A stretch of 64,000 nucleotides of DNA from Arthrobacter globiformis (GTDB taxonomy: Bacteria; Actinomycetota; Actinomycetes; Actinomycetales; Micrococcaceae): NCBI RefSeq assembly GCF_030818015.1, contig NZ_JAUSZX010000001.1, forward strand, positions 2,294,001-2,358,000. The letters are read 5' to 3'. This document shows positions 1 through 64,000 of this stretch, in pieces. Both the position numbers and the translations under genes were made by a program. Within the stretch, counting starts at the first letter, position 1, and each line of letters starts with the position of its first letter. The notes beneath the pieces are model-generated. The model did no database searches. It worked only from the letters and a program-made list of their open reading frames with translations, and was not told the DNA's origin.

Positions 1-245
1 ATCCCTTCGTAGGCGGACACAATGTGCCGGAGCTCATCTGATCCCGTCCCGACTCTGGCCAGGTCTGCAACGAAGTCCCCTGGAAGTTGGGGGACCGGGC
101 AGGTGCTGCCTGCCGCTGCGGCGAGCAGGACCTCGTGTCCAGCAGCGGTCAGACCTCGGGCCAGTGAGTCAACTATGGCCTCGATGCCGCCATAGGCCGG
201 CGGAGGCACGGGTATCCAGGGCGGAGCGATCAGACCTATGCGCAT
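1..245 (-). CDS. Glycosyltransferase family 4, N-terminal part (runs off left edge)
   Basis: A frame opens at an ATG (base 245) behind a GGGAGGG ribosome site and stays open to base 1, giving about 81 residues. The protein starts MRIGLIAPPW, followed by a Pro-rich stretch and the motif AYGGIEAIV. This is the usual N-terminal loop of GT-B fold, GT4-type glycosyltransferases, where the Gly-Gly loop sits near the donor/acceptor cleft. A second Rossmann strand follows (GHEVLLAAAAG). Such enzymes move a sugar from a nucleotide donor to a lipid, glycan or small molecule in the cytoplasm. The donor-binding C-terminal half lies outside the window, so the substrate cannot be inferred. Confidence 0.75.
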   Translation of the reverse strand, partial: MRIGLIAPPWIPVPPPAYGGIEAIVDSLARGLTAAGHEVLLAAAAGSTCPVPQLPGDFVADLARVGTGSDELRHIVSAYEG

Positions 246-508
246 CCTGGCCCTCCCGTGGGCAAACACAGGGCGGCCCTTGCCCCGCTGGTGCTCGGGT
301 CGTGAAGCTCAACGACAGATTGCTGGCCCGCTGGGTTGGTCATGCCTCAATGTAGAGGCCGGCTGGGCGGCCGCACAACCCGTGGCCCCCGGGCTCCGTG
401 CCCAGATGGAACGCGAGCTCGGGCACCCCCGGAACTGTGATCTCAGCGTCAGAACCCGCAGTTGGGCCCGCGCCGGGGAGGACGAGCCCGGCCGTGAAGA
501 GCGCTTTT

Positions 509-814
509 TCAGTTTCGCGTTTCATGGCTGCCCCCCGGACCTGTCCCGCGCGGGCAGAGGCCGCTGAGGAACCCGTGAGCGCCTGCAACCATCAGCAGGA
601 AGCCGATGGCACCGAGGACCGTCAGCCGCGTGATACTCCCCGCGATGATCACTGCGAGACCGGCTAAAGCGGCCAGGACACCGTAGACAATACGTGCCGC
701 CGCCCTGCTGCGGGACAATCCGGCCTTCAGTTCCCTGTCCAGATCCGGATCGGTGGCGGTCAGTTCCTGTTCCAGCTCTTCAAGGCGCCTGCGCTCTTCA
801 TCCGACAGCGCCAT
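509..814 (-). CDS. DUF3040 small membrane protein
   Basis: 101 residues. The start ATG (814) has AGGAAGG upstream; longer versions of the frame lack a ribosome site. The N-terminus MALSDEERRRLEELEQEL, followed by an acidic TATDPDLDREL stretch, is the signature of the actinobacterial DUF3040 family. Two hydrophobic segments follow (about residues 42-60 and 64-82), giving a two-pass membrane protein with a cytoplasmic N-terminus. The family's function is not known. It usually stands alone or next to division or housekeeping genes, and here it is monocistronic between the glycosyltransferase and a small unknown gene. Confidence 0.8.
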   Translation of the reverse strand: MALSDEERRRLEELEQELTATDPDLDRELKAGLSRSRAAARIVYGVLAALAGLAVIIAGSITRLTVLGAIGFLLMVAGAHGFLSGLCPRGTGPGGSHETRN

Positions 815-1264
815 AGGAACCTTCCTGCTCACGGAGGTACGGCCGGGAGCCAAAGGACTGGGAATACCACGCCGTTTTCCACACCCTGAGCGCCGGCGGC
901 ACGGGACGTACCGTGCATTCATTATCTGTCTGTTCCCGGACCCGATCCATAACCCCTCCCCGCGGGAGGGCGGGGACAGGAAGGAATCCGACCCTGGAGG
1001 CAAAGGGCAAGCCCACCTTACACGGCCAGCTCGTAAAACGTGTGGTGACCGGCCCCGATCAAACGCGGGGCACCTGCCCCGATCGCTCCGATCTGCGTCC
1101 AGCGTCTGCAGTGGGGAGGAACAATTCGGCTCTTCCCCCGTTTCGTGGTTGGCGCACCATTCAGGAATGGAAACTGCCCCAGTGAGGGGTGGGGAATAGA
1201 TTCTGCCCGGGTCTTGCTTTTGACTGGCTCGCGTCCGGGTGGGCGTCTGCTCTCAAAGGTAGGC
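815..1264. other. Non-coding stretch, nothing recognised
   Basis: About 450 bases between two minus-strand genes. The open frames here are short or lie opposite neighbouring genes and match nothing I recognise. A GC-rich direct-repeat patch (cccctccccgcgggaggg near 950-970) could form a short hairpin. Confidence 0.4.
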
Positions 1265-1522
1265 TTACGGTGTCCCGGGGTAGCTGGCAAGGATGTAGTC
1301 GGCCGCGGCGGGACCGGCCATTTCGAGCCGGACGTGATAAATATCGATGCCCAAGCGGCGCATGGCGGCCCGGAAGGCGATGTCGGACACCGGACCGATC
1401 CGGTGGAGCAGGCACCAGCTGGTGTACAGGCCGTAGAGGCAGTCCGGCCCAAGCGGGTGGTCCGACTCGGGATCGGGGATGGTGGCTTCATCGAGGAACC
1501 GTTGAAAGTGCGAGATCATCAT
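1265..1522 (-). CDS. Small protein of unknown function
   Basis: 85 residues from the ATG at 1522 (MMISHFQRFLDEATIP...). The region LYTSWCLLHRIGPVSDIAFRAAMRRLGI (written here in parts: LYTSWCLLHR, then IGPVSDIAFRAAMRRLGI) resembles the helical winged-helix tail of phage/plasmid primase-like proteins, where a Y..W/C..... S...F..A....G pattern recurs. I regard that only as a structural hint. Residue composition and a plausible purine-rich leader (GAGAAAGAAG) support a real gene. No partner gene is adjacent. Confidence 0.55.
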   Translation of the reverse strand: MMISHFQRFLDEATIPDPESDHPLGPDCLYGLYTSWCLLHRIGPVSDIAFRAAMRRLGIDIYHVRLEMAGPAAADYILASYPGTP

Positions 1523-2158
1523 GGTCACTTCTTTCTCGGCGTGCATCCGGTTTTGCCGCCACACTGCTCCAGCGGCCGCCTTGGCGGCCGTGCGCAAAGG
1601 CAGGGAAGGGTTCCCGCCTGGACGGGGTACCGGGTTCCGTTCCTGAATTTACGGAGTTCACCCTCACCTGTCCAGATCTCCGGCACCTGAGGGCGTTGCC
1701 GGATACAACCGATGGGCACAGCGCGAGACCGCTCCCGGACACTGGAAGGCACATGTGGGCCTGTGTCAATCCCTGATCCCGCCTAAATGCGGCGCAGGCC
1801 GGCGGCGGTCCCGAGACGAGCCGTACCCCATGCCTACAGGCACACCGGCCCGTCGCCGGTCCTCAACCTGGCTCTGCGGCTTCTAGCCAGCTTCATTGCC
1901 TAAGCACACTTTGTGAGCTGCCCGAGCGCGGGACGACTTGGAAAAGGTACGGGCCTGCATGGGCTGGTTGGAGGAAGCGCGGCGTAAAAAGCAGCTCGGC
2001 GAGCTCGCAGCCCTGAGACCCGTCCCCTGCGCGGACACCACCGACACAGGCCTGCACAGCTGATCCCGGCAGCAGTCCGACCTGAGACTGGCCGCGGGGT
2101 CTGGCATGGCAGGCAGGCCGTGGTCTGGGTCACAGCCCCGCCGCGCCTGGGCCCAGCA
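1523..2158. other. Non-coding stretch, nothing recognised
   Basis: About 640 bases with no frame of convincing composition. Frames on both strands here are Arg/Pro/Ala-rich shadows. Confidence 0.4.
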
Positions 2159-2392
2159 TCAAGAACCGGTGTTGCCCGGAGCATCCGGGGTGGCGTTGGC
2201 CTTGACTGCGATAAAGGCGCGGTCCTCCGGAGTCAGCACCATCTGCCCGTGTTGGTCACAATCAATGTTTCCGCCCCCAGCGCTGCTGATCTTCGCCGAC
2301 ATCGTCCACGGCAGGATCTGGCATCCGGGATTGTCCGTGAGCCAGTTCTTCGTCGTGGAATCCAGCCTGTCCCACAACTCACTGATACACAC
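2159..2392 (-). CDS. Small protein of unknown function
   Basis: 77 residues from a GTG (2392): MCISELWDRLDSTTKNWL..., continuing with a polar, balanced composition and the segment DQHGQMVLTPEDRAFI. The amino-acid mix is far from the Arg/Pro/Ala bias of shadow frames here, which is the main support. There is no strong ribosome site and no recognised family. It could be the last part of a longer gene that was lost. Confidence 0.4.
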   Translation of the reverse strand: MCISELWDRLDSTTKNWLTDNPGCQILPWTMSAKISSAGGGNIDCDQHGQMVLTPEDRAFIAVKANATPDAPGNTGS

Positions 2393-2678
2393 CTGTCAAC
2401 GCCGCCTTCCCCTGGACTCCGCAGGACGGGCCGGATACCGCCTCTTACCGGATGTCGCCCACGCTACCCCGGTGAGCGCGAACGACAGAGACCGCCATGC
2501 TAAGCCCAAGCACCGCCGTGAGGGAAAAATGCCTCAAAGACAACGCTCAGCGTCAGCGTTTCATCACTGACCTGAGCACTTGCCCCGCCTGGAGGTCCGG
2601 GCAGGTCGCATGCCGAGGCTGCACGCACTGCGGCTTGGAAAAATGCCACGTGTATCGTGCCGAGGGGAGTAGGAGACG

Positions 2679-3167
2679 ATGCGGGCAGCAGTAGTCTTTA
2701 CTGATGGCAAAAAGACAGTGGTGCTGCTCGAGGATGATCTCGACGGTTCTGCGGCAGTCGAGACAGTTTCCTTCGCGATCGACGGCGTTGAGTGCGAGAT
2801 TGATCTGAATGAAGCTCATGCAAATGAGCTCCGCGACGCGATGAAGCGATACCTTTCAGCCGCTCGTAAGTCCGCTGGCCGGGGCAGTCAGCGTAGATCT
2901 GTCGGCGATACGGGCACTAAGGCCGTTCGGGAGTGGGCCAAACAGAACGGTATCCAGGTCAGTAGCCGCGGGCGCATTCCCGCTGACGTGATGGATAAAT
3001 ACAAAGCCGCTCATTTAACCTCACTCGGGACGACAGAGACCACCGGTTCACCCACCACTGTTCATCGCCAGCAGCGGCATCGTCTTCTTGGAGGAGAGCC
3101 AGAAAGTTCAGTCCCAACTCGCGGTCCGAACGGCCCCCGCAGGTGGAGAACATCCCACCCCGTGTGA
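2679..3167 (+). CDS. lsr2: Lsr2-family nucleoid-associated protein with C-terminal extension
   Basis: Lsr2 is an actinobacterial H-NS-like protein that bridges DNA and silences AT-rich, often acquired, genes. Residues about 11-65 match the dimerisation domain (VVLLEDDLDGSAAVETVSF, then IDGVECEIDL and LRDAMKRYLSAAR). Residues about 83-112 match the DNA-binding domain (AVREWAKQNG, with the AT-hook-like SSRGRIPADVMDKYKAAH). Normal Lsr2 proteins stop at about this point. This one continues for some 48 residues of Arg/Pro/Ser-rich sequence, which suggests the original stop was lost. The ATG at 2679 has GGAG close upstream. It stands alone beside an insertion-sequence cluster, so it may be a horizontally acquired extra copy. 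Confidence 0.85.
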   Translation: MRAAVVFTDGKKTVVLLEDDLDGSAAVETVSFAIDGVECEIDLNEAHANELRDAMKRYLSAARKSAGRGSQRRSVGDTGTKAVREWAKQNGIQVSSRGRIPADVMDKYKAAHLTSLGTTETTGSPTTVHRQQRHRLLGGEPESSVPTRGPNGPRRWRTSHPV

Positions 3168-3374
3168 CGGCGGTCCCCGAAGCGGCTAGGTGCCTTCTCC
3201 GGGCTGGATTGCGTCAAAGAACCGGTGCTCTCGGTCACCGGCAACGTCTCCATCGCGACCTGAGACGGGAGTCCCACTTCCGGGGAAGTGGCCAGGGGTC
3301 TGGGATCTGCAGGAGCCCGATAACGGGGTGGTGGGCACATTGCGTGTGCTTCAGCATTACCGTGGCCGGCATGA

Positions 3375-3408
3375 AGCGGTCCCCGGGTCGCGGGGACCGG
3401 GGACCGCT
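3375..3408. terminator. Perfect 12-bp hairpin beside the IS30 end
   Basis: AGCGGTCCCCGG (3375-3386) pairs perfectly with CCGGGGACCGCT (3397-3408) across a 10-base loop. It follows lsr2 by about 210 bases and lies 26 bases outside the IS30 left end. There is no U-run, so termination is uncertain. Confidence 0.4.
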
Positions 3409-3434
3409 GTCTGGGGGAGGGGTGCCTCCGCCCT

Positions 3435-3466
3435 GATGGGCGAATTCAAGTGGTGCCTGCAACACC
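3435..3466 (+). repeat. IS30 left terminal inverted repeat
   Basis: Begins GATGGGCGAATTCAAGTGGT and matches the reverse complement of 6115-6146 at 28 of 32 positions. Confidence 0.8.
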
Positions 3467-3927
3467 GGATTTAGTTGATGGGTTCGAGACTAGCTCGGCG
3501 AGGACTTCTGCTGGCGTTCGGTAGCCGTGTCGTTTGCGTGGCCGGCGGTTGAGTTCCGCGGCGACGTTCTCGAGGATTCCGGGCCCGTGGAAGGACAGGT
3601 CGGTGCTTTTCGGGAAGTACTCGCGGAGGAGCCCGTTGGTGTTTTCGTTGCTGCCGCGCTGCCAGGGCGAATGTGGGTCGCAGAAGTAGATCGGCATGCC
3701 GGTTGCCATTGTGATCTCCTGATGCAGGAACATCTCCGCTCCTTGATCCCAGGTCGTCGAACGGCGCAGCTGCTCGGGCAAGGTCTTCATCGCGGTGATC
3801 ATGGCGTCGGCGAGGGTGCGGGCGGTGTGGTCCTCAGGCAGATGCAGCAACATCACGTATCCCGTGGTGCGTTCGATGAGGGTCCCGATCGCGGACTTCG
3901 ATGCCGTCGAACCGATGATTAAATCCC
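3446..3927 (-). pseudogene. IS30 transposase, C-terminal half
   Basis: This is the 3' half of an IS30-family DDE transposase. Visible parts are the second catalytic region (TWDQGAEMFLHQ), the NENTNGLLREYFPK block that carries the catalytic Glu, and the C-terminal RPRKRHGYRTPAEVL typical of IS30. Just before the IS110 junction the frame reads IIGSTASKSAIGTLIERTTGY, the start of the catalytic core. The 5' half lies at 5391-6080. With the two halves joined, the protein would be about 390 residues, normal for the family. Confidence 0.85.
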
Positions 3928-4167
3928 TTCCTTACGTTTTTGTTGTGGGTGATTTCGGGGCTGTCGTAGTGTTTCGATCACCCTCGGGTGGCGGGTATGG
4001 CACAAGTCTCCCTGCCGCTTGGACGGCTCACTGGGAATGGCCGCCCGCTGCCCGCCGATGACTCGACCGCTGATTGAGAATTACGACATTGATCGTTGGG
4101 TAAGGACGTGCCGGCGTAGTTATCGACAGGGCCACGAAAAGTTGAAGCTGATCGAAGGGGGATAAGC
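3928..4167 (+). ncRNA. Candidate IS110 bridge RNA region (left end)
   Basis: This is the non-coding left end upstream of the IS110 transposase. IS110-group elements are known to express a structured bridge RNA from this position, with two loops that base-pair with target and donor DNA. I have not folded it. The call rests on position, length (about 240 bases) and the absence of a gene. Confidence 0.35.
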
Positions 4168-5372
4168 ATGCCGGCGGTTTGGGTGGGAATCGACTCGGGC
4201 AAGCGGGCTCATCATTGCGTGGTGATCGATCAGGCCGGGAAGGTCCTGCTCTCGATGAGGGTTGAAAACGACGAGGGCGTGCTCCTCGAGTTAATCGCAA
4301 AGGTCGTCGAGATCGCGGCCGGTGGCGATGTCTGTTGGGCCACGGACCTGAACGCCGGCGGCGCCGCGCTGCTGATCGAGCTATTGGCAGCGCATGAACA
4401 GAAGCTGCTTTATATCCCCGGACGGATCGTGCACCACGCCGCAGCAACATACCGCGGCGACGGCAAGACCGACGCGAAGGACGCCAGGATCATCGCGGAC
4501 CAGGCGCGGAGGATGCGCACCGACCTCCAACCCGTCCGTGGTGGAGACCAGATCAGCGTGGACCTGCGGCTCCTGACCGCCCGTCGCAACGATCTGATCT
4601 GCGACCGTGTCAGGGCAATTAACAGGCTCCGTGCCACCTTGTTGGAGTACTTCCCTGCGCTCGAGCGGGCGTTCGATTACTCGAAGAAGGCGCCCCTCAT
4701 CCTTCTCGGTCGCTACCAGACCCCCGAGAGTATCCGGCGGACAGGTCTAACCCGGCTCGCCGGCTGGCTGAAGAAACACGGCTGCCGGAACAGTGCCAAG
4801 ATGGCCGAGAAGGCCCTAGTAGCCGCGAACTCCCAGCACACCGTCCTGCCAACACAGACCACAGGCTCAGCCCTGGTCGCCCGGCTGACCGCACAAATCA
4901 ACACTCTCGATGCAGAGATCGACGACGTCGATGCCCAGATCACCGACCTGTTCCGGCAGCACGAAAGCGCCGATGTTCTGCTGAGCATGCCGGGTTTCGG
5001 GCCCGTGCTTGCGGCGACTTTCCTCGCCAACATCGGTGGCAATCTGGAGGCGTTCGACTCTGTCGACCGGCTCGCCAGCGTCGCAGGCCTGTCTCCCGTC
5101 CCACGTGATTCCGGACGAATCAGCGGTAACCTGCACCGGCCGCGTCGCTTCAACCGCAGACTCCTGCGAACCTGTTACCTCGCAGCCCTCTCCAGCCTCA
5201 AAAACAGCCCGGCCTCAAGAATCTACTACGACCGGAAGCGCGGAGAAGGAAGTCCCATAAACAGGCCCTCATCGCCCTCGCCCGCCGCCGCATCAATGTC
5301 CTCTGGGCCATGCTCCGTGACCACACCCTCTACCAGGAGACAATGCCAAGCAGCAGAGCTCAGGCGGCTTGA
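4168..5372 (+). pseudogene. IS110-family transposase, frameshifted near its C-terminus
   Basis: The N-terminal RuvC-like DEDD domain starts MPAVWVGIDSGKRAHHCVV (first catalytic Asp in GIDSGK) and includes the GDGKTDAKDARIIADQ motif. The C-terminal Tnp20 domain contains LLSMPGFGPVLAATFLANIG and SVAGLSPVPRDSGRISG, with the conserved Ser region. Near 5250 one A appears to be missing (GGAAGTCC for GGAAAGTCC). Restoring it gives the family ending KSHKQALIALARRR...LWAMLRDHTLYQE, with a stop at 5370-5372. As written, the frame runs on for about 130 unrelated residues to 5655. GGGGG before the ATG at 4168 is a good ribosome site. Confidence 0.85.
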
Positions 5373-5390
5373 CAGAAACATTGAGATTCC

Positions 5391-6080
5391 CAATGGCCGG
5401 GAACGGCGCGGTCCTCGACCTCGGCCGGCCGGTCAGAGATCATCACCATCTCCCGGAACCGCTGCGGGCGAGGACCCTCCGGTCTTTGCGGGCGCCGACT
5501 CACCCGTCCGGACCGCAGCGCCGTCGCAACTTCCAGGCGCAAGGATCCGCGGCCCTGGACGTAGAGGGTCTGATAGATCGTTTCGTGTGACACCTGCATC
5601 TCCGGATTCTCCGGATGCTCCACCTTCAGTCGGCCAGCGACCTGTTCCGGGCTGAACCGGTCGGTGAGCATCGTGGTGACCTGTTCCCGTAACGCTAACC
5701 CGTCCAACTTCCGCGGCTTCGGCCTACGGGCACGGAGCCCACGTCTGCTCCTGCGCGAGCGATGGCGAATACCTATCACCGACCCGATTCCTTGCGACCT
5801 CCCGGCTGATCGTCGACGGAGCCCGGCCCAGAACGGCGGCAATACGACGCACTCCAAGGCCTTGGGCGAGCTGGAAACCGATCTCTTCCCGCTCACGCAA
5901 CGACAAAAGCCCTGCACGGGGCACAGTGAAATCCGGAACCGGCGATGGCAACACCTTCTGATGGTCGCTCAACCACCGGTACGCGGTCGGACGCGACACC
6001 CCGGCGGCCTGCGCCGCTAAGGCTACCGACAGCCCGGCATCCAGCCCTTCCCAGAACGCTAAACGAACACCCACGACCAC
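5391..6080 (-). pseudogene. IS30 transposase, N-terminal half with frameshift
   Basis: From the GTG at 6080 the frame gives a helix-turn-helix start (GLSVALAAQAAGVSRPTAYRW) and the IS30 signature LSLREREEIGFQLAQGLGVR and IAAVLGRAPSTISREVARNR. Near 5750 it shifts frame into RRPKPRKLDGLALREQV and SPEQVAGRLKVEHPENPEMQ, then the HETIYQTLYVQGRG block, and ends at VPGHWE against the IS110 junction. The frameshift means it was probably inactive even before the IS110 insertion. Confidence 0.8.
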
Positions 6081-6114
6081 GGTCTGCCCATCGACGACAC
6101 CCCACAGAATTCAG

Positions 6115-6146
6115 GGTGTTGCACTCACCACCTGAACTCGCCCATC
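6115..6146 (-). repeat. IS30 right terminal inverted repeat
   Basis: Reverse complement of the left end (3435-3466), with 4 mismatches in 32 positions. Confidence 0.8.
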
Positions 6147-6237
6147 GTTAGTTACGAGACAGGTGACGCCGGCGCTCGAAGGAGCTCATCGGCGCCCCGC
6201 CGTTTCGACGCGATGACCTTGAGGGGCGACGGTCTAT

Positions 6238-6474
6238 TCAGGCATGAGCCCCACGAACGCCCAAGCGAAGGTGCCTGCATTTCTCCTCGCAGATCGGACC
6301 ACGGGTTGACAGGATGCAGTGAATGTACCCGTCCCATTTGGGCTCAAAGGTTAAAGTTCCGGGCAGTGCGCCGACCCGGGGCATCTTGGTGACGGCCCGG
6401 GCCAAGGCGACTTTCACCGGCGGGGCAAGCCCCGCCGGCAACCCGGCAGCGACCCGCGGGTCAGGCGCCGTCAT
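6238..6474 (-). pseudogene. ATP-dependent DNA ligase, N-terminal remnant
   Basis: From the ATG at 6474 the frame reads MTAPDPRVAAGLPAGLAPPV, followed by KVALARAVTKMPRVGALPG and FEPKWDGY. The last is motif I of ATP-dependent DNA ligases; its Lys is the adenylation site. Immediately after KWDGY the sequence stops resembling a ligase (IHCILSTRGPICEE...) and ends at 6238. About 50 N-terminal residues of a 350-residue or longer enzyme survive. The start overlaps the stop of the upstream gene, so it was translationally coupled. The break lies near 6330. Confidence 0.75.
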
Positions 6475-6670
6475 CAAGACCTTCCAGCGCCTCGACTTCC
6501 ACTGCATCCAGCAGCTCTGCCGTGCTGGGCCCGGTGGCCCGGGCCAGCTCATCGAGGGCGATAAACCTGGCCCGGGCCAAGGCGATGACCAGCTCCGCCA
6601 GGTACCCGGCACCGTTGCGCTGCGCGTCAGTGTCAGCGCGGCCAGCCGCATCGTCGTAGATCAGTCCCAT
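6461..6670 (-). CDS. Small protein upstream of the ligase remnant
   Basis: 69 residues (MGLIYDDAAGRADTDAQRNG..., then ELVIALARARFIALDELARATG). Its stop overlaps the ligase start and it follows the DUF6504 gene by 25 bases, so it belonged to a small operon. Predominantly helical and acidic at the C-terminus (VEVEALEGLDDGA). I do not recognise the family. Its place between DUF6504 and a ligase suggests a link to DNA repair, by inference only. Confidence 0.6.
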   Translation of the reverse strand: MGLIYDDAAGRADTDAQRNGAGYLAELVIALARARFIALDELARATGPSTAELLDAVEVEALEGLDDGA

Positions 6671-6695
6671 GGGCCCACGCTACGCAAGGGCTGGA

Positions 6696-7010
6696 TCAGT
6701 TGTCAGCGATGGATTCCAGCAGCCACTGCTCCGACAGCGGATCGCGGCGCAGCTCGAAGGTCCGCAGCGCCGACGTTGAGGACCCGAGGCGTACCTGCAC
6801 GCGCCAACGTTCGATGTCCACGACGTTCCCGACACCGACCGGTGCGCTGCGCCGGGTCGGCCACCAGGAGTCCCGGTCGAACCAGTGCACTGGTTCCGCT
6901 GCCACGACCCACACCCGCCCGTCGTAGCGGACGGCCAGGGGAATACCGGTGGCGGTGAACCGGACATCCACCGGGGCGTCCAGCGTTGTTTCATTCAGTG
7001 TTGCTGTCAC
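6696..7010 (-). CDS. DUF6504-family protein
   Basis: 104 residues from a GTG at 7010 with GGGAGAG upstream. It has the DUF6504 core: VRFTATGIPLAVRYDGRVW, a WW-containing stretch (HWFDRDSWWPTR), DIERWRVQVRLG and FELRRDPLSEQWLLESI. In actinobacteria this family is usually found next to SOS mutagenesis genes (ImuA/ImuB/DnaE2). Its biochemical role is unknown. Here it begins a minus-strand group with a small protein and a broken DNA ligase, consistent with a DNA-repair setting. The upstream partners are missing. Confidence 0.75.
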   Translation of the reverse strand: MTATLNETTLDAPVDVRFTATGIPLAVRYDGRVWVVAAEPVHWFDRDSWWPTRRSAPVGVGNVVDIERWRVQVRLGSSTSALRTFELRRDPLSEQWLLESIADN

Positions 7011-7120
7011 GGTTAGTCCGCTCTCCCAAGTTTCTGTTCATTATTGCCCCCAACCATGGACAGCCGAAGTGGGTGCGGTGCATAGTCGCGTTTGAGGAAC
7101 CCTCACCGGGCACTGGTTCT

Positions 7121-7320
7121 TTATTTTGCCTGGTAGAGCGGCCGACCGTAGGGATAGTCCACCCATAGCCCGGTGCCTTCTTCTGGGCATGCCAGGTCGG
7201 CGCCGTTTCGCGTGGACCAGTAGTCCGCAGGGAAGCGGGCTCCCTGAAGAACGGCGTTCAAATCGACGCCGTTCTCCTCGCGTCCGTCGGCGAATCGCGC
7301 GTCATACCGAATGCTGCGGT
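7121..7320 (-). pseudogene. C-terminal fragment of an unrecognised gene
   Basis: The last about 65 codons of a minus-strand frame have good composition (RYDARFADGREENGVDLNAV, then GARFPADYWSTRNGADLA and GLWVDYPYGRPLYQAK). Farther upstream this frame becomes the antisense of the kinase gene, so the two genes were joined near 7320. I do not recognise the family. Confidence 0.35.
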
Positions 7321-7340
7321 AACGACTCTTCAACCAGCAG

Positions 7341-8720
7341 GTGCTGCGGGACACCCAGTGCCTGCCGCAGGAAATCGCGGGAATAGCCGTCTCCAGCGCC
7401 TTGCCGTCCATGGTGCTGGTCGATGACCAGGGGCGTCCGGTGGCCCCTGCCATGAATCTCATGGACCGTCGCGCCCTGGAAGAAGTTACCGTCATCAGGA
7501 ACGTCGTGGGGGAGTCCGTCATCGAGGACGTGACGGCCAACCGCATCGAGGACCATCCCAACCTGGTCAACCTTTTCTGGTATCAGCGCAACAAACCGCA
7601 GATCTATGACAAGGTCTACAAAGCCCTCACCATCGACGGCTTCACTGTGTCCCGGCTCACCGGCGAGTTCACCCTCAACACAAGCTCGGCCGTTTTCTAC
7701 GGGGTCGCCTTCGACATCCGAAAAGGCGTCTTCCACGACGACATCCTGGAAAAGCTCCACATTGACCCGAACATCCTGCCCCGCCTCTGCGACAGCACCG
7801 ACGTGGTGGGAAGCATCACGGCCGAGGCTGCCGGCGCCACCGGCCTCCACGCCGGCACTCGCGTCGTTGGAGGACAGGTCGACTGCAACGCGGGCTGGAT
7901 CGCCGGCGGAGCGGTCGAAGCCGGGGACATGCAGCTGAACCTCGGGACCAGCGGCGTCCTCGGCGTCGTGCACCAGAACATGGACTACCTCAGCTCCCCG
8001 GACGGTCTCCGGATGGTGAACATCCCGTACACCACCTCGCCCCGGGACACGTTTTCTGCCGTCGCAGTCACGACCACCGGCGGGCAGGCCCTGCGGTACC
8101 TCCGCGACACCTTCGGCGAGGGCGAGGCCGACGTTGAACGGCTCCTCAAGGTCAGCTCCTACGACCTGATCACCCTCCAGGCCCGCGACGTCCCGCCTGG
8201 CAGCGAAGGGTTGCTGGTGCTGCCCTACCTGATGGGTGAGCGTTCTCCTATTTGGGATACGTCAGCCCGCGCCGTCATGTTCGGCCTCTCACTGCATCAT
8301 CACCGAGGCCACGTTTTCCGGGCTTTCATGGAAGGCGTCGCATACGCGCTCTTTGACTCGTTCTCGGTTTTGCAGCGAACGGGACTGAAGATCAACCACC
8401 CTCTCATCTTCAACGAGGGTGGGGCGAAAAGCGAAGTCTGGCGCCGGATCATCACGGACGTTTTCGGCATCCCGACGGCAATGCTCAAGGGCCGCACCGG
8501 GGCGCCCCTCGGGGACGCCATCCTGGCCGGCGTGGGCGTCGGAGTATTCGATGACTTCAGTGTCGCCAAGGAATGGTGCACCTATAGGGAGCACCTTGAG
8601 CCCGATCAGCAGAACCACGACATGTACATGGAGTACTTCCAGCTGTACAAAAACATCTACGCCAACGTGCAGGGCAACTTCCAAGACCTCCAATCAATCG
8701 TCCGCCGCCACCAAAACTGA
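7341..8720 (+). pseudogene. FGGY-family carbohydrate kinase lacking its N-terminus
   Basis: 459 residues. FGGY kinases phosphorylate sugars or polyols; full-length members have about 500-520 residues. The C-terminal FGGY domain is intact: GGQVDCNAGWIAGG, MQLNLGTSGV (ATP-binding segment), NEGGAKSEVWRRIITDVFG and APLGDAILAGVGVG. The first 60-70 residues, including the DxGTxS phosphate loop, are absent. An in-frame stop lies at 7320-7322 and the sequence before it is part of another gene. The GTG at 7341 has no ribosome site. It is therefore probably non-functional despite a long open frame. Downstream come an SDR and a RibH2-type lumazine synthase, which suggests a sugar or polyol locus. The substrate is not clear. 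Confidence 0.75.
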
Positions 8721-8837
8721 CCGGAACCGACACGTCTTCGCCCTGCTGCCAGTGACCAGTCCCTCCCGGACCGACAAGGTCCCTCGCAAACACCGTCCCG
8801 CCGGGACACATCCGCCCCCTTCAACGAGGAGAACACA

Positions 8838-9596
8838 GTGAGTGCCCCAAAGTTCACGCTGGAAAACAAGACCGCCGTCGTCACAGGAGCAAGCAGCGGC
8901 ATCGGCCGGGCCATTGCCGTGGCCATCGCTGAACTGGGAGCCGCAGTAGGCTGCGTCGACCTGCCCGGCAGCGACCTGGAAGGCGTCACCGCCGAGATCA
9001 AGAACTCCGGGGGTCGCGCCGCGTACTTCGCGGCCGACGTCACCCAGTCCCAGGACATGATCAACGCCGTAACCAGCATTGAACAGGAACTGGGAGCCAT
9101 CTCCCTGGCAGTCAACGCCGCAGGCATCGCTAACGCAGCCCCCGCAGAAGACATGCCGCTTGCACAATGGCAGAAGGTTCTGGACGTCGACCTGACCGGG
9201 GTGTTCCTGTCTTGCCAGGCAGAAGGCAACGCCATGCTCCGCAACGGCGGCGGATCCATCGTTAACATCGCCTCGATGTCCGCCACCATCGCCAATAGAG
9301 GACTGCTCCAAGCCCACTACAACACCGCCAAAGCAGGTGTCGTCCACCTGGGCAAGAGCCTCGCCTGGGAGTGGGCCTCCCGCGGCATCCGCGTCAGCCC
9401 GGGCTACACCAACACGCCCATGACCAAGCGCCCCGAACAGGCCAGCGCCATGGCCGGCTACGCACAAGACACCCCTCTGGGCAGAAACGCCGAACCCGAA
9501 GACATCGCCGGACCCGTGGCATTCCTCCTCAGCGACGCAGCAGCATTTGTGACAGGAGTTGACCTGCTGGTCGATGGCGGATTCGTCATCTGGTGA
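8838..9596 (+). CDS. Short-chain dehydrogenase/reductase (polyol or sugar type)
   Basis: 252 residues from a GTG at 8838 behind GAGGAG. This is a classical SDR. The NAD(P)-binding TGASSGIGRAI lies at about residues 16-26 and NAAGIA at about 94. The catalytic Ser is in NIASMSA (about 147) and the catalytic Tyr/Lys in HYNTAKAG (about 163-167). The C-terminal signature is SDAAAFVTGVDLLVDGGF. It follows the FGGY kinase remnant by about 120 bases, and its stop overlaps a possible GTG start of the lumazine synthase gene, so they form an operon. A polyol dehydrogenase role fits the setting but is inferred. Confidence 0.85.
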   Translation: MSAPKFTLENKTAVVTGASSGIGRAIAVAIAELGAAVGCVDLPGSDLEGVTAEIKNSGGRAAYFAADVTQSQDMINAVTSIEQELGAISLAVNAAGIANAAPAEDMPLAQWQKVLDVDLTGVFLSCQAEGNAMLRNGGGSIVNIASMSATIANRGLLQAHYNTAKAGVVHLGKSLAWEWASRGIRVSPGYTNTPMTKRPEQASAMAGYAQDTPLGRNAEPEDIAGPVAFLLSDAAAFVTGVDLLVDGGFVIW

Positions 9597-9652
9597 GTCT
9601 TGCGTCAGCTCGAAAGAAACCTCCAACGACCTCCCAAAGAAAGGAACACACC

Positions 9653-10105
9653 TTGTCACCTCCTGCCACTTCCTCCTTCCGGGTAGCGATCGTTAGTGCC
9701 CGATGGCATGCCGACATCGTTGATCATGCGGTCGACAGCTTCCAGACGCGACTCAAGGAACTCGGCATCGTCAACGTGGATGTCCGCCAAGTGCCCGGGG
9801 CCTTCGAAATTCCTCTACTCGTCCGACGGCTCGCAGCGTCCGGTCAGTACGACGGTATCGCCACCTCTGCCCTGGTGGTTGACGGAGGTATTTATCGCCA
9901 CGAATTTGTCGCACAAAGCGTCGTGGACGCCCTCATGAGAGTGCAGTTGGAAACGGACGTACCAGTATTCTCCGGGGTCCTAACTCCTCACCATTTCCAC
10001 GAGCACGAAGAGCACCGCAGCCAGTTTTCCCAGCATTTCGTGACCAAGGGGAAGGAGCGGGCAGACGCTCTCGCCTCAACTCTCACAACATTGGCGTCCC
10101 TCTAG
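9653..10105 (+). CDS. ribH: Type II lumazine synthase (RibH2-like)
   Basis: 6,7-dimethyl-8-ribityllumazine synthase condenses the ribityl-uracil amine with a dihydroxybutanone phosphate in riboflavin synthesis. The motifs are those of the RibH2 subtype described from Brucella and Mesorhizobium: IVSARWHADIVDHAVDSF, VPGAFEIPLLVRRLA, VVDGGIYRHEFVAQSVVDAL and FSGVLTPHHFHEHEEHRSQF, with the catalytic His in PHHFHE. I chose the TTG at 9653 because GAAAGG lies 8 bases upstream and the length (150 residues) fits. A GTG at 9593 overlapping the SDR stop is the alternative. No other riboflavin genes are present, so it may serve the sugar/polyol locus rather than bulk riboflavin supply. Confidence 0.85.
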   Translation: MSPPATSSFRVAIVSARWHADIVDHAVDSFQTRLKELGIVNVDVRQVPGAFEIPLLVRRLAASGQYDGIATSALVVDGGIYRHEFVAQSVVDALMRVQLETDVPVFSGVLTPHHFHEHEEHRSQFSQHFVTKGKERADALASTLTTLASL

Positions 10106-10555
10106 GTCCAACCAGACCTGGTGGATGAGCTCCCTGGAGCTCCAGCCCTGCTTCGTGGCGTCACTGCAGGTACGAGATCAACCGTCACCGGCCCCGGCGG
10201 CGCCCCAACTCATCCAGTTATCACTCTGCCCCTGGTGGGAATGACCGGTTCCGGCAACAGGCTCTGAGCGCAGGCATGTGGCAACAACTAGTTAAGCGGG
10301 ACGTTTCTGACTGAATTGTTATGGTCGAAAGCGAGCCTCGCCCCTCTGGCCAGATCGGCCAGAGGGCATCAGGCACTACAGATCTGCCCCTTCTAATCGG
10401 AGCTTGAGGTAACGCCGATAATCGGGATTCCGTAACCCTGACCGCTACCAGCGGGTTGGTCAGCCAGCATTGGTCCACTGTGCTCACATCGCCCTTCACC
10501 GCAGATGTGCCACCGCTTATGGCACAGGCAAATTGGGTCCAGCCCTCTGGGCCTT
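10106..10555. other. Intergenic stretch with one strong hairpin
   Basis: No convincing gene in about 450 bases after the lumazine synthase. The only structure seen is the hairpin at 10342-10366. Confidence 0.4.
10342..10366. terminator. Perfect 10-bp hairpin
   Basis: CCCTCTGGCC (10342-10351) pairs perfectly with GGCCAGAGGG (10357-10366) around a 5-base loop. It may end transcription of the kinase-SDR-ribH unit, about 240 bases downstream. No T-run follows on either strand, so a regulatory site is also possible. Confidence 0.4.
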
Positions 10556-10765
10556 GGATTGATTCGTCCCCGGCCAGCAGATCCGCGGTGGTTTTCCCAG
10601 CCCAGCGGGGTCCGCAGCCGTTGCCAGCTCGATCCGGGAGGTGCGCTGGCTGGCGGCCATCAGCGCGATGGGGGAGGAGATTTCGAACTGCAGATGGCGG
10701 TGGCGCAGCCAGGCACTGCCGAATCCAAGCCGCTCGCCAGGTTCGGTGATCTGCAAAGTGGAATG
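10556..10765 (-). pseudogene. Luciferase-like monooxygenase fragment
   Basis: A minus-strand frame reads RLGFGSAWLRHRHLQFEISS, then PIALMAASQRTSRIELATA. This matches the N-terminal barrel region of LLM-class flavin monooxygenases (usual pattern RLGFDSAW...SP...L.AAA..TSRI.LGTAV). After this it shifts frame to TPLGWEN and then decays. There is no start region and no C-terminal half, so only about 60 codons survive. Confidence 0.6.
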
Positions 10766-10999
10766 GTGACCCCCTGAGCGGGATCCTCCGGATCGAGCGG
10801 CCAGATGGGGAGGAATCAAAGCTTGCGCACCGGCCGTGAGGAGCCGGGCCGGGGCTCCCCCTAGGGCGTGGCTTTGGATACCAAGAGGTAATCGGAGATC
10901 GTCTGTTGCCTCATGTCATTAGGTCCGGGAAGGGGGTAGATCTCGGCACCCCGCTGGGGTAGGTTGAGCGCAATTATCAGCGTCGCCGGGGAGTCAACC

Positions 11000-12325
11000 G
11001 TGACCAGTAGCAGGCACAATCACCATTGGCATGTCCCCTCCCGCCTCCTCATCGCATTCGGCATCGCAACCGCAACTGCGTTGGCGATCTCCGGGTGCAC
11101 ATCCACGCCAACGCAGGCCCCGGCGTCGTCCACGGGACCGCCGTCGGGGGCCGCTTCAACTACCGGCACGACGGAGGGAGGAAAGACAGGATCGGCGACT
11201 CTGGGCGCACTGGACAAAGCCAGGGTCCAGGACACATTCCGGACTCTGGCCAAGGAGCTGCTCGTACCGGGAGCGGCCATGATGCTCCGCACCCCCCAGG
11301 GAGACGTCAGCCTCACCTACGGCGTGACGAGCGCCGGAGGGTCAACATCTGTCTCACTCGATGACCACATCCGCATCGGCTCCGTCACAAAGACGTGGAC
11401 TGGGACCGTCATCCTGCAGCTCGTGCAGGAAGGCAAACTCAAGCTTGAGGATCCCGTTTCGAAGTACCGCTCTGACGTACCGAACGGCGACAACATCACC
11501 ATCGAACAACTCCTGACCATGCGTAGCGGAATCTACAACTACTCGGAGTCGTACGAGCTCAGCAACGCCCTCGATACCACGCCGCAACGGGTCTGGACGC
11601 CTGAGCAACTGGTGGCCATCGCCTTGCCGTTGCCCGCATATTTCGGCCCCGGCGAAGGCTTTCACTATTCGAACACCAACACGGTTCTGCTGGGGCTCAT
11701 AGCCGAGAAGCTGGAGGGCAAGGGCTTCGGGCAGATCGTGCGCGATCGGATCTTCGGACCACTCGGCCTGAAACAAACATCGCTTCCGGCGTCGGACACT
11801 TCGGGCCTTCCCAAGCCTTTCTCCCGCGGTTACATGTACATGGACAATCTCCTCACCCTGTCCACGCCCAGGCTTCCGGCGGACTTGATCGCCAAGGCAC
11901 AGGACGGCTCATTGAAACCGAATGACTACACAAACGCCAACCCTTCGTGGACATGGGCTGCCGGGCAGGGCGTCTCCACGGCGGGCGACCTCATGACCTT
12001 GGCCGAGGGCCTCACCGATGGCAAGCTGCTCAACCCGGACCTTCAAAAGAAGCGGATGGACAGCCTTGCGCCGATCGACCCGGACAACCCAGACGCGGCG
12101 CTGTATGGCATGGCACTGGCCCAGTTCGGCCCGCTCTACGGACACACCGGCGAACTCCCCGGCTACAACACCTTCATGGGAAGGGATCCGCAGGACAAAG
12201 TGACCTTGGTGGTGTGGACCAACCTTGCCCCGTCACCGGACGGACGGGACCCGGCGTCGACCATCGCCAAGGCCATCATCGGGGACCTCTACGGCGCAGC
12301 GCCGACAGGCCCAGCCACGCGGTGA
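11000..12325 (+). CDS. Beta-lactamase-fold serine hydrolase lipoprotein
   Basis: 441 residues from the GTG at 11000, which has GGGGAG six bases upstream; a TTG at 10964 is a weaker alternative. An N-terminal membrane segment ends in a lipobox (LAISGC, Cys at about residue 32), so it is an exported lipoprotein, followed by a Ser/Thr/Gly linker. The catalytic domain is of the class C beta-lactamase / D-Ala-D-Ala carboxypeptidase type: SVTK (nucleophile Ser and Lys) at about 127-130, YSN at about 223, and HTGELPGYN near the C-terminus in place of KTG. Such enzymes act on peptidoglycan or small esters. Antibiotic resistance is not implied. It appears monocistronic. Confidence 0.85.
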   Translation: MTSSRHNHHWHVPSRLLIAFGIATATALAISGCTSTPTQAPASSTGPPSGAASTTGTTEGGKTGSATLGALDKARVQDTFRTLAKELLVPGAAMMLRTPQGDVSLTYGVTSAGGSTSVSLDDHIRIGSVTKTWTGTVILQLVQEGKLKLEDPVSKYRSDVPNGDNITIEQLLTMRSGIYNYSESYELSNALDTTPQRVWTPEQLVAIALPLPAYFGPGEGFHYSNTNTVLLGLIAEKLEGKGFGQIVRDRIFGPLGLKQTSLPASDTSGLPKPFSRGYMYMDNLLTLSTPRLPADLIAKAQDGSLKPNDYTNANPSWTWAAGQGVSTAGDLMTLAEGLTDGKLLNPDLQKKRMDSLAPIDPDNPDAALYGMALAQFGPLYGHTGELPGYNTFMGRDPQDKVTLVVWTNLAPSPDGRDPASTIAKAIIGDLYGAAPTGPATR

Positions 12326-12594
12326 ACCTCAGACTCGGCGTCGCCTGGCGGGCCCGAGGGCCTGGCACCCAGAGGGAAAACCAGGCAAGCCCGGCTCAAC
12401 CTGGCCCTGCCTCCTCTAACGCACAGATCCCTCAGATCGGGAATCCGGTCAGTCGTTCCACGTGATCAACCAGGATGCAGCCGATCCTGCCCGGCCTCCG
12501 TTGCGGGGGAACCATCGGAAGCGGGAACCTTGGCTGAGCGACGATCCCAAAATGCATCGTCAGACGTGACGGACGCCCGACCGCGATCTGCTTG

Positions 12595-13531
12595 TCAGGA
12601 GCGGATGGCGACCAGGCGTCCGTTGACTTCGCCACGCTCGAAGCGTCGGATGGAGTCGTAGATTTCGTCGAAGCCTATTGTCTCGACGTGCGAGGACACA
12701 GTGCCTTGGGCGATGAGGTTGAGAACTTCTGCGCAGTCCTCGTTGGTGCCTCCATTCGAACCGAGATAGCGCAGCTGTTTGAGGATCATCGTCGTGGTCG
12801 AGATATTCGTCCGCTCCGTTCCCATGCCGACCTGAACGACAGCACCCCGGAACCCGACCGTTTCGATAGCGTCATCGGTCGTGGTATCGAACCCCGCGTA
12901 GTCAACAATCACGTCGAGGTCCTCATCGGCGAAGTCGCGAATGTTCTCAGCGAGCCCATCGATCCCGAAGCCGGAGATGCGTTCCCAAGCGACCGCGGTT
13001 CACCTCCGCCACGTAGATCTTCGCACCGAGCGCCTTGGCGAACTGGATCGCCAGGCTGCCCAGCCCGCCAGCACCTATGATCCCCAGCTTGGTCCCCGAC
13101 TGAACACCGCCTACCTTGAGCGCATGGTAGGACGTCATGCCCGCATCGGTGGCCGGCGCAGCCTGCTCCCACGCCACACCGTCCGGAACCGGGATGACCT
13201 GATAGTCGAAGGCCTTAACCTTGTCCGCGAAGCCGCCGTCGGTGCCCGTCCCGGGGCCTTGGATGGTTGCAGGGATGGCTACTCGCTGGCCTAAGGACAG
13301 GCCGGTGACTGCGTCTCCCAGTTGTGCCACGATCCCTGCGATTTCGTGTCCGAGAGTGATGGGGGTGAAGCCCAGAATGCCAGTGAGCGTGCCGTCCAGG
13401 TATCCCACGTCGGTGTGGCAGATTCCCGCGGCCTTGACATCGATCACCACCTCGTTGGGCCCTGCCACGGGGTCAGGTACGTCCATGAGCTTGAGTGGTT
13501 CGTTCGCAGCAGTCAGCCGCCATGCTTGCAT
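12595..13531 (-). pseudogene. Zn-dependent (MDR) alcohol dehydrogenase, one-base frameshift
   Basis: The frame from the ATG at 13531 gives an MDR dehydrogenase: AAGICHTDVGYLDG (catalytic Zn Cys), ITLGHEIAGIV (Zn His) and LGIIGAGGLGSLAIQFAKALG (NAD site). Near 12991-12998 there is an extra G (CGCGG for CGCG). Removing it continues as AWERISGFGIDGLAENIRDF and then DYAGFDTTTDDAIET to GEVNGRLVAIRS at 12595. The reconstructed protein has about 312 residues and lacks the four structural-zinc Cys. It is the last gene of the P450 operon. A role in oxidising an alcohol intermediate is inferred. The shift may be real or a base-run sequencing error. Confidence 0.8.
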
Positions 13532-13742
13532 GAAAAGCTCCCATCGTTGAAAACCCGTGTTTTGCGTGCCGCCTCGTGTTGGTGACCCGATCTGCGCGAT
13601 TTCCTAAGCGGCGACGGCGGCGAAGCCGAGGCAATCGATAAGTTCCATGGCCTCGATATTAGCGGTAGAGCCATAGGCCCGAGCCTGAGTAATCAGGGTG
13701 TCGTCCGTTAGCTATGTGTGATTTCGCAGGATGCACAGCACG

Positions 13743-14675
13743 TTATGCGGTCCGGAAGCCCCAGACGACCCCTTTTGATGTCGTTGGATCCGTGACGATG
13801 CTTTGGTCTTGGCGATGAACGATTGAGACGCCTTCGTGTTCGAGGTGTGCTGCTGCTGCTTTGACGTCCAGGACGTCAAAGGTGATGCCGAGATACTGAT
13901 CGGTGTGGGTCGGTTCGCCGGTGAGCACGTCCATGATGGGCTCGGTGCGGGGTGTTGCGAAACGGAGCACGGACTTTGCGTAGGCTATTTCGACACAGTC
14001 GGCGTCCATCTCCGGGTCGTGGAATTCGTCGACGACTTTGCCGTCCAGGACATCGGCAAAAAGCTTCTTCGCTCGGGCGCGGTCCTTCGTCAATATGGTG
14101 TGATAGGCGGTGCGCACGATCCCGAGAGGATCGTCTTCAACGACCCGATCCGGCCTCCAGTTTGGGCTCAGACGGGGATCGGCATGTTCGGAGTATTTGT
14201 CCCAGTGGCGTCGGGCCATGTCGTAGAACTCGTATGTTAGGCCTGTATCTTCTGGAAGGGACCAGATCATGGGGCAATCGGCGACGAGGTTGGACTCTGG
14301 GACCACGCCGTCGTGGATGATGTTGCCTTCCTGGTCCCGCGTCCGGAAGCCGTGTGTTTCAAGTTGCCGGGAGACTTCCTCGATGCGGTCGGTGTACCAG
14401 GCGATGTCGGAGAGGCCCTCACCTTCGGGGTATACGGCTTTTTTCCCGCCGGGGAGAACCAGGAGGGAGGGGCACAGGACATCCAGGCTGACATCGCCCA
14501 GGACATAGAAGTATGAGTAGTTAATAGGGTAGGTCGGGTTGAGCAAGGTCAGATCCCACTTGTTTTCCCAACGCACCTCGGGCCGGCCAAAGACCCGGCT
14601 GAACCAGGCGGACGACTGTTCAAGGTCTTCGACGATCAGTGTCGGGTGGAACATCATGGGAAACGGGTTCCACAT
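13743..14675 (-). CDS. Two-domain VOC (extradiol-dioxygenase-fold) protein
   Basis: 310 residues from the ATG at 14675, with GAAGGAG eight bases upstream. There are two glyoxalase/VOC modules. Module 1 spans about 1-150 (MMFHPTLIVEDLEQSSAWFS ... DTGLTYEFYDM) and module 2 about 185-305 (TAYHTILTKDRARAKKLF ... YLGITFDVLD). The fold is that of extradiol ring-cleavage enzymes, but the ligand set differs. His in FHPT and Glu in TYEF are visible in module 1 and His in YHTI in module 2; the usual second His is not obvious. A paralogue sits at 28058-29026. It is the tenth gene of the P450 operon. Ring cleavage, isomerase or binding roles are all possible. Confidence 0.75.
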   Translation of the reverse strand: MWNPFPMMFHPTLIVEDLEQSSAWFSRVFGRPEVRWENKWDLTLLNPTYPINYSYFYVLGDVSLDVLCPSLLVLPGGKKAVYPEGEGLSDIAWYTDRIEEVSRQLETHGFRTRDQEGNIIHDGVVPESNLVADCPMIWSLPEDTGLTYEFYDMARRHWDKYSEHADPRLSPNWRPDRVVEDDPLGIVRTAYHTILTKDRARAKKLFADVLDGKVVDEFHDPEMDADCVEIAYAKSVLRFATPRTEPIMDVLTGEPTHTDQYLGITFDVLDVKAAAAHLEHEGVSIVHRQDQSIVTDPTTSKGVVWGFRTA

Positions 14676-15041
14676 GGGCGGTACTCCTTCATGTCGGGGC
14701 GGGTTGCTTTCGCAACAGGTACGTTCGGTTCTGTCGGTATGCGCATTTCTGGCTGGTGGAAACCGGTGCCGGTGCCGGTGCACGCGGCACGGCGCGCGGG
14801 AATGAGGCCGTGGCTTGCCGTCCGTACGTTCGCCGGGGGCTCGGGCCTTAGCTCCTCGGCGGTCGTTCAGGGGGCTGGGCCCGAGCGCCCCTCATCTGTG
14901 CTCGTCGGCAGGCCATGTTTGATTCAGGGTTCTGGTCACAAGTCGGACGGCTGTTGCGAACCCTGCTCAGGCATTCATAAGTGCGGGGGACATGACGGTG
15001 TCCATGGACTGCCGCTACTTTGGGTGCGGCCGGTGGGCCTT
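14676..15041. other. Gap within the operon with a long-loop hairpin
   Basis: The 366 bases separating the VOC and SDR genes hold no gene. GCTCGGGCC (14839-14847) pairs perfectly with GGCCCGAGC (14878-14886) across about 30 bases, which may attenuate or process the operon mRNA. The size of the gap suggests a lost gene or a second promoter. Confidence 0.35.
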
Positions 15042-15974
15042 CTAGGCGCCGAGGTCCGCGGGATTCATGTTCTTGAAAGCCTCGGCAACGGAAGGATTTG
15101 CCGCAATCATCTCGTCAGCGAACTGTTGGCCGGTGACACGGTACTGGGTGAGGTCCTCGGAGTCCGCGCTCAATTGGTCAGCGACTGCGATCCATCCCTC
15201 GGGGGCGTTCTCGGTGGACTGGACCCGTGGCAGGCCCGTCAGAACCATCCGACTTGCTCGGCCGCCGCTGACCTGGAACATGTCCCCGTGCACCGTGGTG
15301 TCCTGGTGCGAGAGGTAGGCAACGAAATTTGCGACGTGCTCGGGACCGAGCCCGTCGCGTAGTGTACGGATGATGTTCGGGTCGCTATAGGCGCTCTCCG
15401 TCATGGGTGTCCACGCCGTGGGCATCAGCGTTGAAACCTGTACACCAACCCGGTCTCCCTCCTGGGCGAGCGTGTTGCCCAGCGCCCAGATCGCGCCCTT
15501 GGCGGCGCCGTAGGCCGCGGCGCCGGGATTGGCCAGAATGCCGCTGGAGGAGACGAGGATCAGGCGGCCGGAACCGGACTTCACCAGGTGTGGCCATGCA
15601 GCTTGGGAAAGCTCCACCGTGCCCCTGAAGGAGACATCGAAGACCTTCCAGAATTCCTCCATGGGTTGCTCTCCAAAGAGCCCGACGCGGATGATACCTG
15701 CGTTGTTGACCACGATGTCCAGTTGCCCGAAAGCGTCAAGGGCGGTTTGGACGATCCGGGAGGCCTCGTTGGCAACATCATGTACGTCGATGACAGCGGT
15801 TCCACCAGCGCCTTCGATCTCCTTCACAACCTGCTCGGCGTGCTCGCGGGAAACATCGTTGACCACTACCCGGGCACCACGTGACGCGAGAGTGACGGCG
15901 TGGGCCTTGCCCATTCCTTGACCGGCACCGGTAACAATGGCAACGCGCCCTTCGAACTTCAACAATTCCTTCAT
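15042..15974 (-). CDS. Short-chain dehydrogenase/reductase with C-terminal extension
   Basis: About 310 residues from the ATG at 15974. AGGAG abuts this ATG, so a start a few codons downstream cannot be excluded. The Rossmann motif TGAGQGMGKAH lies at about residue 15 and NNAGII at about 94. The catalytic Ser is in ILVSSSG (about 145) and the Tyr/Lys in AAYGAAKGAI (about 158-162). After the core, about 60 extra residues (APEGWIAVADQLSADSEDL ... AEAFKNMNPADLGA) resemble the tail of SDRs related to 3-hydroxyacyl-CoA dehydrogenases of multifunctional beta-oxidation enzymes. Within the P450 operon it could oxidise a secondary alcohol or a hydroxyacyl-CoA. Confidence 0.85.
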   Translation of the reverse strand: MKELLKFEGRVAIVTGAGQGMGKAHAVTLASRGARVVVNDVSREHAEQVVKEIEGAGGTAVIDVHDVANEASRIVQTALDAFGQLDIVVNNAGIIRVGLFGEQPMEEFWKVFDVSFRGTVELSQAAWPHLVKSGSGRLILVSSSGILANPGAAAYGAAKGAIWALGNTLAQEGDRVGVQVSTLMPTAWTPMTESAYSDPNIIRTLRDGLGPEHVANFVAYLSHQDTTVHGDMFQVSGGRASRMVLTGLPRVQSTENAPEGWIAVADQLSADSEDLTQYRVTGQQFADEMIAANPSVAEAFKNMNPADLGA

Positions 15975-16126
15975 CTCCTTCTGCTTAGGCTTCCGCTGTC
16001 CTATGAGAATCATCGGCTCCTGGCCAGGGACCGACAAGGTCATCACGGGTTCCGGGCCGGAGCCACACACGAAGGCGCGACCCCGGCCCAGCGTCGTCTA
16101 CTTCAAGCCCCGACGTGGGCTACCAG

Positions 16127-16519
16127 TCACACGGACGCTGCCTCCTGGGCATGGAAAGGTTCCCGCAAAGTGGCTTCGGGGATCCAGGTGAAGCGGTCCA
16201 CTTCGAAGATTTCGAAGTGGCTGCAGAACCCGATATCGTCTGCCGCAGCTTCCGTCCATGCTTCCGACTCAGCGATTTTGGCCTTGGATTCTTCGGAATC
16301 GAACATCATCACGACGATTGCGTCGGGCTTGGCGGCTCCTCCGATCACGGGCCAGCCCTCCTGCGAGTTCTTGTTCATGAACGATTCGTACCAAACAAGA
16401 CCCGGGATACGCATTCCAATCTTCGCGTGTACGTCCTTGTAGTGCGTTTGGAACTCTTCGGCGCTTGTGCCGGCCCAGCGGTATACCTCGAAGGCGAGGA
16501 CGGGTCCGTTGTTTGCCAT
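16127..16519 (-). CDS. EthD-like dimeric alpha/beta-barrel protein
   Basis: 130 residues. The sequence LAFEVYRWAGTSAEEFQTHY, then KDVHAKIGMRIPGLVWYESF, follows the EthD/DABB pattern (conserved HY.. VHA... P.....Y). EthD-type proteins accompany P450 monooxygenase systems such as the ethyl tert-butyl ether system, where they are required but their reaction is unclear. It sits directly downstream of a CYP108-like gene (72-base gap) in the same operon, which strengthens the assignment. AAAGGAAACACAACC precedes the ATG at 16519. Confidence 0.75.
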   Translation of the reverse strand: MANNGPVLAFEVYRWAGTSAEEFQTHYKDVHAKIGMRIPGLVWYESFMNKNSQEGWPVIGGAAKPDAIVVMMFDSEESKAKIAESEAWTEAAADDIGFCSHFEIFEVDRFTWIPEATLREPFHAQEAASV

Positions 16520-16591
16520 GGTTGTGTTTCCTTTCGGTGGTTTACTTGTTTCGGAGCGGTGTCATGGTGGGGCGTCTTGCATCCTGGCGGA

Positions 16592-17887
16592 CTATGCAGG
16601 TGTGATCCGAACCGGCAGGGTTTTGGGGCCGGACAGGAAATTCGCGGCCACGAACAGCGGTTCCCCGAGTAGCTCGACCTTCGCCAGGCGGGGGAGGAGT
16701 TCCTCGAGGACGATTCGCATCTCGAGCTTGGCCACGTGCTGGCCGATGCACTGGTGCGGGCCAAAACCGAAGGCGAGGTGTTTGTTCGGCTTGCGGGTGA
16801 TGTCAAACTCGTTCGGGTTCTCGAAGACTTCCTCGTCGCGGTTCGCGGACGGGTACAGCAGCATGACCCCGTCGCCGGCGGACAGCTTGCGGCCGCGGAA
16901 CTCGGTGTCCTCCGCCACGATCCTGAAGAAGTGCTTGACGGGCGATGCCCAGCGAAGGGCCTCGTCGACGACGCCGGGGATCAGGCTCGGGTCGGCGTGC
17001 ACCGCGTCGAGCAGTTCGGGATGGCGCGCGAATTGCTCGATGGCGCCCGAGATCGTCGACGAGGTGGTGTCGTGTCCGGCCGTGGCGATCGCGACGTAGT
17101 AGCCGTTGACGAAAGACTCTGGCAGATACTCTCCGTCGACCTTGGCGTTGGCGATGAGGGAGGCGAGGTCGTCGGTCGGGTTCTTCCGGCGGTCGGCCGA
17201 CAGTTCGTTGAAGTAGCGGAAGAAGTCCTGCAGCGTTGCCTTCCACGCTTTCGCGCTAGCGCCCTCGCCATCGTCGGCGTCGCTGCGTTTGGAGTCTTCA
17301 TCGGTCGTACCGAACAGTGCCTGTGTGAGGGTGAGCATCATTGGTTCATCCTCGGGCGGAACGCCGAAGAGGGTCATGATGACCCGCAGCGGGTAGTACA
17401 GCGAGAAGTCCTTGACGATGTCGACCTCGCGATCGCCCGTCAGGAGCTTGTTCACGGATGCGCGGGCGAGTTCGCGGATCGCTTCTTCGCGTTTGCGGAC
17501 GTTGGCCGGCATGAACCAGGCGCTCGTCACGTTCTTGATCTTCGTGTGTTCCGGGGCGTCCATGTAGGCGAGGGTGTCCTGCGTCCGCGCACCGTTGTTC
17601 GCGGCCTTCAGGTATTCGCGCCCGGCCCGGTCGACGAGGAACGGGTCGGCCTTCGCGCTAGAGAAGATCTTGGGATTGCGTTCGATCTCCATGATGTCAG
17701 CGTGCTTCGTTGCCAGCCAGACGGGATCGTAGCCGTCGATCTTGGCCAAGCCGAAGGGGTTGTTGGCTCTGAGCCACGCGAGTGCCGGATAGGTGCGCGT
17801 CTGCTCTTCGGCGTAGGAGGCAGGCAGCATCACTGCTTCGGCTATGTGGTTTGGGACTATTGCTGTGTCAGTCACGGTCTCGGTCAT
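16592..17887 (-). CDS. Cytochrome P450, CYP108-like (copy 1)
   Basis: 431 residues. This is a class I bacterial P450 that hydroxylates with O2 and electrons from ferredoxin. Across its length it resembles CYP108A1 (P450terp, alpha-terpineol hydroxylase, 428 residues): IEGYDP..WIATKHAD-type start (here IDGYDPVWLATKHADIMEIE), MDAPEHTKIKNV, YYPLRVIM, AIATAGHDTTSS in the I helix (about 267-278), EALR at 309-312 and the heme loop FGFGPHQCIG with Cys380. There is no membrane anchor. A redox chain is encoded in the same operon (21183-22777). The substrate is inferred to be a monoterpenoid or similar hydrocarbon. Confidence 0.92.
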   Translation of the reverse strand: MTETVTDTAIVPNHIAEAVMLPASYAEEQTRTYPALAWLRANNPFGLAKIDGYDPVWLATKHADIMEIERNPKIFSSAKADPFLVDRAGREYLKAANNGARTQDTLAYMDAPEHTKIKNVTSAWFMPANVRKREEAIRELARASVNKLLTGDREVDIVKDFSLYYPLRVIMTLFGVPPEDEPMMLTLTQALFGTTDEDSKRSDADDGEGASAKAWKATLQDFFRYFNELSADRRKNPTDDLASLIANAKVDGEYLPESFVNGYYVAIATAGHDTTSSTISGAIEQFARHPELLDAVHADPSLIPGVVDEALRWASPVKHFFRIVAEDTEFRGRKLSAGDGVMLLYPSANRDEEVFENPNEFDITRKPNKHLAFGFGPHQCIGQHVAKLEMRIVLEELLPRLAKVELLGEPLFVAANFLSGPKTLPVRITPA

Positions 17888-17966
17888 GGTGTCCTTCCGG
17901 TGGTCGGAATATCGGTTCTCGCGGGACAGGTGCGGGCGGGAGGCCCGCCCGCACCCGCTGACGCGG

Positions 17967-19610
17967 TCAGGCGGGGGCGCCGGAGGTCGCGGCCAGGTAG
18001 GGGCAGCCCGAGGCTGCAGCCTCGTCCTGCGCTGAGGTGACGCCGCGGAGCAGGTCAGCGGCTTTCTCTCCGATCATGATCGAGGGCGCGTTGGTGTTGC
18101 CGCTGGTGATTTGCGGCATGATCGAGGCGTCCGCGATGCGGAGCCCTGCTATGCCGTGCACGCGCAGCTCAGCGTCGACGACGCCTGTCTCCGGCGTGCC
18201 GATCCGGCAGGACCCGGCGGCGTGATACATGTGCTGCGTGTCGGCGCGTACCCACTGCTCCCGCAGGGCGCCGGTGACCGAAGTGCCGGGGTTTACCTGC
18301 TCCCGCAGAATCGACCGGAGCGGTGATTGCTGGGTAAGCTCCGAGACGAAGTCGAGTGCCCGGAGGACAGCATCGACCTCATGCTGCTGGCTGAGCAGGT
18401 TGCTGACAATGCGCGGGGGAGCCGCTGGGTCTGCTGAGCGAAGCGTGACGGCGCCTCGCGAGCTCGGGCCGTTGTAAGACAGCCCGATGGACATTCCGAG
18501 GGTGTTGGGGGACCGGAATCCATGCTCCCAGAACCAGCCCGGGACGAAGATCATCTGAAAGTCCGGGCTGGCAAGGGCAGGGTCGGAACGCCAGAAGATC
18601 GCGGCTTCGCCGGCGTTGGATGTAAGCACGCCCGTGCGGGAAGTGCGCCACTCTTCTGCTGCGGCGGGATCGCCGGCGACGGCGAGAGTGTTATCGGCAT
18701 CCGTCGCGTAGTGGGTCAAGGTGAATGGATGGTCCTGAAGGTTTCGGCCGACCTGGGGGGAGTCGAGCACGACGTCGATTCCGAGGGCGCGGAGTTCGTC
18801 TGCCGGTCCGATGCCCGAGAGCATCAGGAGTTTAGGGGTGTTGTAGGCGCCGGCAGAGAGCACGATTTCACGTCCTGCCCGGGCGGTGACAACGTCGCCG
18901 TCGTGCTCGAACTGGACGCCGACGGCGCGTCCGGACTCGACGAGGATGCGCTGCACGTAGGCGTTGGTCACCAGCACGAAGTTCTGCCGGGCCAGTGCCG
19001 GGCGCAGGAAGGCGTCCGCCGAAGAGCAGCGCTGTCCGTCGCGGCCGGTCACCTGGAGCCGGCCGACGCCGGCCTGCTGTGCACCGTTGATGTCGTCGTT
19101 CCGCTCGATGCCGAGCTGGACCGCCGCGTCGATGTAGTTCTGCTCGTACCCGGAGAACCAGCGCTTTGTCGTGACACCCATCGGTCCGTCGGTACCGTGA
19201 AATTCGTCCTGGAGGTCCGTGTTCGCTTCGGAGCGCTTGAAGTAAGGCAGGACCTGGTCATAGGACCATCCCGTGGCCCCGTGTTCGTTCTCCCAGGCAT
19301 CGAAGTCCCCGCGGGCGCCGCGTACGTAGAACATGGCATTAAGGGAGGAGCTGCCGCCGAGCACCTTGCCGCGCGGCAGGAACAGCCTTCGACCTGCAAG
19401 ACCGGGTTCCGGGTCGGAGTTGTAGTTCCAGTCTTTTTCACCTTGGAAGAGGCCGGCGAACAGAAGTGGGGTGCGGATCAGGTCGTCGTCGTCGCTTCCG
19501 CCAGCCTCAAGGAGCAGGACGCTGTAGCCGTCCTCACTCAAGCGTCCGGCGACGGCACAGCCGGCAGACCCGGCGCCGACGATGATGTAGTCGTAGTCAT
19601 AATCTTTCAT
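17967..19610 (-). CDS. GMC-family FAD alcohol oxidoreductase
   Basis: 547 residues of glucose-methanol-choline type. The FAD fold is YIIVGAGSAGCAVAGRLSE (about 9-27) with LLLEAGG at about 34. The GMC signature 1 is LPRGKVLGGSSSLNAMFYVRG (about 79; split here as LPRGKVLGGSSSLNAM and FYVRG). Signature 2 includes LSAGAYNTPKLLMLSGIGP. The catalytic His is in HMYHAAGSCRIGT (about 463) and the C-terminal Asn in TSGNTNAP (about 505). Such enzymes oxidise primary alcohols to aldehydes. Directly downstream of the aldehyde dehydrogenase gene and upstream of P450 copy 1, it is well placed to oxidise the P450 product. The extra tail ending ATSGAPA is unusual but short. Confidence 0.9.
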   Translation of the reverse strand: MKDYDYDYIIVGAGSAGCAVAGRLSEDGYSVLLLEAGGSDDDDLIRTPLLFAGLFQGEKDWNYNSDPEPGLAGRRLFLPRGKVLGGSSSLNAMFYVRGARGDFDAWENEHGATGWSYDQVLPYFKRSEANTDLQDEFHGTDGPMGVTTKRWFSGYEQNYIDAAVQLGIERNDDINGAQQAGVGRLQVTGRDGQRCSSADAFLRPALARQNFVLVTNAYVQRILVESGRAVGVQFEHDGDVVTARAGREIVLSAGAYNTPKLLMLSGIGPADELRALGIDVVLDSPQVGRNLQDHPFTLTHYATDADNTLAVAGDPAAAEEWRTSRTGVLTSNAGEAAIFWRSDPALASPDFQMIFVPGWFWEHGFRSPNTLGMSIGLSYNGPSSRGAVTLRSADPAAPPRIVSNLLSQQHEVDAVLRALDFVSELTQQSPLRSILREQVNPGTSVTGALREQWVRADTQHMYHAAGSCRIGTPETGVVDAELRVHGIAGLRIADASIMPQITSGNTNAPSIMIGEKAADLLRGVTSAQDEAAASGCPYLAATSGAPA

Positions 19611-19662
19611 GATGGTCTCCTCAATTCCTGAATCGTGGACGATCGTCTGTCGTTAGGCCGGT

Positions 19663-21123
19663 TCACGGCGCGTTGTAGATCGTCTTGAGGCTCTGGTATG
19701 CGGCCAGTCCCTCCGGACCTTGTTCCCGGCCCAGTCCGCTGGCCTTGACGCCGCCGAACGGCGAACCGATGTCGTGGCTGTAGAAGTTGATGCCAACGCC
19801 GCCGGTCTGGATACGGCGTGCGACGTCGAGGGCGCGATCGGTGTCCTGTCCCCAGACAGAACCACCGAGGCCGAATTCGCTGTCGTTGGCCATCGCGATG
19901 GCGTCATCGATTGTGTCGTAGGGAATGACGGCCAGGACCGGGCCGAAGATCTCTTCCCGTGCAATCGTTGAGTCGTTGGTGACGTCGGCGAAGACCGTGG
20001 GCTCGATGAAGTAGCCCCGGTCGAGGTGGGCAGGGCGCTTGCCGCCGGTGGTGATTCGGCCACCTTCGGCCAGCCCCACCTCGATGTACCTCTCGACGCG
20101 GGCACGTTGCCGTTCCGAGACGAGCGGTCCCACCTGTGTGGCCGGGTCGAGGGCGTCACCGACCCTGAGTGAGCCCACGATGTCAGTGATCTGGTCGACG
20201 AATTCGTTGTATTTGGCACGTGGGGCGAAAATACGCGTGCACAGGTAGCAGGTCTGGCCGTTGTTCTGCAGCGTGGCATCGACGAACTCCGCCGCCAGCG
20301 CGGGAAGATCTGCGTCGTCGAGAAGGATGGCTGCGGACTTGCCTCCGAGTTCGAGCGTCACGGGGCGAAGCAGCTGGCCGCAGGTAGCGCCGATGCTGCG
20401 GCCAGCCTCGGTTGAGCCCGTAAAGCCTACTTTGTCCACGCCGGGGTGGCCTACGAGGTAGGCTCCCACTTCACGGCCCGCAGGGACGATGTTCAGGACT
20501 CCTGCGGGAATGCCCGCCGCCTGGGCGGCCTCAGCCAGGGTGTAGGAGTCGAGGACTGTCTCGGGCGACGGCTTGATGACCATCGTGCAGCCTGCTGCCA
20601 GGGCGGGAGCGATCTTGACGAACGCGAGAGCCTGGGGAAAGTTCCACGGGACGATTGCTGCGACAACGCCGACCGGCTCGTGCCGCACGCGGGTCGGGCG
20701 GCCGAAGATGCCGGCACGCTGCTCCTCGATGCCCCTTTCGCGGATGAGACCGGCGTAATAGCGCAGTGCAACGGCTGGGAAGCCGCCCTCAACGGGCCCG
20801 GACATCGAGATGGGCATGCCGTTCTGGCTGCTGACCTGACGCGCGATTTCGCCGCCCCGCTTTTCGAGTTCGTCCGCGAAGCGTTCGATGATCTCGGCTC
20901 GGCGGTCGGCGTCCCATGAGGCCCACCCCTGGGGATCGTCGAATGCTGCGCGGGCTGCCTCGACTGCCCGGTCGACGTCTTTCTCGTGGGCTTCGGGGAC
21001 CTGCCCGACGGGCTCCTCCGTCGATGGATTGACGGGCCGAATCACGCTGTTGGTTGAGGGGTCGACCCATTCCCCGCCAATGTACAGCTGGGTTTGAGTG
21101 GTCGTTTCGTCAGTGACAATCAT
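19663..21123 (-). CDS. Aldehyde dehydrogenase (NAD-dependent)
   Basis: 486 residues from the ATG at 21123 with GAGGAG upstream; a longer frame starting at 21387 only overlaps the ferredoxin gene. Family residues are present: Asn161 (PWNFP), Lys184 (IKPSPET), Glu258 (LELGGKSA) and the nucleophile Cys292 (NNGQTCYL), plus EEIFGPVL and the C-terminal PFGGVKASGLGREQG. It oxidises an aldehyde to a carboxylate in the cytoplasm. Between ferredoxin and the GMC alcohol oxidase gene, it would complete an alkyl-OH to aldehyde to acid sequence, as seen for p-cymene or perillyl-type substrates. The exact aldehyde is unknown. Confidence 0.92.
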   Translation of the reverse strand: MIVTDETTTQTQLYIGGEWVDPSTNSVIRPVNPSTEEPVGQVPEAHEKDVDRAVEAARAAFDDPQGWASWDADRRAEIIERFADELEKRGGEIARQVSSQNGMPISMSGPVEGGFPAVALRYYAGLIRERGIEEQRAGIFGRPTRVRHEPVGVVAAIVPWNFPQALAFVKIAPALAAGCTMVIKPSPETVLDSYTLAEAAQAAGIPAGVLNIVPAGREVGAYLVGHPGVDKVGFTGSTEAGRSIGATCGQLLRPVTLELGGKSAAILLDDADLPALAAEFVDATLQNNGQTCYLCTRIFAPRAKYNEFVDQITDIVGSLRVGDALDPATQVGPLVSERQRARVERYIEVGLAEGGRITTGGKRPAHLDRGYFIEPTVFADVTNDSTIAREEIFGPVLAVIPYDTIDDAIAMANDSEFGLGGSVWGQDTDRALDVARRIQTGGVGINFYSHDIGSPFGGVKASGLGREQGPEGLAAYQSLKTIYNAP

Positions 21124-21177
21124 GGCATTTCTCCTCAAGGTGGTGCTTAGTGGTGGGTTGATGGAAGCTGCGGATGT

Positions 21178-21581
21178 GCGGTTCAGCCTTGGGAGGGTGG
21201 GGTCCGGACGCAGAGGCCGTCGTGTTCGGCGCCGAGCAGGAGCTGGCAGGAAAGGCGGGATGTCGGCCGGGCTTCGTCCAGGAATTCGATGAGGGCTTCC
21301 TCCTCCGGTGCCGGTTCTTCGAAGGTGTTGTGCCAGGGTGCGTCGACGTATACGTGGCAGGTGGCGCAGGAGCAGCCGCCGCCGCATTCGGCGACGATGC
21401 CGTCGATGCCGCGCAGCGTTGCGACTTCCATGAGGCTCATGCCGGGTTCGACTTCAACGGGCTGTTCTTTTCCGTCAGCGGTGACGTAGGTGATCTTGAT
21501 CAAGGGGTTTCCTCGGTGGATCAGGCGGGAACGAGGTCCCGCAGGGGAATGGAAATGTCGGGGAGGAGATCGATGGAAGGG
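21178..21581. repeat. Duplicated ferredoxin segment, copy 1
   Basis: This 404-base segment matches 25510-25914. The ferredoxin coding part is identical except around the start codon, and a few differences occur in the adjoining 3' end of the reductase gene. Direct orientation, 4.3 kb apart. Confidence 0.9.
21183..21503 (-). CDS. 2Fe-2S ferredoxin (putidaredoxin type), copy 1
   Basis: 106 residues. It carries electrons from the ferredoxin reductase to the P450s. Cluster ligands follow the adrenodoxin/putidaredoxin pattern: Cys40, Cys46 and Cys49 in ECGGGCSCATCHV and Cys86 in RLSCQL. The C-terminal region LLGAEHDGLCVRTP is typical of P450 ferredoxins. The start must be a TTG (21503), because the base pattern GGAAACCCCTTGATC replaces the CCCCCATGATC of copy 2. 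Translation may therefore be weaker than that of copy 2. It lies 17 bases after the reductase stop and 59 bases before the aldehyde dehydrogenase gene. Confidence 0.92.
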   Translation of the reverse strand: MIKITYVTADGKEQPVEVEPGMSLMEVATLRGIDGIVAECGGGCSCATCHVYVDAPWHNTFEEPAPEEEALIEFLDEARPTSRLSCQLLLGAEHDGLCVRTPPSQG

Positions 21582-22777
21582 GAGGCGCCGGAAGCGATCC
21601 ATTTCTTTCCTGCCATGAAATCTCCGGGTGCGTTGACTGCCTCCACCGCGAGAAGCCGATCGGCGGCGTCCAGGTGGTAGATTGCGAACGAGGCCGAGGA
21701 AGGGTTGCCGCGCAGTATCGTGCGGGATGACCCTGCGAGCAGCCCGGCGATCTTGAGGTTTACGTCGTACTGATCGGACCAGAACCAGGGCACCTCGGCG
21801 CGGGGTACAGCCCGGCCGGTGATGGCCGCCGCGGCCTGCTTTGCCTGCTCCGTGGCATTCGGTATGCTCTCCAGCCTGATCCGCCCTGGATAGCCCGGCA
21901 CTTCCCGGCGCGTTACGTCCCCCACTGCGTAGACACGGGGCAGGCTCGAGCGGGCGGATGCGTCGACGACGACGCCGCCGTCGCACTCTGCCCCCAGTTG
22001 CCGCAGCAACTCGTCCCGGGGCTCGGCTCCGACTCCGATGACTATGGCGTCGCAGGGAAGCCGTCTACCATCTTCGAGAATGACAGCCTCGACCGCGCCG
22101 TCCTCGCCGGCCACGACCTCCTTCAGTGCCGCGTTGACGAGGATATCGACGCCCTTGTCCCGGTGGAGCGCGGTCAATGCCTCCGAGAGGAGCGGGCTCG
22201 CCACGCGCTGCAGGAGGCGCTCCTCGCGTTCGATGACAGTGACCTCGCACCCGCGGCTCCGTCCCGCGGCAGCGACCTCGAGTCCGACGAAGCCGCCGCC
22301 GATGATGACGACACGTGAGCGTGACTGAAGCACAGAGCGGAATCCGATGGCGTCGCGGTAGGTCCTCAACCACCAGCAGCCGCGTTCGGGTAGCGCATGC
22401 GGCAACGTGCGGGCTCGTGCACCAGTCGCCAGAACCAGCTCGTCAAAACCAAGCTCCGTCCTGTCATCTAGCGTCGCAGTACGGGTGGGCAGGTCCACGG
22501 ACTCAACCCGGCGGCCGAGCTTCAGTTCGATGTTCTGGTCCGTGTAGTAGGACGGGGCACGGAGCAGATCGGCGTCGGCCTCCCCATGGAGGTACGCCTT
22601 GGAGATCGGCGGGCGGTGGTACGGGTACTCGTCCTCGTCGCCGACTATAGTGATGGTGCCTGAGTGCCCGTACTGGCGCAGTGTTGCGGCTGTGGCGGCC
22701 CCGGCGTGGCCGGCACCCACGATGAGGACGCGTGATTGCAGGGAATCAGACTGTGTTGCCGTGTCGTTGGCACTCAT
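21521..22777 (-). CDS. Ferredoxin-NAD(P)+ reductase (putidaredoxin-reductase type)
   Basis: 418 residues. It is an FAD protein that passes electrons from NAD(P)H to the 2Fe-2S ferredoxin. FAD site: VLIVGAGHAGAATAATLRQYG (about 16-36, given as VLIVGAGHAGAATAA plus TLRQYG). NAD site: VVIIGGGFVGLEVAA (about 156). Second FAD contact: VYAVGDVTRR. The C-terminal reductase domain has PWFWSDQYDVNLKIAG. The ATG at 22777 lies just 2 bases after the stop of P450 copy 2, so the two genes are tightly coupled. A stub of a second reductase gene lies at 25854-25916. Confidence 0.92.
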   Translation of the reverse strand: MSANDTATQSDSLQSRVLIVGAGHAGAATAATLRQYGHSGTITIVGDEDEYPYHRPPISKAYLHGEADADLLRAPSYYTDQNIELKLGRRVESVDLPTRTATLDDRTELGFDELVLATGARARTLPHALPERGCWWLRTYRDAIGFRSVLQSRSRVVIIGGGFVGLEVAAAGRSRGCEVTVIEREERLLQRVASPLLSEALTALHRDKGVDILVNAALKEVVAGEDGAVEAVILEDGRRLPCDAIVIGVGAEPRDELLRQLGAECDGGVVVDASARSSLPRVYAVGDVTRREVPGYPGRIRLESIPNATEQAKQAAAAITGRAVPRAEVPWFWSDQYDVNLKIAGLLAGSSRTILRGNPSSASFAIYHLDAADRLLAVEAVNAPGDFMAGKKWIASGASPSIDLLPDISIPLRDLVPA

Positions 22778-22779
22778 CT

Positions 22780-24078
22780 TCAGGCTGCCTCGAACCGGAT
22801 CGGAAGGGTCTTGGGGCCGGACAGGAAGTTGGCCTGGACGTAGCTGACAGGACCAGCCAGCTCGATCGACTTCAGGCGCGGCAGCAGCTCCTCGAAGAGG
22901 ATACGCATTTCGAGTTTCGCCACGTGCTGTCCGATGCACTGGTGGGGGCCGTATCCAAAGGCGATGTGCCTGTTCGGTTTGCGCGTGATGTCAAAGGAGA
23001 ACGGATCGGTGAAGATGTCCTCGTCACGGTTGGCCGACGGGTACATCAGCATGAGGCTGTCGCCTTCGCGCAGCTGGCGGCCACGGAACTCCATGTCTTC
23101 GCCCACGATGCGGTGGAAATGCTTGACGGGGGAAGCCCAGCGGAGAGCCTCGTCCACCAGTCCCGGAATGAGGGAGACATCATCGCGTACCGCCCTCAGC
23201 TGCTCCGGGTGGGCCGCCAGCTGCTGGATCGCTGTTGCCGTCGTTGCCGAGGTCGTATCGTGGCCAGCGGTGGCGATGGCAATGTAGTAACCGTTGACGA
23301 ACGAGTCGGGCAGTGGCGCCCCATCGACCTCTGCGTTCGCGACAATCGAGGCGAGATCGTGGGTAGGGTTCGCCCGCCGTTCGGCAGAGAGCTTGTCGAA
23401 GTACTGATGGAACTCGAGAACCGCTTCGCGCCAGGCACGCGCCGCAGCCTCCGGCGTGGCGGGAACGTCCGTGCGCTGGTGCTCCGGGTCCGAGTTGCCG
23501 AACATCTCCTGGGTCAGCTTGAGCATCGTCGGTTCGTCCTCTTGCGGAACACCGAACAGGCTCATGATCACGCGCAGTGGGTAGTGGAGCGCGATGTCTT
23601 TGACGAAGTCGACCTCCCCGTCGTAAGAGAGCAATTTTTCCACCGACTGCCGTGCAATAGCCCGGATCGCCTCTTCCCGCTTACGGACATTCGCGGGCAT
23701 GAACCAGGACGCAGTGACGTTCTTGATCTTGGTGTGTTCGGGGGCGTCCATGTTGGCCAGCGTGTCCAGGCCCCGCCTGCCCTCGTTCATGGTTTTGAGG
23801 AATTCGGTGTCAACCACTGAATTGATGTAGGGCTCGCCGAGACCACTGCGGAAGACCGTCGGGGTCCGTTCGATCTCCATGATGTCGGCATGCTTAGTGG
23901 CCAGCCAGATGGGAGCATAGCCTTCGACCTCGGCGCGGGCGAAGGGCATGTTTTCGCGCAGCCACGTCAGTGCCGGGTGCACGATGCCGGCCTCATCGCG
24001 GTAGGAGGCTGGAAGGATCACGGATTTGGCGACGTCGTCCGGGATGATGGCCTGGTCTTGGGTGACGGCAGTAGACAT
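22780..24078 (-). CDS. Cytochrome P450, CYP108-like (copy 2)
   Basis: 432 residues from the ATG at 24078, preceded by AGGAGATCCCTC; longer upstream frames lack support. Like copy 1 it resembles CYP108A1: VEGYAPIWLATKHADIMEIE, MDAPEHTKIKNV, HYPLRVIMSLFGVPQEDEP, AIATAGHDTTSA in the I helix, EALR and the heme loop FGYGPHQCIG with Cys381. The two P450s are clear paralogues but differ in the B-C loop (about residues 80-105) and at the substrate-facing segment after the I helix, so different substrates or positions are likely. First P450 in the operon, between the SnoaL-like gene and the reductase. Confidence 0.92.
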   Translation of the reverse strand: MSTAVTQDQAIIPDDVAKSVILPASYRDEAGIVHPALTWLRENMPFARAEVEGYAPIWLATKHADIMEIERTPTVFRSGLGEPYINSVVDTEFLKTMNEGRRGLDTLANMDAPEHTKIKNVTASWFMPANVRKREEAIRAIARQSVEKLLSYDGEVDFVKDIALHYPLRVIMSLFGVPQEDEPTMLKLTQEMFGNSDPEHQRTDVPATPEAAARAWREAVLEFHQYFDKLSAERRANPTHDLASIVANAEVDGAPLPDSFVNGYYIAIATAGHDTTSATTATAIQQLAAHPEQLRAVRDDVSLIPGLVDEALRWASPVKHFHRIVGEDMEFRGRQLREGDSLMLMYPSANRDEDIFTDPFSFDITRKPNRHIAFGYGPHQCIGQHVAKLEMRILFEELLPRLKSIELAGPVSYVQANFLSGPKTLPIRFEAA

Positions 24079-24158
24079 GAGGGATCTCCTGGTGATGGGT
24101 CCCCACGAGTGTGGGGCGAACGGGGTGGGGTGGGAGCTGAAGATGGCGCCTGGCGTGA

Positions 24159-24668
24159 TCAGCCGAAGACGCTCTGTTCCTGGTCGCCTTGGGTCCAGAC
24201 GACGCGCAGGTGCATGCGGGACAAACGCCAACCTTCGGGAGTGCGGCGGAAAGTCCATTCGTAGGGGCCGCCGATGTCGTAATGCTTTGAGGGATTTTCT
24301 GGGTCCTGTACTCCGGCGAACCAAAGGTAGGCGGTGCCGGTGGCAGTATCCCCGTCGACCTCGAACTGCATGTTTGTCATTGAATGCTGCATGGAGAGGT
24401 AGGGTTCTTCCGCGGCCTCGCATACCTCACGGATCTTCTGCCGGCCGTGGTGTGTACCGAAAGGCCCGAATTCGAATTCAGCGTCCTCGACGAAGCAAAG
24501 GCTCCAGGCGTACCAATCCTTCGCGTCGGAGGTGCGGCAATAGCGATTCATGAGAGCCCCGAGGGCTTCCTTATCTTCAAGGACCCTGAGGCGGGCTTCG
24601 AGTTGCTGGACATAGTCGGTCAGCGCAGTGTCAGTTCCTGTGGTTGGGTTCACTTCTTGAGTAGTCAT
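24159..24668 (-). CDS. SnoaL/NTF2-like fold protein, first gene of the P450 operon
   Basis: 169 residues. Core: LRVLEDKEALGALMNRYCRT, DWYAWSLCFVEDAEFEFGPF, GRQKIREVCEAAEEPYLSMQ and HSMTNMQFEVDGDTATGTAY, the conserved pattern of the SnoaL_4 / nuclear transport factor 2-like group. These cone-shaped folds serve as isomerases, cyclases, dehydratases or small-molecule binders. No catalytic Asp/His pair is certain here. It opens the operon, 80 bases before P450 copy 2, so a role in handling the hydroxylated product is possible. GGAAGG precedes the ATG at 24668. Confidence 0.8.
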   Translation of the reverse strand: MTTQEVNPTTGTDTALTDYVQQLEARLRVLEDKEALGALMNRYCRTSDAKDWYAWSLCFVEDAEFEFGPFGTHHGRQKIREVCEAAEEPYLSMQHSMTNMQFEVDGDTATGTAYLWFAGVQDPENPSKHYDIGGPYEWTFRRTPEGWRLSRMHLRVVWTQGDQEQSVFG

Positions 24669-25138
24669 GGCATACCTTCCGTTTCTCCCCCTTGCAGACG
24701 TCGATGTTTGCGATGGGGTGCTGTTCTCGTTTTCCGGTGTAGCTACAGCGCCATAGTGGATTGGGGGAGCATCACCGGATGGAAAAAGGCTATTGTTGTG
24801 ATTCGGCTCACGGTAGGGCTCAGTTCGCTATTAGATGATGCTTCCTTGGCATCACCCCCTGCGAGGGTTCAGACACGATCCGAACTTCTCATCGTCGTGT
24901 CAGGATTTTTCGAAGGGTTACTCAATGAGTGAGCGCGAAGAAACCTGGAGCTTGGATTTCAAGGACGCTGAGGCGAATGGCTGTTAGCCAAGTAATTCTG
25001 CCGCGGTTGCGGGATCAAGAAGGGCGAAGCTGTCGCCTTAGGGAGCCAGTCTCGTGGCATGTAGTTCGAACGCTTGATTGCCGATGATTGGGCTCTGCGG
25101 CAGAAGACACATGCCTGTCGAGGCCTTCCAGGTCGGGG
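24669..25138. other. Upstream region of the P450 operon
   Basis: 470 bases without a gene. It should hold the operon promoter, and it contains the conserved 61-base element at 24798-24858. No -35/-10 pair could be assigned with confidence. Confidence 0.5.
24798..24858 (-). promoter_or_regulatory. Conserved upstream element, site 1
   Basis: This 61-base stretch aligns without gaps to 26023-26083 (43 identical positions), including GTGAT at one end, TCACGGTAGG inside and ATCACCCC at the other end. The nearest gene start is 24668. A shared element upstream of two related units, next to a LysR gene, suggests a common regulator site or a duplicated promoter. Confidence 0.55.
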
Positions 25139-25285
25139 CTAAAGCCTGCTGCGGAGCCTGTCGGGTGAGCAAACGAAGAACGTCGGCTGCTCCACCTGGG
25201 CGAACGGCACCACGAGCCATCGGCCGCCGTAAAATTCGACATACGAGTCAGGGGAGCATTTTGCGAAGGCTTCTTCACGTGTCAT
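25139..25285 (-). CDS. 48-residue protein of unknown function
   Basis: ATG at 25285 with AAAGGA seven bases upstream; stop TAG at 25139. The protein begins MTREEAFAKCSPDSYVEFYG and continues with GRWLVVPFAQVEQPTFFVCS. Its varied composition, with few Arg/Pro/Ala runs, is unlike a shadow frame. Two Cys (10 and 39) are present. It follows the 46-residue ORF by 60 bases and is downstream of ferredoxin copy 2 on the same strand. Family unknown; it could be a small accessory protein or the start of a lost longer gene. Confidence 0.45.
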   Translation of the reverse strand: MTREEAFAKCSPDSYVEFYGGRWLVVPFAQVEQPTFFVCSPDRLRSRL

Positions 25286-25345
25286 CCGCCTGTCCTTTCA
25301 GAATCCAGCGAGCGGGAATGTCCATCGTTGTCATAACTGGGTTTT

Positions 25346-25486
25346 TTATTCATAGTGCAGCCCCGACCAGGGAAGGGCAGCTAAAGTGCTGCCCACCTCG
25401 GCAGGCTGGTGGTCGTCCTCAAGCCGACTGGCTTGAGCCGCTGCCTCCAACGAGTCGGCACAGGGGCATTGGAATTGGTCCGTCAT
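25346..25486 (-). CDS. 46-residue Cys-containing protein of unknown function
   Basis: ATG at 25486 with AAGGAG upstream; stop TAA at 25346. The sequence starts MTDQFQCPCADSLEAAAQAS and goes on with RLEDDHQPAEVGSTLAALPW. The CxC pair near the start may bind metal. It lies 28 bases after the ferredoxin copy 2 stop, which suggests co-transcription. Family unknown. Support comes from the strong ribosome site and the composition. Confidence 0.45.
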   Translation of the reverse strand: MTDQFQCPCADSLEAAAQASRLEDDHQPAEVGSTLAALPWSGLHYE

Positions 25487-25509
25487 GCATGCTCCTTGAA
25501 TGTTCAGCG

Positions 25510-25914
25510 GCGGTTCAGCCTTGGGAGGGTGGGGTCCGGACGCAGAGGCCGTCGTGTTCGGCGCCGAGCAGGAGCTGGCAGGAAAGGCGGGATGTCGGCC
25601 GGGCTTCGTCCAGGAATTCGATGAGGGCTTCCTCCTCCGGTGCCGGTTCTTCGAAGGTGTTGTGCCAGGGTGCGTCGACGTATACGTGGCAGGTGGCGCA
25701 GGAGCAGCCGCCGCCGCATTCGGCGACGATGCCGTCGATGCCGCGCAGCGTTGCGACTTCCATGAGGCTCATGCCGGGTTCGACTTCAACGGGCTGTTCT
25801 TTTCCGTCAGCGGTGACGTAGGTGATCTTGATCATGGGGGTTTCCTCGGTGGATTAGGCGGGAACGAGGTCCCGCAGGGGAATGGAAAGGTCGGGAAGGA
25901 GATCGATGGAAGGG
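25510..25914. repeat. Duplicated ferredoxin segment, copy 2
   Basis: Matches 21178-21581 almost perfectly. It has one extra C before the start codon and ATG in place of TTG on the coding strand. It covers the whole ferredoxin gene and the last about 20 codons of the reductase gene. Confidence 0.9.
25515..25835 (-). CDS. 2Fe-2S ferredoxin (putidaredoxin type), copy 2
   Basis: 106 residues, identical in protein sequence to copy 1 (21183-21503) but with an ATG start behind CCGAGGAAACCCCC. Ligands are again Cys40, Cys46, Cys49 and Cys86. The upstream partner is only a stub of a reductase gene, so electrons must come from the full reductase at 21521-22777. Having its own upstream element (26023-26083) and a better start codon, this may be the main ferredoxin supply for the two P450s. 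Near-identity indicates recent duplication or gene conversion. Confidence 0.92.
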   Translation of the reverse strand: MIKITYVTADGKEQPVEVEPGMSLMEVATLRGIDGIVAECGGGCSCATCHVYVDAPWHNTFEEPAPEEEALIEFLDEARPTSRLSCQLLLGAEHDGLCVRTPPSQG

Positions 25915-25916
25915 CG
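25854..25916 (-). pseudogene. C-terminal stub of a second ferredoxin reductase
   Basis: The last 20 codons read RPSIDLLPDLSIPLRDLVPA, against SPSIDLLPDISIPLRDLVPA for the intact reductase. Upstream of this the similarity stops abruptly. The stub keeps the same spacing to the ferredoxin gene as the intact pair, so it marks a deleted second reductase gene. Confidence 0.85.
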
Positions 25917-26268
25917 CGCCGGGAGGGCGTTGGCCACTGACGAAAGCTGTCCGCGGTCGCCGGTGCGCTTTCCCGGACCTCCCGATCGATGCCTTGGCTT
26001 GCTTGGTATTAAACTTATGGGGGTGATCTGGGTCACGGTAGGCGCCGCTTTGTTATCAGGTGATGTGTCCGGGAGATCACCCCTGTGGGGCAATTCGGCG
26101 CATCCGCCGCGGCCATGCCTCTGGTGCTGCCCCTTGAGGACGCGGATGGCGGTGGTTCTGTGCCACGCTGGACAGTGCATTCCCGACTTCTCTTAGCAGG
26201 GAGGGGAACATAGACTGGATGGAATCATGTGTTCCATCGCACACCGTTGTGCGAGAAGGAGATCGCCC
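25917..26268. other. Divergent region between ferredoxin copy 2 and LysR gene
   Basis: About 350 bases without an intact gene. It contains the conserved element at 26023-26083, including the inverted pair GGGTGATCT (26021-26029) and AGATCACCC (26074-26082). Position and symmetry fit control by the divergently read LysR-type gene. Confidence 0.5.
26023..26083 (-). promoter_or_regulatory. Conserved upstream element, site 2
   Basis: Homologous to 24798-24858 (43 of 61 positions). A perfect 9-base inverted pair, GGGTGATCT / AGATCACCC, brackets it. It lies between two divergent transcription units, the LysR gene and ferredoxin copy 2, as LysR-type targets usually do. Confidence 0.6.
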
Positions 26269-27192
26269 ATGGATGTGCGGCAACTTCAACTGTTTATCGC
26301 TGTGGCCGAAGAAGGCAGCATTCACGGCGGTGCCCGCCGGATGATGCTGGCGCAGCCGGCCGTGTCAAAGTTGTTGCGCGCTCTCGAAAGACAACTTCAA
26401 ACACAGCTGGTCCAGCGTTCGCCCCGAGGTATTGAACTGACGGTGGCGGGGAAGCTGCTGCTCGAACAGGCTTACGAGATTGTCCGCTCGTTGGAGCGGA
26501 CCGTCGACATCGTCCAACAGGCCGGTAGGAGCCAGAAAACCCTGACCGTAGGGTTGATTTCCGGGGCGGCTTCGGCGTCGGAGTTGACTGCCGACATTAT
26601 CCGGGGCTTTCAGCGTCTCTGTCCGGATGTCACGGTCGGGGTGCGGGAGCTGGACTTCGCCGACCAATTTACGGCGGTCGTGGACGGGCATGTCGATGTT
26701 GCCCTCGTCCGCGCTCCTTGTGGAGACGAACGGGTGAGCACAACGCCGCTTTTTGGCGAGCCGTTAGTTTTGGCGCTCAGGTCAGATCACAAACTGGCAG
26801 AGGCATCGATGGTGTCTGCTGATGCAATCATGGACGAAACGATGCTGGCCATGGGCGACGCTCCGCCGTCGTGGACGAGTTTCTGGCATCTGGATGACCT
26901 TCGCAGGTCTGCCCCGAGAACGGGCCAATCCGTACGCACGCTCGCGGAGCTGCAATTTGCGTTGATGAGCAGCAGAGAGGTGGTCATGCCGATGACGCTC
27001 ACCGCCTGGCGGATGAGTGCCCAGTATTCCGATTTGCGGGCACTGCGAATCGATGGGGCACCTTCCTCAACCGCGGTTGCCATGACGCGTCAAAATGACG
27101 ACCGCGAGCATGTCTTGGCCTTTACTGCTCACGCCCGTGAAGTCTCGCGCCAACTTCTGACAAAGGTCCCTGAAGCTGTGTTGCCAACGTAG
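26269..27192 (+). CDS. LysR-type transcriptional regulator
   Basis: 307 residues from the ATG at 26269 with AAGGAG eight bases upstream. The N-terminal winged helix is MDVRQLQLFIAVAEEGSIHG, then GGARRMMLAQPAVSKLLRALE (about 2-60) with the classic recognition helix. A PBP-like effector domain follows (about 90-290: TVGLISGAASASELTADIIR ... RVSTTPLFGEPLVLAL). LysR regulators usually bind the divergent promoter and activate it when a pathway intermediate is present. Adjacent targets would be ferredoxin copy 2 and, through the similar element at 24.8 kb, the P450 operon. The effector is unknown. Confidence 0.9.
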   Translation: MDVRQLQLFIAVAEEGSIHGGARRMMLAQPAVSKLLRALERQLQTQLVQRSPRGIELTVAGKLLLEQAYEIVRSLERTVDIVQQAGRSQKTLTVGLISGAASASELTADIIRGFQRLCPDVTVGVRELDFADQFTAVVDGHVDVALVRAPCGDERVSTTPLFGEPLVLALRSDHKLAEASMVSADAIMDETMLAMGDAPPSWTSFWHLDDLRRSAPRTGQSVRTLAELQFALMSSREVVMPMTLTAWRMSAQYSDLRALRIDGAPSSTAVAMTRQNDDREHVLAFTAHAREVSRQLLTKVPEAVLPT

Positions 27193-28057
27193 TCGGAGTC
27201 AAGGTGATAGGGGCGCGTGATCCCGCCTGGTGCCTGCCCTGGTCCGGCCTATTGTCGTTGTTTCGGTGCAGGCGTACCAAAATGGTCGAATGGGGCTAGC
27301 TGCCGAGTACCGCGGGGTTTGGCCCCGGCGCCGGAAGCCGGGCAACTGCTGGTCGGGAAGGCGGGAGCTGGCTTATGCCACACGGAGCTGACCATCATCC
27401 ACGGCCCGCGCCGGATTTTGACCGGACCCGCCTTTTAGTCTCGTCCGGAGAGCCCTAGCTGGGCGGCCAGTTTAGACGCCAACGTCTCCCGTTCGAAAGT
27501 GGGACCACGCGTCCTCATTCCCGCTGCGTACTTCTGCAACTACTGCGGCAAGTGCGCCTGGGATTTTGCGATAGCAGCGCGGCAACATTGGGCTGCCGGG
27601 CTGCGGCGTAGGGCACGACGGCGGCCTCGCCCCACGTGTGCGCCTTGAGGCGGAGCACCCCGCCCAGCTCTGCAGATTCGTTTGCTTAGCGGCAGCCCGT
27701 GTCGCGGACGCTGCGGCCGGCCGCTTCGTTCATGCCGACCGCCTCACCATTGCCGAGCGGCTGGGGGCAGAATCGGCCTTCATTTTTGATGGGGAACCGC
27801 CGGGAAGATGCGGGGATTGGCGCGCGGCGTGCAAATACCGTTTGCGAGATTGTCGGCGATATGCCACTGGTGGGGAGTTCTCTCGAGTGGAAAAGGACGT
27901 TTCATGAACGCGGGCTTCCATACCTGTGAATTCGGCGGCCGGTGCATCGCCACGCTGAGGTGATGCACCGGCCGCCGCGCCGCGTTCGGGGACCGAGGGG
28001 TCCGCGGTGCGGCTCACGCGGCCGCGGCCCCACGGAACGGATCTCGGCGCTGCCGTC
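27193..28057. other. Gene-free stretch with possible gene remains
   Basis: About 865 bases. A plus-strand frame around 27640-27790 (VADAAAGRFVHADRLTIAER) faintly resembles the tail of a short-chain dehydrogenase. It has no start region, so I do not call it. A GC-rich stretch just after the VOC stop, around 27930-28030, could hold a terminator. Confidence 0.35.
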
Positions 28058-29026
28058 CTAGAATCGTGCTGGCCGGCGTTCTGCCGCCGGGTATGGCAGC
28101 TCCGGGATAAAGCGCCATTGCGCCCCGAACCCGTTGGCTGGTTCGATGACCACTGACCCGTCGTCGTGCGTGAAGGGAACATCGACCTCCGCCAGGTGCG
28201 TGCGTACTCTCTCGGGGTCCGTCACTAGGAAACTGACGCCGTAGTACAGGTCGCGGTCGTCCGAAAGTTTGGCCGAGTAGGGGCTTTCCGGGTTGGGAAC
28301 GGCGCATTCGAGGACAGTGTCCGCAAGCCGGATGAATGTGCTTTCCGCGTTCAGCGCGGCGTTGTGGGCCCCGGCAATTACCTGCCCGTCCAGTAGGTCG
28401 ACGTACAGCTTTGTCAAGCGTTCGGGGTTCAGCGTGAGGATCGTGTGGTGTGACGTCAGCTCGATGGAGAGCGGGTCGTCAGGGTCCGGCGACGGACCGG
28501 TCCAGTCGGGGCGCAGACGCGGATCCGCCTGCCTCGAGTAGTACTCCCAGTGCCGTTTGCCTGTTTCCTGGAATTCGTACCGGATGCCCGTGTCCTCGGG
28601 CATTGTGAAACCGGTGAATACGTCCGAAGCGAATGAGGAGGTGGGGGGTTTGGCGCTGGTGATGATCTGTCCCTGCTGGTCGTGGGCCCGAACGCCGGCA
28701 TCTGCCAGTTTTTCGAACATTCCAACGGCGTCGTCGGTGTACCAACCCATCCCGATCATCCCGTCGGAAACGCCCTTGTACCGGGTTTGGCCTGCGAGGG
28801 CACCTTGCGCGTGGAGCGCAGGGCATAGGAAAACCCAGTGAACGTCGGTGATGAAGGCGAAGAACGAATAGTTCACCGGGTAGTCGGGGTTAAGCAGGCC
28901 AAGATCGAGTGTTTCTTCCCAGCGCAGAGCTGGACGGGCGAAGACCTTGCGGAACCAGGCGCGGGCCTCTTCAAGATCGGGAACGGCCAAGGTCGGGTGG
29001 TACAGGGCTGGAACATTCGGGGCCAT
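28058..29026 (-). CDS. Two-domain VOC protein, paralogue of 13743-14675
   Basis: 322 residues from the ATG at 29026, where AAAGG lies seven bases upstream. It has the same two-module VOC plan as the protein at 13.7 kb: LYHPTLAVPDLEEARAWFRK with LLNPDYPVNYSFFAF in module 1, GIRYEFQETGKRHWEYYSRQ after it, and SHHTILTLNPERLTKLYVDL in module 2. The possible ligands are also shared (His of YHPT, Glu of RYEF, His of HHTI). It is the last gene of a minus-strand operon with an FAD dehydrogenase and a transporter. The conserved pair links this operon to the P450 operon. Chemistry unknown. Confidence 0.75.
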   Translation of the reverse strand: MAPNVPALYHPTLAVPDLEEARAWFRKVFARPALRWEETLDLGLLNPDYPVNYSFFAFITDVHWVFLCPALHAQGALAGQTRYKGVSDGMIGMGWYTDDAVGMFEKLADAGVRAHDQQGQIITSAKPPTSSFASDVFTGFTMPEDTGIRYEFQETGKRHWEYYSRQADPRLRPDWTGPSPDPDDPLSIELTSHHTILTLNPERLTKLYVDLLDGQVIAGAHNAALNAESTFIRLADTVLECAVPNPESPYSAKLSDDRDLYYGVSFLVTDPERVRTHLAEVDVPFTHDDGSVVIEPANGFGAQWRFIPELPYPAAERRPARF

Positions 29027-29097
29027 GGTTAAACCTTTCGTTTTCAAGCTTGTGGGGTAGCTTTGTCAGATGCCGCGTGGGCGGTGTTGGGGGAGTG

Positions 29098-30486
29098 TCA
29101 GGACTTGAGGGCCAACTGGGTGGCTGCTTGACGTGCGACGACACGGCCGAAGACTGCTCCCTTGCCCAGCGATGTGCCGGTCATGTAGGCGGCGCCATGG
29201 AACCCGCCGGTGACCTCGCCGGCCGCGTAGAGGCCTTCTATGACCTGCCCGTCGACGTCGGTCACTGCACCGCTGGTGTTGATGGTGACCCCGCAGTAAG
29301 TCGTGGTCATCAGCGACTTGGCAGGGTAGGCGTAGAACGGCGCCTGATCGATTGGCTGCAGCTCACCCACCCCGTTGCACAGGCTGGTCCGGCCTACCTC
29401 GTCCTCCTGCCGCCCGATGGCGGCAGCGTTGTACCGTGCCACGGTTTCAACGAGCGCGGTTGGGTCTATTCCGGCGACCTCCGCCAGTTCTTCAAGGGTG
29501 TCGGCGCGGTGGACGTGGCCGATGTCCTCCAGCGTGTCGATGTCCTTCAGCGGGATGCCCCGGTGTGACATGGCGCGGACCTTGGCGTCGAAAATCTCGA
29601 AGCCGAGGCCCTCGGGTTGGTCAAGCACTTCCCGTCCTAGGGTCTTGTAGTCCTGTGACTCGTCCATAAAACGTCGGCCGTGCTTATTCACAATGATGGC
29701 GCCCATGTAATAGGCAGTGAGTAGTTCGTGGAACTCCTCACCTGTCTCGGGATGCGAGCCGTAAGTGCCGGAGATGAACGACATGTCCGCCATGCCGGCA
29801 CCGAGCTTCCACGCCATTTTCAGCCCGTCACCTGTGTTTCCCTTGCCGCCGTAAGGGATGGCGGCGAGCTGTTCAGGGGCGAAGATCTTCAGCAGATCGG
29901 TACCCCGACTGAACCCGCCGGTTGCCAAAACGACTCCCGCACGCCCTGCGAATAGCTGCTTTCCTTCGGGGGTCTCAGCCACCACGGCGGTTACCCGGCC
30001 GTCGGTGTTGCGGATCAGCTTCTGCGCGCTGCTGTACAGCCGGGTCTGCCCACCCAAGGCGGTGTAGTCCCGGTGCAGCGTGGCCAGGACTTCTTTGATT
30101 GAGGAGTTGTGGCTGCGCCGGGCGGACTGGCCGGAGCTGATCTCAACTTCCCGGAAGACCACCCCGTGCGCCTTGAGCCAGCGGTAGGTTTCTGTCTGTT
30201 GGGCCAGGTACGCATCCAGCAGCGACCGGTCGTTGCGGTGTTCTCCCACCTCAAGCAGGTCCTGGAGGAATAATTCAGGGGAGTCGTCGATGCCTTCCGC
30301 GGCCTGCTCCTCGGTGCCTGTGAACGCGAACCAGCCGCCGCTCATGGCCGAGGAGCCGCCCAGTTGCCCGGTCTTCTCCAGCAGCATCACGGACAGGCCT
30401 GCCTCCGCTGCGGAAGTCGCGGTGGATTGCCCGGCGATGCCGGAGCCGATAACCACCAGGTCATAAGTGTATTCAGGAACAGTCAT
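29098..30486 (-). CDS. FAD-dependent dehydrogenase (fumarate reductase / ketosteroid dehydrogenase fold)
   Basis: 462 residues. FAD site: YDLVVIGSGIAGQSTATSAA (about 6-25). Then LLEKTGQLGGSSAMSGGWFA, the loop typical of the flavocytochrome c / 3-ketosteroid dehydrogenase group. Catalytic-domain block: VLATGGFSRGTDLLKIFAPE, and YGGKGNTGDGLKMAWKLGAG. C-terminal FAD block: TTTYCGVTINTSGAV and LYAAGEVTGGFHGAAYMTGT. These enzymes reduce or introduce C=C bonds next to a carbonyl or carboxyl. It is closely related to 37827-39221. It lies between a VOC gene and a transporter gene on one strand. Confidence 0.88.
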   Translation of the reverse strand: MTVPEYTYDLVVIGSGIAGQSTATSAAEAGLSVMLLEKTGQLGGSSAMSGGWFAFTGTEEQAAEGIDDSPELFLQDLLEVGEHRNDRSLLDAYLAQQTETYRWLKAHGVVFREVEISSGQSARRSHNSSIKEVLATLHRDYTALGGQTRLYSSAQKLIRNTDGRVTAVVAETPEGKQLFAGRAGVVLATGGFSRGTDLLKIFAPEQLAAIPYGGKGNTGDGLKMAWKLGAGMADMSFISGTYGSHPETGEEFHELLTAYYMGAIIVNKHGRRFMDESQDYKTLGREVLDQPEGLGFEIFDAKVRAMSHRGIPLKDIDTLEDIGHVHRADTLEELAEVAGIDPTALVETVARYNAAAIGRQEDEVGRTSLCNGVGELQPIDQAPFYAYPAKSLMTTTYCGVTINTSGAVTDVDGQVIEGLYAAGEVTGGFHGAAYMTGTSLGKGAVFGRVVARQAATQLALKS

Positions 30487-30591
30487 TCTCGACTCTCGCT
30501 TTCAGATGTTTCGGGGGCGGGACGGCTCGGATCTTCGCGAGGTGTCCCTGATCGACCTGCATCCCAATGGGGGCGCATGGGTCTGTCGCGG

Positions 30592-31959
30592 TTAGTTCGT
30601 CGGTTCCGCGACCGCCATCTGGGCGGGACCATCTTCGCCCGTGGTCACATTGTCCGCGGGCAGCCGATCCGTTTGTGGCAGCCCGAGCTCTTCCAAGGGA
30701 GTGCGGTACGTTTCGCGGGCGGTGAGCGCGGCAACCGCGGCGATAATGAGTGCACCTGCCACCATGCAGGCGACGGGCATCCAATTGGTGGGGACACCTT
30801 GGGTCAGGACGGTTGCGATTGAAGGTGCAAACCCGGATACGACTGACCCGATCTGGAGGCCGACCGCCATCGAGGTGTACCGGACCCGCGCCGTGAACAT
30901 CTCTGCGTAGAAAGCTGGATAGATTGCACCGCAGAACGCCAGGAACAAGCCAACCATCAGCGCGTTGGTGACAAACATCAGCGCAATGTTGCCTGCCGAT
31001 ACTGCCGCGAAGAACCCGAACGTCATGACCCCGGTGCCGAGTGCACCGATCACGAATACAGGCCGGCGTCCGATCCTGTCAGCGAATATCCCCGCCAAGG
31101 GGCGAACAATCAGCGCAACGATCTGCGTCACGACGGCGGACCACAGGACTGTGGTCCGGTCGATCCCCATCGAGATGGCGAACGCGACACCGAAAACATT
31201 CATGATGGAATCGGGGACGAAGTAGAGAGTCGCCAACGCCACCCGGCTGATACCCCGCCAGCTGCTGCGGAGTGCGTCGAAGAGCGGCACCTTCGCCGTC
31301 TCGCCCTTCTGTTTGACGTGCTCGAACACCTCGGGCTCCTCAAGGGTCCGGCGGACAAAGAACGCGATAAGGAGGACGATGATGCTGGCCAGGAATGGCA
31401 GCCGCCAACCCCATGAGAAGAGGATCTCGTCGGGCATCGCTGCGACGGGAATGAGGATGAGGGTAGCTAGAAGCATGCCGGCACCCACGCCCTCGACAGT
31501 CCAGCTGCCCCAGAACGCCCGGCTGCGGTCGGGTGCGTGTTCGATGGTCAGCGAGCTGGCGCCTGCCACTTCTCCACCGGCAGAAAAGCCCTGCAGGAGC
31601 CGCATGGCGACCAAAAGCAGTGGCGCCCAGGGGCCGATCTGGTCGTAGCCGGGAAGAAGCCCTATGACGAATGTTGCCAGCCCCATGATGAGCAGCGTGG
31701 CCAGTAGGGCGCTCTTGCGCCCAAACTTGTCACCGAAATGACCGATCACGACGGCACCCAGGGGGCGGGCGAGGTAGGCGACTCCGAAGGTGGCGAATGA
31801 CATCAAGGTCGCGGCCTGCGAGCCGGGGAAGAAAACGACAGGGAAGATAAATGCGGCAGCAGAAGCGAACAGGACGAAGTCGTAGTACTCGAGTGCGCCG
31901 CCGAGGAATGCGGAGAGGGCTGCCTTTCTGGTCTGAGCGGTTGCTCCGGTCTTGATCAT
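30592..31959 (-). CDS. MHS-family (MFS) metabolite:proton symporter
   Basis: 455 residues with about 12 membrane segments, in the inner membrane. MHS-type features: a first helix starting FLGGALEYYDFVLFASAAAF, the loop motif GHFGDKFGRKSALLATLL between helices 2 and 3, RLLQGFSAGGEVAGASSLTI in helix 4, and a similar DRIGRRPVFVIGALG motif in the second half. Relatives carry shikimate, alpha-ketoglutarate, citrate or betaines, usually with protons. As the first gene of the operon (105 bases before the FAD gene), it is expected to import the substrate of that flavoprotein, probably an organic acid. Confidence 0.9.
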   Translation of the reverse strand: MIKTGATAQTRKAALSAFLGGALEYYDFVLFASAAAFIFPVVFFPGSQAATLMSFATFGVAYLARPLGAVVIGHFGDKFGRKSALLATLLIMGLATFVIGLLPGYDQIGPWAPLLLVAMRLLQGFSAGGEVAGASSLTIEHAPDRSRAFWGSWTVEGVGAGMLLATLILIPVAAMPDEILFSWGWRLPFLASIIVLLIAFFVRRTLEEPEVFEHVKQKGETAKVPLFDALRSSWRGISRVALATLYFVPDSIMNVFGVAFAISMGIDRTTVLWSAVVTQIVALIVRPLAGIFADRIGRRPVFVIGALGTGVMTFGFFAAVSAGNIALMFVTNALMVGLFLAFCGAIYPAFYAEMFTARVRYTSMAVGLQIGSVVSGFAPSIATVLTQGVPTNWMPVACMVAGALIIAAVAALTARETYRTPLEELGLPQTDRLPADNVTTGEDGPAQMAVAEPTN

Positions 31960-32247
31960 TGGTGAAGACTCCTAGTTTGCGGACGCCCGGCGGACAGTGC
32001 GTGCTGGTGTGGTTATGGGTTGGCGCCGCAGTCTTGTTGTCGCACCGTCCCCTCCGGTTCGATCCCAATCTGGCGCTCCCTCGAGAATGGTCGTGAGCAG
32101 GGTCACGGTCGAGAGCATTTCTCGCTGAGTGAGAAGGAAGAATTCGCCTGCCCGTGGCGGTTGCGGGGATATGATCTGCTGTGCTGGCAAAAAAGTTGGC
32201 TCGTTGGGCAGCCAGCGAACCGGGCCGGACACGGAGGTCGGAGGCGA
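31960..32247. promoter_or_regulatory. Divergent promoter region, IclR-type regulator / transporter operon
   Basis: About 290 bases between divergent genes. Nested inverted repeats occur: CGAGA-5-TCTCG (32110-32124) and TTCTC-7-GAGAA (32119-32135). Their place between an IclR-type gene and the transporter operon makes them candidate operator halves. Confidence 0.4.
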
Positions 32248-33066
32248 ATGCCAACGCAGAACGAGACGATGATTGAACGGGTCATACGCATCCTCGAGGT
32301 TTTCGGCGCCGGCGAGTATGCCTTGACAGCATCAGAGATCGCCAGAAGATCCAAACTTCCGCAGGCAACCGCTCACCGCATCGTCCGGGAACTCGTGGCC
32401 GCAAGGGTGCTGGAACGTGAACCGGACCGCCGAGTCCGCATCGGCTTGCGTCTGTGGGAACTCGCAACCCGGGCTTCAAGCGCAATGTCGCTGCGGGACA
32501 TTGCTCTCCCGTACATGGAGGATCTCCACGCAGTGGTCAGACAACACGCCCAGCTGTCGGTTCTGGACCGATACGACGTGCTCTACCTCGAACGGCTCTC
32601 ATCCACGGACGCCACGTCCGCCAATACCGCAACGGCAGGGTCCCGCCTGCCCGCGTTGCAGTGCGCACCAGGCATCGTCCTTGCTGCGTACTCATCGCCG
32701 CCTGTTCGGGACGAACTACTCGCCTGGGGCCGGCTCACAGCGTTCAACAATCAAACCGTCATGGACCGCGACGAGCTGAGGAAGATCATCGCTGAAGCGC
32801 GCCGGGCGGGCTATGCTGTGGCTGCGGGCTGGATCCACGCCGACGTCTCTGGAATTGCTGTTCCGATCCTGGCGGCAGACGGCGGGGTTATCGCAGCTCT
32901 CTCCATCACGATAAAACGCGGCGGTGCTGATGAACTCACCTACCTCCATGCGTTGCACACCACGGCACGTGCCATCTCCCGGGCCATGAACGTCGAGAAC
33001 CTTGTGGCAGACCCGCGCCTGAACCTGCTTAAACAACAGATCCGCAGAGCCACCGACGGCGACTGA
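32248..33066 (+). CDS. IclR-family transcriptional regulator (block A)
   Basis: 272 residues from the ATG at 32248 with GGAGG upstream; the frame is open further back but lacks a ribosome site there. The N-terminal winged helix runs over about 9-70 (IERVIRILEVFGAGEYALTA, SEIARRSKLPQATAHRIVRE). The C-terminal IclR effector domain (about 85-260) has SLRDIALPYMEDLHAVVRQH, LPALQCAPGIVLAAYSSPP, RAGYAVAAGWIHADVSGIAV and PILAADGGVIAALSI. It is divergent from the transporter-FAD-VOC operon, so it most likely controls that operon in response to its substrate. Whether it represses or activates cannot be read from sequence. Confidence 0.9.
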   Translation: MPTQNETMIERVIRILEVFGAGEYALTASEIARRSKLPQATAHRIVRELVAARVLEREPDRRVRIGLRLWELATRASSAMSLRDIALPYMEDLHAVVRQHAQLSVLDRYDVLYLERLSSTDATSANTATAGSRLPALQCAPGIVLAAYSSPPVRDELLAWGRLTAFNNQTVMDRDELRKIIAEARRAGYAVAAGWIHADVSGIAVPILAADGGVIAALSITIKRGGADELTYLHALHTTARAISRAMNVENLVADPRLNLLKQQIRRATDGD

Positions 33067-33634
33067 GCTGACCCGGGGAGACCGGCATTTCAGATCAATG
33101 ACTTTTCGCTCAACGGGACGGGGCACCGTGGCCGATATGCGCTGCCGAGAACGTCTCACTAGTCTCGGCGCGGCCTCGCCACCCGGTGGTAACTCGCCAC
33201 CACAACCAGCTTGGGAAAGTTGTGAAAGCTACGGCCCTGATAAGTACCGCTGGCCCGGTAGCCACACAAAACATCGGGGGGAGTTCGCGGACAGTCCCTA
33301 GAAGTTGCACCATCGCACTAACGGCAGAAGATGCTTCATTCCCATCGTCTGATGACAGCATTGGGGAAATGCCGTTACTGGGCCTTTCGCCATTTCTGAC
33401 GGAAGCCATAAGCGCCTGCGGTCGAGGTTTAGGTTCTCGTAGAGGACCAAGTTTCGGGTTCAGTGTTGTGCACGGACTCGTGAATCCCATGATGCTCTGG
33501 GTCCTCTGGATCCGAGCTTAAGTCGCGCTGCGCGCGTCAGCGCTGGACTGGGACTGTTTGCGGACTCCTGGCCACCCGCCGGTGCTTGGTGCCAGCGTGC
33601 GGAATGAAGACGACGGGCGTCGACAGCGTCAAAA

Positions 33635-33960
33635 AAGAGGGTGTGGACAGTGCCCACACCCTGGGCTTCGGATTCGTTTGTACTGGCGCCGGACTGCGGA
33701 TGTTTTCAGGAGAGGGCGCATTTTTCGGGCGAAGAAGCTGGTTCCGTTCCGGGGGCGGCATGACTTGCGCCTAACCCCTTGGAAAGCGCTGTCGCCGGAT
33801 ATCCACAAGCGATCTGACATTGGGTACCGTGCTCGAGGGTGAGCTGACGTCGCCGCACGTGAAAACCATCAAGCTCACCGTATCTCTTCCTGAAATCAAG
33901 GGTTTTTCCTCGATAGCTTGTTCATGGTTACCTTCGGGGCCTCCTACCTGACGCCGCTGT
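33635..33960 (+). repeat. Diverged repeat, copy A (left of block B)
   Basis: It begins with the near-palindrome AGGGTGTGGAC-AGT-GCCCACACCCT, followed by GGCTTCGGATTCG. Further shared stretches are GCGGCATGACTTGCGCC, CAAGGGTTTTTCCTCGATAG and TTCATGGTTACCTTCGGGG. The same blocks occur in the same order and orientation at about 43088-43730, where an extra stretch of about 320 bases (43215-43530) is present. The two copies flank block B. Confidence 0.6.
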
Positions 33961-34021
33961 GAGCTGCAGCGCACCTGCACAGTGTTTCTCTCCGTTCCAC
34001 GACAAAGGCCACAAAGCAATA

Positions 34022-34051
34022 GAAGGGGGGCAGTGCCTGCCGGCCCCCTTC
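34022..34051 (-). terminator. Hairpin downstream of the block B IclR gene
   Basis: GAAGGGGG (from 34022) pairs with the CCCCCTTC near 34043-34051. On the minus strand it lies about 105 bases past the regulator stop and is followed by TATTGCTTT. A weak intrinsic terminator is likely. Confidence 0.4.
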
Positions 34052-34155
34052 CACACGTTGCAGATCGAAGCGGCCGTGGGGTGCTACCAGTAGCCGCTGT
34101 GCCTCCGTGGCCCCAGAGGCGGTGTACAACTCTTTCGAGCTGGTTTTGGGCCACG

Positions 34156-34941
34156 TCAGGCCGGGAGCTCCTGCTTCTTGAATTCAGCGGCCGTTTCGAG
34201 CAGTTGGGCGGAAAGGCGTTTTGCGTCCTGCCGGGCGAAGCGACCGATTGGCATGGCGATGCTTAGGGCGGCATGCTGGCCGTCAACCACTCCTAGGGAC
34301 ACGGCCATGGCAGCCACGTCGTCCTCGCTCTCTTCGAAGTTCATGCCGATCTTCTGCCGGCGTGCCTGGTCCACATCCCGGTACAGCTTGGGGAAATCGA
34401 TGCTGGCGTTGACGGCGGAGGCCGTGTCGTCGAGGACGCGGTAGCGCCTCTCAATGTCCTCCCGCGGCAGGTCCGCCAGCATGGCCTTGCCGGCCGACGT
34501 GACATGGGCTGGAAGGACGACGCCGGTGCGGAGGCCAAAACGGAGCGCATGTGTGGTGGCCTCGATGCCGTCCAGGTGGTGGATTTCCGCACCGATGAGC
34601 ACTGCAAGGTGGCTCGTTTCTCCAACGCGGGTGAATAGCCGCTCCAAATAGGGGCGCACACGCACGGGCAGCGACGGCGGGGCGTGGTCGATGGCCGGCC
34701 TCCGGTAGTCCGGGCCCGGGGCATAGCGCCGCTGGGCCACTTGCTCAGCGAAGCCGTCTCCGACCAGCGTCACCAGCAGGCGCTGGGCCGTTGACGGGTT
34801 CACCTCGAGGATGCTGGAGGCCTCAGTCACGCTGATCGAACCCTGCTCCGCCATGTGCTTGAGCAGCACCAGCGCTCGGTGAACGGACTCTACCCGCGGT
34901 GCATCTTCTTTGCGTATCACGCAATTTACGGTAGCAGCCAT
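34156..34941 (-). CDS. IclR-family transcriptional regulator (block B)
   Basis: 261 residues if started at the ATG at 34941. No ribosome site is visible, and a palindrome (34911-34923) lies inside the first codons, so a GTG at 34920 or a leaderless start is possible. The winged helix covers about 15-75 (VESVHRALVLLKHMAEQGSI, TEASSILEVNPSTAQRLLVT). The effector domain has LERLFTRVGETSHLAVLIGA, GVVLPAHVTSAGKAMLADLP, GMNFEESEDDVAAMAVSLG and HAALSIAMPIGRF. Divergent from the MHS-NIPSNAP-SDR-flavoprotein operon and presumably its regulator. Two perfect TGCGT-3-ACGCA sites at its 5' end suggest autoregulation. Confidence 0.88.
   Translation of the reverse strand: MAATVNCVIRKEDAPRVESVHRALVLLKHMAEQGSISVTEASSILEVNPSTAQRLLVTLVGDGFAEQVAQRRYAPGPDYRRPAIDHAPPSLPVRVRPYLERLFTRVGETSHLAVLIGAEIHHLDGIEATTHALRFGLRTGVVLPAHVTSAGKAMLADLPREDIERRYRVLDDTASAVNASIDFPKLYRDVDQARRQKIGMNFEESEDDVAAMAVSLGVVDGQHAALSIAMPIGRFARQDAKRLSAQLLETAAEFKKQELPA
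34911..34923. promoter_or_regulatory. Palindrome TGCGT-ATC-ACGCA
   Basis: A perfect 5-3-5 inverted repeat within the first codons of the block B IclR gene. An identical-type site lies 31 bases away (34942-34954), about three helical turns. Candidate operator. Confidence 0.55.
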
Positions 34942-34954
34942 TGCGTTTGACGCA
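34942..34954. promoter_or_regulatory. Palindrome TGCGT-TTG-ACGCA
   Basis: A perfect 5-3-5 inverted repeat directly before the annotated ATG of the IclR gene, with the same half-sites as 34911-34923. It lies in the divergent promoter region shared with the operon starting at 35107. Confidence 0.6.
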
Positions 34955-35106
34955 TAGGGCTGGCTAGCCTCAGATCACAACCTACGCAACGAATCCCGCG
35001 AAAAGCCGGGCCGCGCATCGTTCACTCCCCAGCTGAACTCCCTAACTGAATCTCCCCAAAATGAAGGCGCAACAGGCGCCGCTGCTCACCCGACGAAGGA
35101 GTCTTG

Positions 35107-36537
35107 ATGAGTCTGTCCCAGCCGTCACGAGCCGTAAAGCGCTCGCTCAAGCCCGCAGCACCCGCCTCCCGGCAGGCCAAGCGCGCCGTCCTCAGCGGTA
35201 CCTTCGGGTCCGCCCTCGAATGGTTCGACTTCGCCGTCTACGGCGCCATGGCCGCAACCGTCTTCCCCAAGCTGTTCTTCAACGACATGAATCCAGCAAT
35301 CGCGCTGCTTGCATCCTTCGCAACATTCGGCGTCGGATTCGTGGCCCGCCCGCTCGGCGGAATCGTGTTCGGCCATCTGGGGGACCGCCTGGGACGCCGC
35401 AAGATCCTACTTACTACTTTCATCATGATGGGCGTCGCGTCGATGGTCATCGGCCTGCTTCCGCCGCAGTCAGCGATCGGCATCGCCGCCCCTGCCCTGC
35501 TGGTTCTCATGCGCTTCATCCAGGGCATCGCGCTCGGCGGCGAAGCTACGGGAGCCCAGCTGATGACCATGGAACACGCACCCGCGGACCGCCGCGCCTT
35601 CTACGGTGGGCTCATGGCGATGGGTTCGCCGATCAGCCAAGTGGCTGCGAACCTGGTGCTGGCAGTCCTTTCCGGCGTACTGAGCCCGGAAGCGTTCCTC
35701 GCCTGGGGCTGGCGCGTGCCGTTCCTGCTGAGCATCCTGCTGGTGGCCGTGGGCATCTACATCCGGCTCAAGGTTGAAGAGACGCCCGTGTTCAAGGAAG
35801 GCATGCAGGAGGTCGCCCAGGAATCCACCACTCCGGCCACCGTGATCAAGACGCACGGCATCACCATCCTGCGGCTCATTCTCGCCTTCGCCCCGATCGT
35901 CGTGACGTTCTACATCGTCTCGGTGTTCGGCATCAGCTACCTCACCACCCACGGCTTCTCGCAGAGCCAGACGTTCACGATCATCATGATCTCCAACTTC
36001 CTCTCCGTGATCGCGATCTGGTGGGGCGGGCGTCTCGCGGATGTCTACGGCCGCCGTCGGATCCTGATGATCGGATCGGCAGGCACCCTGCTCGCCGCCG
36101 TCCTGTTCTTCCCGGTGGTGAACCTGGGCAGCTTCCCGCTGACGCTGGGCATGGTGGCGTTCTCCCTGGTGACCGCGCAGTTCGGAAACGCCGGCCAGGG
36201 GGCGCTCTTTGCCGAGGCGTTCCCCACCCACATGCGGTACACGGGATCAGCACTCGCCCTCACCGGTTCCAATCTGATCTTCGCGGCCCCTGCGCCGTTC
36301 CTGGCCTCCTGGCTGATGAGCATCAGCGGCGGCAGCACCGTCTCCATCACCATTGCCTGGATCGTGATCATCGCCGCCGCGCTGATCAACATGGTGATGA
36401 TGGGCGACGGTAAGACCCTCGAGGGCGGCCAGCACCGCTTCGGCCGCTATGTTCCCGTTGAGGAAACGACGACGACGGCGCCCGCCGTCACCGGGCTGGC
36501 CGGCTCCGCAGATGCCGAAGAGGCCGTGACCCGATGA
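35107..36537 (+). CDS. MHS-family (MFS) metabolite:proton symporter (block B)
   Basis: 476 residues from the ATG at 35107 with AAGGAG upstream. About 12 membrane segments. Motifs: GTFGSALEWFDFAVYGAMAA in helix 1, GHLGDRLGRRKILLTTFIMM in the 2-3 loop, RFIQGIALGGEATGAQLMTM in helix 4, and RLADVYGRRRILMIGSAG in the second half. Same transporter family as 30592-31959. It is the first gene of the plus-strand operon and overlaps the NIPSNAP start by 4 bases. It likely imports the organic acid or other small substrate handled by the SDR and flavoproteins behind it. Confidence 0.9.
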   Translation: MSLSQPSRAVKRSLKPAAPASRQAKRAVLSGTFGSALEWFDFAVYGAMAATVFPKLFFNDMNPAIALLASFATFGVGFVARPLGGIVFGHLGDRLGRRKILLTTFIMMGVASMVIGLLPPQSAIGIAAPALLVLMRFIQGIALGGEATGAQLMTMEHAPADRRAFYGGLMAMGSPISQVAANLVLAVLSGVLSPEAFLAWGWRVPFLLSILLVAVGIYIRLKVEETPVFKEGMQEVAQESTTPATVIKTHGITILRLILAFAPIVVTFYIVSVFGISYLTTHGFSQSQTFTIIMISNFLSVIAIWWGGRLADVYGRRRILMIGSAGTLLAAVLFFPVVNLGSFPLTLGMVAFSLVTAQFGNAGQGALFAEAFPTHMRYTGSALALTGSNLIFAAPAPFLASWLMSISGGSTVSITIAWIVIIAAALINMVMMGDGKTLEGGQHRFGRYVPVEETTTTAPAVTGLAGSADAEEAVTR

Positions 36538-36920
36538 TCGTTGAACAGCGCACCTACGTCCTGCACACCGGCGCCCGGCTCAACGAGTACCTCGAATCGT
36601 ACGAAAGCATCGGCCTGCCCGCGCAGAAGCCGATCCTGGGCGGCTTCCTCGGCTACTTCGTCACCGAATTCGGGCGGCAGAACGAGCTCAACCACTTCTG
36701 GGCGTATGCGGACCTGGAGGACCGCCGGACCCGCCGTGCCGAGCTCGCCAAGAACGGGCAGTGGCAGGAATGCCTGGCCATCATCCGACCGATGATCATG
36801 ACGATGGAGAACCGGATCATGTACCCGACGTCCTTCTCGCCGATCCGTACTCTACCCGTTGCCATCACCGATTCCCACACGGCGTTCAGCCGGAACCAGG
36901 AGCCCGGCCATGACCAGTAA
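36534..36920 (+). CDS. NIPSNAP-family protein
   Basis: 128 residues. The N-terminal pattern MIVEQRTYVLHTGARLNEYL, and the later LGYFVTEFGRQNELNHFWAY with DLEDRRTRRAELAKNGQW, are typical of bacterial NIPSNAP domain proteins, which have a dimeric alpha/beta-barrel fold. They often sit in catabolic clusters, with no agreed reaction. It starts within the transporter stop (ATGA overlap) and its last 11 bases overlap the SDR start, so it is translationally locked into the operon. It may be the structural counterpart of the EthD-like barrel in the P450 operon. Confidence 0.85.
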   Translation: MIVEQRTYVLHTGARLNEYLESYESIGLPAQKPILGGFLGYFVTEFGRQNELNHFWAYADLEDRRTRRAELAKNGQWQECLAIIRPMIMTMENRIMYPTSFSPIRTLPVAITDSHTAFSRNQEPGHDQ

Positions 36921-37743
36921 TCCCACAGCCACACTCGACGCTGAGGCAATCAAGCAACCGGTGCTGCTGCAGACGGCGATCGTGACCGGCGGCGCCGGCG
37001 GCATCGGCCAGGCCATCAGCCGGCGCCTCGCGGCGGAAGGCTACGCCGTCGTCGTCGCGGACCTCGACCAGGACGCGGCGGATCGGACGGCCGCCTCACT
37101 CCCCGACGTGGGCTGGGCAGAACACCGCGGCTTCGCCGGCAACCTGGCCGACGGAGCAGCCAACCGGGAACTTGCCGCGTTCGCCGCTCAAACCGGTCCG
37201 GTGGGGGTGGTGGTCAACGCGGTCGGCATTTCCCCCAAGCGCAACGGCCACAAGATCCGCTTCTTCGAACTCAGCGACGAGGAGTGGAACACCGTCATGG
37301 CGGTCAACGTCGCAGCGCCCTTCTTCCTCATCCGCGAGGTCTACCCGCACATGCCCACTGACGGTTCCGCCAGCATCGTGAACCTGCTGTCCATCACGGC
37401 CAAGACCGGCACCGGCGGCGGCCCGGACGCGGACTTCGCCCCGTTCTTCCCCAGCTCCGTGGCCTACGGGGCGTCCAAGGCGGCGCTGCAGAACCTGACC
37501 GCCAGCCTCGCCCACGAACTCGCCGACCTGAAGATCCGCGTCAACGGCGTGGCCCCGGGATTCGTGCAGACACCGATGATGGGCGATGTAACCCAGGACG
37601 CCCGACTCCTGGGACAGGTCCCGATGAAGCGCTTCGCGAGGCCGGAGGAAATCGCCGACGCGGTGGCCTTCCTCACCGGCAACCAGTCCACCTACATCAC
37701 CGGCATCAGCCTGGACGTCAACGGCGGCTGGCTCACCTGCTGA
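36910..37743 (+). CDS. Short-chain dehydrogenase/reductase (block B)
   Basis: 277 residues from the ATG at 36910; a longer frame from 36859 would lie fully within the NIPSNAP gene. NAD(P) site TGGAGGIGQAISRRLA at about 26-41 and NAVGISP at about 105. The catalytic Ser is in NLLSITAKTG (about 161) and the Tyr/Lys in VAYGASKAALQN (about 182-186). The C-terminus TYITGISLDVNGGWLTC is typical. The loop between Ser and Tyr is longer than usual (GGGPDADFAPFFPSS), so the substrate may be large or charged. It would oxidise a hydroxyl to a ketone before flavin-dependent desaturation (inference). Confidence 0.9.
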   Translation: MTSNPTATLDAEAIKQPVLLQTAIVTGGAGGIGQAISRRLAAEGYAVVVADLDQDAADRTAASLPDVGWAEHRGFAGNLADGAANRELAAFAAQTGPVGVVVNAVGISPKRNGHKIRFFELSDEEWNTVMAVNVAAPFFLIREVYPHMPTDGSASIVNLLSITAKTGTGGGPDADFAPFFPSSVAYGASKAALQNLTASLAHELADLKIRVNGVAPGFVQTPMMGDVTQDARLLGQVPMKRFARPEEIADAVAFLTGNQSTYITGISLDVNGGWLTC

Positions 37744-37826
37744 AACGCCCAGCCGCCGCGCACGCAACCCGCCTCACAAGGGGGTGCAGAACCAATGACA
37801 GCAACACACCTGAAAGGGACAGCACC

Positions 37827-39221
37827 ATGACCATGCCCGAACACGACTACGACGTGGTGGTCCTCGGATCCGGCATCGCGGGACAGTCCGCAGCCACCAG
37901 CGCGGCGCAGGCCGGCCTCAAGGTGGTCCTCCTGGAAAAGACCGGCAAGCTCGGCGGCTCCTCGGCCATGAGCGGCGGATTCTTCGCCTTCTCCGGGACC
38001 GAAGAGCAGGCAGCCGAAGGCGTGGAGGACTCCGCGGACCTGTTCCTGCAGGACCTGCTCTCCACCGGCGGCGGCGTCAACGACCATGCCCTGCTGGACG
38101 GGTACCTGGACCACCAGGATGAGACATACCAGTGGCTCAAGGACCAGGGCGCGAAGTTCCGGGCCCTGGAGATCAGCTCCGGACAGTCGGCGCCGCGCAG
38201 CCATAACACCGTGATCACCGAACTGCTCGCCAACCTGCACCGGACCTTCACCGACAACGGCGGCGAAACCCTTTTGGGACACCGCGCGGTCCGGCTGGTG
38301 CGCAGCACCGAAGGCCGGGTGACCGGCGTCGTCGTCGAATCCGAAGGCATCGAGTCCCTGTTCACCGCACGCGCCGGCGTGATCCTCGCGACCGGCGGCT
38401 TCAGCCGCAGCACCGATCTGCTGCGCACTTTCGCGCCGGAACAGCTGGCGGCCATCCCCTACGGCGGGGCGGGCAACACCGGTGACGGCCTCAAGATGGC
38501 CTGGAAACTCGGTGCCGGCGTGGCGGACATGTCCTACATCACCGCCACCTACGGCTCCCACCCGGAAACCGGCGAGGAGTTCCACGAACTGCTCACCGCG
38601 TATTATATGGGCGCGATCATCGTGAACAAGGACGGCCGGCGCTTCGTCGACGAGTCCAAGTCCTACAAGACCCTTGGCCGCGAGGTGCTCAAGCAGCCCG
38701 AAGGACTGGGCTTCGAGATCTTCGACGCGAAGGTCAGGGCCAAATCGCACCCCGGCATCCCGCTCAACGACATTGGCATGATCGAGGACCTGGGCCACCT
38801 CTTCAAGGCGGACACCCTCGAGGAATTGGCCGAGGCCGCCGGCATCGATGCCGCCGGCCTGGGGGCGACCGTGGCACGGTACAACGTTACGGTGGCCGGC
38901 CGCGGCGGGGACGAGGTGGGCCGCACCCACCTGTGCAACGGCGTCGGCGACCTCCTGCCGCTGGACCAGGGACCGTTCTACGCCTACCCGGCCAAGGCCC
39001 TGATGACCACCACCTACTGTGGCCTGACCATCAATCCCAGCGCCGAGGTGCTTGACGTCGACGGCGAAGTGATCCGCGGCCTGTATGCGGTCGGGGAGCT
39101 GACCGGCGGATTCCACGGCGCCGCCTACATGACCGGCACCTCACTGGGCAAGGGAGTCGTCTTCGGCCGCATTGCAGCGGAGCACGCAGCCGCCAAGCTG
39201 GCATCGGGCGTGGCGCAATGA
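37827..39221 (+). CDS. FAD-dependent dehydrogenase, first of three in block B
   Basis: 464 residues, ATG behind AAAGGGA. FAD site YDVVVLGSGIAGQSAATSAA; LLEKTGKLGGSSAMSGGFFA; VILATGGFSRSTDLLRTFAP; YGGAGNTGDGLKMAWKLGAG; and C-terminal TTTYCGLTINPSAEVLDVDG with LYAVGELTGGFHGAAYMTGT. The whole length aligns with 29098-30486 (block A), so the two are close paralogues with probably the same or a similar reaction. The fold is that of fumarate reductase flavoprotein and ketosteroid dehydrogenases. Its stop overlaps the next flavoprotein start by 4 bases. Confidence 0.9.
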   Translation: MTMPEHDYDVVVLGSGIAGQSAATSAAQAGLKVVLLEKTGKLGGSSAMSGGFFAFSGTEEQAAEGVEDSADLFLQDLLSTGGGVNDHALLDGYLDHQDETYQWLKDQGAKFRALEISSGQSAPRSHNTVITELLANLHRTFTDNGGETLLGHRAVRLVRSTEGRVTGVVVESEGIESLFTARAGVILATGGFSRSTDLLRTFAPEQLAAIPYGGAGNTGDGLKMAWKLGAGVADMSYITATYGSHPETGEEFHELLTAYYMGAIIVNKDGRRFVDESKSYKTLGREVLKQPEGLGFEIFDAKVRAKSHPGIPLNDIGMIEDLGHLFKADTLEELAEAAGIDAAGLGATVARYNVTVAGRGGDEVGRTHLCNGVGDLLPLDQGPFYAYPAKALMTTTYCGLTINPSAEVLDVDGEVIRGLYAVGELTGGFHGAAYMTGTSLGKGVVFGRIAAEHAAAKLASGVAQ

Positions 39222-40702
39222 GCATGGGCGCGCCGCAGCAGAAGGAAAGTATTACGGCAACAGACCACGGCGAGGACAGCGTGGACGAGGTCCGCCGGGT
39301 GGATGTAGTGGTGGTCGGATCCGGTGTCAGCGGTTCCGCCGCGGCCATGACAGCCGCCCGGCGCGGCGCCACAGTGGCGCTGCTGGAGAAACAGACGGCC
39401 TTCGGCGGTTCGGCCGCGCTCTCGGCGGGCATGTTCTGGACCGCGCCCAGCGTGGAGGCCTACCGGAAACGGATTCCGCTGGGCAACGTGGAGCTCGGCA
39501 GCCGCTTGGTGGCCGACTATGAAGACGCACTCGCCGAGCTGCGGGCCGCCGGCCTCCGGGTTGCCGACGAGCCGAAGCGGGACATCATGACCTTCGGCAT
39601 CGGCTACTCCACGGACATCCACGGCATCCTGGCGTGGTGCCGGGACCGGATCGTCGCGGCCGGGGGAGAGGCCACCGCCGGAGCCGTCGTCACCGGACTG
39701 GTGCGGAACGGCTGCGCCGTCACGGGAGTTCTGGTGCGCACCGCGGACGGCCGCCGCATCCGCTACGAGGCTGCCGCCGTCGTTTTGGCCAGCGGCGGCT
39801 TCCAGGGCGACCGCGCCGAACTGACCCGATCCGTCGGACCTAACGCGGACCGGCTGGTGCTGCGCTCCAACCCCGGCAGCGTCGGCGACGGGCTGCGCCT
39901 CGCGCGCGCCGCCGGCACCGGAGGCACGACGGCGATGAGCACCTTCTACGGGCACCTGCTGCCGTATCCGCTCCCCAGGTTCGAGACCGAACACTACCTG
40001 CCCTATTCGCAGTACTACTCCGGCTCCACTGTGCTGGTGAACCTGCAGGGCAAGCGCTTCGCGGACGAGACCGACGGCGACGAGCTGCTCAACCAGGCCG
40101 TCACCTTCCAGCCTGAAGCGCGCGGGATCCTCATCTTCGACGAGTTCGTCCGAAGCACGGAGGTGCTCGAAGAACCGTTCCCGGGCCTGGGCAGGATCGA
40201 CCGCCTCGGCATCGCCATCGAAGCCGGCGGCCAGCACGCCGTGGCGCAGACCCTCCCGGAGCTAGTGAACCTGGTCGCCGGCTGGGGCGTGGAGCGCGAT
40301 CAGCTCTCCCCCACCCTGGACCGGTATGCGGAAGTTGCCGGCCAGGGCGGCGGCACCGCCGACGGCGTAACAGTGTCCGCCTCCGCGCGGGCGCCGCAGG
40401 ATGGCCCCTTCTACGCGCTCATGGTCCAACCGTCCATCACGTTCACCTTCGGCGGGGTCCGCACCAATACGCGCGGCGAAGCCCTGGATCACGACGGCGC
40501 AGCCGTGCCGGGGCTGTTTGCCGCCGGTGCCGATATCGGCGGGCTGTCCAACTACGGCTACGCCGGCGGCCTAGCCCCCGGCTACATCACCGGCCGCTGG
40601 GCCGGGACCTCGGCCGCCGAGCGGGCGGCCTCGTTCGTACGGAACGCAAGCCTCGCCGTCGTCGGTGTCGACGGGCGCGGCAGTGAAAGGAACGCACAGT
40701 GA
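39218..40702 (+). CDS. FAD-dependent dehydrogenase, second of three in block B
   Basis: 494 residues. FAD site VDVVVVGSGVSGSAAAMTAA (about 26-45); LLEKQTAFGGSAALSAGMFW; AAVVLASGGFQGDRAELTRS; then NPGSVGDGLRLARAAGTGGT; C-terminal SITFTFGGVRTNTRGEALDH and LFAAGADIGGLSNYGYAGGL. It belongs to the same superfamily as its neighbours but is clearly diverged in the substrate (cap) domain, with TFYGHLLPYPLPRFETEHYL in place of the SYITATYGSHPETGEE block of the first. The start ATG overlaps the previous stop, so the genes are co-translated. The acceptor could be a quinone or other carrier; none is encoded nearby. Confidence 0.88.
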   Translation: MSMGAPQQKESITATDHGEDSVDEVRRVDVVVVGSGVSGSAAAMTAARRGATVALLEKQTAFGGSAALSAGMFWTAPSVEAYRKRIPLGNVELGSRLVADYEDALAELRAAGLRVADEPKRDIMTFGIGYSTDIHGILAWCRDRIVAAGGEATAGAVVTGLVRNGCAVTGVLVRTADGRRIRYEAAAVVLASGGFQGDRAELTRSVGPNADRLVLRSNPGSVGDGLRLARAAGTGGTTAMSTFYGHLLPYPLPRFETEHYLPYSQYYSGSTVLVNLQGKRFADETDGDELLNQAVTFQPEARGILIFDEFVRSTEVLEEPFPGLGRIDRLGIAIEAGGQHAVAQTLPELVNLVAGWGVERDQLSPTLDRYAEVAGQGGGTADGVTVSASARAPQDGPFYALMVQPSITFTFGGVRTNTRGEALDHDGAAVPGLFAAGADIGGLSNYGYAGGLAPGYITGRWAGTSAAERAASFVRNASLAVVGVDGRGSERNAQ

Positions 40703-42267
40703 GATCAGCAGCAGTGAAATCAACAGCAGGAAGTTCAACGGCGGACGTCCTGGTGATCGGCGGCGGAGGGTCCGGCATGAGTGCCGCGATCTCGGCGGCC
40801 ACCAGCGGAGCCACCGTGATTGTGCTGGAAAAGTGCGCGACCGTGGGCGGAAGCACGGCGATGTCCGTGGGCTCCTTTACCGCCGCCAACACCGCGTACC
40901 AGTACCGTGCGGGAGTCAATGACAGCATCGAGCTGTTCGTCGAGGACATGAAGGTGGCCAACGGCGAATTTGAACAGCGCGAAAACAAGGAACTGCGCCG
41001 GATCCTCGCCGAGAACGCGGGCCCCACGGTGGAGTGGCTCGGCAGCATCGGCGTGCAATTCCTCGGCCCCACCCCCGAGCCGCCCTACGAAAAGCCACGA
41101 ATGCATAACGTCCTGCCCAACTCCGGGGCCTACGCCGAAGCGCTGCTGCGGGAGTGCAGGAAGCACGGAGTGGTCATCCACACATCCATGCGCGTGGAGG
41201 AACTGCTGCGCAACGCGGGTGGCGAGATCATCGGCGCGCGGGCCAACGGAGTGGAGTACTTCGGCCGCCAGGGTGTCATCCTGGCCACCGGCGACTACTC
41301 GGCTTCTACAGAAATGAAGGCCAAGTACGTGGGGGAGGACGCGGCGAAGATCCCTCCCGTCAACCCCAACAACACCGGCGACGGTCTCAAGCTGGGAGCC
41401 GACGCGGGCGGGGTCATGATGCAGATGGACCGCCTGTATGAGGGGCTTCGTTTCGCCCCCTCTACCCGGGTGGACCCGATCAAGATGCTCCCGTCCCATC
41501 CACTCATTTCCAAGGCCATGCGCCTGGTGGTCGAGCGTCTGCCGCGGAAGATCCTGGCCTACGTCATCCGCGGCGCACTGACCAGCTGGGTTGGCCCCAA
41601 CAACACCATGTACCGGGCCGGGGCGGTCCTTGTGGGCCACGCCGGGAAGCGCATCGCCAACGAGGACTCGGACAAGGCCATGGCACGGGCCACCGCCGCC
41701 GATGCCAAAAATACCGCGTACATGATCTTCGACGAGCGGGTGGCCCGGAAGTTCTCGGCCTGGCCCAACCCGGTGTCCACGTTCCCCGGAGTGGCCTATG
41801 CCTACGTCGACGACTACAAGCGGTATCGCCCGGACGTCTATCACCGGGCCGGCACCATCGCGGAACTGGCCGCGAGCACCGGCCTCGATCCCGCGGTGTT
41901 GACCGCAAGCGTTGAGGAGTGGAACGTGAAGGTGGCCAGCGGTACCGACGGTGAATTCGGGCGACGGCATCTTGGCCAGGGCGTGACGGAGGGGCCCTTT
42001 TATGCCCTCGGCCCAATGAACGCCTACATCACCTTGGCCGACGGCGGACTGGCCGTCGACACCGAACTGAGGGTGACCACGGCCGAAGGGGAAGCCATCC
42101 CCGGCCTGTGGGCGGCCGGATCAACGGGGCAGGGCGGGCTCCAGCTTCTCAACCACGGGCTGCACATTGGCTGGGCAATGGTTTCGGGACGCATCGCCGG
42201 CCGCAACGTGGCACAGGCCCCGAGCCGGCGCGACATGACGGCCGCCACGGACGTCGCCGTCGGCTGA
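40699..42267 (+). CDS. FAD-dependent dehydrogenase, third of three in block B
   Basis: 522 residues from a GTG at 40699 with AAAGGAA upstream and a 4-base overlap with the previous gene. FAD site ADVLVIGGGGSGMSAAISAA (about 15-34); VLEKCATVGGSTAMSVGSFT; VILATGDYSASTEMKAKYVG; NPNNTGDGLKLGADAGGVMM; C-terminal ITLADGGLAVDTELRVTTAE and LWAAGSTGQGGLQLLNHGLH. Its cap domain is the most different of the three and contains a basic, hydrophobic stretch (MRLVVERLPRKILAYVIRG). Together the three may act in sequence on one substrate or on different isomers. Confidence 0.88.
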   Translation: MRSAAVKSTAGSSTADVLVIGGGGSGMSAAISAATSGATVIVLEKCATVGGSTAMSVGSFTAANTAYQYRAGVNDSIELFVEDMKVANGEFEQRENKELRRILAENAGPTVEWLGSIGVQFLGPTPEPPYEKPRMHNVLPNSGAYAEALLRECRKHGVVIHTSMRVEELLRNAGGEIIGARANGVEYFGRQGVILATGDYSASTEMKAKYVGEDAAKIPPVNPNNTGDGLKLGADAGGVMMQMDRLYEGLRFAPSTRVDPIKMLPSHPLISKAMRLVVERLPRKILAYVIRGALTSWVGPNNTMYRAGAVLVGHAGKRIANEDSDKAMARATAADAKNTAYMIFDERVARKFSAWPNPVSTFPGVAYAYVDDYKRYRPDVYHRAGTIAELAASTGLDPAVLTASVEEWNVKVASGTDGEFGRRHLGQGVTEGPFYALGPMNAYITLADGGLAVDTELRVTTAEGEAIPGLWAAGSTGQGGLQLLNHGLHIGWAMVSGRIAGRNVAQAPSRRDMTAATDVAVG

Positions 42268-42713
42268 AACCAGCGGTGACATGCCAGCGGGCGGCCAGCT
42301 CCGGGACTTAGTCTGCCCGGCCGCGCGCTCCACACCGCGACCACGTCAAGGACTTGACCATGAATACCCACTGCAACGCCCTCGTTGTCCCGGCCCGCCT
42401 CGCCCACCCGGTGCACATCAAAGCTGTTGAACTAGGACACGACAGCACTTCAATGTCGAGGAAACCCTCCACGGCACCTCGTTGTTCTAAGGCCACGGAC
42501 GTCCGGGTGAAGAGGCCCACGTGCCCCGCCACCTGATCAGGCTTGCTGAGCAACTGTTCGACCTGCTGCTCGCCGCCTAAGCACCGTGGCACACAGGGGC
42601 ACGATGGAGGGCCCTGCCAAAGGCAACGGACGACGGCGAGAAGTCCCGCCGTCGTCCGCTTGCCTTATGTACGTCACTCCTGAGGTGGGGACCTGCCAGT
42701 CGTCGATGGCGAC

Positions 42714-42773
42714 ATCGCGCCGCTCCCGCGCCCCGGACACGTCGTGCTTTTCGTATCCGAGGTGTTCGTCCAT
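42714..42773 (-). pseudogene. Possible IS256-family transposase crumb
   Basis: A minus-strand frame starts MDEHLGYEKHDVSGARERRD. The string HLGYEKHD..G is characteristic of IS256-family transposases near their N-terminus. Only about 20 codons resemble the family, so it is a weak call. Confidence 0.35.
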
Positions 42774-43213
42774 TTCACTATCAGTTCTCCCCGCCAGGCG
42801 ACGCCCGGCGTGTCAGGCCATCCGGCCGATCTACCGTTATTCAGACAGTCCCGTCATGCCTTCTTCTGTGTCTCCGCCCATGAGAGATGTTCGAAGGAGG
42901 TCACAACGCTATGACGTTCATTGAATCCCTGCCATTGGCTTGCTCTGGACAGAGGCCCCGGGCCGCGGTCGCGGATTGGATACCGGCTATGCCTGGAAGA
43001 AGGGTGCCACGCGTCCGAGCGGCGGGGCGGGCCGTTGAGAGGGAACCTTTGCCCTGAAGTGATGCACCTCGTTGAGTGGCGGCCTCAAAACGGGCACAAA
43101 GAGGGTGTGGACAGTGTCCACACCCTAGGCTTCGGATTCGGTTGTACCGGTATCGGACTGGGCCGGATTGGAGATGTTTTCGGGAAAGTGGCGGATTTTC
43201 AGGGGGATCGGCT

Positions 43214-43236
43214 GGTTCGAGTCCCACCTCGGGCAC
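43214..43236 (+). other. tRNA-Leu-like 3' end (not an intact tRNA)
   Basis: GGTTCGAGTCCCACCTCGGG followed by CAC resembles the T-loop and acceptor 3' strand of a bacterial tRNA-Leu. The 5' acceptor strand and anticodon arm are not present upstream. It may be an attachment-site relic or a chance match. Confidence 0.3.
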
Positions 43237-43295
43237 GTGTTTTCCCTGTTCAGAGGCTTGTAGGTCTCTGACTGTGGACAATTTGTTCACTTGTC

Positions 43296-43317
43296 GGCCC
43301 CTTCGGGGGCCTTTTCT
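43296..43317 (+). terminator. Rho-independent terminator
   Basis: GGCCCC (43296-43301), loop TTCG, GGGGCC (43306-43311), then TTTTCT. A textbook plus-strand terminator 60 bases after the tRNA-like 3' end. Confidence 0.65.
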
Positions 43318-44128
43318 ATTGGTGGCCGGTGCTGTGGCCGGTTGCCTCCTTCCCTAGTTGGAGCGACGGTTTGTCGTTCTATACCAGTTCATGGGCGTTC
43401 ATCGTTCTTCGGACATGACCTGAGAACAATCTGGCGCGAGTTTCTTTATCGCATCGCTGGGTGTTCACCAGGTTCCTCCTTAGCGGCTGTTGGTGGCTGT
43501 TCTGCTTCTTCATGGTCGGTGCGGGGGAGGGCGGCATGACGTGCGCCCAACCCGTTGGGAACCGGTGTCGCCGGCGCCCACAGGCCGTCCGATACTGCCT
43601 GACGGTGAGGCAGCACTGCTCTAGGTTGTTGCCCATGATTCTCACCGCCCTTCTTCCGTGGATTGAGGGTTTTCCGTCGATAGCTGTTCATGGTTGCCGT
43701 CGGGGTCCACTGCATGACGCTGTGGATTTTTACCGCAATGTCCCGAACCGAGGTACGGCTGCCTGGCTGGTCTCTCATGGTTGTTCATTGCCGGCCTGCT
43801 GGATCACCGCATGACGGAATGATGAGCCGCGGAAGCACCCTTAGCGGCGCCCATACGTCACGCTGTGGGGTGCGGCTCTGTCTTCTTGGGCGACTCGTCT
43901 GCCGACGTCCGGAAAGCCCGCCCGCCAGGCATGGCCTCTCTTGCCCAACCTGTCTCGACCTCTGTGGCGATGCATCAGGGTGTCCCTGTCGTGTTGGCAT
44001 CCAAGAGTTCCGGGAGCCGCCGTCAGAAACGAAGGAAACGAACCCTACCTCGACACCCGGCGGCTCCCCTGCCCGACTGTCAGGTTGAGGGGTGGTTCAA
44101 CCTGATGGCAGCCCCGTGGGTACCCGCT

Positions 44129-45637
44129 CTACGCAACCTGTGTGATCTGCAGGTAGTTCACGGTTGCTGTTCCGCCGGTTGCGTAGACGGCCACGTCGGT
44201 ACTGGTGTCGGCCGGAAAGATTAGCTCGGTCATGGTGACCTGACCGCCTTGGGCGAATATTTCAACAGAGCAGTGGTCCACGAAGATTGTGAGGTGATAG
44301 CCCCCGTCCAACGGTTGAATGGGAGCGGAGTCGCAAGAGGGGAAGGTCTCATGGAAATCTGTAATCCCTGATTCCCGGCGGTCCACAACCAAGGAGTCTT
44401 CTCCGGGCCGGATGCCCACCCGCGTCCCCTGCACGCCATCTCCCCGGACGATAAGACCGAATTCCTCCCCGCTTCCGGGCGCGAAAGTAGCGTCAATGCG
44501 CTGGACCGTTCCGGCCGCGCCGTCCAAAACCAGCGTCGTATCGGAAATGGTAGTTTCTGAAAGGGTGAAGGATTTGGACGGGTCGGCCAGCGCTGCCCAA
44601 TCACCCACGGGCTGCTGCATCAGGCTCAAATTGCCGTCGCTGGCAGTGAGTGTGATTTCGCGGGCGAGGCTCATGGGGCTGCGCCAGGGTGTGGTGGGGA
44701 TGTGGTTGGCGTATTCCCAGTTATTCATCCAGGCGATCATGAGGCGGCGGTTATCCGGGGCGTCGTAAAAGGAGACGGCGGCGTAGTAGTCCCGGCCCCA
44801 GTCCAGCCACTGGTATTCGCCCAGCCGGTCAGGGTCCTGGAGGCCTTCGCTGACAGTGCTGGCCGAGATGAATGATTTCCCGTCGAAGTCGCCAACGAAG
44901 TATTGGCCGGCTGAGCCGTTGTTGGGTCCGCCGGGGTTGAGGTTGACGGTTAGGACCCACTTGAGGTTTTCCGGGTCGCCGTCCACAGGAAGGGGGATCA
45001 GGTCCGGGCATTCCCAGATGCCGCCGGTGGCGTTCGCCGGGCCGAAGGTACTCAGCAGTTCCCAGTTCTTCAGGTTGTCGGATTTGTAGAAGACCACCTG
45101 GAAGTCTTTGGCTTCGACAGCGACCATCACCCAGTAGGTGCCCGCGTCGCCGTCATACCGGATGACTTTGGGGTCGCGGAAGTCGGCGGACCCGCGGTTG
45201 AGCACGGGGTTGCCTGTGTGTTTGGTCCAGGTGTAGCCCCCGTCCAGGCTATGAGCAAGGGACTGGGCCTGGACGCCCTCATGCTCGGAGCCAGGTTTGT
45301 AGGCGCTGGTGTAAATGGCCACAAGGGGGGCAACGGATTCGGTGCCGAAGCCGCTGGTGTTGTCCCGGTCATAGACGATGCTGCCGGAGAAGATCTCTTC
45401 GTTCTCATCACAGGCGATGGCGACAGGGTGTTCGGTCCAGGTCAGCAGGTCCGTGGAAGTGGCGTGTCCCCAGGACATGTTTCCCCAGACGTTTCCCTGC
45501 GGGTTGTTCTGGTAGTAGAGGTGGTAGACGCCGTCATGAAAAATCAGGCCGTTTGGGTCATTGAGCCAGGTATTCCCGGCTGCGTAGTGCAGGGCCGGCC
45601 GGAAGGTCTCAGTTATCGTGTCGGTCGCGGCAGTCAT
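44129..45637 (-). CDS. GH32 beta-fructosidase (levanase / inulinase / sucrase type)
   Basis: 502 residues, no signal peptide, so intracellular. It hydrolyses fructofuranosyl links. Family residues: WLNDPNG (nucleophile Asp, about 24-30), FRDP (about 150) and ECPDL (acid/base Glu, about 206), then a C-terminal beta-sandwich ending HLTIFVDHCSVEIFAQGG. YYQNNPQGNVWGNMSWGHAT fits fructan hydrolases such as levanases and exo-inulinases. It follows the transporter genes on the same strand after a broken GH32 copy, so it probably cleaves imported fructo-oligosaccharides. Sucrose or sucrose-6-phosphate cannot be excluded. Confidence 0.92.
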   Translation of the reverse strand: MTAATDTITETFRPALHYAAGNTWLNDPNGLIFHDGVYHLYYQNNPQGNVWGNMSWGHATSTDLLTWTEHPVAIACDENEEIFSGSIVYDRDNTSGFGTESVAPLVAIYTSAYKPGSEHEGVQAQSLAHSLDGGYTWTKHTGNPVLNRGSADFRDPKVIRYDGDAGTYWVMVAVEAKDFQVVFYKSDNLKNWELLSTFGPANATGGIWECPDLIPLPVDGDPENLKWVLTVNLNPGGPNNGSAGQYFVGDFDGKSFISASTVSEGLQDPDRLGEYQWLDWGRDYYAAVSFYDAPDNRRLMIAWMNNWEYANHIPTTPWRSPMSLAREITLTASDGNLSLMQQPVGDWAALADPSKSFTLSETTISDTTLVLDGAAGTVQRIDATFAPGSGEEFGLIVRGDGVQGTRVGIRPGEDSLVVDRRESGITDFHETFPSCDSAPIQPLDGGYHLTIFVDHCSVEIFAQGGQVTMTELIFPADTSTDVAVYATGGTATVNYLQITQVA

Positions 45638-45749
45638 GAAGGTGAGGTCTCATTTCTTGGGCAGGAGTGGTCTCTGCAGGTCCCGTAGGAATGCCGGCAG
45701 GTGGATGAGTGGAGCTGGTGGGCGGATGGGGGAGACGCCGACTCACCGC

Positions 45750-46014
45750 TGAGGAGAGTTAGGGGGCACTTTTTGTCGTTGTCGTGGGCCGCTGGTAGTC
45801 CTCGACAATGTCGACGCCGACCTTCTCGGGCTGGGAGACGTAGCCGTCCCATTCCTGATCGACTCGCTCCGGTGGGCGAAGGTGCCCTCCGGGTTGTACT
45901 GGTAGAAGAGGTGATAGGGGCCGTTCCACTGGCATACGCCGTAGTGACCTTGGAGCCAACCGGCAGCGGAAACCAAGTAGAAGCGGTAGCGAGCGGGTGG
46001 GTCTGTTCTGTCAT
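45750..46014 (-). pseudogene. GH32 remnant between ABC transporter and intact GH32
   Basis: The start MTEQTHPLA (ATG overlapping the transporter stop) shifts frame into RYRFYLVSAAGWLQGHYGVC and WNGPYHLFYQYNPEGTFAHR. This is clearly the N-terminus of a GH32 enzyme in which WLNDPNG has become WLQGHYG and the catalytic Asp is lost. After about 50 codons the match ends. The original operon therefore had two GH32 genes. Confidence 0.8.
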
Positions 46015-47096
46015 GGGGTTTGCTTGGCTGTAGGTTCAGTTGCCAGCGTGGGTTCAGCTGCCAGTGCATGGCCGCCGGCACCAGCACGTGGGCGGTAGAG
46101 GTGGCAGCGCACCCAGTGGCGGTTTTCGGGGTCGCCCACGCGATGGCGAACGGGTTCCTCGGCCGAGCAGGTCTGGTTTGGGTCGCCGTCGAAAGCGCAG
46201 CTGGTCGACGCCATCACAGCCTGCCGCAGCTCGGCACGGCGGACAGGATCGTAAGAGCCCGCCCGGGCCGGATCCGGGACGGCCGAGACCAGCAGCTGCG
46301 TGTACGGGTGGGCCGGGTTGGCCAGGAGATCCAAGGACTCGCCCTCTTCAACGAGCTCTCCCGCGAACATGACCGCCGTCCGGTCCGCCAGGTATCGGGC
46401 CGAGGCGAGGTCGTGGGTGATGTAGAGCATGGAGATTCCCTGCTCATCGCGGAGCTTTCGCATCAGGTTCAGCACGCCGATCCGGACCGAAACATCCAGC
46501 ATGGAGGTGGGTTCGTCGGCGAGGATGACCCGTGGTTCCACGGCAAGGGCCCGGGCAACCGCGACTCGTTGGCGCTGCCCGCCGGAGAGCTCGTGCGGGT
46601 AGGAGTTCAGCATGTCGGCCTGCAGGCCCACGGTGGTCATGAGCTCCTCGAGTCGCTGCTGCGTCGCTGTCTCGGAGCTGCCGCCCTTCCGGTGGATCGC
46701 CAGCGACCTCCGCAGGAAGTGCTCCACTCTGTGGGCAGGATTCAGCGAGCCGAAGGGATCCTGGAAGACCATCTGCAGTTGCGAGCGGAAGGCTCGCGAT
46801 GCCTGGACACGGTCGCGCTTGAGGACGTCGACGCCGTCGAGCAGGATCGCGCCGGAGCTCGGCTTCTCGAGCCGGGCAACGCAGCGGGCCAGGGTGCTCT
46901 TACCCGACCCAGACTCTCCCACGAGGGCCACGATTTCGCCGCGGCCGATGGTCAGGTCGACGCGGTGCAGTGCCCGGACCGACTGACGGGAGAACAGACC
47001 GCCAATGGGGAACGACTTACCCAGTCCGCGGACCTCGAGGGCGGGGGTTTGGGTGGAAACGTCTGGACGTGAGGAAGACAGTACAGCGTGGCTCAT
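46011..47096 (-). CDS. ABC transporter ATPase, OppF/DppF type
   Basis: 361 residues. Energises a peptide/opine-class importer. Walker A GESGSGKST (about 60), signature LSGGQRQRVAVARAL (about 178), Walker B VILADEPTSMLD, H-loop ITHDLAS. The C-terminal oligopeptide-transporter domain has the Cys-containing stretch FDGDPNQTCSAEE ... WVRCHLY. The N-terminal insertion before the core (SFPIGGLFSRQSVRALHRVD) is usual for OppF types. Its GTG/ATG start overlaps the preceding ATPase stop by 4 bases, and its stop overlaps the GH32 remnant start. Confidence 0.9.
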   Translation of the reverse strand: MSHAVLSSSRPDVSTQTPALEVRGLGKSFPIGGLFSRQSVRALHRVDLTIGRGEIVALVGESGSGKSTLARCVARLEKPSSGAILLDGVDVLKRDRVQASRAFRSQLQMVFQDPFGSLNPAHRVEHFLRRSLAIHRKGGSSETATQQRLEELMTTVGLQADMLNSYPHELSGGQRQRVAVARALAVEPRVILADEPTSMLDVSVRIGVLNLMRKLRDEQGISMLYITHDLASARYLADRTAVMFAGELVEEGESLDLLANPAHPYTQLLVSAVPDPARAGSYDPVRRAELRQAVMASTSCAFDGDPNQTCSAEEPVRHRVGDPENRHWVRCHLYRPRAGAGGHALAAEPTLATEPTAKQTP

Positions 47097-48046
47097 CGTG
47101 CGGCTCCTTCCAGGACGGCTGCTTCAGCGTCGGCACTGACAGATGCCACGAAATGGCCGGGTGCTGCTTCGGTGAGGTCCGGGATGTTCCGGAACTTCAC
47201 GCCGTCGGGCAGTCCGGTCAGCGAAACCCTCGGACCGGTGAGCGGCGGGAATGCACCCATCAGGGCCTGCGTGTAGGGGTGGCGGGGGTTGGTGTAGACG
47301 TCATGGGCTTTCGCGGTCTCCACGATCCGGCCTCCGTACATCACGGCCATGCGGTGCGAGAGCTCCACCATGAGGGACATGTCGTGGGTGATGAAGAGGA
47401 CGGAGAAGCCCAGTTCGCGTTGGAGTTCCTTGATTTGGGCCATGATTTCCTGCTGCACCACCACGTCCAGCGCGGTGGTAGGTTCGTCGAGGATCAACAG
47501 GGACGGCTTGAGCGCCACGGCCATGGCGATCACGGCGCGCTGCCGCATGCCGCCCGAGAGCTGGTGCGGGTAGGACTTGAGGCGTGCGGGGTCGATCCTC
47601 ACCAATTCGAGCAACTCACCGGCACGCCGCAGCGAGTCCTTACGCGAGTAGCCCGCATGAGTGGTGAAAATATCCATGATCTGCTCGCCGATGGTCAGCA
47701 CCGGGTTCAGCGAGTTCATGGCCGACTGGAACACCATGGCCACGTCCTGCCAGCGGAAACGCCGCAGCTCCTCCGGGCTCATGGCCAGGACGTCCTTGCC
47801 GCCAAAGGAGATGCTGCCGCCGGCGATCTTCGCGGGATCCTTAAGGAGCCGCATGATCGAGTTGGCGATGGTCGACTTCCCACAGCCGGACTCGCCCGCC
47901 AGCCCGAACACCTCACCGGTGCCGATGCTGAAGGAAACACGGTCGACGGCGGTGGTGGAGCGGGTGTCGCCGACGTACTTTACGGTGAGGTTCCTGACCT
48001 CCAGGACGGGCTCGTGGGAGCCGAAGGAAACTTGGGAGACAGTCAC
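47093..48046 (-). CDS. ABC transporter ATPase, OppD/DppD type
   Basis: 317 residues. Walker A GESGCGKSTIANSIM (about 53), the Q-loop region VAMVFQSAMNSLNPV, signature LSGGMRQRAVIAMAVALKP, Walker B LLILDEPTTALDV, and the H-loop TH in LFITHDMSL. The C-terminus has the shortened oligopeptide domain (NPRHPYTQALMGAFPPLTGP, HFVASVSADAEAAV) without the usual Cys set. Overlaps the permease stop by 4 bases and the next ATPase start by 4 bases, so all transporter genes are translationally coupled. Confidence 0.9.
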   Translation of the reverse strand: MTVSQVSFGSHEPVLEVRNLTVKYVGDTRSTTAVDRVSFSIGTGEVFGLAGESGCGKSTIANSIMRLLKDPAKIAGGSISFGGKDVLAMSPEELRRFRWQDVAMVFQSAMNSLNPVLTIGEQIMDIFTTHAGYSRKDSLRRAGELLELVRIDPARLKSYPHQLSGGMRQRAVIAMAVALKPSLLILDEPTTALDVVVQQEIMAQIKELQRELGFSVLFITHDMSLMVELSHRMAVMYGGRIVETAKAHDVYTNPRHPYTQALMGAFPPLTGPRVSLTGLPDGVKFRNIPDLTEAAPGHFVASVSADAEAAVLEGAAR

Positions 48047-48978
48047 TTGGCGGCGCTCCTTTCGGTAATTTTTGGGGTTTTGATCTTCCGCAGCCGCGGA
48101 TTAGTGACTTCGTCCACGGCGTAGTTGATGAGCGACAGTGCGAACGCGACCAGCGCGATGCAAACACCCGAGGGAACAAAGACCCACCAGCTGCCGGTCA
48201 GTAGGGCGCCCTCATTGCCGGCCCAGAAGAGGTTGTTGCCCCAGGAAACGGTGCTCACGTCACCCAGGCCAAGGAACTCCAGGCCTGCCTGGGCGCCGAT
48301 GCCGTAGATCACGCAGGCCAGCAGGGTACCCATGACGATCGAGGCCATGTTCGGCAGGATCTCGCGGAACATGATCCGGCCCGCCCGTTCGCCGGAAACC
48401 ACGGCCGCGGCCACAAAGTCCTTTGAGCGGATGGACAGCGCCTGAGAGCGCAATACACGTGCCGACCCAGCCCAGCCAGTGACCACGAGGACCAGGATCA
48501 CGGTTCCCAAACCCGGCGGCAGGAACGCGGCCAGGATGACAAGGAGCGGCAGTCCGGGCAGGAGCAGGAAGACGTTGGTCACCAGGGACAGTGCTTCGTC
48601 AATGAACTTGCCAAAGTACGCCGAGGCCAGGCCCACCAAAATGCCAATGAAGGTGGATGCGAAGCCCACAGTCAACCCGACGAACAGGGAACTGCGGGAG
48701 CCGTGGACAGTCAGGGCAAGCACGTCCTGACCTTTAGCCGTGGTGCCGAGCCAGTGCTCGGGAGACGGTTCCAGCGAGGCCATCGCGGTGATCCTGGACG
48801 GGTCGCCGGGGAACAGCACGGGGGCCAGCAACGCAAGCGCGATGAACACGAGCATCACGATCATGCCCCCCAGGGCCTTCTTGTTGGTGATAAGTCCGTG
48901 GACGAAACTGCGGTTGGGCTTGCGGGCAGCTGTGGGCTCAGTGGGCTCACTGGGCTGCTTCAGAATTGCGGTTGTCAT
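48043..48978 (-). CDS. ABC transporter permease, DppC/OppC type
   Basis: 311 residues with an N-terminal helix (NKKALGGMIVMLVFIALALL) and the BPD_transp_1 core of about five helices. The OppC_N-type start PNRSFVHGLITNKKALGG and the EAA loop VVSGERAGRIMFREILPNMA identify the family. The periplasmic segment SRITAMASLEPSPEHWLGTT is the family's HPLGTD-like element. Ten bases downstream of the other permease gene's stop. Forms a heterodimer with the 48989-49978 product. Confidence 0.9.
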   Translation of the reverse strand: MTTAILKQPSEPTEPTAARKPNRSFVHGLITNKKALGGMIVMLVFIALALLAPVLFPGDPSRITAMASLEPSPEHWLGTTAKGQDVLALTVHGSRSSLFVGLTVGFASTFIGILVGLASAYFGKFIDEALSLVTNVFLLLPGLPLLVILAAFLPPGLGTVILVLVVTGWAGSARVLRSQALSIRSKDFVAAAVVSGERAGRIMFREILPNMASIVMGTLLACVIYGIGAQAGLEFLGLGDVSTVSWGNNLFWAGNEGALLTGSWWVFVPSGVCIALVAFALSLINYAVDEVTNPRLRKIKTPKITERSAAK

Positions 48979-48988
48979 GATGGGTCCC

Positions 48989-49978
48989 TCAGTTGCTGCG
49001 CACGCGCGGGTCGAGGCGGACGTAGAGGATGTCCACCAGGAAGTTGGCCAGCAGCACGGCGGCGGTGATGGTCAGGAACAGGCCCTGCATAAGCGGGTAG
49101 TCGAGGCCTTGGACGGCGTTGAGGAGCTGGTAGCCGACGCCGGGATACGCGAACACCACCTCGGTCAGCATGGCACCGCCCACCACGAAGCCCAGGCCCA
49201 TGCCGAAACTTGTCACGGAGGGGAGCATGGCGTTGCGTGCGGCGTAGCGGAACATGATGCGTCCCGGACGTAGTCCCTTGGCCCCGGCCATGGTGATGTA
49301 GTCCTCGGAGTTGGTTGCGATCATCGTGTTGCGCATGCCCAGCATCCACCCGCCGATCGACACCAGCACGATTGTCAGCGCCGGAAGCACCAAGTGGGCG
49401 CCGACGTCGGAAAGGAACTCCCAGGTGAAGCCGGGTTCCACACCGTCCGTGAACGCGTGGCGCAGCGGCGACCAGCCCAGCACTACGCCGAACAGGTACA
49501 GCGCGCCCATAGCTAGCCAGAAGTATGGGAAGGAGCCGATGAAGATCAACACTGGCGGCAGTGCGGAGTCGATCGCGCCGCCTCGCCGCCAGGCGGCCAG
49601 GATGCCGAGCAAGTTACCTGCGACGGCGGCAATCACCAGTGCGGTGCCGCCGAGCAGGAGGGTCCAGCCGATCTGGGCGGCGATGACCTCGGTGACCGGG
49701 GCGGGGAAGCGGGAAATCGAAATGCCCATGTTGCCCGTGACAATGTTGTGCAGATAGTCGATGTACTGCTCCCAGATGGGACGGTCGTCCACACCGAGCA
49801 GCTTACGCAGTGCGTCGATCTGTTCAGGCTGCATCTTGCCCTGGGTACGGGCAAACATGCGCGAGACGGGGTCACCGGGCATGAAGCGCGGGAGCAGGAA
49901 GTTCAAGGTGATGGACGCCCAGAAGGCGATCAGGTAGAAACCCAGTCGGCGCAGGATAAAGCGCACGGTTTCCTCCAT
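48989..49978 (-). CDS. ABC transporter permease, DppB/OppB type
   Basis: 329 residues, six membrane helices. DppB-type features: RFILRRLGFYLIAFWASITL at the N-terminus, FLLPRFMPGDPVSRMFA (the PGDP motif), ITMAGAKGLRPGRIMFRYAARN (EAA loop; given as ITMAGAKGLRPGRIMF plus RYAARN) and VFAYPGVGYQLLNAVQGLDY near the end. It lies between the binding-protein gene (93-base gap) and the second permease gene. Substrate choice is set by the binding protein. Confidence 0.9.
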   Translation of the reverse strand: MEETVRFILRRLGFYLIAFWASITLNFLLPRFMPGDPVSRMFARTQGKMQPEQIDALRKLLGVDDRPIWEQYIDYLHNIVTGNMGISISRFPAPVTEVIAAQIGWTLLLGGTALVIAAVAGNLLGILAAWRRGGAIDSALPPVLIFIGSFPYFWLAMGALYLFGVVLGWSPLRHAFTDGVEPGFTWEFLSDVGAHLVLPALTIVLVSIGGWMLGMRNTMIATNSEDYITMAGAKGLRPGRIMFRYAARNAMLPSVTSFGMGLGFVVGGAMLTEVVFAYPGVGYQLLNAVQGLDYPLMQGLFLTITAAVLLANFLVDILYVRLDPRVRSN

Positions 49979-50071
49979 TCAGGTATTGCGGTAATGGGGA
50001 GGGGGCGGCATGCCCGGCGCGGTGATCCGGCGCCGGGCATGCCGGGCTGCTGGGCCTGCGGGGCCCAGCTG

Positions 50072-51747
50072 TTACTTGCGCGGTTCCAAAGTGGTGAGAA
50101 TCAGCACCGTGGTAGGAGAACGATCGGAAAGTGTGGCATAAGGATTGTCCTGCGACGGCCATCCCGTGAAGTGGACGTCCGTGTAGTCGCCCCATTCAGG
50201 TCCTGAGAACAGCGGCACCAGCGGGGCGGCGTCGTTGTATTCTTCCTGGAGCTTGTACGCGACGTCCTTCTGCTTGGCTTCATCGCCGGCGGCAACGAAA
50301 TCCTGCAGGAGCGCATCGGCTTTGGGGTCACCAAAGCGGTGGTAGTTGTCGAACGTCTTGGTGCCGACCGGCTTCACTGTGGCGCTGCCCATGGCATTGT
50401 TGAGGTACTTGAACGGGCTGGGATCGTTGGCGCTCCAGACAATGCCGGAGTCAAACGTGCCCTGTTCGTATCCGGCCACCACGGAGGCCCAGTCCGGAGA
50501 GTCCACCTTGGCCGTGACTCCCACTGCTTGGAGGTTCTGTGAGATCACGTTGGCTACGGACAGCCAGTCGGAGGAGCTGGCGCCCACGGAGATCTTGAAC
50601 TCGAAAGGCGTTCCATCCTTCAAGGTGCGCTTGCCGTCGGCCCCCTTGGGGTAGCCGGCTTCGTCCAAGACTTTGTTGGCTTCGTCCACGTTGAGCTTGG
50701 TCCAGCTGCAGTTGTCCTTGACGGCCGGGTTCTTCCACTTCTCGTAGTTGCCGGAAAGGCCGGTGCAGTCGGCGGGCTGGGCGTAGCCGCTCATCCCGAT
50801 CTTGGTCACTTGGTCGCGGTCCACGGCCATGCTGAGCGCCTTGCGCACCTTTGGGTCGTTAAACGGAGCCTTGGTGGTGTTGAGCTGCCAATTGATCATG
50901 GCACCCGTGGGCGGGAACCAGTAGTGGCGGTGCTCCTTATCTTTGGAGATGAAGGTCTTCTCGATGTTTGGGATGAACTGGGTGGACCAGTCGACATCCC
51001 CGTTGACGCTGGCCAGATTGGCTGCGTCGTTGCCGGACATTGCAAGCATCTTGATGCCAGCAATCTTCTGTTTTTCCGGCTGCCAGTAGTTGGGGTTTTT
51101 CTTGAGTGCGTAGGACTGAGCCTGGAAGGAATCGACCTCCGTGTAAGGTCCTGTTCCCACGGGCGTGGCGTTGGGGTACTTCGCCGGGTCGGCGATCGCA
51201 GACCAGATGTGCTTGGGCAGAATGGGTAGCTGGCCCACTTCGTAGAGCGCCGGAGACCAAGGCTTGTTGAAGGTGAAGGTCACCTTGTTGGTTCCCTCGG
51301 CGGTGGCGCCGACGAGGTACTCGTAGCCGCCCTTGAGCTTCTTCTGCAGCTCGAACGTGTAGGCGACGTCGTCGGCCACGAGTGGCTTGCCATCGGACCA
51401 CTTCACACCGTCGCGCAGGGTGAACGTGATGGATTTGCCGTCAGCAGCAGTCTTCCATTCGGTGGCGAGCCACGGCGTCGTGTCTCCCTTGGCCGGGTTG
51501 AAGACCAACAGGGGTTCGTAGATCGCCTGGTTGACCATGGGATTCACCGCGGGCGCAAAGGGATTGAAGTTGCGGTCGAAGGTGCTCATGTCTTCCCGTG
51601 GGATGGTGAGCATGGCGTTCGCGTTCGCTCCGGCGTCGGTGCCGGCGGACTTGTTGACGGTGGCTGCACAGCCTGTTGCAGCATTGCGCCTACCGCCAGC
51701 CCGGCCGCGGTGATGCGGGCAGACCTCAGGTATCGGGGTTGTGTCAT
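50072..51747 (-). pseudogene. ABC solute-binding protein (family 5), frameshift in signal peptide
   Basis: The mature part is an intact SBP_bac_5 protein: FNPFAPAVNPMVNQAIYEPL, FTLRDGVKWSDGKPLVADDV, GTGPYTEVDSFQAQSYALKK, RKALSMAVDRDQV. The export signal is in another frame: ATG at 51747, MTQPRYLRSARITAAGLAVG, then, after restoring one G near 51680, a lipobox ATGCAATVNKSAGTDAG. As written, the 513-residue frame starting at 51613 has no signal and would stay inside. Either the gene is broken or a GG run was read as G. It would be the lipoprotein substrate-binder of this importer. Similar family 5 binders can take oligosaccharides. Confidence 0.85.
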
Positions 51748-51827
51748 GATGGGTATCTCTTTCCTATCTTCATCAGCAAGGTGAAGGGGTGGGTAAGGGG
51801 TTTGCTCTTCGAAACTTGATTTCGCGG

Positions 51828-52898
51828 TCAGACGGAAGAGCGTTCTAGCAGCGGACAGTCGACCATTTGCTGGTCGGCAGTGATCGGCTGTCCTGCTGTC
51901 AGAGCGGCGAGCGTCTGGACTCCCAGAGCGCCCATTTTTTCGAATGGCAACGCAACCGTGGTCAGCTTTGGCCTGAGGTAGGCCGCAATGAGTTCCTGGT
52001 TGTCGAAGCCGATCACGGCGATGTCTGCGGGGATGGTCAGTCCCCGTTCCTTGATGGCGTCGTAAGCGCCCATCGCCATGCGGTCGTTGAGGCAGAACAG
52101 TGCGGTTGGCCTGTCCTGCTTGGGGTAACGGTCCAGGATTTCGCACGCCGCCTCGTAGCCGCCGTCCGCCGTCGCATGCCCGGATACCACCAGTTCCGGA
52201 TCCAGTTCCAGCCCGGCGCCGGCGAGTGCGTCGCGTGCACCCTTCAAACGCCCGACGGCCGCGGGAATGTGCGGGTCCAGGTTGATGACTCCGATCCTGC
52301 TGTGGCCGGCTTGGAGCAACCGCTCGACGGCGACCCGGCCGCCGGCGCGCTCGTCCGGGACGATCGAGGGCAGCTTCCCGTCCGCGTCGAAGCAGTTGAT
52401 GAGGACCGTGGGCACCTCGTGGGCGCTTTCCGGAACATGCACGCCGCGGTGGTATGTTGCCGCGTACAGAAGTCCTTCCACTCGTTGTTCCAGCAGCTTT
52501 TCGGTGGCTGCGTCTTCCAGGCCCTGGTTGGGCCCTACGGCATCGGCCTGGTCGGAAGGCGCGATGAGCAGGAACCGGTGGTCAAGCCAGGCTTGGTCCT
52601 GGGCGCCCTTGATGATGTCCACTGCGAACGGGGCCGTAACGATCTCGGTGACGATTCCGTACCAATCACTGCGCTGGGAAGCCAGTGCGCGTGCTCCGGC
52701 ATTCGGGCGGTAACCCAGTGCCTGCACGGCGTCGTTGATGCGGGTGCGCGTTTCCTCGGAAATGCTGGCGTTTTCGCGGTTGCTCAGCACGAACGAGACC
52801 GCTGTCCGGGAGACGCCGGCGTGCTTGGCGACATCACTCATGGTGACACCCCGCTGCCGCACAGCCGCGGCTTTGTTGGGGGTCGTGGTCTTCGCCAT
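51828..52898 (-). CDS. LacI-family transcriptional regulator
   Basis: 356 residues; GGAG precedes the ATG at 52898. The N-terminal helix-turn-helix is VTMSDVAKHAGVSRTAVSFV, then LSNRENASISEETRTRI and INDAVQALGYRPNAGARALA with the hinge helix (about 17-75). The sugar-binding core follows (SDWYGIVTEIVTAPFAVDII ... PTALFCLNDRMAMGAYDAIK, IAVIGFDNQELIAAYLRPKL). First gene of the operon, 80 bases before the binding-protein gene, so the operon likely controls itself. Two operator-like palindromes lie upstream (52976-53021). The inducer is probably a fructose-containing sugar, by gene context. Confidence 0.9.
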   Translation of the reverse strand: MAKTTTPNKAAAVRQRGVTMSDVAKHAGVSRTAVSFVLSNRENASISEETRTRINDAVQALGYRPNAGARALASQRSDWYGIVTEIVTAPFAVDIIKGAQDQAWLDHRFLLIAPSDQADAVGPNQGLEDAATEKLLEQRVEGLLYAATYHRGVHVPESAHEVPTVLINCFDADGKLPSIVPDERAGGRVAVERLLQAGHSRIGVINLDPHIPAAVGRLKGARDALAGAGLELDPELVVSGHATADGGYEAACEILDRYPKQDRPTALFCLNDRMAMGAYDAIKERGLTIPADIAVIGFDNQELIAAYLRPKLTTVALPFEKMGALGVQTLAALTAGQPITADQQMVDCPLLERSSV

Positions 52899-52975
52899 TG
52901 AATGCTCCGGTGGTCTTCGTCGATCCTGGGTGTGTAGTGCCAGGGTGGGGCTGAGTTGTCCCGCGTTTGCGGTGA

Positions 52976-52989
52976 GTAACGCGGGTTAC
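52976..52989. promoter_or_regulatory. Operator-like palindrome GTAAC-GCGG-GTTAC
   Basis: A perfect 5-4-5 inverted repeat with the CG-centred layout of LacI-family operators, about 80 bases upstream of the regulator start. Confidence 0.6.
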
Positions 52990-53007
52990 CAACAAGATGT
53001 GAGCAAG

Positions 53008-53021
53008 ATTACTCGCGTTAC
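53008..53021. promoter_or_regulatory. Second operator-like site (reverse GTAAC-GCGA-GTAAT)
   Basis: Same left half and centre as 52976-52989, on the opposite strand, 32 bases away. Two spaced sites suggest cooperative LacI-type binding over the operon promoter. Confidence 0.5.
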
Positions 53022-53029
53022 TAGAAGGC

Positions 53030-54405
53030 TGTCAAGGACTTGAACGGCAGGACGCCCTGTCATTGCCATAGTCGTCTGGAGCCGTTGGCGTCTGCAGCAG
53101 AGCGGACACCCACCCACGTCTCCCTGGCGACTTGTTCGACGAGGCCGTGGCCCTTGTCATCGGGCACCTCCACGGCCCGTGGTGCGCAGAAGCCGCTCGA
53201 CTACCGGTCACGGTGGTCGAAGAACTGAGATCCTTTATCGCTGAATTAGCGACCTCAGGCGTCGGCGTGCAGCTCGGCAAGCAGGGGAGATTCTGCCTAG
53301 GTAGACACCTCCTAAGTCAACATTCACTGGCGAGAAAATCTGGAAGTTTATATGGATTCAAAACAGGGCGATTTCGTGCATTTCCGGAGGTCAAAGCCAT
53401 TTCTGCTACCCATCTCCGGCTAATAGTTTGTGACCCATAATCACTTTTTGAGGTATTCGATGCGCCGATGAGACTTCAATCGGCCGCGAACTTGAATTGA
53501 CCAGCATCGGGCCGCGGTACTTGAGAGTCGCATCTTGGGGGGAGAGCAGCCCACCGTCGGTACATATGCTGTTCCACGAACCTGCAGTTGCTCACCGGCT
53601 GATATCAAGCTGGTCGGAGCAAGGCTCCCTTGAAGCTCCCTGGGGCAGAGAAGATCCCCAAAGTGGGCATCGTTGAGCGGCATTGGGCTTCCCGTCCGGA
53701 ACCTGTTTATCTCGGATCCCGGAAGTCTCCGCACCTTCTTCTGCCATCTCATCCGTAGCGGGTGATCGGACCGGGTTGTCGCTCGAACAGCTCGGGAAAG
53801 AAAGCCCCGTAGTAAGGAACCACCTCCAAAGTCAACAATTACTGGCGAATTTTGGGGGATGGGTGTCGCAGGACTCCGCGCCGCCTGACTAAGTACAGCG
53901 GCTGTTCAGGTGGAATTTTCGCCACCCATCCCGGACTTGGGAGTTGGTGCGGACTCTGACTGTCCTCAGGTTATGCTTATGCGTCGCGGGGGTGAGGAGT
54001 TCACGACTCCAGGCACAGCGGGTCACGAGGTCGCGGCCAAACATGTGTCCGTCTACGACGTCGCGAATGCCGTCGGCCCGTGCCTGTACAGCGATCCAGG
54101 CTTCCGTCCGAAAGCGTGCGGAAGGTCGAGACACCGTGCCGGCTCCTGCTGTCTAGGCACTGAACTTCAACCTGGGCACCAGCGGTGCTGATGTGGTTCC
54201 GGGCCTGGAACCGGTCAGAGGCATTCCGCACGGTTCAGCGGCTTGCCCGCAAAGCCGGCGTAGAAGGACATCAGCCCGCACGGTCTGCGGCACATTGTCT
54301 GCGCTTAGTTCCCCTGTTGCGATAAGCCTTTGAGGTGGGCGGCCCCTCGGTGTCTGGGCTTTGCGTGACAGTAGTGTGGTGTTTCTATTGTCAGAGCTCG
54401 TGATT
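53030..54405. other. Gene-free stretch
   Basis: About 1.4 kb with no convincing gene. Two similar strings recur (CACCTCCTAAGTCAACATTC ACTGGCGA near 53306 and CACCTCCAAAGTCAACAATTACTGGCGA near 53820, given in part), so a short diverged repeat may be present. Otherwise nothing recognised. Confidence 0.4.
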
Positions 54406-54786
54406 ATGAGTTTCTTCTCGTCGCAACGCTGGCAGTCCTGGGATCTCGAGTACAGGCCGGTGATCCCGGAGGGTATGCCGGTGCTGGTCGATGACGACTT
54501 GCTGTTCGAGGACGGTCCGGCTGCACCGCGGCCCGCGACACTGGTGAACAGATGGAAGGCCGGGTTGAGCCGGTACGCCGAGCGCCGGGCGGCCGGACCC
54601 GTGAAGGGCAGGTTCGCGGCGACGACGTGGGGCCAGCACATGAGCATCCTGTCGCTGTTCTACCGGTGGGCGATTGATGAGGAGTATGCGTCCGCCGAGC
54701 CGTTCACCTACCGGTCGGCGCGGGCTCTGTTCGCCGGCACCGGACGGAAGGTAAAGGTGAACCTGGCGGTGCGTGTATGCCGCGCT
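54406..54786 (+). pseudogene. Tyrosine-recombinase (integrase) N-terminal fragment
   Basis: From the ATG at 54406: MSFFSSQRWQSWDLEYRPVI, PEGMPVLVDDDLLFEDGPAA, then YAERRAAGPVKGRFAATTWG and QHMSILSLFYRWAIDEEYAS with PFTYRSARALFAGTGRKVKV. This is the core-binding (SAM-like) domain of a phage-type integrase group common in actinobacteria. A piece between residues about 46 and 50 seems deleted. The frame then drifts (RVCRAKKGRCWDG), and the catalytic R-H-R-Y domain is absent. Confidence 0.65.
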
Positions 54787-54914
54787 AAAAAAGGACGGTG
54801 CTGGGACGGACATCTGTTCCACTCCACAACCCGGTGTGGTACGAATGGGACGAGCGCACGGAACCGGCTTGCAACTTAGTGTTGGTCCGAATATTTGGAA
54901 AGGTAAGGACTAAA

Positions 54915-55070
54915 GTGCTTTCACTCGGAGTTGTTCTACTAATCCTTGGTTATATTTTCAACATTGGAATCCTGATAACTATTGGGTGGATTCTGGCTGT
55001 TGTCGGCCTCGTGCTTTTCGTGCTCGGTGCAATCGGACGCCCTCTTGCCGGAAGACGGTACTGGTACTAA
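54915..55070 (+). CDS. DUF6131-type two-helix membrane peptide
   Basis: 51 residues from a GTG at 54915 with AAGGA upstream. MLSLGVVLLILGYIFNIGIL, ITIGWILAVVGLVLFVLGAI, then GRPLAGRRYWY. Two membrane helices and an aromatic/basic tail match the small actinobacterial DUF6131 family, which has no known function. Its AT content is higher than its surroundings, a hint of separate origin. Confidence 0.7.
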   Translation: MLSLGVVLLILGYIFNIGILITIGWILAVVGLVLFVLGAIGRPLAGRRYWY

Positions 55071-55333
55071 TCGCGCCCCGCGCCGCTACAGGGACCGCGC
55101 CAGTCCTCCCCGTATACATATTGCCTGGAATGTAATGGGCTGGGGACGTCCCTGGGGGTCCACCAGCCGCTGTTTAGCGCGACGTGGCGATCCCGCCACA
55201 GTCTGGGCACTCGTAAATAAGCCACGCAACACCGACCGGGTGTGGGTCCATATGTACGGGATCTGCACGGTCGACTTGATCGCCGTGCCAGGGGCCGATT
55301 GAAAGCCGAGAACCTTGCCTGAACAGGGGAAAC

Positions 55334-55621
55334 GTGGGCCTGAACCGACCCACCTCGGTTGAGGCGGCGATCCATGAACTGGTGGATCTTGCTTGGAATC
55401 TTGTCTACGACCTGCTTCAAGAGCGGGGCTTGCTGGGCGACGGGCTGGACCTCGAGGAATACACCGGGATCCACTCCTGGGTGGACGGCCTCACCCGATG
55501 CACCGTGGTCCACTCGAGGTCGGTGGCCGTCCTGTTCCTGGACACCCGGCCTGTGGACGCCATCGTGTTCCATCACGACCTGCTCGGCGCCGACGACCCG
55601 AAAAGCTTCCTTACTCTGTAG
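55334..55621 (+). CDS. Hypothetical protein, 95 residues
   Basis: The sequence MGLNRPTSVEAAIHELVDLA, WNLVYDLLQERGLLGDGLDL and VAVLFLDTRPVDAIVFHHDL has balanced composition and ends LGADDPKSFLTL. GGGGAAACGTG precedes the GTG/ATG. Its 3' part is repeated as a fragment at 56041-56181, so it is real but of unknown family. The neighbourhood holds other small actinobacterial genes of unknown role. Confidence 0.55.
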   Translation: MGLNRPTSVEAAIHELVDLAWNLVYDLLQERGLLGDGLDLEEYTGIHSWVDGLTRCTVVHSRSVAVLFLDTRPVDAIVFHHDLLGADDPKSFLTL

Positions 55622-55685
55622 GTCTACGTGCCTCACTGGGAGCGTCCGGCGACATGCTGGCGCATAATATGCAATGGGTGGCCGG

Positions 55686-55976
55686 TCAGTTCCCGGGCCA
55701 TTCTCCGGTCCAACGTTCGAAGAGCCGCGCTCCGCCGCGGTCGATGAGCGTCTTTATCACAGCGTAAATAGCGCCCTGTATGGCGGCGGTGATGAGGATC
55801 TCTTTCAGCGCATAATCGGTGGACAGGGGGTTGGGTGCCTCGCCCCGGTCGCCTGGGGCGGCGTGCTTCCACACCTGTTTGAAGATTTGGCCAGCGATGA
55901 TGCCGCCGATCATTCCTGAAGCCAGCCCGATCGGCCGATACAGTTTCGCTGGCTTGCTGGTGGGTATCTTGACCAT
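55686..55976 (-). CDS. DUF4235 membrane protein
   Basis: 96 residues from the ATG at 55976: MVKIPTSKPAKLYRPIGLAS, GMIGGIIAGQIFKQVWKHAA, then PLSTDYALKEILITAAIQGA and IYAVIKTLIDRGGARLFERW with TGEWPGN. Two hydrophobic helices and the ...FE.WTGEWPG end are the DUF4235 signature. Membrane-located, function unknown, common in actinobacteria. Read convergently with the hypothetical gene at 55334. Confidence 0.85.
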   Translation of the reverse strand: MVKIPTSKPAKLYRPIGLASGMIGGIIAGQIFKQVWKHAAPGDRGEAPNPLSTDYALKEILITAAIQGAIYAVIKTLIDRGGARLFERWTGEWPGN

Positions 55977-56040
55977 GACATCCCTCGGGTACAACAGGGG
56001 CCGGCCGCTCGAACGCGGCGCCGGGTGGCTACCCAAATTA

Positions 56041-56181
56041 CTCCAAACACCGCCACGGCGTAACCCGTTCAGGCGTGGTCGTGGTCCATTCCAGCGAAAT
56101 TGCGTCCTGTTCGTGGACAGCCGTCCGGTGGACGCGATCGTCTTCCGCCACGACCTGCTAGGCGCCGACGACCCGAAATAA
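56041..56181 (+). pseudogene. Duplicate 3' fragment of the 55334 gene
   Basis: CVLFVDSRPVDAIVFRHDLL followed by GADDPK and a stop. This corresponds to VLFLDTRPVDAIVFHHDLLGADDPK of the 95-residue protein. The preceding codons also show diverged similarity at DNA level but are out of frame, so only the tail survives. Confidence 0.6.
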
Positions 56182-56266
56182 TTCTTCACCGTTCCGGGGT
56201 GAAGTCGGAATCTCGTTTTAGTCCGTCGTTCATGTGCCCGCTACTGCCCGCTGGTAGTGTCCGGTC

Positions 56267-56563
56267 ATGGACGAACTACTGATAACTCCAACCGCGACCG
56301 CCGAATCCCTTGCCGGCCGCAAGGGATTCGACGAGAACTTCCTTGGCCATCCCGTCCCGCTGCCTGCTCTGGCCGGAACGGAGACAAGCCTGCTTCCCTA
56401 CACGCACTTCTCAGTGCTGATGCGCCCGGACAAGCGCCTCGCAGCCGTCACCGGCGTGGGCATCGACGGCAGCACGCTGATGGACCTCGACCGCGCAGGA
56501 ATCCCCTGGAAGCTCGATCCCCGTCTTGCCGCGGACCAGCAGACCAACACTGGTCCTTCCTGA
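56267..56563 (+). pseudogene. DNA/RNA non-specific endonuclease, N-terminal fragment
   Basis: MDELLITPTATAESLAGRKG, FDENFLGHPVPLPALAGTET and LLPYTHFSVLMRPDKRLAAV TGVGIDG (in part), then WKLDPRLAADQQ. This is the N-terminal strand-rich part of NUC1-type endonucleases. The DRGH catalytic motif, which should follow about 15 residues later, is missing because the frame ends at 56563. About 98 of some 260 residues remain. Confidence 0.65.
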
Positions 56564-57082
56564 GAACTTCTCTACAAGAACAAGAACGCTCCGTGGGCTC
56601 GTTGGGAACGGAAACAGTTCGCCGTTTAGCGTCATGCCCCTTGCCCCCTGATTACGACTTCTTGGCCGTATTTGGCCAGTCTTGGTGGAGAGCCGATTTT
56701 CCGCCCGGTCAGGGTTCCCGTGGGGGCCACTGCCTAGGCCCGACGTTATGTAGGTCTTACTCATGACATTTATCCCGGGTACCTTGAACCATGAAGAGTT
56801 GGAGCGTTGGGGCAAGGACATTGTTCTTGCTAGTTATTTTCGGGCCTCTCGATTCTTTTGCGGGTGTTACTTCCCGACGACGTAGGTACGACGGGGGTCA
56901 CGGTTCTTGGGCTGACTTTTGCTGCGTATTTGGTCACTATCGTTCTTCTGCACCGCAGGAGATCAGCTCCTCCGCAAGATTAGTGGCTTAAGGTCCGTAG
57001 AAGGTTGGCCTTATGAGGACAGCCCCGTACTCGAGACAACTTCCCCCACGAAAGCTCGAGAGCTGCGGAGTATGCTCGGGCC
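56564..57082. other. Intergenic stretch
   Basis: About 520 bases. A weak plus-strand frame from 56791 starts with a hydrophobic helix (TLFLLVIFGPLDSFAGV) but then turns Arg-rich. It may be a frameshifted small membrane protein gene. Not called. Confidence 0.3.
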
Positions 57083-57436
57083 ATGCTGCGAGCTCTAGCA
57101 AGGGCCAAGAAGACGAATTGGCAGTGGATTATTGGGATAAGTGTTTCTCCACTTGCCTTAGGAAGCTGCGCGATGATCCCAGGAGAGGCAAACGTCACCC
57201 CCGGCAAATCTGACCGCTGGGTCGTAGGCGTGGCCGGCCCGAGGAGCGGCGTGATAGACCCGTGCCTCGAATACCCGATTATCGAGGAGTCAATTCAAAG
57301 TGCAAATCTGCCGTCGACGCACTTGAGCATCAAACTTCGCGAAGCGGCGAAAGAAGAAGATGCTGAGCGTATCGCAGACTGCCTTCGACGCCGCCTAAAA
57401 AGCGGCGACGTATCCATCATTAGCCCCAAGACCTGA
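57083..57436 (+). CDS. Putative small lipoprotein
   Basis: 117 residues. Positively charged start (MLRALARAKKTNW), hydrophobic segment WIIGISVSPLALGSC ending in a lipobox-like LALGSC (Cys about 29), then a polar domain with two further Cys (PCLEYPIIEE and ADCLRRRL). This predicts export and lipid anchoring. The family is not recognised. It appears monocistronic. Confidence 0.5.
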   Translation: MLRALARAKKTNWQWIIGISVSPLALGSCAMIPGEANVTPGKSDRWVVGVAGPRSGVIDPCLEYPIIEESIQSANLPSTHLSIKLREAAKEEDAERIADCLRRRLKSGDVSIISPKT

Positions 57437-57774
57437 AGCAGCCGGCGGGACTGACCCAACTGCCCGGTCAGCGTTCTTGAAATGAGGACTTGGCGGGCCG
57501 TCATGGACTAGACCTCTGCAACTGTTCCAGCTGGGGTTCGACCAACGGGCACCAAGGGCACGCTGATCGACCGTCTAACGGGCGGTCGCAACCTGGGGCC
57601 GGCCCACCGATGTCATTTTCCGAAGTCGTCTGCACGGAACGTCAGGAGTCCTCTGCACTACAGGAACAGCTCATCTGGGGCGGGGCGGGTCGAGCAAGGA
57701 TCCAGCGGGCCCGCCTGATTGGTGGTGCGGCTTGGCTAATTCGTTGGTGAGGCGTGCATGCCACAATGAGGCCC
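57437..57774. other. Intergenic stretch, nothing recognised
   Basis: About 340 bases without a credible gene. Confidence 0.35.
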
Positions 57775-58152
57775 ATGACTCGAATCCTCATGATCGGCAT
57801 CCACGCGCGAGCCCTCGACTATAGCAAGCTGCCTCCTGGCCTCGACGAGGCCACGATGACCGAACGGATCGAAGCGGGGTTCGGGGCCACTACGGCCGCC
57901 GGCTTCGACGCCGTCAACTGCCTGATCGGCACCTCCCCGGACGAGGCCGAAGCAGAGATTCGCTCGGCGTTCGGTCGTGATAGTTTCGGCCTCGTGATGA
58001 TCGGGGGCGGCATCAGGATGATCCCGGAGTACACCGAGCTCTTCGAACGGATCATCAACGTGTGCAATGCGGTATCGCCCGGAATCACCTTCTGCTTCAA
58101 CACATCGCCCGAGACGACTCTGGACGCGTTGGAGCGTCACGCCCAGCCGTGA
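57775..58152 (+). CDS. Conserved-looking protein of unknown function
   Basis: 125 residues from the ATG at 57775 (in-frame starts exist 21 bases earlier). MTRILMIGIHARALDYSKLP, EATMTERIEAGFGATTAAGF, DAVNCLIGTSPDEAEAEIRS, then GLVMIGGGIRMIPEYTELFE and NAVSPGITFCFNTSPETTLD. The alternating strand-helix pattern and MIGGGIR...T..FE... layout suggest a small alpha/beta fold. Proteins of this appearance recur in actinobacteria, without known function. Composition strongly supports coding. Confidence 0.65.
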   Translation: MTRILMIGIHARALDYSKLPPGLDEATMTERIEAGFGATTAAGFDAVNCLIGTSPDEAEAEIRSAFGRDSFGLVMIGGGIRMIPEYTELFERIINVCNAVSPGITFCFNTSPETTLDALERHAQP

Positions 58153-58652
58153 ACGTCTGCGACGCGATCCGGTGCGTCGACTAGCCTCGGCGTTTCGTGT
58201 CGGCGGTCATGAGATGCGCCTCTGCTCACGTGCGGCTGCGATGTATTGGGAATAGGTGCTCGCCTTACGGGCACTGTTGCGACAGGGAGCGACCAAAAAA
58301 CGCCGCCACAGAGCGACCAACTCCACACGTGCAGTGTTTCGTGCAAAGGTCAGTGTCGGCGTTCCGCGAATTGGCGCGGCGTCAGGAGCCGCGGACGATG
58401 CGGTGTGGCCAGCGCACGAATACGACCGTTACTGGTCACGCTCACTCGCGGCGGCGCCCGGTAAAGGATCCCTCTGCGGGCTGCCGGGTGACAAATAGCG
58501 CCGCGAAAAGAACGCCATTTATCGCTGCGATTCACAGACTTTTTTCGGAGGCTTGCCGAATGCAGGTCAGAAACGGTCGTTTTTGACCCGGAAGCCGCCT
58601 CTGCTGGGTTGTCCCGGCATGATGGTGGTTGACGGACCGGACAGGTATAGGT
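58153..58652. other. Region upstream of the sigma-factor gene
   Basis: About 500 bases. No gene recognised; the promoter of the sigma-factor pair should lie in its right part. I could not assign a sigma-factor autoregulatory motif. Confidence 0.35.
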
Positions 58653-59213
58653 ATGGGGACACCGCAAACACGAGAGAAACGCGAGGGCCGATTCGCGGCC
58701 CTCTACACCGATGCCTATACAGATGTGCTGCGGTTTGTGCAGAGACGGGCCGGGCCACACCGCGCAGAAGACGTCGTCCACAAAGCATTCTTGGTTGCCT
58801 GGCGGCGATTCGACGATGTGCCGGCGGGTAGGGATGACGCACGTGCCTGGTTGTTTGGCACAGCCAGACACTGCCTGCTCAACGACCAGCGAAGCCAATT
58901 CAGACAGGGCGCCCTCGAAGTGAGAATCGCTGAAGTGACGAAGGGAATCACCGAATCAGAGGATGATCTGGTTGCCTTCCACGTGGATCTGTCCCGTGCC
59001 TGGCAGCAACTACGCCCGGAAGACCAGGAAGTCCTCTCTCTTGCCATTTGGGAGAATCTTTCCTCCCCGCAAGCCGGCAGGGTGCTCGGGATTACCGCAG
59101 CCACCTACAGGATCCGCCTCTACCGGGCCCGGCTCGTACTGCGCCGGATCCTCAAACACACGACCTCCACGGCGTTCGACCCAGACTATTCAGTTACGGA
59201 GCAACTGACATGA
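58653..59213 (+). CDS. ECF-type RNA polymerase sigma factor
   Basis: 186 residues from the ATG at 58653 (a TTG 24 bases earlier is an alternative). Region 2: FAALYTDAYTDVLRFVQRRA, HRAEDVVHKAFLVAWRRFDD, ARAWLFGTARHCLLNDQRSQ. Region 4: AWQQLRPEDQEVLSLAIWEN, SSPQAGRVLGITAATYRIRL, YRARLVLRRIL. Typical ECF layout without region 3. Its stop overlaps the next gene by 4 bases; that gene is of the CU044_5270 type often paired with such sigma factors in actinobacteria. It likely responds to an envelope signal sensed by the partner. Confidence 0.88.
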   Translation: MGTPQTREKREGRFAALYTDAYTDVLRFVQRRAGPHRAEDVVHKAFLVAWRRFDDVPAGRDDARAWLFGTARHCLLNDQRSQFRQGALEVRIAEVTKGITESEDDLVAFHVDLSRAWQQLRPEDQEVLSLAIWENLSSPQAGRVLGITAATYRIRLYRARLVLRRILKHTTSTAFDPDYSVTEQLT

Positions 59214-60265
59214 AGACTGACACGCACCTCAACGCACTGCGCGCCCTCGATCCGGCCCCGCTTGTAGCAACCGACCCGACCGCCCGGCTTCGGTCCGAGG
59301 CCAGACTGCAGCAAATCCTGGCCACTGACACCATGTCCGGCCCCCATCGCCAGTCCCGTCCGGTCCGGCGCCGTGTCCTGATCGCTTCGGCAGCTGCGGC
59401 TCTGCTCGTGGGCGGAATCGTATTGGCGGACATTGTAAGGCCTAGTGGTCCGGGAGCAACCGCTGAAGCAGCCGAGGTCCTGAACAACGCGGCGGCAGCA
59501 ACCATCCAGACCTCCGACCCGGTGGTGGGACCCGGCCAGTACCTGAAAATCGAGACGACGGAGCTCACCGGCGGAGGCATGCAAGCGGCCGATGGAAGTG
59601 ACATTTCCTGGCAGGAAACGACGGGCGGGCACGTCTATGTTCCGGCAGACAGGGAAGGGGAATGGGTCTGGAACCGTGAAGAGCGTGTCCCCCTTGAGTC
59701 CTCCAGTGAAGCCGCTAAGGCCGCAGCAGCCGAGATACGAAAACGGAATGCCTCATCACTGTGGCCGGAAGGGCAGCCCCGCCCGGTCGGGATTCAGCGT
59801 GCCCCAGGAGGTGCCTTCTACGGGAACCAGCCAACACTCATTATCGGCACACCTCTCAAGGAAGCCGGCAGTCTGCCCAGGGATCCACAGGCTCTGCTGG
59901 ACATCATCTACGACCGGACAAAAGGCGCCGGAAAGTCTCCCGAAGCAGAGGCATTCGTCACGATCGCTGACGGTCTGCGCACCGGAGTCGTCCCAGCCGA
60001 CCTGCGCGCCGCCCTATACAAGGCCGCTGCCCTTATCCCCGGCGTAACCGTCGGGACAGGCAGGCAACAGTCGACGGCAGAACCGGCATCGCTATCGGCA
60101 TCCCCTCCCGACGGCGGAACGAGGCGCGACATCATCATCGATCCCACCTCGGGACTGGTGATCGGGGAACAGGACGTACTGCTGAAGGACTACCCTGGCG
60201 CCCCCGCCGGAACCGTCTCGACCTGGACATCCGTAAAGACATCCGTGGTGAACGCCGCCCCCTAA
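59210..60265 (+). CDS. CU044_5270-family membrane protein, partner of the sigma factor
   Basis: 351 residues from the ATG at 59210 (ATGA overlap with the sigma-factor stop). A cytoplasmic N-terminus (MKTDTHLNALRALDPAPLVA), one membrane helix (about 63-83: RVLIASAAAALLVGGIVLAD) and a large outside domain with QYLKIETTELTGGG, TGGHVYVPADREGEWVWNRE, QALLDIIYDRTKG and ALYKAAALIPGVTVG. This matches the actinobacterial CU044_5270 family that follows ECF sigma genes. It probably serves as an anti-sigma or signal-sensing partner, though no zinc anti-sigma motif (HxxxCxxC) is present. Confidence 0.85.
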   Translation: MKTDTHLNALRALDPAPLVATDPTARLRSEARLQQILATDTMSGPHRQSRPVRRRVLIASAAAALLVGGIVLADIVRPSGPGATAEAAEVLNNAAAATIQTSDPVVGPGQYLKIETTELTGGGMQAADGSDISWQETTGGHVYVPADREGEWVWNREERVPLESSSEAAKAAAAEIRKRNASSLWPEGQPRPVGIQRAPGGAFYGNQPTLIIGTPLKEAGSLPRDPQALLDIIYDRTKGAGKSPEAEAFVTIADGLRTGVVPADLRAALYKAAALIPGVTVGTGRQQSTAEPASLSASPPDGGTRRDIIIDPTSGLVIGEQDVLLKDYPGAPAGTVSTWTSVKTSVVNAAP

Positions 60266-60273
60266 GCTAAAAA

Positions 60274-60310
60274 CCGAGGGATGACCGCCAAAGGGGCGGC
60301 CATCCCTCGG
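60274..60310 (+). terminator. Hairpin terminator after the sigma-factor operon
   Basis: CCGAGGGATGACCGCC (from 60274) pairs with GGCGGCCATCCCTCGG (ending 60310) with one mismatch and a short loop. It lies 9 bases after the stop. GTTTTTG follows about 20 bases later. Confidence 0.65.
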
Positions 60311-60372
60311 CTACATCAAGGGGTCGTTTTTGAAGGCCCGGAACGGCGCCCTTCGGGCGTTCCAGCTAGGGT

Positions 60373-60536
60373 TCACCCCTGAGGCAGGTCAGCGAAGTAC
60401 CTCGCGTGCTGATCGATGATGCCCTGAAGGGCCGGAGCGAAGTGTGCCTCGAGGCCGGTCACGCGCGAGTACCCGTAAGCGGCGCCGATGAGCGCCAGAC
60501 TGGACACCGCCGCGCAGTCTGCGGCCGGTCGTGGTC
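60373..60536 (-). pseudogene. 3' part of gene interrupted by IS21
   Basis: The minus-strand frame reads RPRPAADCAAVSSLALIGAA, YGYSRVTGLEAHFAPALQGI and IDQHARYFADLPQG, then stop at 60373. Joined through the GAGCT duplication to 62681-63338, it continues that protein in frame. Confidence 0.8.
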
Positions 60537-60541
60537 GAGCT
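60537..60541. repeat. IS21 target duplication, left copy
   Basis: GAGCT directly outside the left end of the IS21 element, matched by 62681-62685. Confidence 0.8.
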
Positions 60542-60569
60542 TGTCAGCGATGGTCGAAAAGTGAGCCAT
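60542..60569 (+). repeat. IS21 left terminal inverted repeat
   Basis: Matches the reverse complement of 62653-62680 at 24 of 28 positions. Confidence 0.85.
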
Positions 60570-60604
60570 TTCGCGGGTTGAAAACTGAGCCACGTTGACG
60601 TTGG

Positions 60605-62607
<2,003 letters not shown>

Positions 62608-62652
62608 CCACCCAATCGTTTGGAACGGGTGGCTCAGTTTTCAACCGGCACA

Positions 62653-62680
62653 ATGGCTCAATTTTCGACCGTCACCGACA
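62653..62680 (-). repeat. IS21 right terminal inverted repeat
   Basis: Partner of 60542-60569; ends at base 62680 next to GAGCT. Confidence 0.85.
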
Positions 62681-62685
62681 GAGCT
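62681..62685. repeat. IS21 target duplication, right copy
   Basis: GAGCT, identical to 60537-60541. Confidence 0.8.
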
Positions 62686-63338
62686 ACCGAGAGCAGGGCC
62701 ATGTAGTGGCTGCCCGGCTTCTTATCAATGTATGGCTCCGCGGAGTCGATCGATGGGTGGCTGGCCGCAGTGTAGGCGAGCCACGCCAGATACATGCTCT
62801 TGAGCCGGTCCTTGATCTCCTCCGGACTCTTGTCGATCGCATTCTTCAGATGGGTGAAAGTCTCCATGCTCTTGAACTCGTCGGTAGTGGCATCTGCGTA
62901 CTGCTGGAGCTGGTCGGCCATATGCATATCGAATCGCCAACCGTCATGCTGGGCCTCGAGCATCTTCTTGCTCGTATTCTTCTTGGCCAGCATGGCCACC
63001 TCGACGAACTTCCCTTCGCCTGAGTCCGCCCAGACAAGGCGCATTGCGTGCCCGAGGGCGGAGCGAAGAAGCGGCGCGGATTCGCTCCCGTAGCCACTCT
63101 TCTCGAGCTTGATCGCGGCCTCGCCGTTGCTCAGCGTGCGCTGGAGCCAGCCCCAAGCAAGGCCAGGTGCGGCTGCCCTACGCTGCTCCTCGTCGGACTC
63201 ATTGTCGAGCCACAGCGGTTGTGGCTTAGGCGCTTGATTGACCATGCGCGCGAGGCTCCGGTAGATCGCGTACCCGGGATCCTTCTCGGTGGGGCAGATT
63301 CTATCGGCCAGCTTACGGGACTTCTTTCTAGTACTCAT
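62681..63338 (-). pseudogene. 5' part of gene interrupted by IS21
   Basis: Residues 1 to about 219 of a protein starting MSTRKKSRKLADRICPTEKD, with GYGSESAPLLRSALGHAMRL, VWADSGEGKFVEVAMLAKKN and KDRLKSMYLAWLAYTAASHP. At base 62681 it runs into the IS21 end (stop at 62658). The missing 3' end is at 60373-60536. With the IS removed and one GAGCT kept, the frame is continuous, giving about 272 residues. The S...L.R...E/H..... layout recalls DUF5677-like proteins, but I do not assign it. GAAAGG precedes the ATG. Confidence 0.8.
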
Positions 63339-64000
63339 GCAGGCAGCCTTTCAAGGGACCCGAGCCAGTTGGGGGACGAGGCCCGCGTCGCGCTAACGTT
63401 GCCACTCGCACCGCGGGACACTAGTGCACGGTGAGGGATCCCACTGGCGGAGCAGGCTTTTGCCGCCGAGCGGCGCGAGCATCCGGTCGCCGCCCTTGAA
63501 GCCTTCGGCTTCTACGCTTCCGGCGTCAGCACTCTGGGAATCAAGCCAAGCGGCCTGATCGCACCCATGCCACGACCGGCGGGCGGTGAAACGGTCATCG
63601 CACGCTTCGCCATTGCATCCGGCCCTGGAGCCGGAGCCACGGCATCCGAGTGCTTAGCGACCTTCAAGCCCGATCGGCCCGGTCCCTATCACGCCTCATT
63701 CCTAGTAACAGTCCTGGCCGATGAATTGACCGAGTTCGCCAGGACGCGGATGCTTTCGGGTTTCGCCCACACCGCTAGGTCTATCAGAATTGCAAAGGCA
63801 CCGCGCACAGTGTGCGCGTCGATGGCCACCATGCCCTCGGGTGGGCACTCGTTACGAACGGCGTGGCGGGAATGGTCGTCGAGCACCGTGACCGCGTACT
63901 GATGTGGCTTGGGACGGATCGAGCGGAAATTCCGGAGACGATCTACACAAGCGAGATCGGCAGCCTTATGGGGCCTAAAGATCTGCAGGCTCCACGGCAG
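63339..64000. other. Right end of window, unresolved frames
   Basis: A plus-strand frame after a stop at 63770-63772 is open to the right edge and has credible composition (SVRVDGHHALGWALVTNGVA, GMVVEHRDRVLMWLGTDRAE, IPETIYTSEIGSLMGPKDLQ). It has no clear start and no recognised family. A minus-strand frame (63689-63886) contains LDDHSRHAVRNE, like IS481-type integrase cores, but only there. I cannot decide between them. Confidence 0.3.

Follow-up and report, generated by a model that had tools for sequence, protein, structure and literature searches.

Which compound is oxidised by an Arthrobacter gene cluster that contains two related cytochrome P450s, and how far does that cluster extend? 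In the 64,000-nucleotide stretch of the Arthrobacter globiformis genome analysed here (the window), the genes form an island whose probable role is to oxidise a small, oily cyclic compound, for example an alkylbenzene or a terpenoid from plants, by means of the two closely related P450s. A monoterpenoid may be one possible substrate.

The original prediction described an operon of eleven same-strand genes, and all of them are present in that order on the minus strand, each with Pfam support. The first core gene encodes a SnoaL_4-type protein of 169 amino acids (24159..24668; PF13577, 7.2e-31; orthologues at 71–97% in four relatives). It is followed by P450a, a CYP108-family protein of 432 amino acids (22780..24078; p450), a ferredoxin reductase, FdR (21521..22777; Pyr_redox_2 and Reductase_C), a [2Fe-2S] ferredoxin of putidaredoxin/terpredoxin type with a TTG start, Fd1 (21183..21503; Fer2), an aldehyde dehydrogenase (ALDH) of 486 amino acids (19663..21123; Aldedh, 8.8e-157) and a GMC-family FAD alcohol dehydrogenase/oxidase (17967..19610; GMC_oxred_N/C; best PDB match 8b7s, 5.2e-118). 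Next come the CYP108-family P450b of 431 amino acids (16592..17887; p450), an EthD-domain protein (16127..16519; PF07110, 4.3e-7; 78–98% in four relatives), an SDR oxidoreductase with a chosen, uncertain start (15042..15974; adh_short, 9.9e-42), a two-domain VOC protein at the operon tail (13743..14675; Glyoxalase_4 and Glyoxalase) and a zinc-dependent alcohol dehydrogenase, Zn-ADH (12595..13531; ADH_N/ADH_zinc_N). The class I redox chain is complete and both alcohol- and aldehyde-oxidising enzymes are present, as proposed.

The tight spacing that was claimed is correct for the 2-base gap between P450a and FdR; VOC and Zn-ADH are instead loosely attached, because gaps of 366 and 211 bases precede them (the other gaps from SnoaL onwards, with the chosen starts, are 80, 17, 59, 52, 79, 72 and 152 bases). 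The terminal Zn-ADH is frameshifted in this genome: its two open reading frames (ORFs; 12947..13531 and 12595..12912) lie in different frames, with one extra base relative to the intact copies of A. hankyongi and a close congener, G025. What stands of the single eleven-gene operon is thus a nine-gene core from SnoaL to SDR, as the VOC–ADH tail occurs at that position only here and in G025 and the ADH is broken here. Counts from a sigma-70 and terminator scan were no higher than in shuffles (4 versus 3.5; 14 versus 15.5), and no Rfam match reached the gathering score in positions 12000–34000.

A P450 belongs to a named CYP family at about 40% identity or more to a member, and to a subfamily at about 55% or more. 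P450a and P450b are 49.5% and 52.4% identical to CYP108A1, which places both in CYP108, as predicted, and outside the CYP108A subfamily; they are 43.2% and 42.7% identical to CYP108D1. The two are close paralogues (64.7% identical) and retain intact core motifs (AGHDTT, EALR and FGxGPHQCIG; FGYGPHQCIG in P450a), and P450a differs from its G025 counterpart by 48 synonymous and 10 non-synonymous codon changes. A phylogeny agrees with the CYP108 placement of both, with a long-branch warning for CYP108D1 and a Hyphomonadaceae row; we base the placement on identity because this tree, which is midpoint-rooted, has no outgroup.

The P450s also bear on the substrate, which could be an alkylbenzene (of the toluene, xylene or p-cymene type) rather than a monoterpenoid, with a benzoate-type acid as the product. 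P450tol is about as close to the pair (48.9% and 51.5%) as P450terp is (49.5% and 52.4%), and W216/W215 of the window P450s is shared with P450tol, whereas P450terp has Phe there. The P450tol report names 11 residues that line the toluene pocket (PMC11219674); each window P450 is identical at 6 of these 11 positions and P450terp at 8, and at three positions other than the tryptophan it is P450terp, not the window P450s, that agrees with P450tol. A plasmid relative of the operon in R. opacus VOC-14 originates from solvent-contaminated soil, and the A. hankyongi cluster includes a phenol-hydroxylase-type enzyme. Against an alkylbenzene, the Pfam-scanned window proteins include no ring-hydroxylating dioxygenase, and the island's FAD_binding_2 desaturase (see below) would be unnecessary for an aromatic substrate. 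We treat this substrate class as possible but doubtful. P450a and P450b may divide the labour between them, because they differ from each other at 2 of the 11 pocket positions.

Where the first reading listed one ferredoxin gene, there are two. The overlooked Fd2 (25515..25835, minus strand, ATG start) encodes the same 106 residues as Fd1 and lies in a duplication of about 405 nucleotides that includes the 3′ end of the reductase gene. Over about 100 of the 106 residues, Fd1 matches 3hui (3.4e-29), 1e9m (1.2e-23), 1gpx (1.2e-21) and terpredoxin 1b9r (1.2e-21) in the PDB, and by these matches the ferredoxin is of the putidaredoxin/terpredoxin type. Two nearly identical stretches only 4.3 kb apart could suggest an assembly artefact; the upstream flanks of the copies differ, however, and the separate G025 assembly carries both, which refutes an artefact unless the assemblies share an error, so that we consider this explanation highly improbable. 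The gene lies inside the operon in A. hankyongi and Georgenia, in both places in this genome and G025, and only in front in A. oryzae, and the coding sequences are near-identical in the two-copy genomes. This variation serves as a natural experiment on whether the gene dosage of the electron carrier is limiting for class I P450 operons. Two small ORFs between Fd2 and SnoaL (25346..25486 and 25139..25285) were rejected as genes; the former has a look-alike in A. oryzae and is unsupported because its codon changes relative to G025 are 0 synonymous and 4 non-synonymous.

Comparison with relatives extends the conserved unit beyond the eleven genes to which it had been limited. The stretch from 12499 to 33324 is collinear with G025 at about 97% DNA identity, and the unit (12.5–33.3 kb) takes in a LysR-type regulator and a further set of genes, here called module B. 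Four relatives with two P450s, picked for their P450s (G025, A. oryzae, A. hankyongi and Georgenia), all have the core and module B. Because the order from EthD to SnoaL is kept in all four, even though the Georgenia island is rearranged, this gene association is more than chance. SDR adjoins the core in three of them and lies at the opposite end in Georgenia. A Geodermatophilus contig carries both P450 types in a protein search, and a plasmid search with SnoaL returned 24 records, all under 60%. The island is conserved but sporadically distributed and has probably moved horizontally; 395 genomes were searched at family level and 394 at class level, each set being a sample of a larger group.

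The LysR-type gene (26227..27192, plus strand; HTH_1 and LysR_substrate) is divergent from the operon in this genome, G025, A. oryzae and A. hankyongi, and not in Georgenia, where the LysR is 42% identical. A bipartite palindromic site occurs on the minus strand before SnoaL (upstream inverted repeat GTGATGCCAAGGAAGCATCA at 24836..24855, its likeness across five genomes judged by eye; second half at 24798..24817) and again before Fd2 (upstream inverted repeat at 26059..26081, second half at 26023..26042). By eye, the site before SnoaL is found in five of five genomes, in degenerate form in Georgenia. A divergent LysR gene with a conserved palindrome between it and the operon is the arrangement of a LysR-regulated divergent promoter, at which the regulator is predicted to bind.

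How specific is this site to the island? The 17-base pattern ACCGTGASCNNNNTCAC has 12 exact matches in the five whole genomes, 9 within the island and 3 elsewhere; as the pattern was derived from the island sites themselves, the meaningful figure is the 3 elsewhere. A 20-base pattern was found 2 times against 0.01 expected, but it too was written after the sites had been seen, which makes these figures weaker than they seem. With up to one mismatch, the 17-base pattern and its reversed control gave, over forward and reverse strands, 31 and 11 matches in this genome, 37 and 14 in G025, 35 and 20 in A. oryzae, 30 and 13 in A. hankyongi and 40 and 7 in Georgenia; this excess is non-specific, because the Georgenia island has no exact site. 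GTGA-N6-TCAC by itself was not significant (3 found against 0.97 expected; 3 reached in 6 of 100 shuffles).

Module B comprises VOC2 (28058..29026, minus strand), FADb2 (29098..30486, minus strand), the metabolite/H+ symporter-like MFS1 (30592..31959, minus strand; below the NCBIfam cut-off) and, divergent from MFS1, an IclR-type regulator (longest ORF 32020..33066, plus strand) that probably starts later, because its helix–turn–helix begins at residue 85. VOC2, to which the tail VOC is a 39% identical paralogue, has the two-domain VOC fold of HPPD and hydroxymandelate synthase. In those enzymes the C-terminal domain binds iron through a His-His-Glu triad; H194 of VOC2 is invariant in 29 sequences, the other two strands have no obvious His or Glu in the alignment, and a classical HPPD-type dioxygenase, which the fold would allow, is not evident from this alignment. 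Neither VOC nor VOC2 matched a PDB sequence at E 0.1, and a plasmid search with VOC2 gave a single record (Rhizobium, 36%).

FADb2 is an FAD_binding_2 dehydrogenase (Pfam, 1e-65) of the fumarate reductase/ketosteroid dehydrogenase superfamily. Fumarate reductase has its catalytic Arg in a TVRG segment; the aligned FADb2 segment is TAYY, with Tyr in the Arg column, which separates it from fumarate reductase. This Tyr, together with kinship to ketosteroid dehydrogenases (4at0, 9.3e-32; 4c3x, 8.3e-23), would suit a larger polycycle, diterpenoid or steroid-like, on whose ring ketones SnoaL would act as isomerase, FADb2 as desaturase and SDR as dehydrogenase. Steroid-type P450s do rank next after the CYP108 group in the PDB (297 bits to CYP125MRCA and 209 to CYP142 for P450b), but P450b scores 496 and 490 bits to P450tol and P450terp, P450a scores 485 to P450terp against 305 to CYP125MRCA, and no CoA ligase is among the Pfam-scanned window proteins; a polycyclic substrate is improbable.

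Does module B belong to the same pathway? It may serve another function, because relatives with a single P450 lack it: the Subtercola metagenome-assembled genome has no VOC2 match and only a distant FAD_binding_2 match, and neither VOC2 nor FADb2 found a match in the 41-kb stretches of the plasmids from R. opacus and USK10. Two unrelated pathways travelling together would also explain the separate regulators (LysR and IclR) and the different palindrome upstream of MFS1 (TTCTC..GAGAA). A third GTGA-N6-TCAC site (32093–32106) stands before module B. It is exact here and in G025, but A. oryzae departs from it at one base, A. hankyongi has a degenerate form and none was found in Georgenia; co-regulation of the module by way of a shared site was downgraded because this site is poorly kept and the upstream palindrome differs. 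Linkage in four of four two-P450 relatives, rearranged Georgenia included, argues the other way, as does a Citricoccus plasmid on which some 5 kb separate a 64% FADb2 relative and a CYP108-like stretch, and we think separate pathways somewhat unlikely.

On balance, we lean towards oxidation of a methyl group on a hydrophobic ring compound to the acid, followed by ring modification by the co-inherited module. The LysR-type activator would probably switch on SnoaL–P450a–FdR–Fd–ALDH–GMC–P450b–EthD–SDR through the bipartite site; the CYP108 pair, supplied by one reductase and ferredoxin, would hydroxylate a small methyl-bearing terpenoid or alkylaromatic; GMC and ALDH would take the alcohol to the acid; and MFS1, FADb2 and VOC2, under IclR, would desaturate and then rearrange or open the ring. 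A more speculative version is an undescribed CoA-free route, with KstD-like desaturation and ring opening or rearrangement by the HPPD-fold VOC after the paired CYP108s, GMC and ALDH have formed the acid from a cyclic terpenoid-like compound, and with the ferredoxin caught relocating from the operon to the LysR-type promoter copy in front. If the main reading is right, soil Arthrobacter would offer a defined gene set for testing a terpenoid or alkylaromatic pathway, with P450 paralogues kept paired, a GMC enzyme at the alcohol-oxidation step and a candidate ring module that needs no CoA.

Each enzyme type is familiar, but no pathway that we could find described combines this layout with the additional enzymes and a second copy of the electron-carrier gene. 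Literature searches joining GMC oxidoreductase, EthD, SnoaL and cytochrome P450, or cyclohexanecarboxyl, aromatization, cytochrome P450 and FAD, returned nothing, weak negatives from a scope with few subscription papers. Hydroxylation of terpenoids or p-cymene is reported for CYP108N12, N14 and A1, and that of toluenes for P450tol, which shares 47.6% identity with CYP108A1 (PMC11279926, PMC7794910, PMC11219674); the actinobacterial N12 and N14 of Rhodococcus globerulus accept p-cymene and limonene, N14 also terpineols and N12 p-xylene (PMC11279926), and CYP108J1 acts on PAHs (PMC7037279). P450tol-like operons (7v40; R. ruber MSA14 and R. erythropolis X5 plasmids) likewise unite P450 (50–53% identical to the window P450s), FdR, Fd and ALDH, but have one P450, an NAD(P)-dependent alcohol dehydrogenase and no GMC in the stretches viewed, with LuxR-type regulators and CoA-type genes (AMP-binding, acyl-CoA dehydrogenase and MaoC) nearby. 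Closer are the operons of Subtercola, R. opacus VOC-14 (P450s 62–68% to those of the window) and USK10 (69% to P450b), which share GMC (60–62%), ALDH (64–68%), FdR, Fd and LysR, but have one P450, a rearranged order and, in the stretches viewed, no SnoaL, EthD, VOC2 or FADb2 match.

In Pseudomonas sp., CYP108A1 7-hydroxylates alpha-terpineol, and terp-type operons hold P450, FdR, Fd, ADH and ALDH together. The island shares with terp a CYP108 P450, FdR, a putidaredoxin-type ferredoxin, ALDH and a Zn-ADH gene; if the ADH must be intact, G025 has it and this genome, with its frameshift, does not. The genes beyond terp that had been noted are real and extend further than first seen: the island differs in its two CYP108 paralogues, GMC in the alcohol-oxidation slot, broken ADH, duplicated ferredoxin, SnoaL, EthD, SDR, VOC and LysR, and in the linked FAD-dehydrogenase/VOC module.

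The eleven genes originally predicted to form an operon all lie on the reverse strand of the window (G000:C1:2294001–2358000), in the predicted order and families, within a 5.09-Mb genome that belongs to the same genus as Arthrobacter oryzae CC159. From SnoaL to ADH, the intergenic gaps are 80, 2, 17, 59, 52, 79, 72, 152, 366 and 211 bases, given the chosen starts; SnoaL through EthD form the closely packed part, to which VOC and ADH are loosely joined. The Zn-ADH of the window comprises two ORFs in differing frames and, in alignment, has one base more than the intact copies of A. hankyongi and the close congener G025, which may reflect a true frameshift or an assembly error.

The original prediction was right about the enzyme family and the completeness of the redox chain, but drew the unit too small. 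Window positions 12499–33324 are collinear with G025 at approximately 97% identity. We compared gene order in four relatives with orthologues of both P450s, P450a (22780–24078) and P450b (16592–17887): G025, A. oryzae, A. hankyongi and Georgenia. The order EthD–P450b–GMC–ALDH–FdR–P450a–SnoaL, in which FdR is the ferredoxin reductase (21521–22777), is kept in all four, and SDR adjoins this core in three, being displaced in Georgenia. A second module of VOC2 (28058–29026), FADb2 (29098–30486), MFS1 (30592–31959) and IclR1 (32020–33066) is linked to the core in all four, in altered order in Georgenia. Only the window genome and G025 have the VOC–ADH tail at this place; in A. hankyongi, ADH and a 51% VOC relative are located beyond IclR1, as is a 49% VOC relative in A. 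oryzae.

The conserved unit is sporadic. At E ≤ 1e-100, 4 of 206 congeners, the window genome among them, have a P450a match, and three of these have two. For P450b, at E ≤ 1e-150, matches occur in 2 of the 395 genomes drawn from the family and 2 of the 394 drawn from the class, the window genome counted in each. Geodermatophilus, outside the four-relative comparison, also has both P450 orthologues, and relatives with one P450 include a Subtercola metagenome-assembled genome and the megaplasmids of Rhodococcus opacus and Rhodococcus USK10. In the R. opacus VOC-14 plasmid operon (L103:11521–13829), genes for a DUF7064/DUF7065 protein and for an APH-type phosphotransferase lie between those for ADH and ferredoxin. 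A plasmid of Citricoccus sp. SGAir0253 carries an unannotated CYP108-like stretch (L126:26667–27982), matched as two adjacent pieces, with a 64% FADb2 relative nearby.

A further ferredoxin gene, Fd2 (25515–25835), lies between SnoaL and LysR and encodes exactly the same protein as Fd1 (21183–21503) inside the operon. Only 1 of 321 coding bases distinguishes the two genes, namely the initial base of the start codon (TTG in Fd1, ATG in Fd2), and the duplication, approximately 405 nt long, takes in the final part of the reductase gene. It is very likely to be real, because G025, which also has both copies, is a separate assembly. Across the stretches examined, the window genome and G025 carry the ferredoxin gene both inside the operon and in front of it, A. 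hankyongi and Georgenia have it solely inside, and A. oryzae has it solely in front. The two copies are 1 of 321 bases apart within each of the window genome and G025 and 1–3 bases apart across them; at one site the two copies within a genome agree with each other but not with those of the other genome, a hint of gene conversion. Between Fd2 and SnoaL are two ORFs whose coding status is unsupported: 25346–25486 (46 amino acids), which has a look-alike in A. oryzae, and 25139–25285 (48 amino acids), the protein of which is identical in G025.

The sequence CCTACCGTGANCCNNATCAC occurs upstream of SnoaL and is repeated upstream of Fd2. It is preceded by a second palindrome, clearest as GGTGATGC..GCATCACC in A. 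hankyongi. By eye, the pair precedes SnoaL in the window genome, G025, A. oryzae and A. hankyongi (degenerate in Georgenia), and the front ferredoxin in the first three. The long site pattern, written from the two sites themselves, has 0.01 expected matches in the window; taken by itself, the short palindrome GTGA-N6-TCAC is matched 3 times against 0.97 expected, a count reached in 6 of 100 shuffles. Exact matches to ACCGTGASCNNNNTCAC, also written from these sites, number 12 across five whole genomes, and the island accounts for 9 (window genome, 3 of 4; G025, 3 of 3; A. oryzae, 2 of 3; A. hankyongi, 1 of 1; Georgenia, 0 of 1); when one mismatch is allowed, the surplus over the reversed-pattern control in these genomes is non-specific. 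Cross-genome conservation of site position is better evidence than match counts, and the simplest reading is a LysR-type activator (LysR, 26227–27192, forward strand) acting at this bipartite candidate site, which spans 24798–24855 before SnoaL and 26023–26081 before Fd2. Separately, a TTCTC..GAGAA palindrome before MFS1 (32119–32135), kept by eye in all four relatives, is a candidate IclR operator.

Beyond the unit, a second cluster (34156–42267) contains IclR2 on the reverse strand and MFS2, NIPSNAP, SDR2 and three FAD_binding_2 dehydrogenases on the forward strand, one of which (37827–39221) is approximately 73% identical to FADb2; relatives of these genes are grouped on another contig in A. 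hankyongi. The window also holds, at 44129–52898, a gene of glycoside hydrolase family 32 alongside an oligopeptide-type ABC transporter and a LacI regulator, and an IS21-type insertion element (60605–62607) with an IstB ATPase and a transposase with a Mu-type C-terminal domain.

P450a and P450b, at 64.7% identity, are by sequence close paralogues, and the pair probably arose near this operon. In a midpoint-rooted tree of 56 rows with no outside group, each forms a 7-row clade (support 100/100 for both), and together with the single row P0010 these make a 15-row clade (99/97) within which the tree leaves the order of the three open. According to PMC11219674, 11 residues of P450tol line toluene; at these positions P450a and P450b differ twice, Tyr84/Phe83 and Met192/Leu191. 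The Met/Leu difference is fixed across all 14 rows of the two clades, and Tyr occurs in 6 of 7 P450a rows and Phe in 7 of 7 P450b rows. Of the 13 fixed differences between the two clades, 5 fall at positions 76–89 around the Tyr/Phe site. The comparison suggests that the two enzymes differ by a tuned substrate pose or oxidation state and not by unrelated substrates.

The direct observations (genes, families, linkage, CYP108 identity, the duplicated ferredoxin and the repeated site) can be arranged into a possible pathway. P450a and P450b would hydroxylate a methyl or adjacent position of a small ring compound, and GMC and ALDH would convert the alcohol to an acid. SDR, ADH and FADb2 might then form a ring ketone and desaturate it, VOC2 or VOC might rearrange or open that ketone, and EthD and SnoaL may have supporting roles.

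Identity places both P450s inside CYP108, as predicted (P450a and P450b, respectively: 43.2% and 42.7% to CYP108D1; 49.5% and 52.4% to CYP108A1, or P450terp), and outside subfamily CYP108A. Identity to P450tol is 48.9% and 51.5%, and each shares 6 of its 11 toluene-lining residues; P450terp shares 8. The original prediction proposed a monoterpenoid-like substrate; because the pair stands at much the same distance from P450terp as from P450tol, neither a monoterpenoid nor an alkylbenzene is favoured.
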